A stretch of DNA of 39,623 nucleotides from Gluconobacter kondonii (lineage in GTDB: Bacteria > Pseudomonadota > Alphaproteobacteria > Acetobacterales > Acetobacteraceae). Shown in pieces: positions 1-39,623 of the stretch (positions within the stretch are counted from its first letter, which is position 1; every line of letters begins with the position of its first letter). The position numbers were made by a program, and so were the translations under genes. The notes below the pieces were generated by a model. That model saw only the letters and a program-made list of their open reading frames with translations. It did not search any database and was not told where the DNA came from. The stretch is taken from NCBI RefSeq assembly GCF_002723995.1, contig NZ_BEWP01000020.1, positions 1 through 39,623 of the forward strand, read 5' to 3'.

Positions 1-61
1 GATGACGCGCTTGGCGCGGCCGTATCTTCGACTAGCAGGCGAGGAGCAGCCAGCCGCTTAA
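1..61 (+). other. Possible 3' tail of an upstream coding region
   Basis: Reading from base 2, about 19 codons run open to a TAA at 59-61 and end in a GEEQPAA-like tail. Composition is GC-rich, unlike the AT-rich DNA that begins right after it. It could be the end of a gene truncated by the window edge, but it is too short to assign. Confidence 0.25.
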
Positions 62-78
62 ACATAACTACCAACAAT

Positions 79-107
79 TTGCGAAATGTTTTGAAGTGGG
101 TTATTTT
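79..107 (+). promoter_or_regulatory. Candidate sigma-70 promoter for the AT-rich gene pair
   Basis: TTGCGA (79-84) and TATTTT (102-107) are separated by 17 bp and lie about 33 bp upstream of the chosen start at 140. AT-rich DNA yields such matches by chance, so this is weak. Confidence 0.3.
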
Positions 108-139
108 AATATGATTGGTGTATTTAGGTGATCATTTCA

Positions 140-616
140 ATGGATAAAGTTAATTTGGGTAAATCCGCATCTAATAAAATTGATGTATCTAAAAATGATG
201 AATTCCTTCTTTCACAGCATCAAATTTTACCTGAATTTGCGGAAAATTTACCCCCTTCATGCCCTCCTGAAGAAGCCGTTACGCCTGCACAGCGCGAAGT
301 TTGGCGTTTTGTTCCACATGAGAAACTGGAAGAATTAGAAGAAAAAGACTTTTTTTCATACGCTGCTTTGGGAAAACAACCATATAGTCAATATAATGTA
401 TGCCCTTGTCGATGGAGTTCGTGCTCTGTCTTTTCGGTACCGACGCCTTTAGAAGGCCTTCCTAAATTAAGACATAAATATGTGGCTACTCTTAGCATAA
501 ATAAATTTTCTGGGAAAATTCTCCAGAAGGAAAGTCATATAGATTTTTGGAGATATAAGAATTTTTCTCCCTTAGAGAATGTTGTTAATGTATTTAGAAA
601 AGACGAGATTAAATAA
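140..616 (+). CDS. Hypothetical protein, AT-rich, first of a coupled pair
   Basis: This 158-aa protein is not recognised. It is soluble and shows no signal peptide or membrane segment. A short Cys pair (CPCRW, then C three residues on) lies in the middle of the protein. The ATG at 140 is preferred over the GTG at 128 because AGGTGA lies 8 bases before it. The gene ends in TAATG, so its stop overlaps the next start by one base and translation of the two is probably coupled. GC content is far below that of the flanking mobilisation genes, which suggests acquisition from an AT-rich source. Function unknown. Confidence 0.65.
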   Translation: MDKVNLGKSASNKIDVSKNDEFLLSQHQILPEFAENLPPSCPPEEAVTPAQREVWRFVPHEKLEELEEKDFFSYAALGKQPYSQYNVCPCRWSSCSVFSVPTPLEGLPKLRHKYVATLSINKFSGKILQKESHIDFWRYKNFSPLENVVNVFRKDEIK

Positions 617-1656
617 TGAAAAGAAAAGCAAAGATAAATAATATACTAATATTTATAGATGAGCCTCAGCTTTTGACTATATCTGCAAGTCGAAATACTT
701 CATGGCTTGGAATTGCTGTTGAAAAAATTGAAGGAATGAGTGAGCCTTTCTTTTGCGTGCGTGTAACAAAGAATTCTTTACAAAAGTATTTTGACGGAAA
801 AGTCGACTTATGGGGTATATTTAAATATCCTTCTCAAAACGGGAAGGATATGAGAGAATACATGGCATTCGATTTTAGTGAAATATCGAACAATGGACAT
901 TTTTACTTAAATCCAGTTTCGATCAAAGAAGATTACTTTCCTTCAAAAGGAATATTTTCCAAACACCATACTGAAGAAATTGATTTATCGCTAGAAGGAT
1001 TACAATCTCAAAGCGATAATGATGACGAGTATACGGTTAATATTGATGGAAGCTGGGACTTGTCTGAATTTTCATTTTTTGGAAATAAAGTGTCCAGTGT
1101 TTATTCTTTTTTACATTGCATAAGAACACTAGAGCACGCCAATGATGATGTTCGTGCAAAAGCAATCGAAAATTTAAAGAAAACATTTACAAATCACTCT
1201 CTTGAAGGTGGCTTTAGTTATGTTAATTTTTATCGCGATTTACAATATAACGTACCGGCAAATGATCGACTTGAAGTCAGAGAAATTAAATATGCATCTC
1301 CGGGCCATATAAAAATCTGCGGGCAAGGTGCGGCTTTTGACGACCTAGCAGATTCTATAAGAGACATGTGTGATAATTATTATTTAGCTAGGAATTCATA
1401 CACTTCGCTTATAAGGATAATGAAGAATCATAACATTCTTAATTCAAAATTAGATTTGAAAGGTTCTCTTGCGTTACAAGGTGAATTATCCAAGTACACT
1501 GAAGAGTTATGTCAAAATATCTCACTCAATGGTTTAGAGGACATTTACAAAAGCTCTGATAATAATTGGATTATTACCGCAAAAATTGTTATGTCTTTTT
1601 ACAGAAGAATTCGCGATTTAACGGAATTTTATAGAGAAGGCCGTGCAAAACTTTAG
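616..1656 (+). CDS. Hypothetical protein, AT-rich, second of a coupled pair
   Basis: A 346-aa soluble protein, not recognised with confidence. The N-terminal ~100 residues look beta-rich (ILIFIDEPQLL, then a WLGIAVE segment) and the C-terminal half is mainly helical and charged. There is no membrane segment or catalytic motif I can name. It starts within the stop codon of the previous gene and has no strong ribosome binding site of its own, so it probably depends on translational coupling. Two tightly coupled AT-rich genes beside a mobilisation region could be a defence, toxin-antitoxin or modification pair, but nothing in the sequence decides this. Confidence 0.65.
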   Translation: MKRKAKINNILIFIDEPQLLTISASRNTSWLGIAVEKIEGMSEPFFCVRVTKNSLQKYFDGKVDLWGIFKYPSQNGKDMREYMAFDFSEISNNGHFYLNPVSIKEDYFPSKGIFSKHHTEEIDLSLEGLQSQSDNDDEYTVNIDGSWDLSEFSFFGNKVSSVYSFLHCIRTLEHANDDVRAKAIENLKKTFTNHSLEGGFSYVNFYRDLQYNVPANDRLEVREIKYASPGHIKICGQGAAFDDLADSIRDMCDNYYLARNSYTSLIRIMKNHNILNSKLDLKGSLALQGELSKYTEELCQNISLNGLEDIYKSSDNNWIITAKIVMSFYRRIRDLTEFYREGRAKL

Positions 1657-1702
1657 AAAAAACAGAAATACAATTTAATATCCCAGACACTAATTCTCTT
1701 GA

Positions 1703-1858
1703 TTACTTAATCCCGGAGTTTGACAGTTCGGATTTTGCCCGCGTCAATCTTGACGCAGACGAATCTTCGAGTGCCGCGTTGTCATGTTCGCCATCGAAAA
1801 CTCTCAGCGCCGCCCTCGCGTCTGCCATGAGGGCGTAAGCAGTCGCATGCTTTTCCAT
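1703..1858 (-). CDS. Small ORF directly downstream of mobA
   Basis: A 51-aa ORF (starts MEKHATAYALMADARAALRV) begins three bases after the mobA stop codon, with AGGA just before its ATG. Its GC content matches mobA rather than the AT-rich neighbour beyond it. Position and spacing suggest it is the last gene of the mobC-mobA operon. Composition is helical and charged. Family unknown. It could be non-coding, because the only support is the start context and the tight spacing. Confidence 0.45.
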   Translation of the reverse strand: MEKHATAYALMADARAALRVFDGEHDNAALEDSSASRLTRAKSELSNSGIK

Positions 1859-1861
1859 TTC

Positions 1862-3733
1862 CTATGGGGATAGCGAAGAGTTTGGTGACGTCTTCTTTCC
1901 CAATGCCATTGGCTGAGACCATCGATTGACATCAGAGCGTTGAGCAGGCGTCGGTGATACCGGCGTATCCCTCTCGTAAAAACGATCCAGCTCCCTCAGC
2001 GCCATCTGAAGCTGCCCCTGTCGTTTCCAATCCCTGATTTCCATGCGAACATCTTCGGGAAGCGGCCATGACAGCCGGTGCAAGCGCTCCAGTCTGGCAA
2101 TGGTCTGCTGGGCCTGCTCACATTCCGGCACACGCTCCGCATGCCATTGGGCAATCATCCGCGCCCGTTTGTGCTCCGCCTCCCGGCAGTGATCCTTGAT
2201 CCACAGGCGACGGGCTTTTTCATCCAGCAGGGTCTGAAGCAACTCGCGTCTCTCTTGCAGATAATCCTGCAATGTCACTTCCCGTTCTATCGGAACCGGA
2301 CACTGGATCGGATCAGGCTTCTGACTGCTCAGCCCAAGATGATACAAAATGAACTGGACGAGATAGCGCAGGATTTCGGCCAGTTGAGCCAGCGCCTGGC
2401 GGTACTGTTCCTCTGCTTGCGACAGCCTCCTCTTCCGGGAGAACAGGATTTTCCGGGCTACCAGTTCATCGAGCTCCTGTCGCGCCCTCTCAACGGCCTG
2501 ATGGGCCTGCTTCAGTCTGCTCCATCCGTCTTTCATCATCCGCACAATGCATTCGCTTTGAATATCGAGCGGACTGTCCGGCCCATAGCGTCGTTCCAGC
2601 GGATGTAGAGCATTCAGGACGCTTCGGGCAGCCTGCATCTCCTGCTTCCAGTCTTTTAAATAAATCCGGAACCCCTCGCTGAACTGTTCGGGGTATCGAA
2701 GCGAACCGATGGACGGCAATCGCTTTCGGATCGCGGCCGCTTCTCTTCGGCCCTGTTCATGGAGCCTCTGTCGATCCAGGACTGATAATGAGGCTGGCGG
2801 GACCCAGATCAGGTCTTTCACGACCCGTTTTCGCTCTACCCGCTGCTGATGCCGTCTTTCCTGTTGCTCCAGTCGTCTCACGACAGGTCGAAGATCTACG
2901 GGGGATGGCCTAGAAGCTTCTTCATCGAGAAGACGACGGAACTCTTTCGTGCGGACCTTTGTCAGGCGTGTGAATGATCCGATCAGCAGACCGTCATGTG
3001 TCTCAATGACATGAGCGTCCCGCCGTCGGTCCGTGCGGTCTCCCGGTCGCATGCGCCAGTTTTTCCCGGAAAGAAGGCGGCGGAACGTCTTCAGGTCATT
3101 TCCCGACCGTTCCCAAAACGCCATGATCTCGCGTCTGGCCGCAGGCAGATCAAATCCCTGACGTTCTGTCATTCGCCTTGCTTGTGATGTGTAAGCAGAA
3201 ACTGGACGTGCAGAATTGTCTTCGGGAACCAGGGCCGCAACCTTGTCCGCAGCCTCAGAATTTCCGGCCTCTCTCAAAGCTTTCGCAATCGCCCGATCAT
3301 GACGTCCGGCAACGAGGGCATGACCCAATCTCAGTTCTTCCAGGCGGGCGATCTTCTCCAAACGCTGCCATGTGAATTTACTGCTGAGAACATGGTCGTC
3401 TTGCCATTCGGGTAAAAGCAGATGACCGTGGGTGCTGCCATCCTTTTGATGGATCACCAGAGTCATGCGATCAGGGTCAGCGCCCAGTTCCAGACAGATC
3501 TGGTGGGCAAAATGGGTGAGTTGCCCATCATTCATCGGTGCGGATGGATTGAAAGCGATATGCCGCAAGCCATAGCGAATGTTTTCGCGTCTCGCTTCCT
3601 TAATCCAATCTTTTAAGAGATAGTCACTGCCTGCAATCAGGCGAATGGCTTCGTTCTTTGCGCCAGAAAGAACATGCCTTGAGACAGCTTGGTGCCCGCT
3701 GCTGGTTTTAATTCTTGTTTCTTGAACAATCAT
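1862..3733 (-). CDS. mobA: MobA-type relaxase / mobilisation nuclease
   Basis: A 623-aa relaxase that would nick oriT and pilot the plasmid strand during conjugative mobilisation. The N-terminal ~170 residues form the relaxase domain. Motif III, the metal-binding His cluster, is HQKDGSTHGH at residues 95-104, with the three histidines at 95, 102 and 104. A likely catalytic tyrosine lies further upstream (for example Y38 or Y54) but cannot be fixed by eye. The remaining ~450 residues are Arg/Gln-rich and helical with probable coiled coils, as in many mobilisation proteins; no primase motif is evident. It follows mobC by 32 bp on the same strand. No type IV secretion genes are present, so the plasmid is mobilisable rather than self-transmissible as far as this window shows. 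Confidence 0.9.
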   Translation of the reverse strand: MIVQETRIKTSSGHQAVSRHVLSGAKNEAIRLIAGSDYLLKDWIKEARRENIRYGLRHIAFNPSAPMNDGQLTHFAHQICLELGADPDRMTLVIHQKDGSTHGHLLLPEWQDDHVLSSKFTWQRLEKIARLEELRLGHALVAGRHDRAIAKALREAGNSEAADKVAALVPEDNSARPVSAYTSQARRMTERQGFDLPAARREIMAFWERSGNDLKTFRRLLSGKNWRMRPGDRTDRRRDAHVIETHDGLLIGSFTRLTKVRTKEFRRLLDEEASRPSPVDLRPVVRRLEQQERRHQQRVERKRVVKDLIWVPPASLSVLDRQRLHEQGRREAAAIRKRLPSIGSLRYPEQFSEGFRIYLKDWKQEMQAARSVLNALHPLERRYGPDSPLDIQSECIVRMMKDGWSRLKQAHQAVERARQELDELVARKILFSRKRRLSQAEEQYRQALAQLAEILRYLVQFILYHLGLSSQKPDPIQCPVPIEREVTLQDYLQERRELLQTLLDEKARRLWIKDHCREAEHKRARMIAQWHAERVPECEQAQQTIARLERLHRLSWPLPEDVRMEIRDWKRQGQLQMALRELDRFYERDTPVSPTPAQRSDVNRWSQPMALGKKTSPNSSLSP

Positions 3734-3765
3734 GGCGTCGCACCTGCGAAAACATGACTATCGGT

Positions 3766-4161
3766 TCAGTGCATGAGAGGAACGGAAACAGACCGGGCCC
3801 TCTGGACACGAACCGGACGCAAATCTCGCAACAGGTGATCGGTCCGGTCTTTCAACCGGTCGATATCCTGCAAGGTGTCACCACAGGCAACGGCGTCACC
3901 GAGATGAACAGCGTGCGCCAGCTGATTCAGGTTGTTGCCAATCCGTCCCAACTCGCCACGCAACTGACGGAGTTCACGGCTGACCGTTCCGCCACGATGG
4001 TGAGACAGGACTGCATCCTGCAACAACGTTCGGACCCAGTCAGCGGTTGTGGCATGGCCAAGAAACCGGGCGCTCTGGCTCCACCGTGCCAGTTCATCGG
4101 GAGACGCACGCACGGACAGGCGGGAAGATCGGATACGGGATGGAGATGAAGCATCGGGCAT
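3766..4161 (-). CDS. mobC: MobC-type relaxosome accessory protein
   Basis: A 131-aa MobC-family protein that would assist relaxase nicking at oriT. The diagnostic segment is LRGELGRIGNNLNQLAH in the middle, preceded by a basic RHH-like stretch (SSRLSVRASPDELARW). I chose the ATG at 4161 because AGGA lies 9 bases upstream. An upstream in-frame GTG at 4251 would place the start inside the palindromic region and has no ribosome binding site. The ribosome binding site sits in the right arm of the large inverted repeat at 4170-4288, so mRNA folding could limit expression. It is first in the operon with mobA. Confidence 0.85.
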   Translation of the reverse strand: MPDASSPSRIRSSRLSVRASPDELARWSQSARFLGHATTADWVRTLLQDAVLSHHRGGTVSRELRQLRGELGRIGNNLNQLAHAVHLGDAVACGDTLQDIDRLKDRTDHLLRDLRPVRVQRARSVSVPLMH

Positions 4162-4169
4162 AGCAGAGC

Positions 4170-4288
4170 ATCCTGTTTTCTTTTCTCTTGTGGGGGGCAA
4201 CGGGGGAGGTACTCCCCCTTGCCAGCTGTCGAATGGGTAGCCATTCGACACTGCTGGCTCAGCTCAAGAGAACCTCAGAAAACAGGAT
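4170..4288. other. Candidate oriT: nested inverted repeats upstream of mobC
   Basis: Three nested inverted repeats occupy 119 bp. The outer arms are ATCCTGTTTTC (4170-4180) and GAAAACAGGAT (4278-4288), continued inward by TTCTCTTG (4183-4190) and CAAGAGAA (4265-4272). Inside is a G-run/C-run hairpin (about 4197-4222). Next to it is TGTCGAATGG (4227-4236) paired with CCATTCGACA (4241-4250) around a 4-base loop. oriT of small mobilisable plasmids is usually next to mobC and contains such repeats. The nick site cannot be identified by eye. Confidence 0.55.
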
Positions 4289-4384
4289 AGCAATTCAAAA
4301 ACTGAATTTCAGAAAATGACAGAAGAAAAATGAAAATACTTCGACTTTGACTATTCTCTCCCATCATTTGACTGAAAATATTTT

Positions 4385-4819
4385 CTATACAGGCTCAGCA
4401 TTTTCTGGTGGATGACGCAGGTCATTCAATGAAATCGTTTGTCCAAACACACCCCAATTTTCGGGGGGAACGTCACGCAGAACAATATAAACAGGCACCA
4501 AGTCATCAGCGCCCAAACCAGCTGCTTCGCGGACAGCCTCTGTAAACCCAGCAAACAGTTTTTGCTTGGCAGCGGTGTCAAAGCCACCTTCGAAGGCATT
4601 GACCTCAATGCCAATCACATTGCGACCGTCTGTTTTGCCACCGTGATAAACCATGCCCTCGGCGCATTCCCTGAAATAAATCCAGGTCGTACTGCGAACA
4701 AAAGGCGTGTCGGGCAGTTGTTCCGCATCGAGGGCGATAGTGGTCAGCGTCTCTGCCAAACCGTTCTGTTTCTCTTTGCTGAAAGTTCCAACCGGATAAT
4801 TGATATAAATGAGGGGCAT
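4385..4819 (-). CDS. Tautomerase-superfamily enzyme (long, cis-CaaD-like)
   Basis: A 144-aa protein starting MPLIYINYP. Removal of Met would expose Pro1, the catalytic base of the tautomerase superfamily. The start at 4819 is preferred over the ATG at 4837 because it places Pro second and has AGGA about 8 bases upstream. The length (about twice a 4-oxalocrotonate tautomerase subunit) and the second half, with IGIEVNAFEGG, a helix and VYIVLRDVPPENWGVFG, fit the fused two-unit group that includes cis-3-chloroacrylic acid dehalogenase-like proteins. Substrate unknown. It stands alone between mobilisation genes and degenerate DNA. Confidence 0.75.
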   Translation of the reverse strand: MPLIYINYPVGTFSKEKQNGLAETLTTIALDAEQLPDTPFVRSTTWIYFRECAEGMVYHGGKTDGRNVIGIEVNAFEGGFDTAAKQKLFAGFTEAVREAAGLGADDLVPVYIVLRDVPPENWGVFGQTISLNDLRHPPENAEPV

Positions 4820-4942
4820 CGTTTGTCCTGACATCAACAGAGCGCAGAAAGGCGCTGGGACTTCGAACCGAACGTTAAGCTGCGAGACGATACCCTCACA
4901 GCTTTGCTGCCATCACATGCCGGTGAAACTAATTGACGTCTC

Positions 4943-5080
4943 TCAACGCTCCTGGTCTTGAGGACGTTCGAAACGAAAATCGGCGGGCAACTTTCGGCCA
5001 ATCGTCTTCAGAGACTGCAAAGCCTCTTCCTGGCTTTTGCGAGAAGGCTCCCGAACGTCCTTATCGTAATCTTCCTGCAT
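4943..5080 (-). CDS. Small ORF, possible antitoxin-like tail
   Basis: A 45-aa ORF beginning MQEDYDKDVREPSRK and ending LPADFRFERPQDQER, with a purine-rich GGGG stretch before the ATG. Just upstream in another frame is a short open stretch (ending KAQKREGG) that stops next to this start, which suggests the end of a partner gene. A terminal acidic FxFxR tail occurs in some antitoxins, but this is only an impression. It may be a remnant. Confidence 0.35.
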   Translation of the reverse strand: MQEDYDKDVREPSRKSQEEALQSLKTIGRKLPADFRFERPQDQER

Positions 5081-5245
5081 CTCAGCCCCCTTCCCTCTTC
5101 TGAGCTTTCAGTCGCCCAAACACATGCGACCATATCGCTTCGATGGCGTCTTGACGTTACCAGAATGTCTGCCAGAATCAGGGCAATTATTAAGGCACGG
5201 AAAGACTGGCGTCGGCGTTTTCGGCGTATTTTCAAGGGTTTGTGT

Positions 5246-5261
5246 GCGGGACGCGTCCCGC
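5246..5261. repeat. Perfect 16-bp GC-rich palindrome
   Basis: GCGGGACGCGTCCCGC is fully self-complementary. It lies in a stretch with no convincing gene (5081-5354). It could be an operator or the core of a decayed stem-loop. It is followed by GGTTCGAGTCCCGC, which resembles a tRNA T-arm but has no matching tRNA body. Confidence 0.4.
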
Positions 5262-5354
5262 AACACTAGGTTCGAGTCCCGCAGTTTAAGTGTCTCCCAG
5301 ACCCGCTTATTGTGTCGTTCCTTACCAATTTACCCGTTAAAATCAGACAGCAAG

Positions 5355-5582
5355 TTAGAGCTTACTTGCTCCTATTCCGAAGTGATACATCCCTTCGAAA
5401 AATTCTCCGATCGCCAGACGTCGTCGGAACGTCAACCGCCGTTGCGCCAGATGATACACGCGATCATGCAGCAGATGGCAGCGCTGGCACAGCGCCCGAA
5501 GATTACGCATCCGGTTGACCGTGGGGTCGTGGTTCAGATGCGCAGCGGCCAAAACCACCTTGGTCTGTCGGGTCTGAAGCAA
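5355..5582 (-). pseudogene. HNH endonuclease remnant, N-terminally truncated
   Basis: The translation contains AHLNHDPTVNRMRNLRALC followed by CHLLHDRVYH, the second half of an HNH/CxxC..CxxCH nuclease domain as found in phage and plasmid HNH proteins. The upstream half, with the first CxxC pair, is missing: an in-frame stop at 5586-5588 precedes the only available start, a TTG. The protein also runs on into a tail of unrelated appearance. It is therefore a 75-codon fragment, not an intact nuclease. Confidence 0.6.
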
Positions 5583-5697
5583 AGCCTAACGGCGACGTCT
5601 CGTGGGTCCTGATCGCCTACTCTCTTAGAAAAGATCCACCCCCGAGCCTACCTCAAACTCTGGCGGAAAGCGGCGAACTGGCCCTATGCTCCGACCA

Positions 5698-6222
5698 ATG
5701 ACAGCCTCTCCCCCCGACCCCATCCGCCTGGCCGAAGCCCTGCTCTTCCAAAGCAGCGGTCCCGTTTCGCGAACGATGCTGGCGCGGGCTCTGGGGGAGG
5801 ACGTGGAAATCGCTCAGATCATCAGCCAGGTGGCCAGGCGCACCGAAGGGATGGGGTTTGAGATCGTCGCGGTTGGAGACGGCTGGATGTTCCGTACTGC
5901 CCCCGATCTCGCAGAGGCCCTGACAGAGGCATTAGAAAAACCACCAGAGCGTTTACCCCGCGCCGTACTCGAAGTGCTGCTGCTGATTGCTGCGCGTCAG
6001 CCGGTCACCCGACCCGAGATCGAAAGCTTTCGAGATGCAGCCCTGCCCCAAAAGACCCTGACACTGTTGCAGGAGAAAGGCCTCATTCGCAGCGTCGGAC
6101 GCAAACCCGTACCGGGTCAGCCCCAGCTCTGGAGCACGACCGAGACTTTCCTCGTGACCTACGGCCTTCGGTCCCTGGCTGAACTGGATCCGCTTCTCGA
6201 AGGGCTGAGAGGCCCGCTTTAG
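5698..6222 (+). CDS. scpB: ScpB-like segregation and condensation protein
   Basis: A 174-aa protein with the two winged-helix layout of ScpB. The first domain (IRLAEALLFQSSGPVSR) is the usual ScpB opening, and the second carries VLLLIAARQPVTRPEIESFR and a GLIRSVGR beta-wing. ScpB binds the kleisin ScpA and with SMC forms the bacterial condensin that organises replicated DNA. Here it is plasmid-borne with scpA about 1.9 kb downstream on the same strand and no smc gene in the window. It may recruit the chromosomal SMC or act in a plasmid-specific complex. The ATG at 5698 gives the conserved N-terminus; an ATG at 5686 adds four residues. Confidence 0.85.
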   Translation: MTASPPDPIRLAEALLFQSSGPVSRTMLARALGEDVEIAQIISQVARRTEGMGFEIVAVGDGWMFRTAPDLAEALTEALEKPPERLPRAVLEVLLLIAARQPVTRPEIESFRDAALPQKTLTLLQEKGLIRSVGRKPVPGQPQLWSTTETFLVTYGLRSLAELDPLLEGLRGPL

Positions 6223-6270
6223 GCCCTTTTGGGCTTATTCTACGGAGTTTTAGGGACTGTTTTTTGTCTT

Positions 6271-6307
6271 TTTAATACGTGGTAATGTTCTCTTACCGCG
6301 TATTAAA
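6271..6307. promoter_or_regulatory. Lox-like inverted repeat, candidate core site of the tyrosine recombinase
   Basis: TAATACGTGGTAA (6273-6285) and TTACCGCGTATTA (6293-6305) are inverted arms with one mismatch around a 7-bp spacer, TGTTCTC. The pairing extends two bases further at each end. Arms of this size around a 6-8 bp spacer are the geometry of loxP, FRT and dif sites. A second perfect inverted repeat, AATTAAGG/CCTTAATT with a TTG loop (6306-6324), follows directly. The pair sits 50-100 bp upstream of the recombinase start. It could also be an operator. Confidence 0.55.
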
Positions 6308-6373
6308 TTAAGGTTGCCTTAATTGGTGTCCTACGGCAGAATTATTGGGTATTTCAGAGAGAAGATCACCGGC

Positions 6374-7372
6374 ATGACAGTCCCGACAGATCCCGCAGAG
6401 CGTCTCTCCGAAGCGCCCTCCCCTGCTCTGCAGAGTGCCTTGGACGCAGCAAAAGACAGTGCCCGGACCGCGGCCTATGCACCCGAAACCCTGCGAGCGT
6501 ATGCCCATGACTGGCAGGCCTTCTGTCACTGGTGCGACGAACACGACACCTCCCCTCTTCCGGCCGCCCCTCCCGTCGTCGCGGCCTGGCTGCACAGTCT
6601 GGCCCCACATTTCAGCCGTTCGGCCCTCAACCGTCGCTTGGCCGCCCTCGGCTATCAGCATCGCATGAGGGGTCTGGAGTGGAGTTCTGGCCATGCTGCC
6701 ATCCGCACCACCCTGCGCGCGGCAGGGCGTCTCTATGGCACGCCGCAGAAACAGGCCGCTGCCCTCACCTCCCAGGAACTCCGCAAACTCGTCGCACCCG
6801 AACAGAGCAAAACCGTTGAAACGCTGGCGGATCTGCGCGACCGGACTCTTCTGCTGATCGGCTTTGCGGGTGCGCTGCGCCGTTCAGAGCTGGTTGCCCT
6901 CACAACAGAGACCGTCAGGATCGTCGGCACAGGACTGAAGCTCCATATCGCCCGCAGCAAGACCGACCCCGAGCATCGCGGCGAAGAGGTTTTCCTCCCC
7001 CGGGGCAAGCATCGCGAAACCTGCCCGGTTCTGGCTCTGGAGCGCTGGCTGAAGAAAGCCGAGATTACGGATGGTCCTCTCTTCCGGTCCATCAACCGCT
7101 GGGAGCAGGTGGGACGAGATGCCCTGCATCCGGATGCGGTCAGACAGATCCTGCTGCGCCGTGCCAAGGTGGCGGGGCTCAAGGTTCCTTCCGGAGAACG
7201 CCTCAGCCCGCATGGGCTGCGCGCCGGCTTTGTCACCGAAGCTTTCCGGGCCAATGCCCGTGACGAACAGATCATGGCACATACCCGCCACCGCGACCTG
7301 CGCAGCATGCGCCGCTATGTCCGTCGGGCCCGCCTTGATCTGGACTCTCCCGCCCATCTTCTGGATCTGTAA
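6374..7372 (+). CDS. Tyrosine recombinase / integrase
   Basis: A 332-aa tyrosine recombinase. The N-terminal ~120 residues form the core-binding domain (LRAYAHDWQAFCHWC). The catalytic domain follows with R169 in ALRRSEL, the likely Lys in ARSKTD, H280-x-x-R283 in HGLRAG, H306 and the nucleophile Y315 in MRRYVRR. The ATG at 6374 is preferred to a GTG at 6323, which lies inside the AATTAAGG palindrome. The gene lies between scpB and scpA on the same strand and is followed after 3 bp by the next ORF. A dedicated role in resolving plasmid multimers at the inverted repeat upstream is likely but unproven; mobile-element integrase is the alternative. Confidence 0.9.
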   Translation: MTVPTDPAERLSEAPSPALQSALDAAKDSARTAAYAPETLRAYAHDWQAFCHWCDEHDTSPLPAAPPVVAAWLHSLAPHFSRSALNRRLAALGYQHRMRGLEWSSGHAAIRTTLRAAGRLYGTPQKQAAALTSQELRKLVAPEQSKTVETLADLRDRTLLLIGFAGALRRSELVALTTETVRIVGTGLKLHIARSKTDPEHRGEEVFLPRGKHRETCPVLALERWLKKAEITDGPLFRSINRWEQVGRDALHPDAVRQILLRRAKVAGLKVPSGERLSPHGLRAGFVTEAFRANARDEQIMAHTRHRDLRSMRRYVRRARLDLDSPAHLLDL

Positions 7373-7375
7373 GCT

Positions 7376-8161
7376 GTGCCCCAAACGACTGCTGAGATCA
7401 TCGCAGATATTGATGCCACGGTCGCACGCCTGGAAGCGTATCGGCTGGAGCTCGAAGCGCGGCCGATTGCTCACCGCTACAGTGAGCAGACCCTGACGGA
7501 GCATGAGGAACCAAATGCCGGGTTTCGTCTTCCCATCCGTCCGCTGCTTCTCCGCCATGCCCCCAGGCCACCAGGGAGCGGCACGACGTTTCCAATCTTG
7601 GGATCAGGGCCTGCAAAACCGGAGACCCTTCCTGCTCCGCCCCTTTTCAATGCCCAGCCAGACTGGCTGGCGCATGTCTTGACTGTCACAGGACCGGAAG
7701 CCGGGTTGGCCCGGTTCCGGGCGGCGGCAGCGGGGACTGGCCGTCTCTCCTGGGGGCCAGATGTCACCAACCCCGAAGATCTGAGAGGGATCTTTCTCGT
7801 CGGGGACGTCCGGACGACCGCTTTGATCGATCAGATTGTTCAAAGCCAAAAGGGACTTCTTGCCCGGGAAGCAGGAACCGGCGCCGTCCCGTTTGACCTC
7901 AACGCCCTCTGCCCGCTGCCTCTGGATCTTCTCTCTCTCGGCCCCCCCGCCCCCGCGACACAAGCGTGGTTGTGGAAACACTGGGGAACCTCACGACCAC
8001 TACAGCAGGTTGAAGAAATATCTGGGCATCCGAAGAGAAGTTCCACTCGCTGGAGTGTTTCTTTCTGGTCGGCGGACTGGACGCCCTGGGCGGCTCTTCA
8101 GGCCATTGCAGTCCAATGGCCCGACCTCAGCTTTTCCATACGCCCACTTTACGATGTCTGA
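7376..8161 (+). CDS. Api92-like / DUF1281-type ferredoxin-fold protein
   Basis: A 261-aa protein starting at GTG 7376, three bases after the recombinase stop. The central part (WLAHVLTVTGP, then LARFRAA) and the C-terminus (WLWKHWGTSRP, WSVSFWSADWTPWAALQAIAVQWP, ending in a beta strand) resemble the Api92-like family with a ferredoxin-type domain seen in phages and plasmids. In that family the WGTKWD, F-T-WSPP and FP signature is better conserved, so the match is moderate. The first ~60 residues form a helix and a Pro-rich linker. The stop overlaps the scpA start by 8 bp, so it is expressed with scpA. Function unknown. Confidence 0.6.
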   Translation: MPQTTAEIIADIDATVARLEAYRLELEARPIAHRYSEQTLTEHEEPNAGFRLPIRPLLLRHAPRPPGSGTTFPILGSGPAKPETLPAPPLFNAQPDWLAHVLTVTGPEAGLARFRAAAAGTGRLSWGPDVTNPEDLRGIFLVGDVRTTALIDQIVQSQKGLLAREAGTGAVPFDLNALCPLPLDLLSLGPPAPATQAWLWKHWGTSRPLQQVEEISGHPKRSSTRWSVSFWSADWTPWAALQAIAVQWPDLSFSIRPLYDV

Positions 8162-8942
8162 TGAAATCCTTCTGGAAGTTGGCGTCTGGCAGGGTCCGCT
8201 GGACGCGTTGTTGCAGGCCGTACGCCGTCGCGCGCTTGATCTTCGGACCCTGCCGCTGCTTGACCTCATCGACCAGTTTCTGATCTGTGTGGAAGAGCAG
8301 CTCGACACCCGTCCACTTGAGCAGACTGCCAACGATCTTGTTCTGGCAGCGACCCTTCTTCAAATGCGCTCAGTTCTTCTACTTCGAGAGGATACTGAAG
8401 AGCACCTTGCCGCCCACTCAGCAGCCGAGCAGATCCAATGCGCCCTGCTTCGAAAGGACACGCTTTTGCAAGCCGTGGAGTGCTTTGAAACGCGGCCTGT
8501 GCTGGGCGAAAGTGTTTTTGGACGCGGGAAACTGCCCCCCTCGCCTTCTGCGGCTGAGGCGACATCCCTCATCCTCACCCGGGATCTGCTGGACGCGCTT
8601 TTGTCAGCGTCTCGTCGGAGGGCAAAGCTGCGGCCTCCAGAGAGTATCTTCCAGCCTTCTTTTGTACCACGTGTTTCTGTTCAGGACGCTTTGGCGTGGT
8701 GGCAGCGGAAAATTCGTGACCATCCGGAGAGCACGTGGGACCTCGTCGAGGGCGTGATTCATTTTTCTTTTGGGGCGAGCCCTCGAAACCTAATGCAGCG
8801 CAAGGCCGCTTGGGCTGCTCATCTTTCGGCAATTTTGGAGCTGGAAAGACAAGGCGAAATATATGTCCAGAAGCAAGAACCATCGATCGCAATCGTAATA
8901 TCCACGTTGATATTCCACACCGAAAAAACATCTAAAAGATGA
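8154..8942 (+). CDS. scpA: ScpA-like kleisin
   Basis: A 262-aa kleisin subunit of the SMC-ScpAB condensin. The N-terminal motif GPLDALLQAVRRRALDLRTLPLLDLIDQF matches the ScpA N-terminal SMC-neck-binding helix region, followed by NDLVLAATLLQMRSVLLL. The C-terminal winged helix (AAHLSAILELERQGEIYVQKQ) would contact the SMC head. The ATG at 8154 overlaps the previous gene by 8 bp. An upstream in-frame extension to 7836 has no family similarity and is ignored. The iteron region and repA lie immediately downstream, so a function in plasmid compaction or segregation fits. Confidence 0.85.
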   Translation: MSDEILLEVGVWQGPLDALLQAVRRRALDLRTLPLLDLIDQFLICVEEQLDTRPLEQTANDLVLAATLLQMRSVLLLREDTEEHLAAHSAAEQIQCALLRKDTLLQAVECFETRPVLGESVFGRGKLPPSPSAAEATSLILTRDLLDALLSASRRRAKLRPPESIFQPSFVPRVSVQDALAWWQRKIRDHPESTWDLVEGVIHFSFGASPRNLMQRKAAWAAHLSAILELERQGEIYVQKQEPSIAIVISTLIFHTEKTSKR

Positions 8943-9025
8943 TTAAAACGTTTCTATTCGGCCTATTAAAAAACATATTTTTTATTCGCACGCTCACTAG
9001 TTCAAGGCCTCGAGTCGACCTGGTG

Positions 9026-9264
9026 TCGCTAAAGTTCCCATCTTGGATGATCTGTGCGGGAACTCTAGCGGCACATTCGTTCCCGAGAACTTTAGCGATC
9101 TTTGGGAACTCTAGAGACGTTATGGGAACTCTAGCGGCCGATATCGGGAACATTAGCGACCTGAGACTCGCAAAAAATGCCTTATCCCGAGAACTTTAGC
9201 GGCACATACTAATATCTAATTCCTAATATCTTTTCCTAGTAGCCAAAGTGTCGCTAAAGTTCCC
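9026..9264. repeat. RepA iterons, plasmid replication origin
   Basis: Eight copies of a 14-bp unit with consensus GGGAACTTTAGCGA. Six are in one direction, at 9058, 9085, 9104, 9124, 9146 and 9189. Two are inverted, at 9026 and 9251. Common variants are GGGAACTCTAGCGG and GAGAACTTTAGCGA. The inverted units bracket the direct ones. AT-rich DNA lies on both sides (8930-9000 and 9205-9240). This is the expected layout of an iteron-controlled origin upstream of its initiator gene. Confidence 0.9.
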
Positions 9265-9300
9265 GGAGACAAACTCAATCAACGGTGTAAAACTTGCTTC

Positions 9301-10242
9301 ATGGGAACTATCCATGACCTTATCGAGAACGAAGGCCGCCAAGGCGCTCTCTCCTTCGATTATGACCGTCGCATTATCAAAATCGCGGCGGAATATATGG
9401 CAATGGAAGAAAGCTCTATTGGCTTTCTCTACAGCGGCTTCACTCACGTAGGCTTACCACATAAAAGGCTTTCTGATGACGCCGCATGGCAAGTTACGAC
9501 CGACAGAGTGACGATGGTTGTAGAACCTGGTCGAAAGGCATCACCCTCAGGCCAGCCAGTTTATGTCGGAGTTCCATACGGATCTAAAGCGCGCCTAATC
9601 ATGCTCTATTTACAAACCGAGGCGCTAAAAACTAACAATCGAGAGGTTGAATTAGGCCGAAGCCTCCGAGATTGGCTCAAACGAATGGGTATTCCACAAG
9701 GCGGAAAATCCATTGCCGACGTACGCGAACAAGCTGAACGCATCTCTAGATGCCGAATTAACTTCGAATTTCATGGTGGGAACTCTAGCGGCCTAATCAA
9801 TCAAAACATTGTCGACACAGCGATGTTTTTCGATGATAATTCGCAAAATAAGACACAATTTTTAGAACGTGTGAAGTTATCGGAAGTATTTTTTGAACAA
9901 CTAATTCGCCACCCTGTTCCAATTGAGGAAGCTGCGATTAGATCTTTAAATGGACACTCTCAAGCCCTCGATATTTATTGCTGGCTAGCTTATCGACTAC
10001 ATGTTTTACACCGCCCTACCCCTATATCTTGGATTGCTATTAAAGCCCAATTTGGGACGGGTGTCGTTCGTATGGGCCACTTTAAAGCGAAGTTCATCGA
10101 TAATTTAAAATTAGCTCAAGCTGTATACCCAGAAGCTAAGACTGATGTGACATCAGCTGGACTAACCTTGTACCCCTCAAAGCCGCCAATATCTCCAAAA
10201 ACGCCTAAGTCTTCTCAAATTCGACAGCAAGAAAGTCGCTAA
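9301..10242 (+). CDS. repA: RepA plasmid replication initiator
   Basis: A 313-aa initiator of the plasmid RepA_C family. Diagnostic segments are VYVGVPYGSKARLIMLYLQTEA and the following ELGRSLRDWLKRMGIPQGG, IADVREQAERISRC, and the C-terminal YCWLAYRLH with WIAIKAQFG. It would bind the iterons upstream to open the origin. The first codons overlap a partial iteron (ATGGGAACTA), a further iteron lies in the coding sequence (9778-9791), and an inverted one overlaps the stop (10236-10249). RepA could therefore autoregulate or handcuff at its own gene. No clear Shine-Dalgarno precedes the ATG. Confidence 0.9.
   Translation: MGTIHDLIENEGRQGALSFDYDRRIIKIAAEYMAMEESSIGFLYSGFTHVGLPHKRLSDDAAWQVTTDRVTMVVEPGRKASPSGQPVYVGVPYGSKARLIMLYLQTEALKTNNREVELGRSLRDWLKRMGIPQGGKSIADVREQAERISRCRINFEFHGGNSSGLINQNIVDTAMFFDDNSQNKTQFLERVKLSEVFFEQLIRHPVPIEEAAIRSLNGHSQALDIYCWLAYRLHVLHRPTPISWIAIKAQFGTGVVRMGHFKAKFIDNLKLAQAVYPEAKTDVTSAGLTLYPSKPPISPKTPKSSQIRQQESR
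9778..9791 (+). repeat. Iteron copy inside repA
   Basis: GGGAACTCTAGCGG matches the origin iterons exactly but lies in the coding sequence, about 590 bp past the last of the directly repeated origin copies. Confidence 0.7.
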
Positions 10243-10249
10243 AGTTCCC
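10236..10249 (-). repeat. Inverted iteron at the repA stop codon
   Basis: TCGCTAAAGTTCCC (inverse of the iteron consensus) spans the repA stop codon. It could mark the far boundary of the replicon or a duplicated origin edge. Confidence 0.7.
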
Positions 10250-10326
10250 ACTGAAAATATGGAAGGATCGAAGCCTTTACCTGCAGCATGGGCTTTGAGA
10301 TGCTTAGCCCTGATTTGAAAAGGACT

Positions 10327-10635
10327 CTAGGTCCCGTTGACAAGAGATTCAATCCAAAGCCTCGCGGCGGCGATATTGAGGAAGCTGATGAAGGACAAGG
10401 CGGTTTTGTCGTAGCGGGTTGCAATACGCCGCATCTGCTTGAGTTTGTTGAACATCTGCTCAATGCGATTGCGGTCTCTGTAACGCCGCCAGTCTGTTTT
10501 CTGTGGAACACTGCGGCCTTTTCGTGAGGGAATAACCGGCAGGATACCACGGAGCAGCAGATCCTGGCGGAACCAGTCGCTGTCATAGCCCCGGTCGGCC
10601 AGCATGGCTTTGGGGTTTGGAACCGCAAACGCCAT
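10327..10635 (-). CDS. IS5-family transposase OrfB, copy 1
   Basis: The C-terminal half, 102 aa from an internal ATG but probably made as an OrfAB fusion. It carries the second Asp in LADRGYDSDWFR and the Y-(2)-R-(3)-E-(6)-K signature in YRDRNRIEQMFNKLK. The reading frame has no stop within the element: the TAG at 10327-10329 is formed by the duplicated TA and one flanking base. The fused protein would be about 260 aa, normal for the family. Confidence 0.85.
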   Translation of the reverse strand: MAFAVPNPKAMLADRGYDSDWFRQDLLLRGILPVIPSRKGRSVPQKTDWRRYRDRNRIEQMFNKLKQMRRIATRYDKTALSFISFLNIAAARLWIESLVNGT

Positions 10636-11192
10636 CAGGGTATCTGTGGCTTTGTAATCCGAGACCTGACCTCCGCTAAAGGCAAAGCCGAAAGGACGTC
10701 CTTGATTGTCGCACCGGGCGTGGATTTTGCTCGTAAAACCGCCGCGTGATCGACCAAAACCTTCCGTATGAGCCTCCCTTTTGCACCCGTTGCCTGGGAG
10801 TGGGCGCGGACCACGGTACTGTCGACCATATGCTGCCAGTCATCACTCAGACCCAGGTCAACCAGGGTTTGCAGCAGGGCATCCCAGACACCCTGTTCAG
10901 CCCAACGCCGGAACCTGACATAGACCGAGTTCCATTTTCCGTAGCGCTCATGCATGTCCCGCCACGGACAACCGGTGCGCAGGACATACAACATGCCGTT
11001 GAGAAACCGGCGATTGTCTCCGGATGGCCGTGCCCAACGGCCACGCTCGGATGGCAAAAGCGGACCAATCAGCGCCCATTCACGATCCGTCAGATCCCCT
11101 CGTGCCATCCCCGCTTCACCTTATCGTCTTCGTTAAAGACAACAGTGAATCAGACCTCAGAATGAGCGTATAGACCTTTTGTCAACGCGACC
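10330..11192 (-). mobile_element. IS5-family element (IS427-like two-ORF type), copy 1
   Basis: An 863-bp element with terminal inverted repeats GGTCCCGTTGACAAGAG and CTTTTGTCAACGCGACC (two mismatches), flanked by a TA duplication. It is the same length as copy 2 and nearly identical to copy 3 over their shared part. It lies between repA and the FRG gene and has displaced the FRG 3' end. Confidence 0.9.
10635..11108 (-). CDS. IS5-family transposase OrfA, copy 1
   Basis: A 157-aa N-terminal half of the transposase. It has the usual opening LTDREWALIGPLLP, the insertion-domain segment WRDMHERYGKWNSVYVRF, and the first catalytic Asp in VDSTVVRAHSQATGAKG. After this point the frame drifts into an unrelated tail. 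A heptamer A AAA GGG in the A-site/P-site phase (minus strand of 10776-10784) lies exactly where a -1 shift would restore the family sequence (GGFTSKIHARCDNQGRP, then SDYKATDTLMAF). Programmed frameshifting of this kind is known in the IS427 subgroup. Confidence 0.85.
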   Translation of the reverse strand: MARGDLTDREWALIGPLLPSERGRWARPSGDNRRFLNGMLYVLRTGCPWRDMHERYGKWNSVYVRFRRWAEQGVWDALLQTLVDLGLSDDWQHMVDSTVVRAHSQATGAKGRLIRKVLVDHAAVLRAKSTPGATIKDVLSALPLAEVRSRITKPQIP

Positions 11193-12035
11193 TAGTAACT
11201 CGAGTGCCTCCCGCATATCGCCCTTTGCGTCCTTAGGTATAATGAATCGCGTTTCTTCTATGACATGACTGTATTTGATTTTACGGTGCGGTGTTAGGCC
11301 ATGAATGATGAATCCGCCGGATTGCGCAAGGATGCGACGGTTGCTCATCTTTGTGTGCACGTAGTAGGGCTTGAACAAGTCGATGGGATCGATAATTGGA
11401 AGGAAATACGGCTTTTCGCTTCTTATGAATTGGTGCAACCGTAGGTACACTTCGTCCTCGTTTGCTCGTTTTATTTCGCTTTTCCGGGTTGAGCCCTTGA
11501 GCCGATCTGCCCTGATTCCAATGATATGGTCTTTTTCCATCTTCGTCATGTTGGCGAGATTGGCTATACAGCTAACTGAGTCGCTGTCGTAGTATTTCTC
11601 GCGTTCCTTGGGGATAGCGAATGCAGTTACCACGCCGTCTGAGGCTTCCTCCTTCTGGCCGGGGTCCGTGGCAAAGTACAATGCGACAAGTGGATTCAAA
11701 GATACATCGAGCAAGCGGGTGGGCAGGCCGAAATGCTGCATTCGCACCAGGCGATCGAACATCGTCGTGTCGGCGGCAAACTCGTTGGGGTGCACGCTAA
11801 TCAAGTCACGAACTGCCCGCTTCTCATTTTCCTCGAGTTTTTCTAGGTAAGGCCGGTATAGGCTTGGAATGTTCCGCCAAGACGCGTTGCGCTGCCCCCG
11901 ATAGCATTTGAAAGCAGCCTCACCCCGAGCGTATTTAGTGACTTCGTCGATGAACGCCGTCAGCGTTTCCGGGGTGGCCGCGATGACGGAAGACGTCGGC
12001 GTCTTTGACGCCTTCTTCGGTGTATTCTTAGCCAT
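11157..12035 (-). CDS. FRG-domain protein with an IS-derived C-terminus
   Basis: A 292-aa protein with an FRG domain: FKCYRGQRNASW near residue 40, then MQHFGLPTRLLDVSLNPLVALYFAT. FRG domains are found in many accessory and defence-associated proteins and are thought to relate to the ADP-ribosyltransferase fold. The biochemical role here is unknown. The reading frame enters IS copy 1: the last 11 residues (GRVDKRSIRSF) are encoded by the IS end. If the IS and one TA are removed, the frame continues as ESFSNQG and stops at 10304-10306, so the original tail was 7 residues. The core domain is intact, and the protein may remain functional. Confidence 0.8.
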   Translation of the reverse strand: MAKNTPKKASKTPTSSVIAATPETLTAFIDEVTKYARGEAAFKCYRGQRNASWRNIPSLYRPYLEKLEENEKRAVRDLISVHPNEFAADTTMFDRLVRMQHFGLPTRLLDVSLNPLVALYFATDPGQKEEASDGVVTAFAIPKEREKYYDSDSVSCIANLANMTKMEKDHIIGIRADRLKGSTRKSEIKRANEDEVYLRLHQFIRSEKPYFLPIIDPIDLFKPYYVHTKMSNRRILAQSGGFIIHGLTPHRKIKYSHVIEETRFIIPKDAKGDMREALELLGRVDKRSIRSF

Positions 12036-12284
12036 AAGTAGAGTTTACTACGGCGATTGATAGCCCGCCAGAGGCACACAGCGTCAAGCAACGCCTAAGC
12101 TCAATAAGGACGAGCCTGAATAGCACGTCGAGCAAGTCGCTAATATCCACTTATTTCCGCACTCTTCTCGAGGCCGGACGGACTATTAATGACGAGAACG
12201 GACGTTCGACGCGTAGTTGGGGCATGTCGGCTTTGACTTGACGTCGATCGAACCGCACCATCGCCGCTCGATCGGTAGCCATGC

Positions 12285-12345
12285 GCAAGTCACGCAAGAT
12301 TACTATTTCACGTGACTTGCATACTAACGTATTAGAGAATATATG
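12285..12345 (+). promoter_or_regulatory. Promoter and operator-like inverted repeat for the three-gene operon
   Basis: GCAAGTCACG (12285-12294) and CGTGACTTGC (12311-12320) are perfect inverted arms. The right arm overlaps a -35-like TTGCAT (12317-12322), which is 17 bp from TATATG (12340-12345). A repressor bound here would block the promoter. The rest of the 12036-12342 gap between divergent genes shows no further coding signal. Confidence 0.5.
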
Positions 12346-12381
12346 CGTTACATTATGCTATCGCGCGATAGGTGCACTGGT

Positions 12382-13317
12382 ATGGAATTCCGCTCCCCGA
12401 ACGTTGCCACTCAGCAGAACGCCAAGGCGATCAGCTACCTAACCAAGAACCTCAACGATCCGGCGGCCGGCCGGCAGAGAGTCAAGGCGCTGATCGAGGA
12501 ACTCGGCAACGCCACCGACTTCTTCCCCGACTGGCACCCTATCCTGACCGCTCCGCCCCGTCATCCCGGAGAGCACGTCGCCAGCCTTACTGAGTCTCCA
12601 ACGTACCGAGAGCTTGACCACACGGTCGAATTCGTTCGCGGCTTTGTGACATGCCCCTATTCTGACGAAGGCGCCGACAAACTCGTGGACACGGTGCGAG
12701 CCGTCCCAGGACTTGAAGCATACCGGCTTAAGGAACCCCTCTATTCCGATCAGGCGCACCCTGTCGTCGTGGTGGCGGTGGACGTCGAACTGGAGGCCGA
12801 TGGGACGATTCGCAGCCGCGACGCCCTGACCTGGTTCGCCCAGCTGTCGGCCGCCACGGCGGCAGGTGCGCAGGTGGCGGAGACGTGGTGGAACATCCGC
12901 TCCAATATCCTTGGCGCCCCCCATGGATCGCGGTCGTCGCTGTTCGTGAACCAGCATACCGGCACTCACATGCGGAAGATCCTCGAAGCGATGAACGCCA
13001 GCGGCATGTTCGGTCCGATCAAGGAGTCATCGCTGGACATGCTGTCGCAGAAGAAGCGCGACGCAATCTGCCAGACGCTCATCCGTACCGCGATCGACAA
13101 GTGGGACAAAGCGAGCCCCTCGTTCGATTTCGAGATGCGCGGGGAGACATGCAAGGCGTCGGTGCGTGACACCTGGGACGACCAGACGGAGATCTCTGTA
13201 CGCGTAGAGATCGGCAAGTACGATCTGTACGTCTCGGGGTTTTACTACCTCGAGGATCAGCGGATCACCCATTCTGAGCCGCGCGGTCGACGCGATCTGG
13301 CCGAGAAGTTCCTGTGA
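12382..13317 (+). CDS. Unknown protein, first gene of a three-gene operon
   Basis: A 311-aa soluble protein that I do not recognise. It has a helical N-terminus (NAKAISYLTKNL), a mixed alpha/beta middle (VVVVAVDVELEADG) and a C-terminal beta-rich part (ISVRVEIGKYDLYVSGFYY). The ATG at 12382 is chosen because AGGTG lies 7 bases upstream and the predicted -10 box covers the alternative ATG at 12343. Its stop overlaps the next start (GTGA). GC content is high, like the two following genes, so the three were probably acquired together. It could be the sensor or regulatory partner of the downstream nuclease; that is inference. Confidence 0.75.
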   Translation: MEFRSPNVATQQNAKAISYLTKNLNDPAAGRQRVKALIEELGNATDFFPDWHPILTAPPRHPGEHVASLTESPTYRELDHTVEFVRGFVTCPYSDEGADKLVDTVRAVPGLEAYRLKEPLYSDQAHPVVVVAVDVELEADGTIRSRDALTWFAQLSAATAAGAQVAETWWNIRSNILGAPHGSRSSLFVNQHTGTHMRKILEAMNASGMFGPIKESSLDMLSQKKRDAICQTLIRTAIDKWDKASPSFDFEMRGETCKASVRDTWDDQTEISVRVEIGKYDLYVSGFYYLEDQRITHSEPRGRRDLAEKFL

Positions 13318-14129
13318 GGCACGTTGGCGGCGACGCCCTTTCGATGGTCAACGACGGGGACGCCTCCAGGAAGATGCGCTTCCTCGACATCGACCTTGAC
13401 GCCTTTCTGAGTCATGTGGAGCATTGGCCGGAGGGCGGGCGTCTGGATGCAGAATCCTTCCACCCTTGGGCAGAGGATAGGCTGCGCGAGTTTATGGAGC
13501 GCCAGTGCGGCCTGTCGCGCAGCGCGCCGATCGACGGCTGGTTCGTCACCAACCACGACGGCGCGTTTGACGTCATGCGTAACATTGTCGAGGGCGGCAG
13601 CGGGTCGCTCGAAATCGTCCACGTCGACGCGCACGCCGATCTCGGCATGGGCGATCCCTCTTGGGTGGACCTGATCAAGCGCGTGGGTAGTCCGCTGAAG
13701 GACCGCCGCGAACCCGTCCGGGCTAGCGAAGGACTGAATCTGGGGAGCTGGCTCGCCTACGCCGTCGCCGCCGAGTTCATCTGCGACCTCACCTACGTGT
13801 ATCCAAAGGGATGGGGGGACGACCTCCCACCGATCTACTTTCCGAAGGGCGACAAGACAGCCGGCTATCTCGACATGAAGTCGTTCACCCGCGTCGGCCT
13901 ACCCATGATGGGATCGTCGCCCGACTACCATGCACTCTGCGAGCTGGATCCCGACTTCGCCTTGCCGCCGGTGCCCTTCAGGATGGTCACCCTCGACGAC
14001 TACGCCGCCGCCGCGCCGTTCGATGTCGGTCTGCTGTGCCATTCCCCGAACTACACGCCGGAGACGTCGGATCGACTGATCCCGATCATCGGCGAATACA
14101 TCCGTTTCAAGCCGGAGTCAGCCGCATGA
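13314..14129 (+). CDS. UPF0489-family (arginase-fold-like) protein
   Basis: About 271 aa, or 251 aa if started at ATG 13374. The signature is MRFLDIDLDAFL followed by EIVHVDAHADLGMGD, the metal-binding Asp/His arrangement typical of UPF0489 proteins, which share motifs with the ureohydrolase/deacetylase superfamily. Further family-like segments are GSWLAYAV and, near the end, VGLLCHSPNYTPE. The GTG at 13314 overlaps the previous stop by four bases, but the internal ATGs at 13344 and 13374 are possible starts. Its stop overlaps the next ATG by four bases. Substrate and role are unknown. Pairing with a nuclease suggests a defence-type operon. Confidence 0.8.
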   Translation: MRHVGGDALSMVNDGDASRKMRFLDIDLDAFLSHVEHWPEGGRLDAESFHPWAEDRLREFMERQCGLSRSAPIDGWFVTNHDGAFDVMRNIVEGGSGSLEIVHVDAHADLGMGDPSWVDLIKRVGSPLKDRREPVRASEGLNLGSWLAYAVAAEFICDLTYVYPKGWGDDLPPIYFPKGDKTAGYLDMKSFTRVGLPMMGSSPDYHALCELDPDFALPPVPFRMVTLDDYAAAAPFDVGLLCHSPNYTPETSDRLIPIIGEYIRFKPESAA

Positions 14130-14995
14130 GCAGCATCAAGACCGCCGAGCTCAATCTAATTGACGAGTTCCTCCGTGGTGAGAGCAAGGGATACGTTCTC
14201 GACTTCAGCAACCGCACGATGGGTGAATTCTTCCAGATTGAGTTCGACGTCGACCTGTATGGCGGGGATTATGAGACTGAAGGATCGTCGAAGGCCAGCC
14301 ACCTCCGCTGCTTCCTGAAGGCCGTGGACGATGCGACCGCAGCAAGAGCGCTCCGCCGGCTGAGCGAATACCGCAGCGCGATGAGGCGCAAGCCTCAGCA
14401 GGACATCTCCCCACTCGCCGAAGGGCAAGTGCTCGCGATCGTCAGCCGGCTGGAGAGCGGCGGGAACATCAACGGCGCACCACCCGTTCCGGTGTTCAAC
14501 CGGAAGGGCTTCGAGGCGCTACGCGACCAATTGAACTCGCTGTGGAAAATGGATCCACGCCCGCGAGGCTACGCCTTCGAGAAATATCTGAAGGTGCTGT
14601 TCGACACATTCGGACTCAAGGCGCGCAGGCCCTTCAGCCTGACGGGTGAGCAGATCGACGGCAGTTTTGACCTGAAGCACGAGACCTACCTGCTCGAAGC
14701 TAAATGGCATCAGGACAGGATTGGATCGGACGAGCTGCGTAGCTTCCAGGGCAAGGTCGACGACAAGGCCGCCTGGACGCGCGGTCTCTTCGTCAGCTTC
14801 GGCGGCTTCACCGATGTCGGGTTAGTCGCCTTCGGCCGAGGCAAGAAGGTTATCTGCATGGACGGGCAAGATATGTACGAAGCGCTAGACCGCAACATCC
14901 CAATCGACATCGTGCTCGAACGGAAGATTCGCCATGCCTCGGAGACCGGCCAGCCGTTTGCACCGGTAGCCGACCTGTTTCCCACGGAGAGCTGA
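14126..14995 (+). CDS. PD-(D/E)XK restriction-endonuclease-like protein
   Basis: A 289-aa protein. The C-terminal ~160 residues form a Mrr-like/PD-(D/E)XK nuclease: GYAFEKYLKVLFDTFG, the metal-binding Asp in GEQIDGSFDL, and the E-x-K motif in YLLEAKWHQD, followed by FQGKVDDKAAWTRGLFVSFGGF. The N-terminal half is helical and may bind DNA or a partner. The start at 14126 overlaps the UPF0489 stop (ATGA); a longer in-frame reading to 13811 merely shadows that gene. It closes a tightly coupled three-gene unit. It would cleave nucleic acid, but target and trigger are unknown. Anti-phage function is likely but inferred. Confidence 0.85.
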   Translation: MSSIKTAELNLIDEFLRGESKGYVLDFSNRTMGEFFQIEFDVDLYGGDYETEGSSKASHLRCFLKAVDDATAARALRRLSEYRSAMRRKPQQDISPLAEGQVLAIVSRLESGGNINGAPPVPVFNRKGFEALRDQLNSLWKMDPRPRGYAFEKYLKVLFDTFGLKARRPFSLTGEQIDGSFDLKHETYLLEAKWHQDRIGSDELRSFQGKVDDKAAWTRGLFVSFGGFTDVGLVAFGRGKKVICMDGQDMYEALDRNIPIDIVLERKIRHASETGQPFAPVADLFPTES

Positions 14996-15208
14996 ACGAC
15001 AAGGCTATCGGCCTGCCCGCTCAGCGGCGACATCATAACTCGACTGATTGCTAAGCCGCGCGAACAAGCGCTGAACGTCGGCTTTTGACAGGAGCGGACG
15101 CTCAACCTTCTGCATGGGAACGACGAGTTTGTCCCAAACTCGGTCTATCGTTACTCGTCTAGCAATGTCGGCTTTCGGGCATACGTCACAACCGCTTTGG
15201 TGTCCGAC

Positions 15209-15273
15209 ATGAGGCGTAATCTGCTGCCTGTCCGCTTCACATTCCTTGAGTGGACAGGCAGTTCAGGGGGGGG
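15209..15273 (+). repeat. Diverged repeat A with an internal hairpin
   Basis: The sequence from ATGAGGCG to a run of eight G is about 80% identical to 20193-20253. It contains the perfect inverted arms GCCTGTCC/GGACAGGC. The two copies bracket about 5 kb carrying the PIN, nuclease-like and RHH genes. They may be ends of a former element or a target duplicated by recombination. Confidence 0.6.
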
Positions 15274-15600
15274 CAGCAGTCCGGCCGCTTTGGAGCGCTC
15301 AGATAATGTTTCCAGCCGTTCACTCGACGACATGTGGCAGCCACTGTGCGCCCATCTCGGACCATCAGGCAGTCGGGGCAGATTTCCGACAGCGGACGTC
15401 GCTCCGGCCGCGTATCAAAGTAGGGCTGAGCCGCAGTCACGAGGGTCAGTGATCAAGCCCCTGCCGCCCTTCCGCGGCTCAGGAGATCGTCATGCAGCCC
15501 TCAAAGCCGAAAGCCGCAACTCCGACAACCCGACTGGTGATGCCCTCGAACAAGGGCGCCTTTGTCGGACCAAGCCGTCGAACTTCCGAGGTTCATGTAC

Positions 15601-15669
15601 GAGCTCTGCAACACTATGAAGCTACACTCAGCGTGCGGCTATCTCAATCCGGCACAGTTCGAGGATTAA
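15601..15669 (+). pseudogene. IS3-family transposase 3' remnant
   Basis: The translation ELCNTMKLHSACGYLNPAQFED then stop matches the C-terminal end typical of IS3-family OrfB (TxRxHSALGYLSPxxFE). No upstream integrase core is preserved in 14996-15600, which otherwise holds only repeat A and no convincing gene. It is a decayed insertion-sequence fragment. Confidence 0.55.
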
Positions 15670-15739
15670 CACACCCGGCAGGGGGTCCAAGCAGCAGTTT
15701 GATTCCGTCCACCGCCAGGGGCGCACTCCAAGCACGGCT

Positions 15740-17215
15740 CTAAAAAGGACTTCGGCGGGCGTCGCGCTCGTCTCGGAACAGGTCTTGCCTGGCCAAGATC
15801 TCATCCAAGAAGCTCACGGGAGATTTGAAGGTGGTCACGACCGTGACAGGGAATGTCGCCGTGATCTTGCGGCCGACGTTCGAGGCGCTGACCTCGACTT
15901 CGAGGACCCCGCGCGCGACCGCATCCTGGGTTTGCGGGAAGATCAGCACGTCAAAGTACTCAGGATTCGCGCCGTGCCTGAAGCGCCGACATTCCAGGTC
16001 GAAGCTGTCGACCGGCTCCTTCGGCCGGTCTGGCTCATAGTACCAGTCTTCGTCGCTCCGATCGGTCGAGCGTGGCAAATAGCGGCCTAGGTCCGGAAGC
16101 CCCGAATCAAAAACGCTTCGGACGTGGGTAGCATAGGCGATTTCCTGCCCGTCCCGCATCAGCCGTTCCGTTGGCGGCGACGGCACTCTCGGGAGATCGT
16201 CGAGCTCGGGAGCGTAGCCGCCCTCGTTCGGCGGCGCGATCAGAAAGGGGCCGCGCGCCGTAAAGCGGATGACGACGTTCTCGGCTGGCCGATAACCAAT
16301 ATTGGACAACGTCACTGAGATCGGCGGCGCCGCGAGCCGGACGTTCATCAGCGCCGCTAAGCCGCCGAGGTGCCCGACGCAAGCAGCGATCCAAGCCGGA
16401 TAGGTCTCCTCGCGATAACGCTTGATCTGTTCGGGGGGCGGCTGGATTCGGACAAGGCTGCCGCGCATGCCGAAAGAATCGTTCCGCCGCGCGGCCGCAG
16501 TTCGGGCGAACGCGGTTTCCACTGCCGACAGGCTGAAACGCTGCGACACTCGGTTGAGCATCCCCCGCGCTTCGTCCTCGGTCAGAGGCGCGAGCGCGTC
16601 CCGCATCAAATTTAGTTTGCGATCGACGGCGCTTACTACCCCGAGTTCGAGCGCCGGGTGTGTCTTCCGAAGTTCCGCGATCTCTTCCTTGAGCTGTCGG
16701 ATTTCGCGCTCAGCGTCGTCAGTTTCCGGCTCGCGCATCCACGTGTCCGGCACGAACAGGAACGGCAGCCCGACCGCGTTCGCCTTGGAGATTGGGCGCG
16801 TGTCGTGACTCAGCAGGCGGACGTCCTGTCCCGGGGCAGCCTTGGCCAGAGCGACGGCAACCCCCACGATCTTGTCGTCGTCTACCGACAGATCGAGCAG
16901 ATCCGGATGCTCTTGGCTGGCAGTTTGCGGGGAAACCCGCATGACGACCCGCGGGCCTTGCGCGCGAAAGAGGTGCTCTTGCGCGCCGGTCTTGAGCATT
17001 TCTCGGAACCAGCTCACCGCCTGAACAGCGCGCCGCCTCACCCGCTGCCGCGTGTCCTTCTTCTGTCGATCGAGCTCGCTTTGGACCGTATCGGAGACGA
17101 TCAGTTCGATCGCGTTGAACGAGCCGAGGTCGGACCACGGGAAATCGGCGGCGTCCAGGCTCTTGCACTCATGAAAGAGGTTCGTGTCGACGACGAGTTG
17201 TAGGGTGCCGGACAT
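15740..17215 (-). CDS. PIN-domain protein with a large C-terminal domain
   Basis: A 491-aa protein. Residues ~5-165 form a PIN nuclease domain of the PIN_4 type: LVVDTNLFHE with the first Asp, an acidic SDTVQSELD helix, SVDDDKIVGVAVAL, and RLLSHDTRPISKANAVGLPF. Residues ~170-300 are helical with a coiled-coil-like segment (EREIRQLKEEIAELRK). The last ~200 residues look like a beta-sandwich of unknown type. This is much larger than VapC toxins, so it is not a simple toxin. The ATG at 17215 has AAGGAAGG three bases upstream and is preferred over the GTG at 17236. It probably cleaves RNA; a defence role is inferred from its neighbours. Confidence 0.8.
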   Translation of the reverse strand: MSGTLQLVVDTNLFHECKSLDAADFPWSDLGSFNAIELIVSDTVQSELDRQKKDTRQRVRRRAVQAVSWFREMLKTGAQEHLFRAQGPRVVMRVSPQTASQEHPDLLDLSVDDDKIVGVAVALAKAAPGQDVRLLSHDTRPISKANAVGLPFLFVPDTWMREPETDDAEREIRQLKEEIAELRKTHPALELGVVSAVDRKLNLMRDALAPLTEDEARGMLNRVSQRFSLSAVETAFARTAAARRNDSFGMRGSLVRIQPPPEQIKRYREETYPAWIAACVGHLGGLAALMNVRLAAPPISVTLSNIGYRPAENVVIRFTARGPFLIAPPNEGGYAPELDDLPRVPSPPTERLMRDGQEIAYATHVRSVFDSGLPDLGRYLPRSTDRSDEDWYYEPDRPKEPVDSFDLECRRFRHGANPEYFDVLIFPQTQDAVARGVLEVEVSASNVGRKITATFPVTVVTTFKSPVSFLDEILARQDLFRDERDARRSPF

Positions 17216-17333
17216 GAACCTTCCTTCAGAATTCACAGTGCGGGCTTATCGAGCAGCCGCTTGCGGCCAAACGGGGTCGCATCAGCAAGCAAGGGTTTGT
17301 AAACATCGGCGATCCCAACGCCTCCTGCAACAG

Positions 17334-18644
17334 TTACGTGCCTGCAGGAGCGGAATGGGCTCGTTTTTCACGTTCCGCTTCAGCCTTTGCCCTCGCTTCC
17401 GCCAGCCGAAACTCGGACACGCGCTCGATCACACCCAGAAACGCAGCGACGTTCGTCGCTGTGGGAGTCAGTTCGTAAAGCGGACATCCGCGATCTTTGT
17501 TGAGCGAAAAGCCCACCTTGCATGGTCCGTCATGCCGTTCCAGGCGGAGAAAGCGTCTCTCGTCGGGCTGGGCCGGAGCGCCAGCCGGATCCAGGCCCCG
17601 CCAGTAGGCCTGAACCGAGTGCTCGGGGCCAACCAGCGTCGTGGCCTCGGACATGAGGACTCGATCACAATCGGCCGTGCAAACATCCCGCATCTCTCCC
17701 GCCAACCGATCGAGGACAGGCACAAGAAGCAGCTCGATTACCTCATCCGGGAACGTCTTACCGTCATGCGACAGTGCCACCTTCAAGATGAGCGTGGTCA
17801 GCTCGTCGGCGCTTGTGACCTGGAGGGACGTCACGATCAGATGCGCGAAGGCCGCCAGGATCGGTTCCTCATCCAAGCCGACCTTTGAGACTCTGACGAA
17901 AAGATAGGAAAGGTTCGAGAAGGCAAGATGCGTCGTTTGCATCAATTCGGCCGGTGAAGCAGACGCGCCCCATGGTCGATCGACAATGCTGCCATGGGCG
18001 AACTCATTTGCGATGAGCGCGAAACGTGCCAGCGCATCAATCTCCATGGACTCCCGCGCGGTCCAAAACGTTCGAAGCGCCTTGGCGGGAGTGTATTCGA
18101 GCTTGCTCCAAAACCTCTCCTGCGCCGCCTTCAGGAGACCGGCTGGGCTAAGCGCTTCGGAAAATAGTCGCAGGACAACCGAGGGGTGCTTCGAGAGGAG
18201 CCGCTCCAACAGTTCGTGATCCCAAAGGCGGACGCGCGGCCACGGATGCGCTGCTTGCCAGCTTTTCACCCAGTCGCGGGTGGGGTTCGAGAACGTCGTG
18301 TTCGTCACCACGACAAGGTTGGCGAGTTCGCCATGAGCAGTGGCGTTGTTGACTGCGCTTTTCACCTCGTCGGGTTCGACCGTTCCTTTCCGACCCTTGC
18401 ACTCGATCCACCAACGCTGTGGGTCCATTTCGCCGTCCGGCGAAGGCACGTAGAATGTGGCTTCGAGATCACGGCCGCCGTCCGGAGCTCCGCCGCCGCT
18501 CCCGCCCGTGCGCCATTCGAGATCTCGCGCGCCCATGGCGTCCAGGAGCCAATAGACGCACTCTTCCAGGTCACGCGCCTTGAGTTTGGTGAAGGGAATG
18601 CTGGCCGGCAGGATCCACGAACTGGTCTCGGACTCGCTCATCAC
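17334..18644 (-). CDS. Restriction-endonuclease-like protein (Mrr-like N-terminus)
   Basis: A 436-aa protein with an N-terminal nuclease domain (residues ~15-160): LKARDLEECVYWLLDAMGARDLEWR, the Asp in GGRDLEATF, and the E-x-K triad in WWIECKGRKGTVEPDEVKSAV. LVVVTNTTFSNPTRDWVKSW follows, as in Mrr_cat-type domains that recognise foreign or modified DNA. The remaining ~270 residues are mostly helical and unrecognised. A smaller RHH-type gene diverges from its promoter. It shares orientation with the PIN gene downstream (118 bp gap). A type IV-like or conflict nuclease is the best guess. Confidence 0.8.
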   Translation of the reverse strand: MMSESETSSWILPASIPFTKLKARDLEECVYWLLDAMGARDLEWRTGGSGGGAPDGGRDLEATFYVPSPDGEMDPQRWWIECKGRKGTVEPDEVKSAVNNATAHGELANLVVVTNTTFSNPTRDWVKSWQAAHPWPRVRLWDHELLERLLSKHPSVVLRLFSEALSPAGLLKAAQERFWSKLEYTPAKALRTFWTARESMEIDALARFALIANEFAHGSIVDRPWGASASPAELMQTTHLAFSNLSYLFVRVSKVGLDEEPILAAFAHLIVTSLQVTSADELTTLILKVALSHDGKTFPDEVIELLLVPVLDRLAGEMRDVCTADCDRVLMSEATTLVGPEHSVQAYWRGLDPAGAPAQPDERRFLRLERHDGPCKVGFSLNKDRGCPLYELTPTATNVAAFLGVIERVSEFRLAEARAKAEAEREKRAHSAPAGT

Positions 18645-18679
18645 TCTTTACTTAGGCCCGATTTCTGTTATTCCGCTTA

Positions 18680-18717
18680 GCCAGATTGGCAGAAAGACAG
18701 TACTCAGGCAATCTGGC
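18680..18717. promoter_or_regulatory. Operator-like inverted repeat between divergent nuclease and RHH genes
   Basis: GCCAGATTG (18680-18688) and CAATCTGGC (18709-18717) are perfect 9-bp inverted arms spaced 20 bp apart. They lie in the 112-bp gap between two divergent starts, where a regulator could control both genes. Confidence 0.5.
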
Positions 18718-18756
18718 CTTCTGGTACTCATGGTGAGATTTCGGAGCGAGCAACTG

Positions 18757-18951
18757 ATGGCGCATAAGGAGGAATCTTCTCAACCGGGTCGCCAGCAATC
18801 AGCTCCGGAAAACAAGCTCGAGACACTAAACTTCAAAGTGCCGACCGAGTTCAAGAAGGCCTATAAGGGATATACGGTCGCGCAGAGCATGACGATGGTC
18901 GGCCTGCTGCGCGAAGGGTTCGAGCTCAGCAAAGCGCGTCGCGGCCGATGA
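18757..18951 (+). CDS. Small RHH-like DNA-binding protein
   Basis: A 64-aa protein with a disordered polar N-terminus and a C-terminal ribbon-helix-helix-like segment, LNFKVPTEFKKAYKGYTVAQSMTMVGLLREGFEL. The beta strand, two helices and length resemble ParG/Arc-type regulators. The ATG at 18757 has GGAG upstream; an ATG at 18730 would add nine residues. It diverges from the nuclease-like gene and the inverted repeat between them is a plausible binding site, so it may repress both. Partition adaptor is an alternative, but no parA is adjacent. Confidence 0.65.
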   Translation: MAHKEESSQPGRQQSAPENKLETLNFKVPTEFKKAYKGYTVAQSMTMVGLLREGFELSKARRGR

Positions 18952-18956
18952 CCTAG

Positions 18957-19283
18957 TCAGGCATCGCCGAGGGGCGGCGGCGATCGCGACCGCGCGCACG
19001 GCGTGGTTGCCTAACGCCCGTCGGACGCTATCGCGACAAGCGGGAGTATCTGAGGATCGCGCACGGCAGCACGGGCGGCGTCCAGCGCTTCAAGGCCGGG
19101 CTGCATGGGGCGGCGCACGAGGAGGGCGCGATGATCGCCTACATCCAGGCAGGTGATGTCAGCACCTTGACAGCTCGCATCGATCACGACCGAAGTCTCA
19201 AGCTGGCGGTCCTGCGCTCAAACCATGAGCGCGCCGCCTCGCTCGTCCCGATCACATTGAGCCACCTCTGGATCGAATTCTGA
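18957..19283 (+). pseudogene. Coding-like remnant lacking a start
   Basis: An open frame of 108 codons ends at TGA 19281-19283. The last ~85 codons look protein-like (YRDKREYLRIAHGSTGG, DHDRSLKLAVLRSNHERA, LSHLWIEF). There is no ATG before an internal one near 19132, and the first codons are low-complexity Arg-rich. It appears to be the 3' end of a gene cut off by rearrangement. Family unknown. Confidence 0.4.
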
Positions 19284-19290
19284 GGGCCCG

Positions 19291-20019
19291 ATGGGTAGCT
19301 CGGAAGCACTGGTTGAGACCTATTTGAAAGGGCTCGGTTACACGGATGTGCAATATGAGCCCGACGGTAATGTGCCGCCCGACTTCCTCGTCAACGGTCG
19401 CATTGCGGTCGAGGTGCGTCGACTCAATCAAAATCACGATGACGGAGACGGCAAGGGACCGCGCGGCCTCGAAGAAGCGGCGATCCCGCTTTGGCGACGA
19501 ATTTGCGACTACCTGACCGACCTTGGCCCCGCACCCGCCTCCGGTCAGAGCTGGTATGTGCACTACCGTTTCAGCCGGCCGACCCCAACGTGGAAGGACC
19601 TGAAACGAGAGCTCGACGATGTGCTCTTACCGTTCATGACCAATTCCGAGCCGCAGCCGTTCGAAGTTAGGCTGAACGCCAGCGGCGAGTTTTGGCTCAA
19701 GGTGTTCCGGGCGCCTAGTGCAAAGCCGACATTCTTCAGACCGGCGGGTCATAGCGACCAGCAGTCCGGCGGCTGGCTTATCGGAGAGATCGAGGCGAAC
19801 CTGAAGCTTTGCATAACGGAAAAGACGGGCAAGGTCGCGTGCGTGCGCAGCAACTATCCTGAATGGTGGCTCATCCTGACCGATCAGATCGGCTATGGGC
19901 TGGACGACTTCGAGCAAAAGCTGTTCCTCGACCAGGCCAGCGTGAACGCAGGCGGCTTTGATAAAATCGTCCTGCTCGATCCGAGAGAAGCCAAAAGGGC
20001 TTTCCAAGTGTACCCCTGA
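19291..20019 (+). CDS. Nuclease-like hypothetical protein
   Basis: A 242-aa soluble protein. Near the N-terminus, VPPDFLVNGRIAVEVRRLNQN has the Asp and Glu-x-Arg spacing of a PD-(D/E)XK-type strand pair, preceded by a helix containing LVETYLKGLGY. This is the arrangement of many uncharacterised endonuclease-like proteins. The rest is unrecognised alpha/beta. It follows the remnant at 18957-19283 by 7 bp. It belongs to the same GC-rich block as the PIN and Mrr-like genes. Nuclease activity is inferred only from the motif, which has Arg where Lys is usual. Confidence 0.65.
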   Translation: MGSSEALVETYLKGLGYTDVQYEPDGNVPPDFLVNGRIAVEVRRLNQNHDDGDGKGPRGLEEAAIPLWRRICDYLTDLGPAPASGQSWYVHYRFSRPTPTWKDLKRELDDVLLPFMTNSEPQPFEVRLNASGEFWLKVFRAPSAKPTFFRPAGHSDQQSGGWLIGEIEANLKLCITEKTGKVACVRSNYPEWWLILTDQIGYGLDDFEQKLFLDQASVNAGGFDKIVLLDPREAKRAFQVYP

Positions 20020-20192
20020 TTTACAGCGAGTGGGTCGAGAGCCGCGACAGCATCTCTTACCAGCTAGGTCCGCTTCGGCCTGACTTTCACCCCAGAGCGG
20101 ACGGTCCGCTCTCGGCCATAAACTTGGTCGCGAGAGATCTTGATGCTCATGTCCGCTGCGGGGGCGGCTTTCCGACGGCATACATGCCCGAG

Positions 20193-20253
20193 ATGAGGCG
20201 CATCCCGCCTGTCTGCTTCATATTCCTTGAGTAGACTGTCAGTTTAGGGGGGG
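20193..20253 (+). repeat. Diverged repeat B, partner of 15209-15273
   Basis: It shares ATGAGGCG, the CTGTCxGCTTCA-ATTCCTTGAGT core and a terminal G-run with repeat A. The internal hairpin is weaker here. The 20020-20420 gap contains this repeat and no convincing gene. Confidence 0.6.
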
Positions 20254-20511
20254 AAGCGGATTGTCGGGTTCTGGGCAGAGTTGGTCAACAGCAGTCTTTA
20301 GCCGTACTCACTACCTTCGTGGTCACATTCCTTCCATCAGAACTGAAAAAGGAAATTGCTGGAAACCTCACAATCAAGCGATTTCTAGAAATCTACCGCA
20401 TGATTTAAAAAAAGCTATTAGAGCGTTTTCTGTTCTGAATGAATCGGTGGGGATTCCCAAAGTGGCTGTGATCTGATTCGAGATGAGAGCCGGGATGGAG
20501 GCCGGCTGTGG

Positions 20512-20901
20512 ATGTCATCACGCACATTGTCTCTGGATCTCCGCGAACGTGTTGTTGCGGCCGTTTCGAATGGTCTGTCGCGGCGTCAGGCGGCTGAACG
20601 GTTTGGCGTCAGTCCGGCAAGTGCGGTTCGCTGGTGCGCTCTTGCCGCTACGACCGGCAGTCCTGCTGCCAGCCCCCGTGGCGGGGATCGTCTGTCTCAC
20701 CGGATTGAGGCGCAGGCAGAGTGTATTCATGCGCTGATCGCGGAGAAGGACGATCTGACCCTGGCCGAGATCCGCGCCCGACTGGCTGAGACCGGCCATC
20801 ACTTTGCAATCGGCACGCTGTGGCGTTTCTTCGCGCGTCATAAGATCACATGGAAAAAAAGACCGCTCACGCGGCGGAACAGGACCGGCCGGACATCCTG
20901 A
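20512..20901 (+). CDS. IS630-family transposase OrfA
   Basis: A 129-aa DNA-binding half with paired helix-turn-helix segments: [27 protein letters not shown] and [26 protein letters not shown]. It overlaps OrfB by 52 bp. The slippery run A7G (20854-20861) lies in the overlap and would allow the shift that fuses the two products, as known for several IS630 members. Confidence 0.85.
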
Positions 20902-21461
20902 CACGACGGCAGGAGTGGTTCGATGCCCAGCCCGATCTCGATCCGGCGCGGCTGGTCTTCATTGATGAAACCTGGGCTTCCACGAATATGGCAAGATGCT
21001 ACGGGCGGTGTCGACGTGGCCAGAGGTTGCGTTCCGCCGTGCCACATGGTCACTGGACAACCACGACGTTCATCGCTGGGTTGCGACTGACCGGCATCGT
21101 GGCGCCCATGGTCCTGGATGGTCCGATCAATGGCCGCAGCTTCCAGACCTATGTCGATCGCGTGCTGGTACCCGATCTGCGGCCAGGCGACATTGTTATC
21201 ATGGACAATCTCGGCTCTCACAAAGGTTTCGGCGTTCAGGCCGCCATCGAAGCAGCAGGGGCCACCGTGCGCTATCTCCCGCCCTACAGCCCGGACTTCA
21301 ATCCCATCGAGAAGGCCTTCTCCAAACTCAAGGCCCATCTCCGTAAAGCCGCAGAACGCACACGCGACGCCTTGTGGGACAGGATCGGCACATTGATCGA
21401 TCAGATCACTCCTACAGAATGCGCAAACTTCTTTACCGCCGCCGGATATGAACCAGATTGA
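20850..21461 (+). CDS. IS630-family transposase OrfB (DDE domain)
   Basis: A 203-aa catalytic half. The acidic triad is visible as D in [10 protein letters not shown] in [12 protein letters not shown], and E in [16 protein letters not shown], the DDE pattern of IS630-family transposases. It is probably translated as an OrfAB fusion through frameshifting at the A7G run. No internal stop or deletion is apparent, so the element may be active. Confidence 0.88.
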
Positions 21462-21476
21462 GAGGAAAGCGCTCTA

Positions 21477-21680
21477 GCACTTCGGGCTCGCCAATCGAGC
21501 GATTCCACCTGGTCAGCGAGCACGGCGCTCTGACGAGCGTTGCCGACCCCCACCTCAAAAGTGTAGCTCTTTCGCTTCGTCGTAAGCGGGCAACACAAAA
21601 ACAGCCCAATTCGGTTATAGGTCGCCGACGATAGGACGACTGCGGGGCGATGGCCTGCCTGCTGACGTGTTCCGCGGAAA
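21477..21680 (-). pseudogene. MazF/PemK-type toxin fragment trapped between two IS elements
   Basis: Reading on the minus strand from the IS3 end, about 65 codons give RQQAGHRPAVVLSSATYN, then LFLCCPLTTKRKSYTFEV, then AVLADQVESLDWRARSAR, the core of a MazF/PemK endoribonuclease. The N-terminal ~30 residues are missing at the IS3-type end. The C-terminal part is missing at the IS630 end. No antitoxin gene is adjacent. It is non-functional debris showing that a toxin-antitoxin locus once stood here. Confidence 0.7.
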
Positions 21681-21725
21681 TGTAACCATTTAAAAGTAGA
21701 GTCCGATCGAGAAGGACACGGACGG

Positions 21726-21992
21726 ATGAAACGCAGCCGCTTTACGGAAGAGCAGATCATAGGGGTGCTGAAGGAACAGGAGGCTGGGCTCAAGGTCTCT
21801 GATCTTTGCCGCAAACACGGGATCAGTGATGCGACGTTTTACAAATGGAAGACCCGCTATGGTGGCCTTGAAATATCGGAAGCCAAACGGTTGAAGGCAT
21901 TGGAAGATGAAAACAGTCGTCTGAAGCGTCTCCTGGCGGATGCGATGCTGGATAATGCGGCGTTGAAGGAAATTGTTGGAAAAAAGTGGTGA
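21726..21992 (+). CDS. IS3-family OrfA
   Basis: An 88-aa protein with the HTH_Tnp_1 domain: RFTEEQIIGVLKEQEAG, VSDLCRKHGISDATFYKWK, then a leucine-zipper-like tail LKALEDENSRLKRLLAD. It is typical of the IS407/IS51-type branch and overlaps OrfB by 7 bp. Intact. Confidence 0.88.
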   Translation: MKRSRFTEEQIIGVLKEQEAGLKVSDLCRKHGISDATFYKWKTRYGGLEISEAKRLKALEDENSRLKRLLADAMLDNAALKEIVGKKW

Positions 21993-22875
21993 CGCCTGTC
22001 GCACAGCGGCAGGCGGTCCTACACCTTCAAAAGGGTCTGGAACTGAGTGAGCGTCGCGCCTGTGCCCTTGTTGGTCTTGCCAGGCGTGTTGCGCGGTATG
22101 TTTCCACCCGGGCAGATGATGCCGCCCTGCGCCAGCGCCTGCGGGAACTGGCGAGCCAGAGACGCCGCTTTGGCTATCGCCGCCTGGGTTATCTTCTGGT
22201 TCGGGAAGGGTTTAGCCCCAATCACAAAAAGCTGTTCCGCCTTACAAGGAGGAAGGGCTGAAAGTCCGCCATCGGGGTGGCCGCAAGAGGGCACTGGGGA
22301 GGCGTTCTCCCATGACCATCCCTCAGGAACCCGAGCAGCGCTGGAGCCTGGATTTTGTCTCGGATGCCCTGATCTGTGGCCGCCGGTTCCGCATTCTAGC
22401 TGTTATCGACGATTTCAGTCGCAAGAACCTGGCATTGGTTGCCGACACGTCATTATCAGGTGGACGGGTGGCGCGGGAACTGACGGCCCTGGTAGAACGA
22501 TATGGCAAACCCCTCATGATTGTCAGCGACAACGGTACGGAGTTCACATCCCATGCCATCCTGAAATGGGCGGATGAGATGAAGATTGAATGGCACTATA
22601 TCGCCCCCGGTAAACCGCAGCTGAACGGCTTTGTCGAAAGTTTCAACGGCCGGCTGAGGGATGAATGCCTCAACGAAACGCTGTTCACCTCCCTCAGCCA
22701 TGCCCGACAGGTTCTGGCTGACTGGCGGGAAGACTACAACACGGTGCGTCCCCACTCCCAATTGGATGGCAGGACACCGGATCAGGTCGCCAGACAAGTG
22801 CCTCGGGGGCATGCCCCCGAGACACTTGTCATCCCATCAACCCCAAGCCATAAAAAACGGGAACTCTCCTTTTGA
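21986..22875 (+). pseudogene. IS3-family OrfB, inactivated by a one-base deletion
   Basis: The first part ([44 protein letters not shown]) runs into TRRKG and a stop at 22261. The continuing family sequence ([18 protein letters not shown]) is in the next frame: one T appears to be missing near 22241 in what should be CTTTACAAG. The second part carries the rve integrase core with D in [10 protein letters not shown] in SDNGTEF and E in [15 protein letters not shown]. The element can therefore move only if complemented. Confidence 0.8.
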
Positions 22876-22946
22876 GTGGATACAAAAAGGGGGGGGGCAC
22901 TCACTGCTTATGGCCCGCCTGGGGCGAGAACTCGAGCCAGATGATG

Positions 22947-23582
22947 TCATCTCGCAACGCAATCCCTTGGTAGAATGCGACGGGCGATTATATCTACCGG
23001 CGGTAGAGCAATAGTCTTTCCATCAAGATTTACTGCTCTCATGTCGATAGGTGTAAGAGTGTGAAATATATCGACGATGTTGGGTGGTCCAAAGATCTCC
23101 GAGGGAATATTAACATTACGGAACGAGAGGAAGCGTTCACTATCGGAGCCGTCCCACTCTATCACGCCGCAGTCGTTAAAAAATAAAACCCTCGCATCTA
23201 TTGATGTTATAACCGGCGCGCCATCTTTTTCTCCATCCTTCATGACGATAACAAGCCGTCCATTCAAAAGAGAGAAAAATCGTGGCCAACAGTCGAGGTC
23301 TTGGCGGTTCAAATCTGAAAAGAGCTGATCTTGGTCTGCGTCAAATCGAAGTTCGGCGTGCCCAAAATGTTTGCTTTTCAGCATTTCGTCAAGCGATGCG
23401 ATAAACTCGAAAAATTCTCTGTTTATCTCGACAACAAACCGCTTGACTGCATCTAGATACTCGTTTTTCCTCTTTTCAAGACGTTCCATTGCGTCAACGC
23501 TTTTGCGATATGAGTCTATGCATTCAGATAGGGCCCAGATAAATTCTTTAGCCTGAGGGGCGTCGCTCGATCTTCTAATCAT
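22947..23582 (-). CDS. Hypothetical protein behind a tag mini-ORF
   Basis: A 211-aa soluble protein, not recognised. The first ~75 residues form a long charged helix, possibly coiled coil (ECIDSYRKSVDAMERLEKRKNEYLDAVKRF). The remainder is alpha/beta with LVIVMKDGEKDG and ARVLFFNDCGVIEW. Its ATG is 28 bases after a 15-codon mini-ORF that begins with the MTDKQTT tag. Downstream, the IS3-type element ends about 60 bp from its stop. Function unknown. Confidence 0.65.
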   Translation of the reverse strand: MIRRSSDAPQAKEFIWALSECIDSYRKSVDAMERLEKRKNEYLDAVKRFVVEINREFFEFIASLDEMLKSKHFGHAELRFDADQDQLFSDLNRQDLDCWPRFFSLLNGRLVIVMKDGEKDGAPVITSIDARVLFFNDCGVIEWDGSDSERFLSFRNVNIPSEIFGPPNIVDIFHTLTPIDMRAVNLDGKTIALPPVDIIARRILPRDCVAR

Positions 23583-23610
23583 GCCTTGTTACTCTTGAAA
23601 AGTGTCTATC

Positions 23611-23658
23611 CTAGCGTCGGATTTTGGCGCATCGGAGGGTCGTCTGCTTGTCAGTCAT
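23611..23658 (-). CDS. Mini-ORF carrying the MTDKQTT tag
   Basis: A 15-codon ORF, MTDKQTTLRCAKIRR, encoded by an exact copy of the start repeat and ending at TAG 23611-23613. It precedes the 211-aa gene as the mini-ORF at 27541 precedes the 444-aa gene. It could be a leader peptide or a cassette junction scar. Its ATG lies in the last codons of the preceding short ORF. Confidence 0.45.
   Translation of the reverse strand: MTDKQTTLRCAKIRR
23639..23653 (-). repeat. Start-repeat copy on the minus strand (exact)
   Basis: TGACAAGCAGACGAC on the minus strand, identical to the core at 27026. Extended to the ATG and beyond, 22 consecutive bases match the 27021 copy. Its first three bases are the stop codon of the upstream short ORF. 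Confidence 0.85.
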
Positions 23659-23785
23659 GTCCGCCCCTCTCATCGCTCACTAGTCCGCCAAGCAGCGGCG
23701 GCGTGAAGGTCTCTACGCGCCCGTCTGGATACCGAAGTGAGGTCAATTCGATGCTAGTCGCCTTCGCCGTCCCGGTGATTTCCAC
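23651..23785 (-). CDS. Short ORF or gene tail ending in the start repeat
   Basis: A 44-codon ORF from GTG 23785 with protein-like sequence (ITGTAKATSIELTSLRYPDGRVETFTPP in pieces) ending SDERGGHD. Its TGA is the first triplet of the repeat core. Open frame continues upstream for about 27 more codons without a clear start, so it may be the 3' end of a longer, damaged gene. Family unknown. Confidence 0.35.
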   Translation of the reverse strand: MEITGTAKATSIELTSLRYPDGRVETFTPPLLGGLVSDERGGHD

Positions 23786-23925
23786 ACCGGCGCGCAGCGG
23801 GGCTTTGCATGGCTTCGCCCATTGTCTGGAGCATCGAGGTTTGCCCGAACGCGGGCGTGACGCTCGTAAGCATTAAAGCAAGAACGGAATACTTGGGGGC
23901 ACGTCATTTCTCCGGGGTTTGGGTG

Positions 23926-24066
23926 TCAGCGCACATAAATCGCGAATGCTTCGGAACTGCCTACCTGAGCGGCTACTTCCACGATCCGACCGTTATCGAG
24001 CACGAATTCAATCTTGTCGTCTGCCCACTCGGGAAGTTGGCGAAGCGACGTCAACAAATCAGTCAT
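23926..24066 (-). CDS. Small hypothetical protein next to IS5-type copy 2
   Basis: A 46-aa ORF starting MTDLLTSLRQLPEWADD and ending AFAIYVR. The composition is protein-like. The ATG is only 17 bp from the IS end, so the insertion probably removed its natural promoter. The first bases, ATGACTGA...GACG, faintly resemble the start repeat (14 of 21), which may be chance. Confidence 0.4.
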   Translation of the reverse strand: MTDLLTSLRQLPEWADDKIEFVLDNGRIVEVAAQVGSSEAFAIYVR

Positions 24067-24079
24067 AGCCTCAACGGCT

Positions 24080-24388
24080 TTAGGTCACGTTGACAAAAGA
24101 CCCAATCCAGAGTTTTGCGGCGGCGATATTGAGGAAACTCATGAAGGATAAGGCGGTCTTGTCGTAGCGGGTCGCTATGCGGCGCATCTGCTTGAGCCTG
24201 TTGAACATCCGCTCGATATGGTTGCGATCCCTGTAACGCCGCCAGTCTGTTTTCTGTGGAGCGCTGCGGCCTTTGCGTGATGGAATGACTGGCAGGATCC
24301 CGTGGACCAGCAGTTCCTGGCGGAAACTGTCACTGTCATAGCCCCGGTCGGCTAGCATGGCTTTGGGGTTCGGGACAGGTAGCTTCAT
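24080..24388 (-). CDS. IS5-family transposase OrfB, copy 2
   Basis: 102 aa from the internal ATG, with LADRGYDSDSFR and YRDRNHIERMFNRLK catalytic segments intact. The stop TAA at 24080-24082 is again supplied by the target TA plus one flanking base. The frame is undamaged, so this copy may be functional. Confidence 0.85.
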   Translation of the reverse strand: MKLPVPNPKAMLADRGYDSDSFRQELLVHGILPVIPSRKGRSAPQKTDWRRYRDRNHIERMFNRLKQMRRIATRYDKTALSFMSFLNIAAAKLWIGSFVNVT

Positions 24389-24945
24389 CAGGGCGTCTGT
24401 GGCTTTGTAATCCGAGACCTGGCCTCCGGTAAGGACAAAGCCGAGAGGGCGTCCCTGATTGTCACATCGGGCATGGATTTTGCTCGTAAAGCCGCCGCGT
24501 GACCGACCAAAAGCCTCCGAATGAGCCCCCCTTTTGCCCCAGTGGCTTGGGAATGGGCACGAACCACGGTGCTGTCGATCATATGCTGCCAGTTATCAGT
24601 CAGCCCCAGATCTACCAGGGTCTGTAAAAGAGCATCCCACACGCCCTGTTCAGCCCAACGCCGGAACCGGACATAGACCGAGTTCCACTTGCCGTAGCGT
24701 TCATGCATGTCCCGCCAGGGGCAACCCGTTCGTAGAACATGCAGCATACCATTGAAAAACTGGCGATTGTCTCTAGATGGACGTGCCCAACGTCCACGCT
24801 CAGGCGGCAGAAGCGGACCAATCATCGCCCATTCCTGATCCGTCAGATCGCCTCGTGCCATGCCTGTTCTCTCTGCTTTCTGTCCTACAGATACAAAGTG
24901 AATCAGATCTCAGGCAGACCGTATAGGCCTTTTGTCAACGTGACC
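24083..24945 (-). mobile_element. IS5-family element (IS427-like two-ORF type), copy 2
   Basis: 863 bp with perfect terminal inverted repeats GGTCACGTTGACAAAAG/CTTTTGTCAACGTGACC and flanking TA. Same length and orientation as copy 1 but visibly more diverged from copies 1 and 3 than they are from each other, so it is a separate isoform or an older insertion. It splits the minus-strand gene series of this block. Confidence 0.9.
24388..24861 (-). CDS. IS5-family transposase OrfA, copy 2
   Basis: 157 aa, collinear with OrfA of copy 1 (LTDQEWAMIGPLLPPERGRW, IDSTVVRAHSQATGAKG). The same A AAA GGG slippery heptamer follows the GAK codons, with GGGG extending it here. Beyond the slip site the zero-frame tail differs from copy 1, as expected for untranslated-frame sequence. 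Confidence 0.85.
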   Translation of the reverse strand: MARGDLTDQEWAMIGPLLPPERGRWARPSRDNRQFFNGMLHVLRTGCPWRDMHERYGKWNSVYVRFRRWAEQGVWDALLQTLVDLGLTDNWQHMIDSTVVRAHSQATGAKGGLIRRLLVGHAAALRAKSMPDVTIRDALSALSLPEARSRITKPQTP

Positions 24946-25022
24946 TACGCCTGTCAGAACCTTGCATGGTGGTAACGATGTCCTTTACGGGATTGCTCAT
25001 GATTTTCTCCATGTGTCCGGGA

Positions 25023-25361
25023 TTAGCTTGCCGGCTGACTACCCTGTCGAGCTGGCCAGCCCGATTGTCCGGCCAGGCGCATCGAAACCACGTCGCGGAA
25101 ATAACAGTATGCCGCAATGGCATCGTCCTCTGTATCGGCTTCGGGCGCGCCCGGGACCAGAAGGGTGGTGCCGTCATAATGGTGACGCGCGTTCACGGTG
25201 ACGATCTCCCGCAGTTTCCTGGCGCTTCGCGCTTTTCCCAACGGCCGCGTCCCCTCGGGGAGGGCCGCGCCGAATTCGATTTTTCCGGAGCGATAGCAGT
25301 ATGCGTGCTTGATGGGTCGTTCCTTCGGGGGCGGGGGTTCGATGTCAGGCATTGAGTTCAT
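25023..25361 (-). CDS. Small protein resembling 'host nuclease inhibitor' family
   Basis: 112 aa starting MNSMPDIEPPPPKERP. The body KHAYCYRSGKIEFG, GTRPLGKARSARKLREIV, RHHYDGTTLLVPGAPEAD resembles a family annotated as host nuclease inhibitor in Acetobacteraceae and phages, where a small beta domain is followed by LLVPGVPEA. The experimental basis of that name is weak. Open frame extends upstream to 25550 but that part is low-complexity shadow of the preceding gene. It is the last of three minus-strand genes diverging from the serine recombinase. Confidence 0.6.
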   Translation of the reverse strand: MNSMPDIEPPPPKERPIKHAYCYRSGKIEFGAALPEGTRPLGKARSARKLREIVTVNARHHYDGTTLLVPGAPEADTEDDAIAAYCYFRDVVSMRLAGQSGWPARQGSQPAS

Positions 25362-25377
25362 CCAGCAACGCGCCCGT

Positions 25378-25995
25378 CTACCTCTGCAAATAGAACTGCG
25401 ATGCAATTGACATGCGAGACAGAAATATCTGCATTTTTGGGGCCGTATAGCTGTCCAAACTAGAATGGGGACAAAAAAACTCATATCCCGCTGGAATATG
25501 ATGGGGACACCATTCCTTATAAATATCATTTGGAAGGGCAAACAGAACACGCAAATGCCGAATCGGAACCTTTATATCGTGCGCGGGGCACTCTGAGAGC
25601 GAACCGCACGTTTCCCACCGAGGTTTTCTGCCGCCACCGGACGTATTTATCGTTTCATCAAACCATTTATTACTACATGAAAGAAGAGTGCTATGGCTTG
25701 TTGGAATATAGCGTGACCTCTTGTCGTTGAGATTTTGTACACTGCCACATGATTCTATAATTACGACGTCAGCGCTATCAACTCCGTTGAAATATACATA
25801 AAGACCATCCGGTTGCGTCTTAAACAGGTCGGCGCCGGGTGACACAATATAAGGCCCCCGATGTTTTCCGTTTTTGGGGTGAGCCCGTAACCACGCGCCG
25901 TGGGACTGTGGGGCCTCCCATATTGCCGCGGTGACCTGTGGCCACTTTAACAGGATATCCTTCGCTTCGCGGTCTGTCAGCTTTTGCTTAGCCAT
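25378..25995 (-). CDS. Hypothetical protein
   Basis: A 205-aa soluble protein from ATG 25995 (MAKQKLTDREAKDILLKWPQ). It is unrecognised. It has several Cys (CGSVQNL, LLSCSNKW, CGSLSECPAHD) that could bind zinc, and an LFALPNDIYKEWCPHH segment. The upstream extension to 26085 shadows the neighbouring gene and is ignored. It sits 11 bp after the stop of the 96-aa gene, so the two are cotranscribed. Confidence 0.6.
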   Translation of the reverse strand: MAKQKLTDREAKDILLKWPQVTAAIWEAPQSHGAWLRAHPKNGKHRGPYIVSPGADLFKTQPDGLYVYFNGVDSADVVIIESCGSVQNLNDKRSRYIPTSHSTLLSCSNKWFDETINTSGGGRKPRWETCGSLSECPAHDIKVPIRHLRVLFALPNDIYKEWCPHHIPAGYEFFCPHSSLDSYTAPKMQIFLSRMSIASQFYLQR

Positions 25996-26006
25996 AATAG
26001 ATCTGG

Positions 26007-26297
26007 TTACTCCGGGGGGTAAGAGGATATCGACGCGACGCCGCGCCAGGTCTGAATAGCGTCGGCGCTGCCGTAGGACCCGCACGGGGCGTATGCCGTC
26101 AGGTATTCCACGAAATCTGGCAAGCCGGCCCGGTTCTCGGCATCAGCCCCCTGGATCGCCCCGATCAGGTCGTTCGACAGAAGTGCGCGATAAAACGTGC
26201 TCATGGACGCTCCATCTCCCTCTTCGAGGTAGCGACGGATGCGGCCTCGCGCCGCGACAGGCAACATGTCCAGCTTTTCGATCCAGTCGGTGTTCAT
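26007..26297 (-). CDS. Hypothetical protein, first of the divergent minus-strand operon
   Basis: A 96-aa, mostly helical protein (MNTDWIEKLDMLPVAARGRI, then MSTFYRALLSNDLIGAI). AAGGAAAG precedes the ATG at a good distance. It is divergently transcribed from the serine recombinase with 116 bp between them, where a palindrome lies. Function unknown; small neighbours of this kind are common in plasmid accessory loci. Confidence 0.65.
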   Translation of the reverse strand: MNTDWIEKLDMLPVAARGRIRRYLEEGDGASMSTFYRALLSNDLIGAIQGADAENRAGLPDFVEYLTAYAPCGSYGSADAIQTWRGVASISSYPPE

Positions 26298-26349
26298 GGC
26301 GAATGCTTTCCTTGCTATATGTTGTCATCATAGGTTACAGCACAAAGAC

Positions 26350-26390
26350 TGTCAACAATGTTGACAAGAAAATGTCCGCCGTGATATAAA
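26350..26390 (+). promoter_or_regulatory. Promoter with overlapping palindromic operator upstream of the serine recombinase
   Basis: TGTCAACA-A-TGTTGACA (26350-26366) is a perfect 17-bp palindrome whose right half contains the -35 box TTGACA (26361-26366). ATATAA (26384-26389) follows with 17-bp spacing. A dimeric protein bound at the palindrome would block transcription of the recombinase and possibly of the divergent operon. Recombinase autoregulation is plausible. Confidence 0.6.
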
Positions 26391-26413
26391 GAAGTGCCTC
26401 ACCGAACAGGGTT

Positions 26414-27028
26414 TTGAAATTGTCAGATCGTTCACCGGAGCCTGTCCATCGCACGCTAATCGGATATGCCCGCGTGAGCACCAGCGATCAGAACAATCGC
26501 AGCCAGATCGACCGGCTGACCGAATTTGGCGTCGAACCAGCTGCGATATTCCAGGATAAGGCCAGCGGGAAGAACATGCAGCGTCCCGGCTGGAAACATT
26601 GCTGGAAGGAATTGCGTGACGGCGATGTTCTCGTTGTCACGGCGATAGACCGGCTTGGTAGAGACCTTGTTGAAGTGGTCCAGACGGTCAAGGCCCTGCA
26701 CGATAAGGGCGTTGATTTGAAGATTTTATCAATGGACCTCGACACACGGACGGCCACGGGGCGGCTGGTTTTTGCGATCATTGCCGCGATGGCGCAATGG
26801 GAGCGCGAGTTGATTGTGGAACGGACGGTCAACGGTCTCGCAGCGGCACGGGCGAGAGGCAAGACCGGAGGCCGCAAGGCCGTGCTGTCCGATGAGCAGG
26901 TGGCCGAAGCTATGGCGCGGATACAGGCCGGGGAGAAATCAGCCGAGGTTGCGGCAGCTTACGGGGTGACACGGCAAGCCATCTACCGGCGCGCCAGAAA
27001 CATGAGAAAGGATGACGCCAATGACTGA
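26414..27028 (+). CDS. Serine recombinase (resolvase/invertase family)
   Basis: A 204-aa small serine recombinase. The catalytic serine is in IGYARVSTSDQN, the arginine region is DVLVVTAIDRLGRDLVEV, and GRLVFAIIAAMAQWERELIVERT is the dimer helix. A C-terminal helix-turn-helix (SAEVAAAYGVTRQAIYRRARN) binds the site. The length is that of Tn3-type resolvases. The start is a TTG at 26414, or TTG 26420 with better spacing to AGGG. The stop codon is the TGA that opens the first start repeat. It heads the array of genes that share that repeat, so it is the obvious candidate enzyme for any rearrangement there. Plasmid resolution is the conventional alternative. Confidence 0.9.
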   Translation: MKLSDRSPEPVHRTLIGYARVSTSDQNNRSQIDRLTEFGVEPAAIFQDKASGKNMQRPGWKHCWKELRDGDVLVVTAIDRLGRDLVEVVQTVKALHDKGVDLKILSMDLDTRTATGRLVFAIIAAMAQWERELIVERTVNGLAAARARGKTGGRKAVLSDEQVAEAMARIQAGEKSAEVAAAYGVTRQAIYRRARNMRKDDAND

Positions 27029-27269
27029 CAAGCAGACGACCCAACAAGCAAAAATTGACGCCGTGAAAAGCGCCTTGGATTACGCGCAGCAATCAATGCA
27101 AACAGTTGTTCAAGAACTTGTTAAGCTCACGGACGCCTTCCCGCCTCCCGAAAATGAGGCGATAAGAAGGTTGAAAGAACGCCTAGGACTCATTGCCAAG
27201 AACTGGGACGACGCCTGCATTGCGGCTGAAGCCGATTTGCGAAGACTGCAATCTGGTTTTGAAGCATGA
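27021..27269 (+). CDS. Small helical protein with MTDKQTT tag
   Basis: 82 aa from ATG 27021. After the tag MTDKQTT the protein is helical and probably coiled coil (DAVKSALDYAQQSMQTVVQELVKL, IRRLKERLGLIAKNWDD). The start lies 5 bp before the recombinase stop, so translation is coupled. The stop overlaps the next ATG (ATGA). Function unknown. Confidence 0.65.
   Translation: MTDKQTTQQAKIDAVKSALDYAQQSMQTVVQELVKLTDAFPPPENEAIRRLKERLGLIAKNWDDACIAAEADLRRLQSGFEA
27026..27040 (+). repeat. Start-repeat copy 1 (exact)
   Basis: TGACAAGCAGACGAC. The leading TGA is the stop codon of the serine recombinase, while the overlapping frame gives the tag of the next gene. Confidence 0.85.
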
Positions 27270-27523
27270 AGGACACTGACAACGAGATGACCACCGAAAT
27301 GATTAGCGACGTCACGCGCGAGCGAGCCATATACGATAACTCGCCAAGGGCATACCGTAATGCACGGATTGAGGAAATGCGCCGCAAAGGCGCTACCTAC
27401 AAAGAGCTTGCCGAAAAGTTTTCCATTTCGATATCACGGGTTAGACAAGTAGTGGCAGTTCAGGAGCGACGGCGTCTCCACATGTTGAATCAGGTGGATG
27501 CTCCTCTTCGGCATGCGACCTAA
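27266..27523 (+). CDS. Small HTH protein with a degenerate tag
   Basis: 85 aa. The N-terminus MKDTDNEMTTEM looks like a diverged form of the tag, and the DNA matches the repeat core at 12 of 15 bases. The rest contains a helix-turn-helix like sigma region 4, IEEMRRKGATYKELAEKFSISISRVRQVV. It starts within the previous stop codon. It may regulate the array or the divergent promoter. Confidence 0.7.
   Translation: MKDTDNEMTTEMISDVTRERAIYDNSPRAYRNARIEEMRRKGATYKELAEKFSISISRVRQVVAVQERRRLHMLNQVDAPLRHAT
27277..27291 (+). repeat. Start-repeat copy 2 (degenerate)
   Basis: TGACAACGAGATGAC matches the core at 12 of 15 bases and occupies the same position relative to its ATG within a few bases. It may be an old copy or chance. 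Confidence 0.4.
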
Positions 27524-27540
27524 CAATCGAGGTGCACGCC

Positions 27541-27594
27541 ATGTTTGACAAGCAGACGACGATCTACAGTTTCAAGCAGAAGAAAAAGAGGTGA
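27541..27594 (+). CDS. Mini-ORF carrying the tag, leader of the 444-aa gene
   Basis: A 17-codon ORF, MFDKQTTIYSFKQKKKR, with AGGTG ahead of its ATG and TGA at 27592-27594. The next gene starts 7 bases later with its own GAGGTGA inside the end of this mini-ORF, so translation could be coupled. It parallels the mini-ORF at 23611-23658. Confidence 0.5.
   Translation: MFDKQTTIYSFKQKKKR
27546..27560 (+). repeat. Start-repeat copy 3 (exact)
   Basis: TGACAAGCAGACGAC inside the mini-ORF start. Here the leading TGA does not end an upstream gene; the previous gene stops 18 bp earlier. Confidence 0.85.
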
Positions 27595-27601
27595 GACACG
27601 C

Positions 27602-28936
27602 ATGCTTTGGCAGGGAAAAAAGGCACAACGAACTCAGCCCCGGAATGTGACGCAGATCGGACAAGATGACTTACGAACAATTATCTCAGCATACGTCCAG
27701 TCTAACGACGAAGAAGGGTATGTTGACATAATAAACGACGTCGGCGGCGAGAACAATGACGATTGGCTCTATTGTGACTGTCAAGGACCTGTTGCTGGGT
27801 TAAGAGGTTTCCCTCCAGCATTTACTACACGCACCAACAACAAACTCGTTCGGTTAGCAGCGCCTTGGGGCGCTCATGCGACAGAGTGCCCGTTTTACAT
27901 AAAGCCGTCAGAGCATCGCGCTGGGAAAAAGTCTCACCGAAAACCGAGCGAAACACAGAAAGTAAAACTGACAGGCCCTTTTGGTGTCGAGATCGACAGC
28001 AATGTTCGTGCCCAAGCTCCGCAACAGGGGGGCGGCGTGCAGCGAAGAAACAGTCTCGCCGAAGTCCTTATGAGGCTCATAGATACTTCATACTCCAATT
28101 GGCTGTCGCTTGACGACCAGCATCAGGATGACAACGCAACATCGGACGACGCCCTTTCCCGGCTCTGGCGCGCCGGCAAGAAAATCCCTCTGGAAGGGAG
28201 GGGACACCTTAGCGAGATTCTCTTTACTAACTTGGATTGGCTTCCTCAGAGGCTGGAGAAGATCAAAGAGCGAAATGAGTCTTGGGAAAAAGGTCCACGC
28301 CCATTCCAAATCCTAATCACACTTGCGGATGAGATCGCACCTCACGCATTCCGAGCCCTCAATGGCCAAAAATATGAAGTGCAGAATCATCTGGCAGTAT
28401 TCGGCGAACCTCTCACACAAGAAGATCGAGTAGCAGCCACTCGGGCACCCTGGGTCGTCATTTGCCTGCTCGCATCCAACACACAAGAGAATGATCCTGC
28501 AATTCTACGTGCATACGCACACCCAGTTTATTCGACCACCCGGCTTATGCCGGTTGACAGTAATTACGAGCGAATCACTTTAACTGTGATAGTCGACGCT
28601 CTCTCTAGGTTAACGGACCACGAGAATTATCATGTAATCAAGCCAGTGTTTGATGCTGATAAAGCTCCAGCTGATGCCCCTGGGCCTGTCATTCCAGATT
28701 TCATTGTAACACGAAAACGCGACGAAGACGCCGGTAAACTGCGTCGAGCTGGCACACGCCTGTTGGTTGAGACAATGGGATACAACGATCCAATGTATCG
28801 TGAACGTAAAAATCTGATGCATGAGTTAATGAAAATTGCGTTTCGCGTTCAAGAGGTTGTCACCCATGATTTCACTCTCAACGAAGACCGAGACGATATC
28901 TTCGTTAGGAACTTACTCGAGGCTCTTGGCGAATGA
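27602..28936 (+). CDS. Large hypothetical protein with Cys/His N-terminus, nuclease-like C-terminus
   Basis: 444 aa from ATG 27602. Near residues 57-100, WLYCDCQG and, further on, GAHATECPFY form a Cys/His pattern that could bind zinc, somewhat like DUF1173 proteins. The middle is helical. Near the C-terminus, PDFIVTRKRD followed by RLLVETMGYNDPMYRERKNLMHELM has Asp and Glu positions compatible with a degenerate PD-(D/E)XK fold. I cannot assign it firmly. GAGGTGA precedes the start. It lies behind the tag mini-ORF in the serine recombinase array. Confidence 0.6.
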   Translation: MLWQGKKAQRTQPRNVTQIGQDDLRTIISAYVQSNDEEGYVDIINDVGGENNDDWLYCDCQGPVAGLRGFPPAFTTRTNNKLVRLAAPWGAHATECPFYIKPSEHRAGKKSHRKPSETQKVKLTGPFGVEIDSNVRAQAPQQGGGVQRRNSLAEVLMRLIDTSYSNWLSLDDQHQDDNATSDDALSRLWRAGKKIPLEGRGHLSEILFTNLDWLPQRLEKIKERNESWEKGPRPFQILITLADEIAPHAFRALNGQKYEVQNHLAVFGEPLTQEDRVAATRAPWVVICLLASNTQENDPAILRAYAHPVYSTTRLMPVDSNYERITLTVIVDALSRLTDHENYHVIKPVFDADKAPADAPGPVIPDFIVTRKRDEDAGKLRRAGTRLLVETMGYNDPMYRERKNLMHELMKIAFRVQEVVTHDFTLNEDRDDIFVRNLLEALGE

Positions 28937-29068
28937 TCGAGCGCCTGCTGACAGCACATTAGCCGAAGATCAACGACCATATGGCATTCCAGCTCCAGCA
29001 ACAGCGATTCTTACGTCATGTTGAGATCGTAACGACAGGTTGAATCCTTTTTCTCGTACGTCCTCTTT

Positions 29069-29097
29069 TTGGTCGTATGATGCGAGCAGACGATAAT
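29069..29097 (+). promoter_or_regulatory. Candidate internal promoter for the last three tagged genes
   Basis: TTGGTC (29069-29074) and GATAAT (29092-29097) are separated by 17 bp and lie 27 bp upstream of ATG 29124. The 28937-29123 gap shows no ORF worth reporting. Confidence 0.4.
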
Positions 29098-29123
29098 CGC
29101 CTGCATTAAAGTGGAGCAAACGA

Positions 29124-29459
29124 ATGACTGACAAGCAAACGACCGGAGAAGAATCATGGGACTATCCTCCTCATGAGAATTGGGGGAACGCGGCTCAGAT
29201 ATTGAATGACAAGGGATGGTTCTCCGAATATTCTGGCGTACCCTTTTTTGCGCGAGCGTTTATGCGCAAAAACCGGGAGAAAATCCTCCACAAGTTGGCG
29301 CAAGACGCCGACCTTAAGGCCGGCTCCCTCTCATATCTGGAGACAACCTGGTCTGGGGCTGCTGGTTGGGCAATTTGTCATCAAGATTTTTACTCCTCTG
29401 AGGCCGCCGAGATAAAACTGGAGGCTGAGATACGGGAGGGTAACAGGGATGACCTGTGA
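29124..29459 (+). CDS. Hypothetical protein with MTDKQTT tag
   Basis: 111 aa. After the tag, SWDYPPHENWGNAAQILNDKGWF and FARAFMRKNREKILHKL are followed by an acidic helical end. No family recognised. GGAG lies upstream of the ATG. Its stop codon TGA (29457-29459) is the first triplet of the next start repeat. Confidence 0.6.
   Translation: MTDKQTTGEESWDYPPHENWGNAAQILNDKGWFSEYSGVPFFARAFMRKNREKILHKLAQDADLKAGSLSYLETTWSGAAGWAICHQDFYSSEAAEIKLEAEIREGNRDDL
29129..29143 (+). repeat. Start-repeat copy 4 (one mismatch)
   Basis: TGACAAGCAAACGAC, one base from the core; the change is silent (CAG to CAA, both Gln), so the tag is kept. Confidence 0.8.
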
Positions 29460-29868
29460 CAAGCAGACGACCCAAGATCGCAATTCAACCATCAAGACTT
29501 TTTACCACGCGACAAACTTCGAAAATGAGCGAAGTATTCGACGGCAGGGACTTATTCCCAAGGCACGGAATTACGTGCCTTGGGCCGAAGAGCCCAGGGT
29601 TTGGTTATCAGACGATCGAGACCACATTTACGGCGATATTATCTATAAGATTATCATGGACGTGGAGCGTGAGGGGGGGAAGCTAACGCCTACTGGTATG
29701 GTTGGAAACGGGAGGGGTGGGTATCCAGAATGGGCGTATGACGGAAACATTCCATTTTCTAGCCTTACCGAAATTTATCGGAGAAGTGATACCGCTCGCG
29801 CACCGCAACATGGTTTTATAATGCGAACGCTCAAGCGTTTATTTGGGGAGCGCGAGCGTGACGACTGA
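29449..29868 (+). CDS. Tagged protein with an ADP-ribosyltransferase-like segment
   Basis: 139 aa, MTCDKQTT tag. The segment TFYHATNFENERSIRRQGLIPKA followed by VWLSDD resembles the first strands of ADP-ribosyltransferase-like folds such as DarT or KptA, where HxT and a helix ending in GL are typical. A matching catalytic Glu cannot be picked by eye. The start is 11 bases before the previous stop. The stop TGA is again the first triplet of the next repeat. A toxin or effector role is possible but inferred. Confidence 0.6.
   Translation: MTCDKQTTQDRNSTIKTFYHATNFENERSIRRQGLIPKARNYVPWAEEPRVWLSDDRDHIYGDIIYKIIMDVEREGGKLTPTGMVGNGRGGYPEWAYDGNIPFSSLTEIYRRSDTARAPQHGFIMRTLKRLFGERERDD
29457..29471 (+). 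repeat. Start-repeat copy 5 (exact)
   Basis: TGACAAGCAGACGAC; the leading TGA terminates the 111-aa gene, and the start ATG lies 8 bases upstream because of a 3-base insertion that adds a Cys codon. Confidence 0.85.
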
Positions 29869-30433
29869 CAAGCAGACGACGAATTATCACTCGGAGTTTT
29901 TAACCGCATATGAGCGGACAAAAAATTTGGGACTAAATTGTCCTCCGTTCACATCAGAATTGGCCGGGAAGTTATGCTCACCGACGTTTTTGAGAGAATT
30001 TCCTTATTTAATACGAGACAATACCAACGTGTTGTCGCCTGCTGATTTGGCGCATCAATGTTTATACGTCAATTTTTTGATAAAAGATATCATATCAAAG
30101 CGCCTTAACTGTGAAGTTTACTACACTATCGGATGGATAGATTGTGATGATGGCGATCCAATGTATAAGTTCGATGACGAATATATTTCGACCGCTCTTG
30201 CACATTACGGTTCAACGCGGGGGGCTTTGAAAGTGCATGCGTGGTTAACCCTCCCTACTATGGAGGTAATTGATCCTACGCTGGCGACGTCAATCGCCCT
30301 CGTCCAAAATAAGCCGAATGGGCTTGGCGGAGTGATCGCTGGAAAAGCCGACGATCTTCAAGGCTTTAGTTACAGGCCGATGTTGATCGGCATGGATTTC
30401 CTAGTGCGAACCGGTGGCATGGTAGTGGCTTGA
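29858..30433 (+). CDS. Tagged hypothetical protein, last of the array
   Basis: 191 aa from GTG 29858 with GGGGAG upstream; tag TTDKQTT. The arrangement SPADLAHQCLYVNFLI, then LKVHAWLTLPTMEVIDPT, recalls Cys-His-Asp enzymes of the papain/transglutaminase type, in which H-x-W and IDxT are typical. The match is suggestive only. AT-rich codon use compared with the dnaE2 cassette downstream. It ends the series; nothing with the tag follows. Confidence 0.6.
   Translation: MTTDKQTTNYHSEFLTAYERTKNLGLNCPPFTSELAGKLCSPTFLREFPYLIRDNTNVLSPADLAHQCLYVNFLIKDIISKRLNCEVYYTIGWIDCDDGDPMYKFDDEYISTALAHYGSTRGALKVHAWLTLPTMEVIDPTLATSIALVQNKPNGLGGVIAGKADDLQGFSYRPMLIGMDFLVRTGGMVVA
29866..29880 (+). repeat. Start-repeat copy 6 (exact)
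   Basis: TGACAAGCAGACGAC; the leading TGA terminates the 139-aa gene and the tag starts from GTG. Confidence 0.85.
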
Positions 30434-30618
30434 TAGGTGAGATGTGGTGGAAGCCGATAAGCCATTCAGGCGCCAGTGCGCAGCTTGACTGGAACTGATG
30501 ATGAACGATACGGCAGACGCATTCTATGTCGGAGATCAACTTGCGTGTGTCTCAACTAACCGTATAGCCTGTGGATTTATGGACAGCCGTTCCACGGTCG
30601 CTCGCGTCCTGTTGGACA

Positions 30619-30641
30619 GCCCTGTCGGCTGACCACAGGGC
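30619..30641. other. Hairpin in the 30434-30727 gap
   Basis: GCCCTGT and ACAGGGC are perfect 7-bp arms around a 9-base loop, between the convergent ends of the tagged array and dnaE2. There is no T-run on either side, so it is not a typical intrinsic terminator. The rest of the gap shows no supported gene. Confidence 0.35.
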
Positions 30642-30727
30642 GCGGCTCTGCCCACAACTCCACAGGTTCAACATCAACATAAGGCTTTATATTCTTAAAA
30701 GAAGATTGGCCGATCCGGTGTTGTCCC

Positions 30728-33700
30728 CTACCGAAAGTCCCGTGCCTTCAACAGCTCCGATCCCTGAAGCAACGGCGTTCTGTCTTCCAGGCTGAGCACA
30801 ACGACATGGATCACCTCGCCTTCCTTTTGCAGCCTCCCCTTACAGGCCAGCAGACGGGACGCGAGAAGAGGACGGCGGTGTTTCTCCTGCACATCCTTCC
30901 AGACAATCAGATTGGCCGTACCGGTTTCGTCTTCGATCGTGACGAACATGGTGCCGTTGGCCGTCCCTGGCTTCTGCCGCATCAACACCAGTCCGGTGAG
31001 CTGGATCCGGCGTCCGTCCCGCAGATACGGAAGATCCCCGCAACGAACGATCCCTTCTTTTCGCAGGCCCTCTCGGAGAAACGCGACGGGATGCCCGTTC
31101 AGACTGAGTCCCGTCGCCCGGTAGTCCTCATGCACTGAGGCCCGCTCTGACATCTGCGGCAAGGCAATCTGAGGCTCGATCACTTCCGGCAGCGGAAAGT
31201 TCCGCCCCCGATCCGCCGCCTCAAACAGTGGCAGGGCGGTATCCGCCAACGCCTTGATTGACCACAGGGCAGCTCGACGCATTTGTCCGAACACCCGAAA
31301 CGCATCAGCCTCCGCCAGACATTCCAGGGCCGAGACCGGCACATCCGCACGGCGCCAGACATCATCAATACTCTCATAGTCCGGCATCCGGGCCGCAATC
31401 AGGGCCGCGCCGTGTCCGTTTGCCAGTCCCTTAACCATCCGAAAGCCCAGCCTGACCGCCGCGTGCCGTCCGTTCCGGCCGCGCTCCAGTGTGCAATCCC
31501 ATCGGGAGGCGTTGATGCAGATCGGCCGGACCTCGACCCCATGGCGCTGTGCGTCCTGAACAATCTGCGAGGGCGCATAAAATCCCATGGGCTGGCTGTT
31601 CAGCAGGGCGGCACAGAACACATCCGGGTAGTGACACTTCATCCACGCCGAGGCATAGGCAATCAGGGCAAACGACGCCGCGTGGCTTTCCGGGAAACCA
31701 TAGCTGCCAAAGCCTTCGAGTTGCGCGAAGGTCTGTTCAGCAAACTCCTGCTCATAGCCATTGGCCAGCATCCCGTTGACCAGCTTATCCCGGAACGGTG
31801 ACACCCCACCTGTCATTTTGAATGTTGCCATCGCACGGCGGAGCTGGTCCGCCTCGCCTGGCGTGAAACCCGCGCAATGGATTGCCACCTGCATGGCCTG
31901 CTCCTGGAACAGGGGCACCCCCAGTGTTTTCCCCAGGATCCCGCGCAGGGTCTCGGACGGGTAGGTGACAGGCTCCAGTTTCTCCCGCCGCCTCAGATAA
32001 GGATGGACCATGTCGCCTTGGATCGGCCCCGGCCGGACGATCGCCACCTGAATCACCAGATCATAGAAGGTCCGGGGCTTCATGCGTGGCAGCATCGACA
32101 TCTGCGCCCGGCTCTCGATCTGGAACGTGCCAAGCGTGTCCGCCTTCTGGATCATGCGATAGGTCTGCGGATCCTCGGCCGGGATCGCGGCGAGATCCAT
32201 CCGCGTCTGATACACGGTGTGCAGCAGCTCAAATCCGCGACGCAGACAGCCGAGCATTCCCAAGCCCAGAACGTCCACCTTCATGAACCGCAACACGTCG
32301 ATGTCATCCTTGTCCCAGACGATGATCTGCCGCCCGTCCATGGCGGTGGGCATCAAAGGGACGAGTTCATCCAGGCGATCCTCGGTCAGCACAAATCCGC
32401 CCGGATGGGTGCCTAGCTGGCGCGGAAAGCCGAGAAGCAGGCGCGCGAGATGGAATGTCAGGCTAAGGCGGCGATCCTTCAGGTTCAGGCCAAGATCGGC
32501 CGCACGCGCCTTGCACAGATCGGGATCCGCGAGAGACGAGGCGATGTGTTTTGAAAGCTGGCCGGTCAGATCCTCCGGCAGGCCCAGAACCTTACCCACT
32601 TCCCGCAACGCGCCTTTGGGCTGATAGCGCTGCACGGTCGCGCACAGGGCCGCGCGGTGGCGGCCGTAGTGTCGGTAGATCCACTGGATGACCTCTTCGC
32701 GGCGGTCACTCTCGAAATCCACGTCAATATCCGGGGGCTCCTGCCGTTCGGCCGAGAGGAACCGCTCGAACAGCAGACCTGAGCGAACCGGATCAATACT
32801 CGTGATTCCCAGGACGTAGCAGACGGCCGAGTTCGCGGCAGATCCCCGCCCCTGACAGACAATCCCAAGCGAGCGGGCATGGCGGACAATGGTATTCACG
32901 GTCAGGAAATACGGCGCGTAGGACAGAGAGCCGATCAGCCTCAGCTCGTGGGCAATCTGCGTCTCGACGTCAGGCGGCGCCCCGGCCGGGTAGCGACGCG
33001 GCAGTGCGGTCTGGACCAGGCGTGTCAGGGTGTCCTGAGCGCTTTCGCCTGTGCGCTCGGTTTCGGTCGGATACTGGTACGTCAGGTCATCGAGACTGAA
33101 GGCGCAGGCCTCGGCAATCCGCCGCGTGTTGGCCAGAGCGTCCGGAAAAGCAGCGAACAGGCGTGCCTGCTCTTCGGGCGCTTTCAGATGGCGGTCGGCG
33201 TGAACGTGACGGCGGTTGCCGAGAGCATCGACGGTGCAGCCTTCCCGGATCGCCGTGACGACGTCCTGAAGAACGTGCCGACGTGCATCATGGTAGAGCA
33301 CATCTCCCGTCACAACGCAGGCCAGACCGTGGGCCGCACTGAAGGCTGCAAGCGCGTGAAGCCGCGCCAGATCTCCAGGCTGGCGAAGCATGGTCAGAGC
33401 GAGAAACCGGCTCTTTTCTTCGCCTGCCCTTTGTCCCGGCAGATCCAGCAGGCTCTGAACGTGCCCGGGAAGTGCTGCCAGATCCTCGGGCGGCAACAGG
33501 ATCAGGACGAGGTCCGGGGCCGCTGTAACGAGATCCTCCCATCCCAGAAGGAACACGTCCCGCTCGCCCCGATGATGGCCAAGGGTTAGGAGCTGACACA
33601 GACCCGCCCAGCCTGCGCGATTGCGGGGATAGGCCAGAAGCGCGCTGCCATCGCGCAGAGCCAGACGGCATCCGGGCAGGAGACGCAGACCGGCCTCGCG

Positions 33701-33868
33701 CGCCGCCAGATGGGCGCGGATTACTCCGGCTACAGTGTTCCAGTCGGCAAGACCGATGGTGTCATAGCCCAGGGCTTTCGCCTGGAACATCAGTTCATCC
33801 GGCTGGCTGCCGGAGCGCAGGAATGAAAACGAAGACGTCACCTGCAATTCGACATAAGGCGCGCTCAT
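30728..33868 (-). CDS. dnaE2: Error-prone DNA polymerase DnaE2 (ImuC)
   Basis: A 1046-aa C-family polymerase that performs mutagenic lesion bypass with ImuA and ImuB. The N-terminal PHP domain begins [21 protein letters not shown]. The palm domain includes [20 protein letters not shown] and the catalytic aspartates in PDIDVDFES at about residues 380-384. The C-terminal OB-fold is visible as [31 protein letters not shown]. Length is normal for DnaE2. It follows the 79-aa ORF by 3 bp at the end of the imuA-imuB operon under the LexA box. Plasmid location implies that transfer could confer SOS mutagenesis. Confidence 0.95.
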
Positions 33869-33871
33869 GGC

Positions 33872-34111
33872 TCAGCGCCTGTGCGGATGCGGATGCGGGT
33901 GCCGGCTGCTGTCAGGCGCGTTGCTGGTCGGCGCGCGCATGACCACGAATCCCGAGCGTTCGAGATAGGCGACCAGCCGTTCGGACACGAGACGGGCCAT
34001 CAGCTCGGCGGCATCATGCGTGCGCCTGCGTCCGTCGTAACAGAGTGCGTGCATCAGGACTTCCGCCACGTCCGAGGTGCTGGCCGGGATCAGATCGTCA
34101 CGGGCATCCAT
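33872..34111 (-). CDS. Small ORF between imuB and dnaE2
   Basis: 79 aa starting MDARDDLIPASTSDVAEVLMHALCYDG and ending in a His/Pro-rich tail (PHPHPHRR). The ATG overlaps the imuB stop (TGATG) and dnaE2 starts 3 bp after its stop, so it is a fully coupled member of the operon. The helical core (AAELMARLVSERLVAYLERSGFVV) suggests a small adaptor. It is not part of the classical three-gene cassette. Function unknown. Confidence 0.7.
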   Translation of the reverse strand: MDARDDLIPASTSDVAEVLMHALCYDGRRRTHDAAELMARLVSERLVAYLERSGFVVMRAPTSNAPDSSRHPHPHPHRR

Positions 34112-35640
34112 CAGAAGATCCCCTGAAGAAACCACGCGCCTGACCCGGACCAGTCGTGGGTTCCGTCGCCTTTGCGAAACAGCCACAGGCGCAGGCCGGT
34201 CGTGGTCTCGACCTGCCAATAATCGCGGATGGCGCCATAGTTATCGGTGGTCTGCCACCATTCACCCAACAGACGTTCGGGGCCATCGGCCGCCGCGACG
34301 CGATGCGTCTGCCGCTTGAGGACGAACTGGCGGGGCGCACCGTCCGGGAGCAGGGCGGTGACCTGCACCCGGACGGGCAGATCGAACAGAATGTTCGGTC
34401 GCGCCCAGAGCATCTGGCTCGCGTTCGTGGACTCTGCCACGTCGCCGGGAGAAATGCGAGATTGTCCATCTTCGGGCCAGGCAGAAAACCGGGGTGCGAA
34501 CTGCTGGACCGAAACAACCCCCGGACGGTTCAGCAGCCGGTCGATCAGAGTGGCCGGGAGGCCCGTTTCAGAGGATCCAGCTTCGTCCGGCAGGACAGAC
34601 CGCTCAGCCCCGGCTTCGAGCGGTTCGTTTGCGCTGACGGTCAGGATGACGGTTTCAATTCCAAACTCGGGCGCGATTTGCGGGATATGGTCTCCCAGCA
34701 GGCGCATCAGACGTGTCACGTCAGCCGTCGGATCGGATGTCCCCACGCGGATGGCCTGAATGGATCCGTCCACGCGCACGCAGAGAAAGTCGAGCTGCCG
34801 CGCCCCCTCCCCGCGCGCCGTCAGCTTTTCGCAGACAACTGGCACAAGTGCGGCAATCACCGTGGCAATGGCGTCCGGTGTGCTGATGGGCTCGACCAAA
34901 GACCGGGTCAGGGAAATCCGGTCCGCAGGTTGAAACACGCTGAGCGGACTGGCCTGCCGTCCGAGAGCCTCATCGAGACAGGTGAGAAGCTGCGCCCCAA
35001 ATCGCCTGGCCAGAGGCGCGCGAGGGAGGTCTGCAAGGGCGCCAATGGTGGTCAGGCCGAGCCGTGTCAAACTGGCCAGTGTTTTTTCCGGCAGAGGAAG
35101 TTCTGAACAGGGCAACGGATGCAGAGCCTGTTTCTGCTGACCGGGAGGCACGAGACAGATCTGGTCGATCCCCGAGCGGGCCAGGGCGCGTGAGGCAGCG
35201 GCCGTATCGCTCAGCGCCACGGAGCAGGAATGCCCCCTCGCCTTCAGGCGTTCCCTGACGAGATCCAGCATGGCCGCTTCACCGCCGTACAGATGGGCGC
35301 ATCCGGTGGTGTCGCTGTAGAGCCCGTCCGGAGCGTCGAATGCGGGCAGCGGCGACAGCCAGATCAGCCAGGAGCAGAGATCGGTCAGCGCTGCCCTCTG
35401 TGCTTCGGCGTCCTCTTCTGCCGTCAGAAGATCCGGAACCAGGGAGCGGGCCTGTGCCAGCGGCATTCCGGGTGTCAGTCCGGCCGCGAGCGCAGCCGGA
35501 CTGACACCGGTGACGGCGTGACGGTTATGTGCCAGCGCGTGCACAATGAGTGGCCTGTCGATCGGGAAGTCTCCCGGGCGGGAAAGCTGGAGGCGCTCGG
35601 TGCGCCAGAATGGCATCCAGAGAGCGAGAAAGCGGCGCAT
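34111..35640 (-). CDS. imuB: ImuB, inactive Y-family polymerase-like protein
   Basis: A 509-aa Y-family homologue that bridges ImuA, DnaE2 and the sliding clamp. The N-terminus MRRFLALWMPFWRTERL lacks the DinB-type acidic metal ligands, as expected for ImuB. Family segments GLTPGMPLAQARSLVPDL and GLYSDTTGCAHLYGGEAAML follow, then the helix-hairpin-helix-like LTRLGLTTIGALADLPRAPLARRFG. The C-terminal part carries the little-finger-like domain. It overlaps imuA by 116 bp. Confidence 0.93.
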   Translation of the reverse strand: MRRFLALWMPFWRTERLQLSRPGDFPIDRPLIVHALAHNRHAVTGVSPAALAAGLTPGMPLAQARSLVPDLLTAEEDAEAQRAALTDLCSWLIWLSPLPAFDAPDGLYSDTTGCAHLYGGEAAMLDLVRERLKARGHSCSVALSDTAAASRALARSGIDQICLVPPGQQKQALHPLPCSELPLPEKTLASLTRLGLTTIGALADLPRAPLARRFGAQLLTCLDEALGRQASPLSVFQPADRISLTRSLVEPISTPDAIATVIAALVPVVCEKLTARGEGARQLDFLCVRVDGSIQAIRVGTSDPTADVTRLMRLLGDHIPQIAPEFGIETVILTVSANEPLEAGAERSVLPDEAGSSETGLPATLIDRLLNRPGVVSVQQFAPRFSAWPEDGQSRISPGDVAESTNASQMLWARPNILFDLPVRVQVTALLPDGAPRQFVLKRQTHRVAAADGPERLLGEWWQTTDNYGAIRDYWQVETTTGLRLWLFRKGDGTHDWSGSGAWFLQGIF

Positions 35641-36316
35641 GATCGGTGCAGTCGAGGATCCAGTGAGCAGGGCGGCCTCCCCTCACCCGCAGCAGCGCGG
35701 CAGAAAGGCGTCGGAAACCGGGAAGTGGCATGGCCAGTCCCGGAAGTCTTTGAGGCGACGAGGGATGAGAGAGGATCCGCCACCGCGTGGCGCACGCGCA
35801 GGGATCTTTTCCAGGAGCTTGGGCGAGAGGTGCAGAGCGCAGGAAAAAGCCTGTGTTCCCGCTCGCCTCCACAGCCAGATTGAGGCGGCGGATTTCCTTG
35901 AGCGTTGGGACGTGACGTCCTGCGATCACGGCTAGAGCGCGTTCTGGTCCACGCAAGATGTCTTCGGCGACCGACAGCAGGTTGTCCGGCTCCGTTTCAA
36001 TACAGGCCAGATGGTCCAGTGAAACACTGGACTGATGCAACCCGCAGGCGTTCAGTTCGGCAGGTGTGTCACTGATCCAGAAGACCGGCCCCCTGCCCTC
36101 TTTCAGGATGGGCAGCAGCATGGCGAGACTGGCTCCGATTTCCAGAGGATCGGAGATCAGGAAGTCATGCAGGCTACCCGTTTTGAGGCCGCCGCCGAGA
36201 TGCTCATCGACGGCAGAATGCCCGGTAGGCAGCGTGTCAGTATGGGAATGAGAAAGGCTTCGACGCTCCAGGCGTCGGACCTGCTCGCGCAGTCGCGCCA
36301 CGGCGTCCGTTGTCAT
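35525..36316 (-). CDS. imuA: ImuA, RecA-like SOS mutagenesis protein
   Basis: A 263-aa ImuA (SulA/RecA-like). It begins MTTDAVARLREQVRRLERRS, with VDEHLGGGLKTGSLHDFL as the RecA-like core region and GPVFWISDTPAELNACGL in the middle. AAGGAG sits at ideal distance from ATG 36316; the longer reading to 36379 crosses the LexA box. The 116-bp overlap with imuB is larger than usual, so the last ~40 residues (Pro/Arg-rich) may be a run-on rather than a conserved domain. Induced by DNA damage through LexA. Confidence 0.9.
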   Translation of the reverse strand: MTTDAVARLREQVRRLERRSLSHSHTDTLPTGHSAVDEHLGGGLKTGSLHDFLISDPLEIGASLAMLLPILKEGRGPVFWISDTPAELNACGLHQSSVSLDHLACIETEPDNLLSVAEDILRGPERALAVIAGRHVPTLKEIRRLNLAVEASGNTGFFLRSAPLAQAPGKDPCACATRWRILSHPSSPQRLPGLAMPLPGFRRLSAALLRVRGGRPAHWILDCTDHAPLSRSLDAILAHRAPPAFPPGRLPDRQATHCARAGT

Positions 36317-36334
36317 CTTTGTTCTCCTTAACCA

Positions 36335-36349
36335 GAACATAAAGAGAAC
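36335..36349 (-). promoter_or_regulatory. LexA (SOS) box of the imuA operon
   Basis: On the minus strand GTTC-TCTTTAT-GTTC, an exact GTTC-N7-GTTC alphaproteobacterial SOS box, 18 bp upstream of the imuA ATG. The whole imuA-imuB-ORF79-dnaE2 operon should be repressed by the host LexA. Confidence 0.88.
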
Positions 36350-36414
36350 AAATATTTTATGATTGCAAGCGTTTTCCAAATTACCCGATAAATTATATTA
36401 CCGGGTTTCAATAA

Positions 36415-36442
36415 AAACCGGATAAACCATCAAACCGGATTA
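36415..36442. repeat. Partition-type motifs downstream of parB
   Basis: AAACCGGATAA (36415-36425) and AAACCGGATTA (36432-36442) match the motif array upstream of parA. Related sequences lie just before (36380-36409) and the set is repeated in unit 2 (about 36697-36759). Confidence 0.55.
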
Positions 36443-36470
36443 TTTTCTTTATACAGCTTCCATGCGTCTT

Positions 36471-36728
36471 CTATGACAACGCCTGGGTAACGCCTCGCCT
36501 AGTTGCTTCCTCAGCGATTTCGTCAGAGACGTTGGGAAATACCTTAGCGTGTAGTTTTCCTGTTCGAGGACTGGGTAGGCGTCCTCTACGTTTCGCTGGC
36601 TCTCTAGCTACGAAACCATGATCCGCAGCTACGCGATCAACTTGTTCGACATCGGCGGCGAAGGCGGCTTTTTTTCGCGCGATCTGAGCTTTCCAAATTA
36701 CCCGATAAATTATATTACCGGGTTTCAA
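36471..36728 (-). pseudogene. Duplicated parB copy, truncated and frameshifted
   Basis: 85 codons from a TTG. The shared body (ADHGFVAREPAKRRGRLPSPR, HAKVFPNVSDEIAEEATRRGVTQ) is that of parB, but its first residues come from the duplication junction. A lost base (GCCTGGG against ACCTTGGG in unit 2) changes the end to ALS, so the C-terminal helix is missing. Probably non-functional. Confidence 0.7.
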
Positions 36729-36746
36729 TAAAAACCGGATAAACCA

Positions 36747-37043
36747 TCAAACCGGATTATTTTCTTTATACAGCTTCCATGCGTCTTCTATGACAACACC
36801 TTGGGTAACGCCTCGCCTAGTTGCTTCCTCAGCGATTTCGTCAGAGACGTTGGGAAATACCTTAGCGTGTAGTTGTCCTGTTCGAGGACTGGGTAGGCGT
36901 CCTCTACGTTTCGCTGGCTCTCTAGCTACGAAACCATGATCCGCAGCTACGCGATCAACTCGTTCGACATCGGCGGCGGAGGCGACTTTTTCGCGCGATC
37001 TGAGCTTTCCAACATCAATCGCAAAAGGCTTTTTTTCGGTCAT
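36747..37043 (-). CDS. parB: ParB-like RHH partition protein
   Basis: 98 aa with a basic disordered N-terminus (REPAKRRGRLPSPRTG) and a C-terminal ribbon-helix-helix-like unit, HAKVFPNVSDEIAEEATRRGVTQGVVIEDAWKLY. It would bind the centromere and stimulate the ParA ATPase. The ATG overlaps the parA stop (ATGA), so the pair is coupled. A second, broken copy follows. The name parB is functional, since it is not related to the chromosomal ParB family. Confidence 0.75.
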   Translation of the reverse strand: MTEKKPFAIDVGKLRSREKVASAADVERVDRVAADHGFVAREPAKRRGRLPSPRTGQLHAKVFPNVSDEIAEEATRRGVTQGVVIEDAWKLYKENNPV

Positions 37044-37702
37044 TCTGCCGCTCCTGTAAGGCGTCGGTACACAGCTTGTGCAAAGCCATCGGCGTTTTCG
37101 ATCGCTGCCACAATGTTACCTTGTGGCGGGATCGAATGAAGATCTCCACCGAACTCGAAAAGAGCGGAAAATGCAGCACGCTCCATTAAAGGCGGCGTAA
37201 TCACGTCCACGCCTGAGTCCCTTAGTGAGGCTTCAATGCCTGAATGCTGTTTGGAACGAATTGCTCGTGTCATTGTAAAAACAACTGAGTGAGGAATCTT
37301 GCGCCCTAAAGACTCTTCTTCCTCCGCTACTAGGGCAAGGGCTCTTGCTCCTATCGTAGCGTCTAAGGTTGTCGCTCGCATGGGTGTTAAGACCAAATCT
37401 GCTTGAGAGATTGCGCGTGAAACCAATCTTGACGCGACGCCTTCCAAATCGACAATGACAATTTTTCCATCAGCATCATGCCTTTTGATCGTCTTTATAA
37501 TGTCGCTTTCGGAGACCCTAGTTATCAGGCTGATTCTGGGTGGCTTGGGCGCGCGGTCAGCCCATAAAGTCAGCGCTTCGTTCGGGTCGCAGTCTAACAG
37601 AGTTACCTCTGCGCCGTAGTGCGCAAGCTGGGTTCCCAAGATAACAGCAGTAGTCGATTTTCCAGCGCCGCCTTTGGGGGACGCGATAGCAATCACAGGC
37701 AT
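37040..37702 (-). CDS. parA: ParA/VirC1-type partition ATPase
   Basis: 220 aa with the deviant Walker A motif PKGGAGKSTT at residues 9-18, LLDCDPNEALTLWA (Walker A'/switch), and Walker B IVIVDLEGVAS, followed by ADLVLTPMRATTLDA. The lack of an N-terminal DNA-binding extension places it with the short ParA/VirC1 group. It drives plasmid partition with the RHH protein downstream. Upstream lie repeated AAACCGGATAA motifs that are probably operator and centromere. Confidence 0.9.
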   Translation of the reverse strand: MPVIAIASPKGGAGKSTTAVILGTQLAHYGAEVTLLDCDPNEALTLWADRAPKPPRISLITRVSESDIIKTIKRHDADGKIVIVDLEGVASRLVSRAISQADLVLTPMRATTLDATIGARALALVAEEEESLGRKIPHSVVFTMTRAIRSKQHSGIEASLRDSGVDVITPPLMERAAFSALFEFGGDLHSIPPQGNIVAAIENADGFAQAVYRRLTGAAE

Positions 37703-37764
37703 AATGTTCTCCGCTCAAAGACGCTGTGCTGATTTGTGTTCGTAGTCTTGCTCTAGATTTTAGT

Positions 37765-37962
37765 AAACCGGATAAATGTTAAAATCGGATAAGAACGAAT
37801 ATCCGGTAAGCAATATAACCAGATAAAACATTACAGGAACGCATCCTACTCGCCTCAATTCACTCAGAAAATGACGGACTGGGAGGCGAGATCAGACCTA
37901 TAAACCGTCTAAATAAAATATCAGGTAATATAACAAACCGGATAATTAAAAAAATCAGATAA
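37765..37962. repeat. Centromere/operator-like repeat array upstream of parA
   Basis: About seven copies of an 11-bp motif with consensus AAACCGGATAA: direct at 37765, 37782, 37817, 37935 and 37952, and inverted at 37800 and 37919. Spacing is irregular and the DNA is AT-rich. Location upstream of parA suggests parS and the parA operator. The motif also occurs downstream of both parB copies. Confidence 0.65.
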
Positions 37963-37980
37963 CGAAAAAGGGAAAAAGCT

Positions 37981-37999
37981 GGCTGGGATCTGCCCAGCC
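37981..37999 (-). terminator. Intrinsic terminator on the minus strand
   Basis: GGCTGGG and CCCAGCC pair around a 5-base loop. On the minus strand the hairpin is followed by AGCTTTTTCCCTTTTT, which fits rho-independent termination of a transcript coming from the right. No convincing minus-strand protein gene lies upstream, so the transcript may be non-coding. Confidence 0.55.
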
Positions 38000-38009
38000 A
38001 ACAACAGGT

Positions 38010-38071
38010 GGGTCAACGCGTGTCCTCGCCACGCTCGCCGTCTGCGCGTGGCTGCGGGCCGCGTTGATCCT
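38010..38071 (-). ncRNA. Possible structured RNA upstream of the terminator
   Basis: GGTCAACGCG (38010-38019) pairs with CGCGTTGATCC (around 38060-38070) with one bulge, and GCCACGC (about 38028-38034) pairs with GCGTGGC (about 38046-38052) inside. A two-tier stem followed within 12 bp by a minus-strand terminator suggests a small RNA or regulatory leader. No promoter is assigned. Confidence 0.3.
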
Positions 38072-38153
38072 GCCGCTGCGCGGCACTGTTGCAGTCTGAA
38101 CAGCTCCCAGCCGGACGCGACGATGTTCAAAAACCAGAAATGGATCGAGCATC

Positions 38154-38531
38154 ATGCGCCGTCATTACCTTCCCTACGTCCCAACGCCACGCGGTCGGCC
38201 GCCCATGCGCTGGACCGATACGCAGGAACCCGTATCCTGCCGCAAGTGCAATGAGCACTGGGCTGGCGGCGATCCGGCTCTGACGATTGCCTGCACGGGC
38301 TGCAACGCGCCAGCCCATGAGCCCTGCCGTCGCAGTGCGGGCGGTAATGAACGGGTGTGTGCGTGCCGGGATGAGGCGGCCACCCAGCTTGGACTCCTCT
38401 CACGCTGCGAAGGCCTGAGCTGGGACAACCGGCACGTCAAGCCGCTTCTCCTGCGGGACGCTCCGATCGCCAGTGCCCTGATGTGCCGGTCTGTCGGGAC
38501 AGGTGCTCCGGTGAGCAGGTTCGTGTCATGA
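38154..38531 (+). CDS. Cys-rich, probable zinc-binding protein
   Basis: 125 aa with a Cys/His cluster: VSCRKCNEHW, ACTGCNAPAHEPCRRS, and VCACRDEA, suggesting two zinc sites. The C-terminal part contains LGLLSRCEGLSWDNRHVKPLLLRD. Its stop overlaps the start of the PAPS-reductase-family gene (ATGA), so both act together, perhaps with this protein as a DNA- or RNA-binding partner. Family not named. Confidence 0.6.
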   Translation: MRRHYLPYVPTPRGRPPMRWTDTQEPVSCRKCNEHWAGGDPALTIACTGCNAPAHEPCRRSAGGNERVCACRDEAATQLGLLSRCEGLSWDNRHVKPLLLRDAPIASALMCRSVGTGAPVSRFVS

Positions 38532-39286
38532 CGCCGGATCTGACGTCGTATGACAGTATCATCGTGGCCGTATCAGGCGGGAAAGACGGCACCGCCTGCC
38601 TTTTCGCCCTCCTTGAGGCTGGTGCCCCGACGGGCCGCCTGGAACTGTGGCACCACGAGGTGGACGGGCAGGGGCCATCCTTCATGGACTGGTCCTCCAC
38701 CACGCCCTATGTGAGCGCGCTGGCGCAGGATTTCGGACTGCCGCTCTATCGCTCCTGGCGAGAGGGCGGCTTCGAGCGGGAGATGCTCCGCAATGCCGCT
38801 CCGACAGGCCCGGTTCTTTTCGAAAGCCCAGACGGTCTGATCCGCGTGGGCGGGCAGGGGCCAGATGGAACCCGCCTGCGCTTTCCCCAGGTCTCCGCCA
38901 GCCTGACGACCCGATGGTGCTCCAGCGTCACCAAGATCGACGTCGCCGACCGCGCCCTACGCGGCCAGGAGCGCTTCCTGAACCGGCGCACGCTGTTCGT
39001 GACCGGTGAGCGCGCAGAGGAAAGCCCAAACCGTGCCCGCTATGCCGCTTTTGAGCCGCACCGCACGGATACGCGGCACGGCACGCGCCGCCGCCGTCAT
39101 GTCGATCACTGGCGGCCTGTCCACCAATGGAGTGAGGCGCAGGTGTGGGACAGCTTGAAGCGCTGGAAGGTGATGCCCGCGCTGCCATACCGCATCGTCT
39201 TCTCCAGACTGTCCTGTGCCACCTGTATTTTTGGCGATGCGCGGCAGTTTGCAACGATCCGCTGGCTCGATCCTGCCCGCTTTTGA
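38528..39286 (+). CDS. PAPS-reductase-family protein (PP-loop), apparently truncated
   Basis: 252 aa from ATG 38528. The PP-loop VAVSGGKDGTACLFALLEAG marks the adenine nucleotide alpha-hydrolase/PAPS-reductase superfamily, followed by RWCSSVTKIDVADRAL and FVTGERAEESPNRARYAAFEPHR. The C-terminal Cys pair CATCIFGDARQFATIRWLDPARF is present, but homologues normally continue for several dozen residues. Removing one T at the stop gives only FER before another stop, so the tail is lost. Phage and plasmid members are often linked to nucleic-acid modification; assimilatory sulfate reduction is unlikely here. Confidence 0.75.
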   Translation: MTPDLTSYDSIIVAVSGGKDGTACLFALLEAGAPTGRLELWHHEVDGQGPSFMDWSSTTPYVSALAQDFGLPLYRSWREGGFEREMLRNAAPTGPVLFESPDGLIRVGGQGPDGTRLRFPQVSASLTTRWCSSVTKIDVADRALRGQERFLNRRTLFVTGERAEESPNRARYAAFEPHRTDTRHGTRRRRHVDHWRPVHQWSEAQVWDSLKRWKVMPALPYRIVFSRLSCATCIFGDARQFATIRWLDPARF

Positions 39287-39346
39287 GCGTTAGGGCATAA
39301 GCGTTCCCTATTATGTTCATAAACTGATGTCGCACAGAAAGTACTA

Positions 39347-39623
39347 GGTACCGTTGACAAGAGATTCAATCCAAAGCCTCGCGGCGGCGATATTGAGGAA
39401 GCTCATGAAGGACAAGGCGGTTTTGTCGTAGCGGGTTGCAATACGCCGCATCTGCTTGAGTTTGTTGAACATCCGCTCAATGCGATTGCGGTCTCTGTAA
39501 CGCCGCCAGTCTGTTTTCTGTGGAACTGCGGCCTTTTCGTGAGGGAATAACCGGCAGGATACCACGGAGCAGCAGATCCTGGCGGAACCAGTCGCTGTCA
39601 TAGCCCCGGTTGGCCAGCATGGC
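39347..39623 (-). mobile_element. IS5-family element, copy 3, cut by the window edge
   Basis: The end GGTACCGTTGACAAGAG follows a TA and the sequence is nearly identical to copy 1 over 277 bp. A two-base deletion near 39525 (AACTGCGG against AACACTGCGG) shifts the OrfB frame, so YRDRNRIERMFNKLK is no longer in frame with the upstream half. This copy is therefore defective. The stop codon TAG is again partly supplied by the target. The right end lies outside the window. Confidence 0.88.

Follow-up and report, generated by a model that had tools for sequence, protein, structure and literature searches.

A start-codon repeat behind a serine recombinase in Acetobacteraceae as a candidate cassette boundary

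To our knowledge, the described platforms for gene cassettes or modules are integrons and dif modules, both of which rely on tyrosine recombinases and on sites that lie between genes. The sites of serine invertases and resolvases are dyads of about 26 bp that serve inversion or resolution, and in Min-type systems one serine recombinase acts on several sites and recombines inside coding sequence. Integrons are defined by IntI, attI and attC gene cassettes, according to the relevant passage of PMC12444791. The pdif sites of dif modules are described in a section of PMC13141974 as 28-bp XerC-6-XerD sequences (11-6-11) in alternating orientation. Start-associated sequences of cluster K mycobacteriophages, 13 bp upstream of the start codon and containing AGGAG, are treated in a part of PMC3203893 that proposes a role in translation initiation, mentions homologous recombination only as a possibility and names no linked recombinase.

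The locus compared here lies in 39,623 nucleotides of Gluconobacter kondonii DNA (contig NZ_BEWP01000020.1), the whole of which is called the window. It carries a repeat, called the tag, at the starts of successive genes. As in integrons and CALIN, an array of small cassettes has a putative recombination site at one cassette end and a recombinase with an adjoining candidate entry site at its head, the cargo is unrelated and includes toxin-antitoxin and defence genes, and arrays without a recombinase occur. In contrast to integrons, the presumed enzyme is a small serine recombinase rather than the tyrosine recombinase IntI, the 22-bp site is linear, shows no attC-like folding and extends over the start codon into coding sequence, and the head site is found downstream of the recombinase gene, unlike attI. 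The dif (pdif) modules of Acinetobacter plasmids, as far as the cited section goes, are likewise often toxin-antitoxin modules bounded by short sites and shuffled between plasmids, whereas the tags run head-to-tail, lack the 11-6-11 arrangement and sit at gene starts. Gin/Hin invertases, gamma-delta/Tn3 resolvases and Min/Cin share the enzyme family and domain make-up of the head recombinase, in which a Resolvase domain with its serine and an HTH_7 domain were found; they differ in that many direct sites here bound unrelated genes, with no dyad. The cluster K repeats are also short, asymmetric and placed at the starts of unrelated genes, and the previous stop codon may fall inside them, but in that part of PMC3203893 they lie upstream of the start codon, whereas the block conserved here runs from the start codon into the gene.

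The array in the window

A first-pass annotation had reported a 15-bp repeat at gene starts, and all of its copies were recovered. Exact copies of TGACAAGCAGACGAC lie at 27026, 27546, 29457 and 29866 (+) and at 23639-23653 (-), with one mismatch at 29129 and three at 27277. These seven matches compare with a shuffle mean of 1.05, and 0 of 100 shuffles reached seven; the repeat is real and beyond chance. As had been claimed, DKQTT is in frame at each copy but 27277; that copy gives DNEMTT. Elsewhere in the same genome nothing matched the repeat with 0 or 1 mismatch. Six other matches had 2 mismatches, and as the reversed control pattern gave 15 at the same setting, these six were treated as background. 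The 15-bp unit does recur, but the conserved unit is longer: a 22-bp block, ATG-N-CTGACAASCARACGAC-CR, that starts at the start codon, ends two bases past ACGAC and is found across many Acetobacteraceae genomes. In the consensus of aligned tags a purine-rich stretch precedes the block, which sits at gene starts. Feature coordinates are collected in Table 1.

Table 1. Features of the array and of the region ahead of it, in window coordinates.
Feature	Position	Strand	Remarks
Conserved region ahead of recombinase	26327..26390	.	two opposed promoter-like sites and a dyad
Opposed TTGACA-17-TATGAT	26355-26327		matches 11/12; putative promoter
Dyad CTGTCAAC-N3-GTTGACAA	26349-26367		within region ahead of recombinase
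TTGACA-18-TATAAA	26361-26390		reads into recombinase; putative promoter
Serine recombinase	26414..27028	+	Resolvase plus HTH_7; TTG start 26414 or 26420; 204 or 202 aa
Tag 1, head site	27021..27042	+	overlaps recombinase gene 3' end; score 35.1
Cassette 1 ORF	27012..27269	+	85 aa, MTPMTDKQTT...; no family above cut-off
Tag 2, degenerate	27272..27293	+	DNEMTT; score 18.4
Cassette 2 ORF	27266..27523	+	85 aa, helix-turn-helix-like; Sigma70_r4 1.4e-4, under curated cut-off
Tag 3	27541..27562	+	MFDKQTT; opens short leader ORF 27532-27594; score 25.9
Cassette 3 ORF	27602..28936	+	444 aa; starts inside cassette; no family found
Tag 4	29124..29145	+	score 36.1
Cassette 4 ORF	29124..29459	+	111 aa; no family; stop within tag 5
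Tag 5	29452..29473	+	MTCDKQTT; score 20.7
Cassette 5 ORF	29449..29868	+	139 aa; weakly RNA 2'-phosphotransferase-like; stop within tag 6
Tag 6	29861..29882	+	GTG start, MTTDKQTT; score 29.1
Cassette 6 ORF	29858..30433	+	191 aa; array's last; no family
Opposite-strand tag	23637..23658	-	detached from head; score 35.1

That a serine recombinase heads the array was borne out by profile search (PF00239, 3.8e-42; PF02796, 1.3e-6), and its stop codon, TGA, falls within tag 1. When aligned with DNA-invertase and resolvase, Ser22 (204-aa reading) coincides with their YVRVS/YARVS serine, and we take it to be the catalytic serine. DNA homology to an A. vaccinii plasmid ends at 27041, in the same tag. 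Ahead of the gene, GTTGACAA and TATAAA are identical in 5/5 orthologous loci; a scan for promoter-like sites gave no excess (5 against 4.1 in shuffles) under a rule that omits TATAAA.

At 27026 (the recombinase), 29457 and 29866 the preceding ORF ends with the tag TGA, as first read. For the 23639 (-) copy, a 73-codon open frame does end in this TGA, without a recognisable gene there. The DNA before that tag (23808-23654) is 72% like a cassette of genome G801, whose protein is 41% like a protein of G337; this stretch looks like the decayed remains of a cassette in a different reading frame. The gene start proposed at 27546 did not hold: the tag there opens just a 17- to 20-codon ORF, and the 444-aa ORF begins at 27602. 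DNA before tag 4 (29044-29143) is 74% like G337, up to the tag. A relative of cassette 2 lies on the A. orientalis plasmid AP018516 among different neighbours, and window 27276-27560 matches that plasmid from tag to tag at 79.0%; five relatives of the cassette 2 protein were listed, itself included. The cassette 5 protein matched NF002013 (E 0.0012, under cut-off) and PF01885 (E 0.06), and its listing held no relative but itself.

Tags, cargo and homology breakpoints across genomes

The first-pass suggestion that Acetobacteraceae be searched for the repeat was followed, and it was found in many genomes. In 14 genomes of one genus the pattern gave 34 matches against 0 for reversed-pattern controls; among 384 further genomes sampled from the class, the counts were 6 against 2. 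A weight matrix (89 seeds), run over 39 loci (555 kb) that had been chosen for carrying tags, gave 112 matches above 16 bits where the reversed sequence gave 0, and about 2 of the 123 matches above 13 bits are expected as background. Because a DNA pattern served to find the tags, the search itself accounts for part of the core conservation, save at the positions masked in the codon test. In that test the first Thr codon was ACG in 95/105 tags (usage 38%), and the GAC codon was present in 92/106 (usage 52%). The wobble bases are fixed, a constraint at the DNA level. An in-frame start lay within 6 codons for 112/119 tags and was absent for 7/119. The tag-to-tag intervals, or cassettes (n = 73, median 341 bp), run head-to-tail on one strand. 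A few tags lie on the opposite strand, for example in the window, L057 and L171, and sites within arrays are mostly direct. A multiple-inversion system (Min/Cin, shufflons) was rejected on this orientation and because gene bodies are exchanged rather than alternative gene ends.

The proteins had been said to share nothing after the tag, and this was broadly borne out on the larger set: the 96 cassette proteins, of which a few are nested frames, fell into 73 families, so that paralogous duplication was rejected as the source of the repeat. Seventeen families had several members, and for two of these the grouping depends in part or entirely on matches of E 3-4e-4. When 75 of the 96 were aligned together (copies, overlapping frames and short pieces excluded by hand), MxDxQTT was common and little else. 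The genes are unrelated, toxin-antitoxin and defence genes among them (PIN x4, MazE x2, PemK, HigB, Fic, and AAA plus DUF4276).

A tag search reaching beyond the family returned 12 stretches, of which three (L014, L016, L024) are named Acetobacteraceae; the other nine were taken as chance, about 15 being expected for such a pattern by our own estimate. Among these nine, L013 and L017 open with ATG, L020 with GTG; a second, weaker tag match of 14-18 bits is present in each of L017, L020 and L021. Neither a recombinase relative nor an exact tag was found in the viral contigs searched. Plasmid searches with arrays gave, among the matches listed, HigBA and VapBC relatives outside Acetobacter and one Acetobacter cassette match; two of these searches cover the best 15 of 374 and the best 15 of 361 records, and one such search gave no match at all. 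Searches with the G256 region and the Asaia recombinase gave just recombinase-level matches and one weak Sulfitobacter match, among the matches listed.

Where two tags shared flanking DNA, homology was one-sided in 55/55 pairs (38 left-only, 17 right-only, 0 two-sided; 119 tags). Ordinary gene starts in the same 37 loci were two-sided in 19/27 pairs and one-sided in 8/27 when non-overlapping ORFs of at least 80 aa were used, two-sided in 15/20 with ORFs of at least 120 aa, and two-sided in 47/60 with all ORFs; the control was redone with non-overlapping ORFs because the all-ORF set contains spurious ORFs inside genes, which favour two-sided pairs. The pair, interval, codon and control-start counts leave out L182 and L172, which are sister copies of L059 and L170; with both kept, 58/62 pairs were one-sided, and all four two-sided pairs came from those sister loci. 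Among array loci, 47/166 alignment ends fell in a tag in both sequences (3.1% expected for one sequence), and 43/83 array alignments had no such end; tag pairs and alignments are not mutually independent. Single cassettes matched from tag to tag between the window and A. orientalis and between G798 and A. vaccinii.

Five pairs with near-identical right flanks differed at tag index 3 (5/5), 11 (4), 12 (3) and 14 (4), once each at 15 and 17, and never at 18-21. Of eight pairs whose left flanks are alike, seven differed at index 21 and none at 15, 17 or 18. Over all left-sharing pairs agreement was not raised at index 5, 7, 8, 9 or 11, and it was no better than in unrelated pairs at 11 (0.42 vs 0.39) and 14 (0.50 vs 0.45), so that it is chiefly the five right-sharing pairs that place the switch point. 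Homology switches close to the tag's right end, most plausibly within the final ACGAC. Judged by genome comparison, exchange at the tag has evidently taken place: a cassette comprises the last bases of one tag, then a gene, and extends to the tag that follows; cassettes have come to lie beside new neighbours, with a breakpoint near the tag's right end. Mobile cassettes with changing neighbours, a mark of integrons, are thus present here, and gene order is not fixed, as it would be if the repeat stayed with the same genes in all relatives. For the array of G777 no clean empty site was found; its flanks lie apart in relatives.

Recombinase link, site structure and competing explanations

Recombinase orthologues with readable surroundings had a tag at the gene end in 6/6 cases (one weak) and paralogues in 0/26, scored within -60 to +120 of each end. 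In G256 (57% identity) the recombinase-end tag is weak (8.4 bits), and good tags follow about 500-720 bp further on. Repeated starts behind the 26 paralogous recombinases were found at one locus only, L089, with an internal repeat. In the tree, gene-end tags go with one branch of recombinases; the six tag-linked enzymes do not form a clade alone, as database homologues of unknown context fall among them. The proposed proximity of recombinase and repeat thus stood at all six orthologue loci but not in most tag-bearing genomes, which lack a close orthologue (E 1e-46 or better): the genus of G333 had tags in 14/49 genomes and a close orthologue in 2/49, and that of G277 had 11/14 and 2/14. Tag clusters without a linked recombinase exist.

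No small-serine-recombinase dyad was found in the tag. The best centre pairs 3.6 of 12 columns, and a crossover site in which a 2-bp core separates two inverted half-sites was accordingly rejected. At most one conserved 12-bp arm fits the tag; a single arm, TGACAASCARAC, followed by a GA core would agree with the switch point in geometry only.

Exchange at tags by homologous or short-homology recombination (RecA or end-joining), with the recombinase an ordinary resolvase at the head, would suit the missing dyad and the many tag-bearing genomes that have no close orthologue. We consider it unlikely, since the five clearest pairs switch at one tag end rather than along the tag, and since gene-end tags follow one recombinase branch; moreover, 22 bp with several differences is short for RecA. 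That the tags serve another enzyme, whether host XerCD, a transposase or an unlinked recombinase, is very improbable: tag clusters without a linked recombinase would fit it, whereas the tag consensus lacks XerC/XerD 11-6-11 arms such as those given for pdif sites in the cited section of PMC13141974, the 73 intervals do not alternate, and integron integrase TIGR02249 above the curated cut-off was found in 0/13 tag-bearing genomes, weaker matches occurring in 13/13 and in 14/14 controls, as expected of other tyrosine recombinases. Nor was attC-like folding seen (mean z -0.15, -0.12 and +0.04 in three windows around 117-118 tags, top strand, RNA parameters). It is hardly credible that the tag is a conserved translation-start signal only, with gene order varying for ordinary reasons, for although the purine-rich stretch, the position at gene starts, the prevalence of in-frame starts and the start-linked cluster K repeats (PMC3203893, in part) favour a signal, one-sided homology against the control starts and a conserved part after the start codon with fixed wobble bases speak against a signal alone, seven tags are out of frame with any nearby start, and the recombinase link is left unexplained.

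A proposed cassette system and what it would mean

We therefore favour, with good confidence, a reading in which the repeat marks the boundary at which cassettes of a gene array are exchanged, and in which the head serine recombinase is predicted to use it for site-specific recombination, much as an integron integrase does with its cassettes. The integron-like shuffling first suggested, with a serine enzyme and sites in coding sequence, agrees with the breakpoints and with the recombinase link, but catalysis is only predicted; the head-encoded recombinase is likely to be the enzyme of exchange. We infer that exchange proceeds by the linked recombinase through circular cassettes. The recombinase would pair two directly oriented tags, the cassette between them would be excised as a circle with one site, and circles would be inserted at the head tag. 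As this tag overlaps or adjoins the end of the recombinase gene, the recombinase promoter may read into the array. Tag clusters without a recombinase may be stranded or trans-mobilised arrays.

The tag carries the start codon of most genes that follow. Because a cassette runs from tag end to tag, each 3' end brings the downstream neighbour's ribosome-binding site, start codon and tag, and an inserted headless gene would thereby be put in frame behind a start codon; the two out-of-frame TGA triplets of the tag could terminate the preceding gene. It seems rather probable that this is a third, independently evolved cassette platform, a "serine integron" that captures headless genes at a site in the start of the next gene and recognises essentially one half-site. 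No paper on such a system was found among the matches listed from open-licence PubMed Central.

If this is true, each insertion would automatically receive a ribosome-binding site and a start codon, and a stop for its neighbour. Cassette capture would have evolved more than once, and the problem of expressing captured genes would have been solved in a new way, with a small site for in-frame gene stacking. A pool of unknown small genes, toxin-antitoxin and anti-phage genes included, would be opened in acetic-acid bacteria.

The 22-bp repeat and its distribution

The first-pass annotation reported a 15-bp repeat recurring at gene starts behind a serine recombinase, and this was borne out by a search at ≤3 mismatches, which returned 7 copies in the window (shuffle mean 1.05, 7 never reached). 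Six copies lie at gene starts behind the recombinase gene (26414-27028), and the remaining one is on the opposite strand at 23658. Alignment of 89 seeds gave a 22-bp consensus block, ATG[A/G/C]CTGACAA[C/G]CA[G/A]ACGACC[G/A] (the ‘tag’, index 0-21); information was low on both sides of the block, apart from a slight enrichment in purines between -17 and -13. A tag weight matrix recovered 112 sites above 16 bits in 39 loci and 0 in the reversed sequence, although core conservation is partly imposed because seeds and loci were picked by core. When positions were masked one at a time, ACG still served as the first Thr codon in 95/105 tags (long-ORF usage 38%) and GAC as the Asp codon in 92/106 (52%), a bias that indicates constraint on the tag DNA in addition to the protein. 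As read from its bases, the tag supplies a start codon (ATG in frame 0) and stops in the two other frames (TGA at index 1-3 and 5-7). The stop of the tag-opened ORF was one of the next tag's TGAs in 17 of 69 followable intervals (11 at +8, 6 at +4).

Comparisons used one genome per species, and the control was the pattern read backwards. The search of Acetobacteraceae proposed in the annotation found the tag beyond the window: ATGACTGACAAGCAGACGAC (≤2 mismatches) occurred in 14 of 397 genomes (28 matches vs. 1 seen in the control), ATGACTGACAASCARACGACC in 14 of 49 genomes from the genus of G333 (27 vs. 4), and ATGVCTGACAASCARACGACC in 11 of 14 from the genus of G277 (34 vs. 0). When a 385-genome draw from the class was searched, ATGVCTGACAASCARACGACC matched in the window's own genome and, once each, in 6 others, with 2 control matches. 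The rest of the own genome (≤2 mismatches) gave 6 extra matches, each with 2 mismatches, against 15 in the control, so the window array is the sole real tag cluster there. Single ATG- or GTG-led matches on a deltaproteobacterial (L013, score 33.4) and two planctomycete MAG contigs (L017, 33.0; L020, 33.2) were taken as chance pattern matches, yet L017 and L020 carry a second, weaker match.

Exchange at the tags

The comparison of gene order, also proposed at first pass, came out in favor of exchange at the repeat. When the 70-bp flanks of all tag pairs were compared, homology was one-sided in each of the 55 pairs that shared any (38 left only, 17 right only, 0 two-sided), a count that omits two sister-genome copies (58/62 one-sided with these included), whereas ordinary gene starts across the 37 loci compared were two-sided in 19/27 pairs (non-overlapping ORFs ≥80 aa), 15/20 at 120 aa, and 47/60 with all ORFs. 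For the array loci, 47/166 alignment ends fell ≤10 bp from a tag in both sequences, tags making up 3.1% of the zone; 40/83 alignments had at least one such end and 7 had both. Neither tag pairs nor alignments are independent, so a binomial figure for the alignment ends serves to describe them and not as a test.

Individual cassettes (from the last bases of one tag, through a gene, to the next tag) followed the same boundaries. Over 27276-27560, a span running from one tag to the next, the window HTH cassette matched an A. orientalis plasmid, and an A. vaccinii plasmid matched a cassette of another genome (G798) over 232 bp, again tag to tag. A 283-bp cassette was present twice in G277 (99.6% identity) with differing DNA downstream, and the window and A. 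vaccinii recombinase genes were alike through 27041, inside the head tag (27021..27042), and divergent beyond. A PIN-domain-gene stretch (gene in G782) preceded different genes in G791, G782, G790 and G801; a PemK-gene stretch (gene in G777) recurred in G777, G791 and G784. These comparisons show, at the level of sequence, that tags bound cassettes and that cassettes have changed neighbors, with the clearest breakpoints at one tag end.

To place the switch, tags were compared index by index. Five pairs with near-identical right flanks differed at index 3 (5 pairs), 11 (4), 12 (3) and 14 (4), once each at 15 and 17, and never at 18-21; the left part of the tag therefore did not accompany the cassette that follows it. 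In the eight pairs whose left flanks were alike, differences fell at index 21 (7), 20 (3) and 19 (2), never at 15, 17 or 18, and also at 11 and 14 (3 each) and 16 (2); in the full set of 38 left-sharing pairs, agreement at index 11 and 14 was near the unrelated-pair level. The best-supported position suggested by these differences, mainly those of the right-sharing pairs, is between index 14 and 19, in ACGAC (27036-27040 in the head tag). With the GA at index 17-18 as a hypothetical core, a single 12-bp arm, TGACAASCARAC, would make up the conserved left side; a 12-bp arm beside the core is the spacing of small serine recombinases. A dyad scan found no right arm matching TGACAASCARAC in the tag, and this absence is the main mechanistic puzzle.

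Cassette contents and neighborhood

An in-frame start lay ≤6 codons away in 112/119 tags, 74 of these using the tag's own first codon; the tag opened an ORF of ≥40 aa in 66/112 and a short leader in the remainder. The 73 same-strand tag-to-tag intervals (≤3 kb) had a median of 341 bp (range 118-1909). The earlier observation that the proteins share nothing past the tag held in the larger set: 96 cassette proteins fell into 73 families (BLASTP), and the 75 that were aligned gave the consensus MxDxQTT, then only single G and P majority columns, with 5% mean column identity. Pfam families included PIN (4 members), MazE (2), PemK, HigB, Fic, TraB/PrgY and DsrE, and an AAA ATPase beside DUF4276, a pair that PADLOC scored as HEC-01A and HEC-01B; the window's six cassette proteins had no PADLOC matches at E 0.01. 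In two loci (L170 8207-9148 and L172), identical in G784 and G786, a tag precedes an ORF of 313 aa in which one stretch resembles a signal peptide; this tag may be stranded.

DNA related to window 30728-35640 adjoins the A. garciniae array (L016 6349-8000), and the contig that carries the G277 array has such DNA too (L103 9058-5486); this may thus be a favored neighbor of the platform. The IS copy at 10325 is 83.8% identical to that at 24078 and 97.9% to that at 39344; the copy at 24078 sits in the array's detached portion on the minus strand, where it appears to interrupt a gene. The duplication near the ParA-like gene suggests a plasmid maintenance region.

Features of the window and of one related array (L055)
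Feature	Location	Strand	Remarks
Opposed promoter-like sites with common dyad CTGTCAAC-N3-GTTGACAA	26327-26390		Conserved, five loci
AAA + DUF4276 pair (HEC-01A/B)	L055 14480-16251	-	G277 array, soon after recombinase
dnaE2-like polymerase gene	30731-33868	-	3' end adjoins array end
impB/mucB-family gene	34114-35640		PF00817; behind dnaE2-like gene
IS copies, DUF4096 transposase	24078-24947, 10325-11194, 39344-39623		
Direct duplication	36373-37012		~320 bp, 97.5% identical
ParA-like gene	37043-37702		Near ~320-bp duplication
Mrr_cat restriction-endonuclease-domain gene	13811-14992	+	
Mrr_cat restriction-endonuclease-domain gene	17337-18644	-	

The recombinase and a proposed mechanism

The recombinase is a Resolvase/HTH_7 protein whose serine aligns with that of its closest PDB entries, DNA-invertase 4m6f and 3uj3 (Gin) and gamma-delta resolvase. 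Orthologues were found in A. vaccinii, G277, G300 and G805 (84-92%) and in G256 (57%); further database relatives included some in Asaia at 71-73% and one in a Verrucomicrobiae MAG at 58%. A tag lay ≤15 bases from the recombinase gene end in 6/6 loci including the window (scores 35.1, 28.5, 26.6, 25.9, 13.3 and 8.4); the best gene-end tag score among 26 paralogues (≤50%) was 3.8. A 43-sequence tree placed the six tag-linked recombinases in a 17-row branch (support 100/100) without any of the 26 paralogues, where they do not form one clade because 11 database homologues, taken without their gene context, also fall there. A close orthologue was missing from most tag-bearing genomes, and in G781 and G388 apparently only a 3'-terminal remnant of this gene is left ahead of a tag.

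The region ahead of the recombinase gene, with TTGACA-18-TATAAA, was conserved in five loci; a general promoter scan there found no excess of sites. TGACAA of the tag recurs in a conserved dyad in this region and overlaps the -35 hexamer, so the likeness is a lead only; the dyad is possibly a site of autoregulation or a putative recombinase-binding site.

We consider the following reading likely: the tag is the exchange boundary of a gene-cassette array, and the head-encoded serine recombinase is predicted to act on it as a recombination site. The recombinase would cut and rejoin tags, cassettes would travel as circles, the head tag would be the main entry site, and the first cassettes would be driven by the recombinase promoter. 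Compared with integrons (PMC12444791), the system would work alike and differs in both enzyme and site; its scale and cargo resemble those of dif modules (PMC13141974), though its site is of another kind, and it has the enzyme family in common with DNA invertases and resolvases but not the form of the site. Among the open-licence PubMed Central papers listed, no title or abstract opening described a system of this kind. With somewhat less assurance, we favor the reading that this is a serine integron, an independently evolved gene-cassette platform whose sites would lie inside gene starts and be essentially one half-site.
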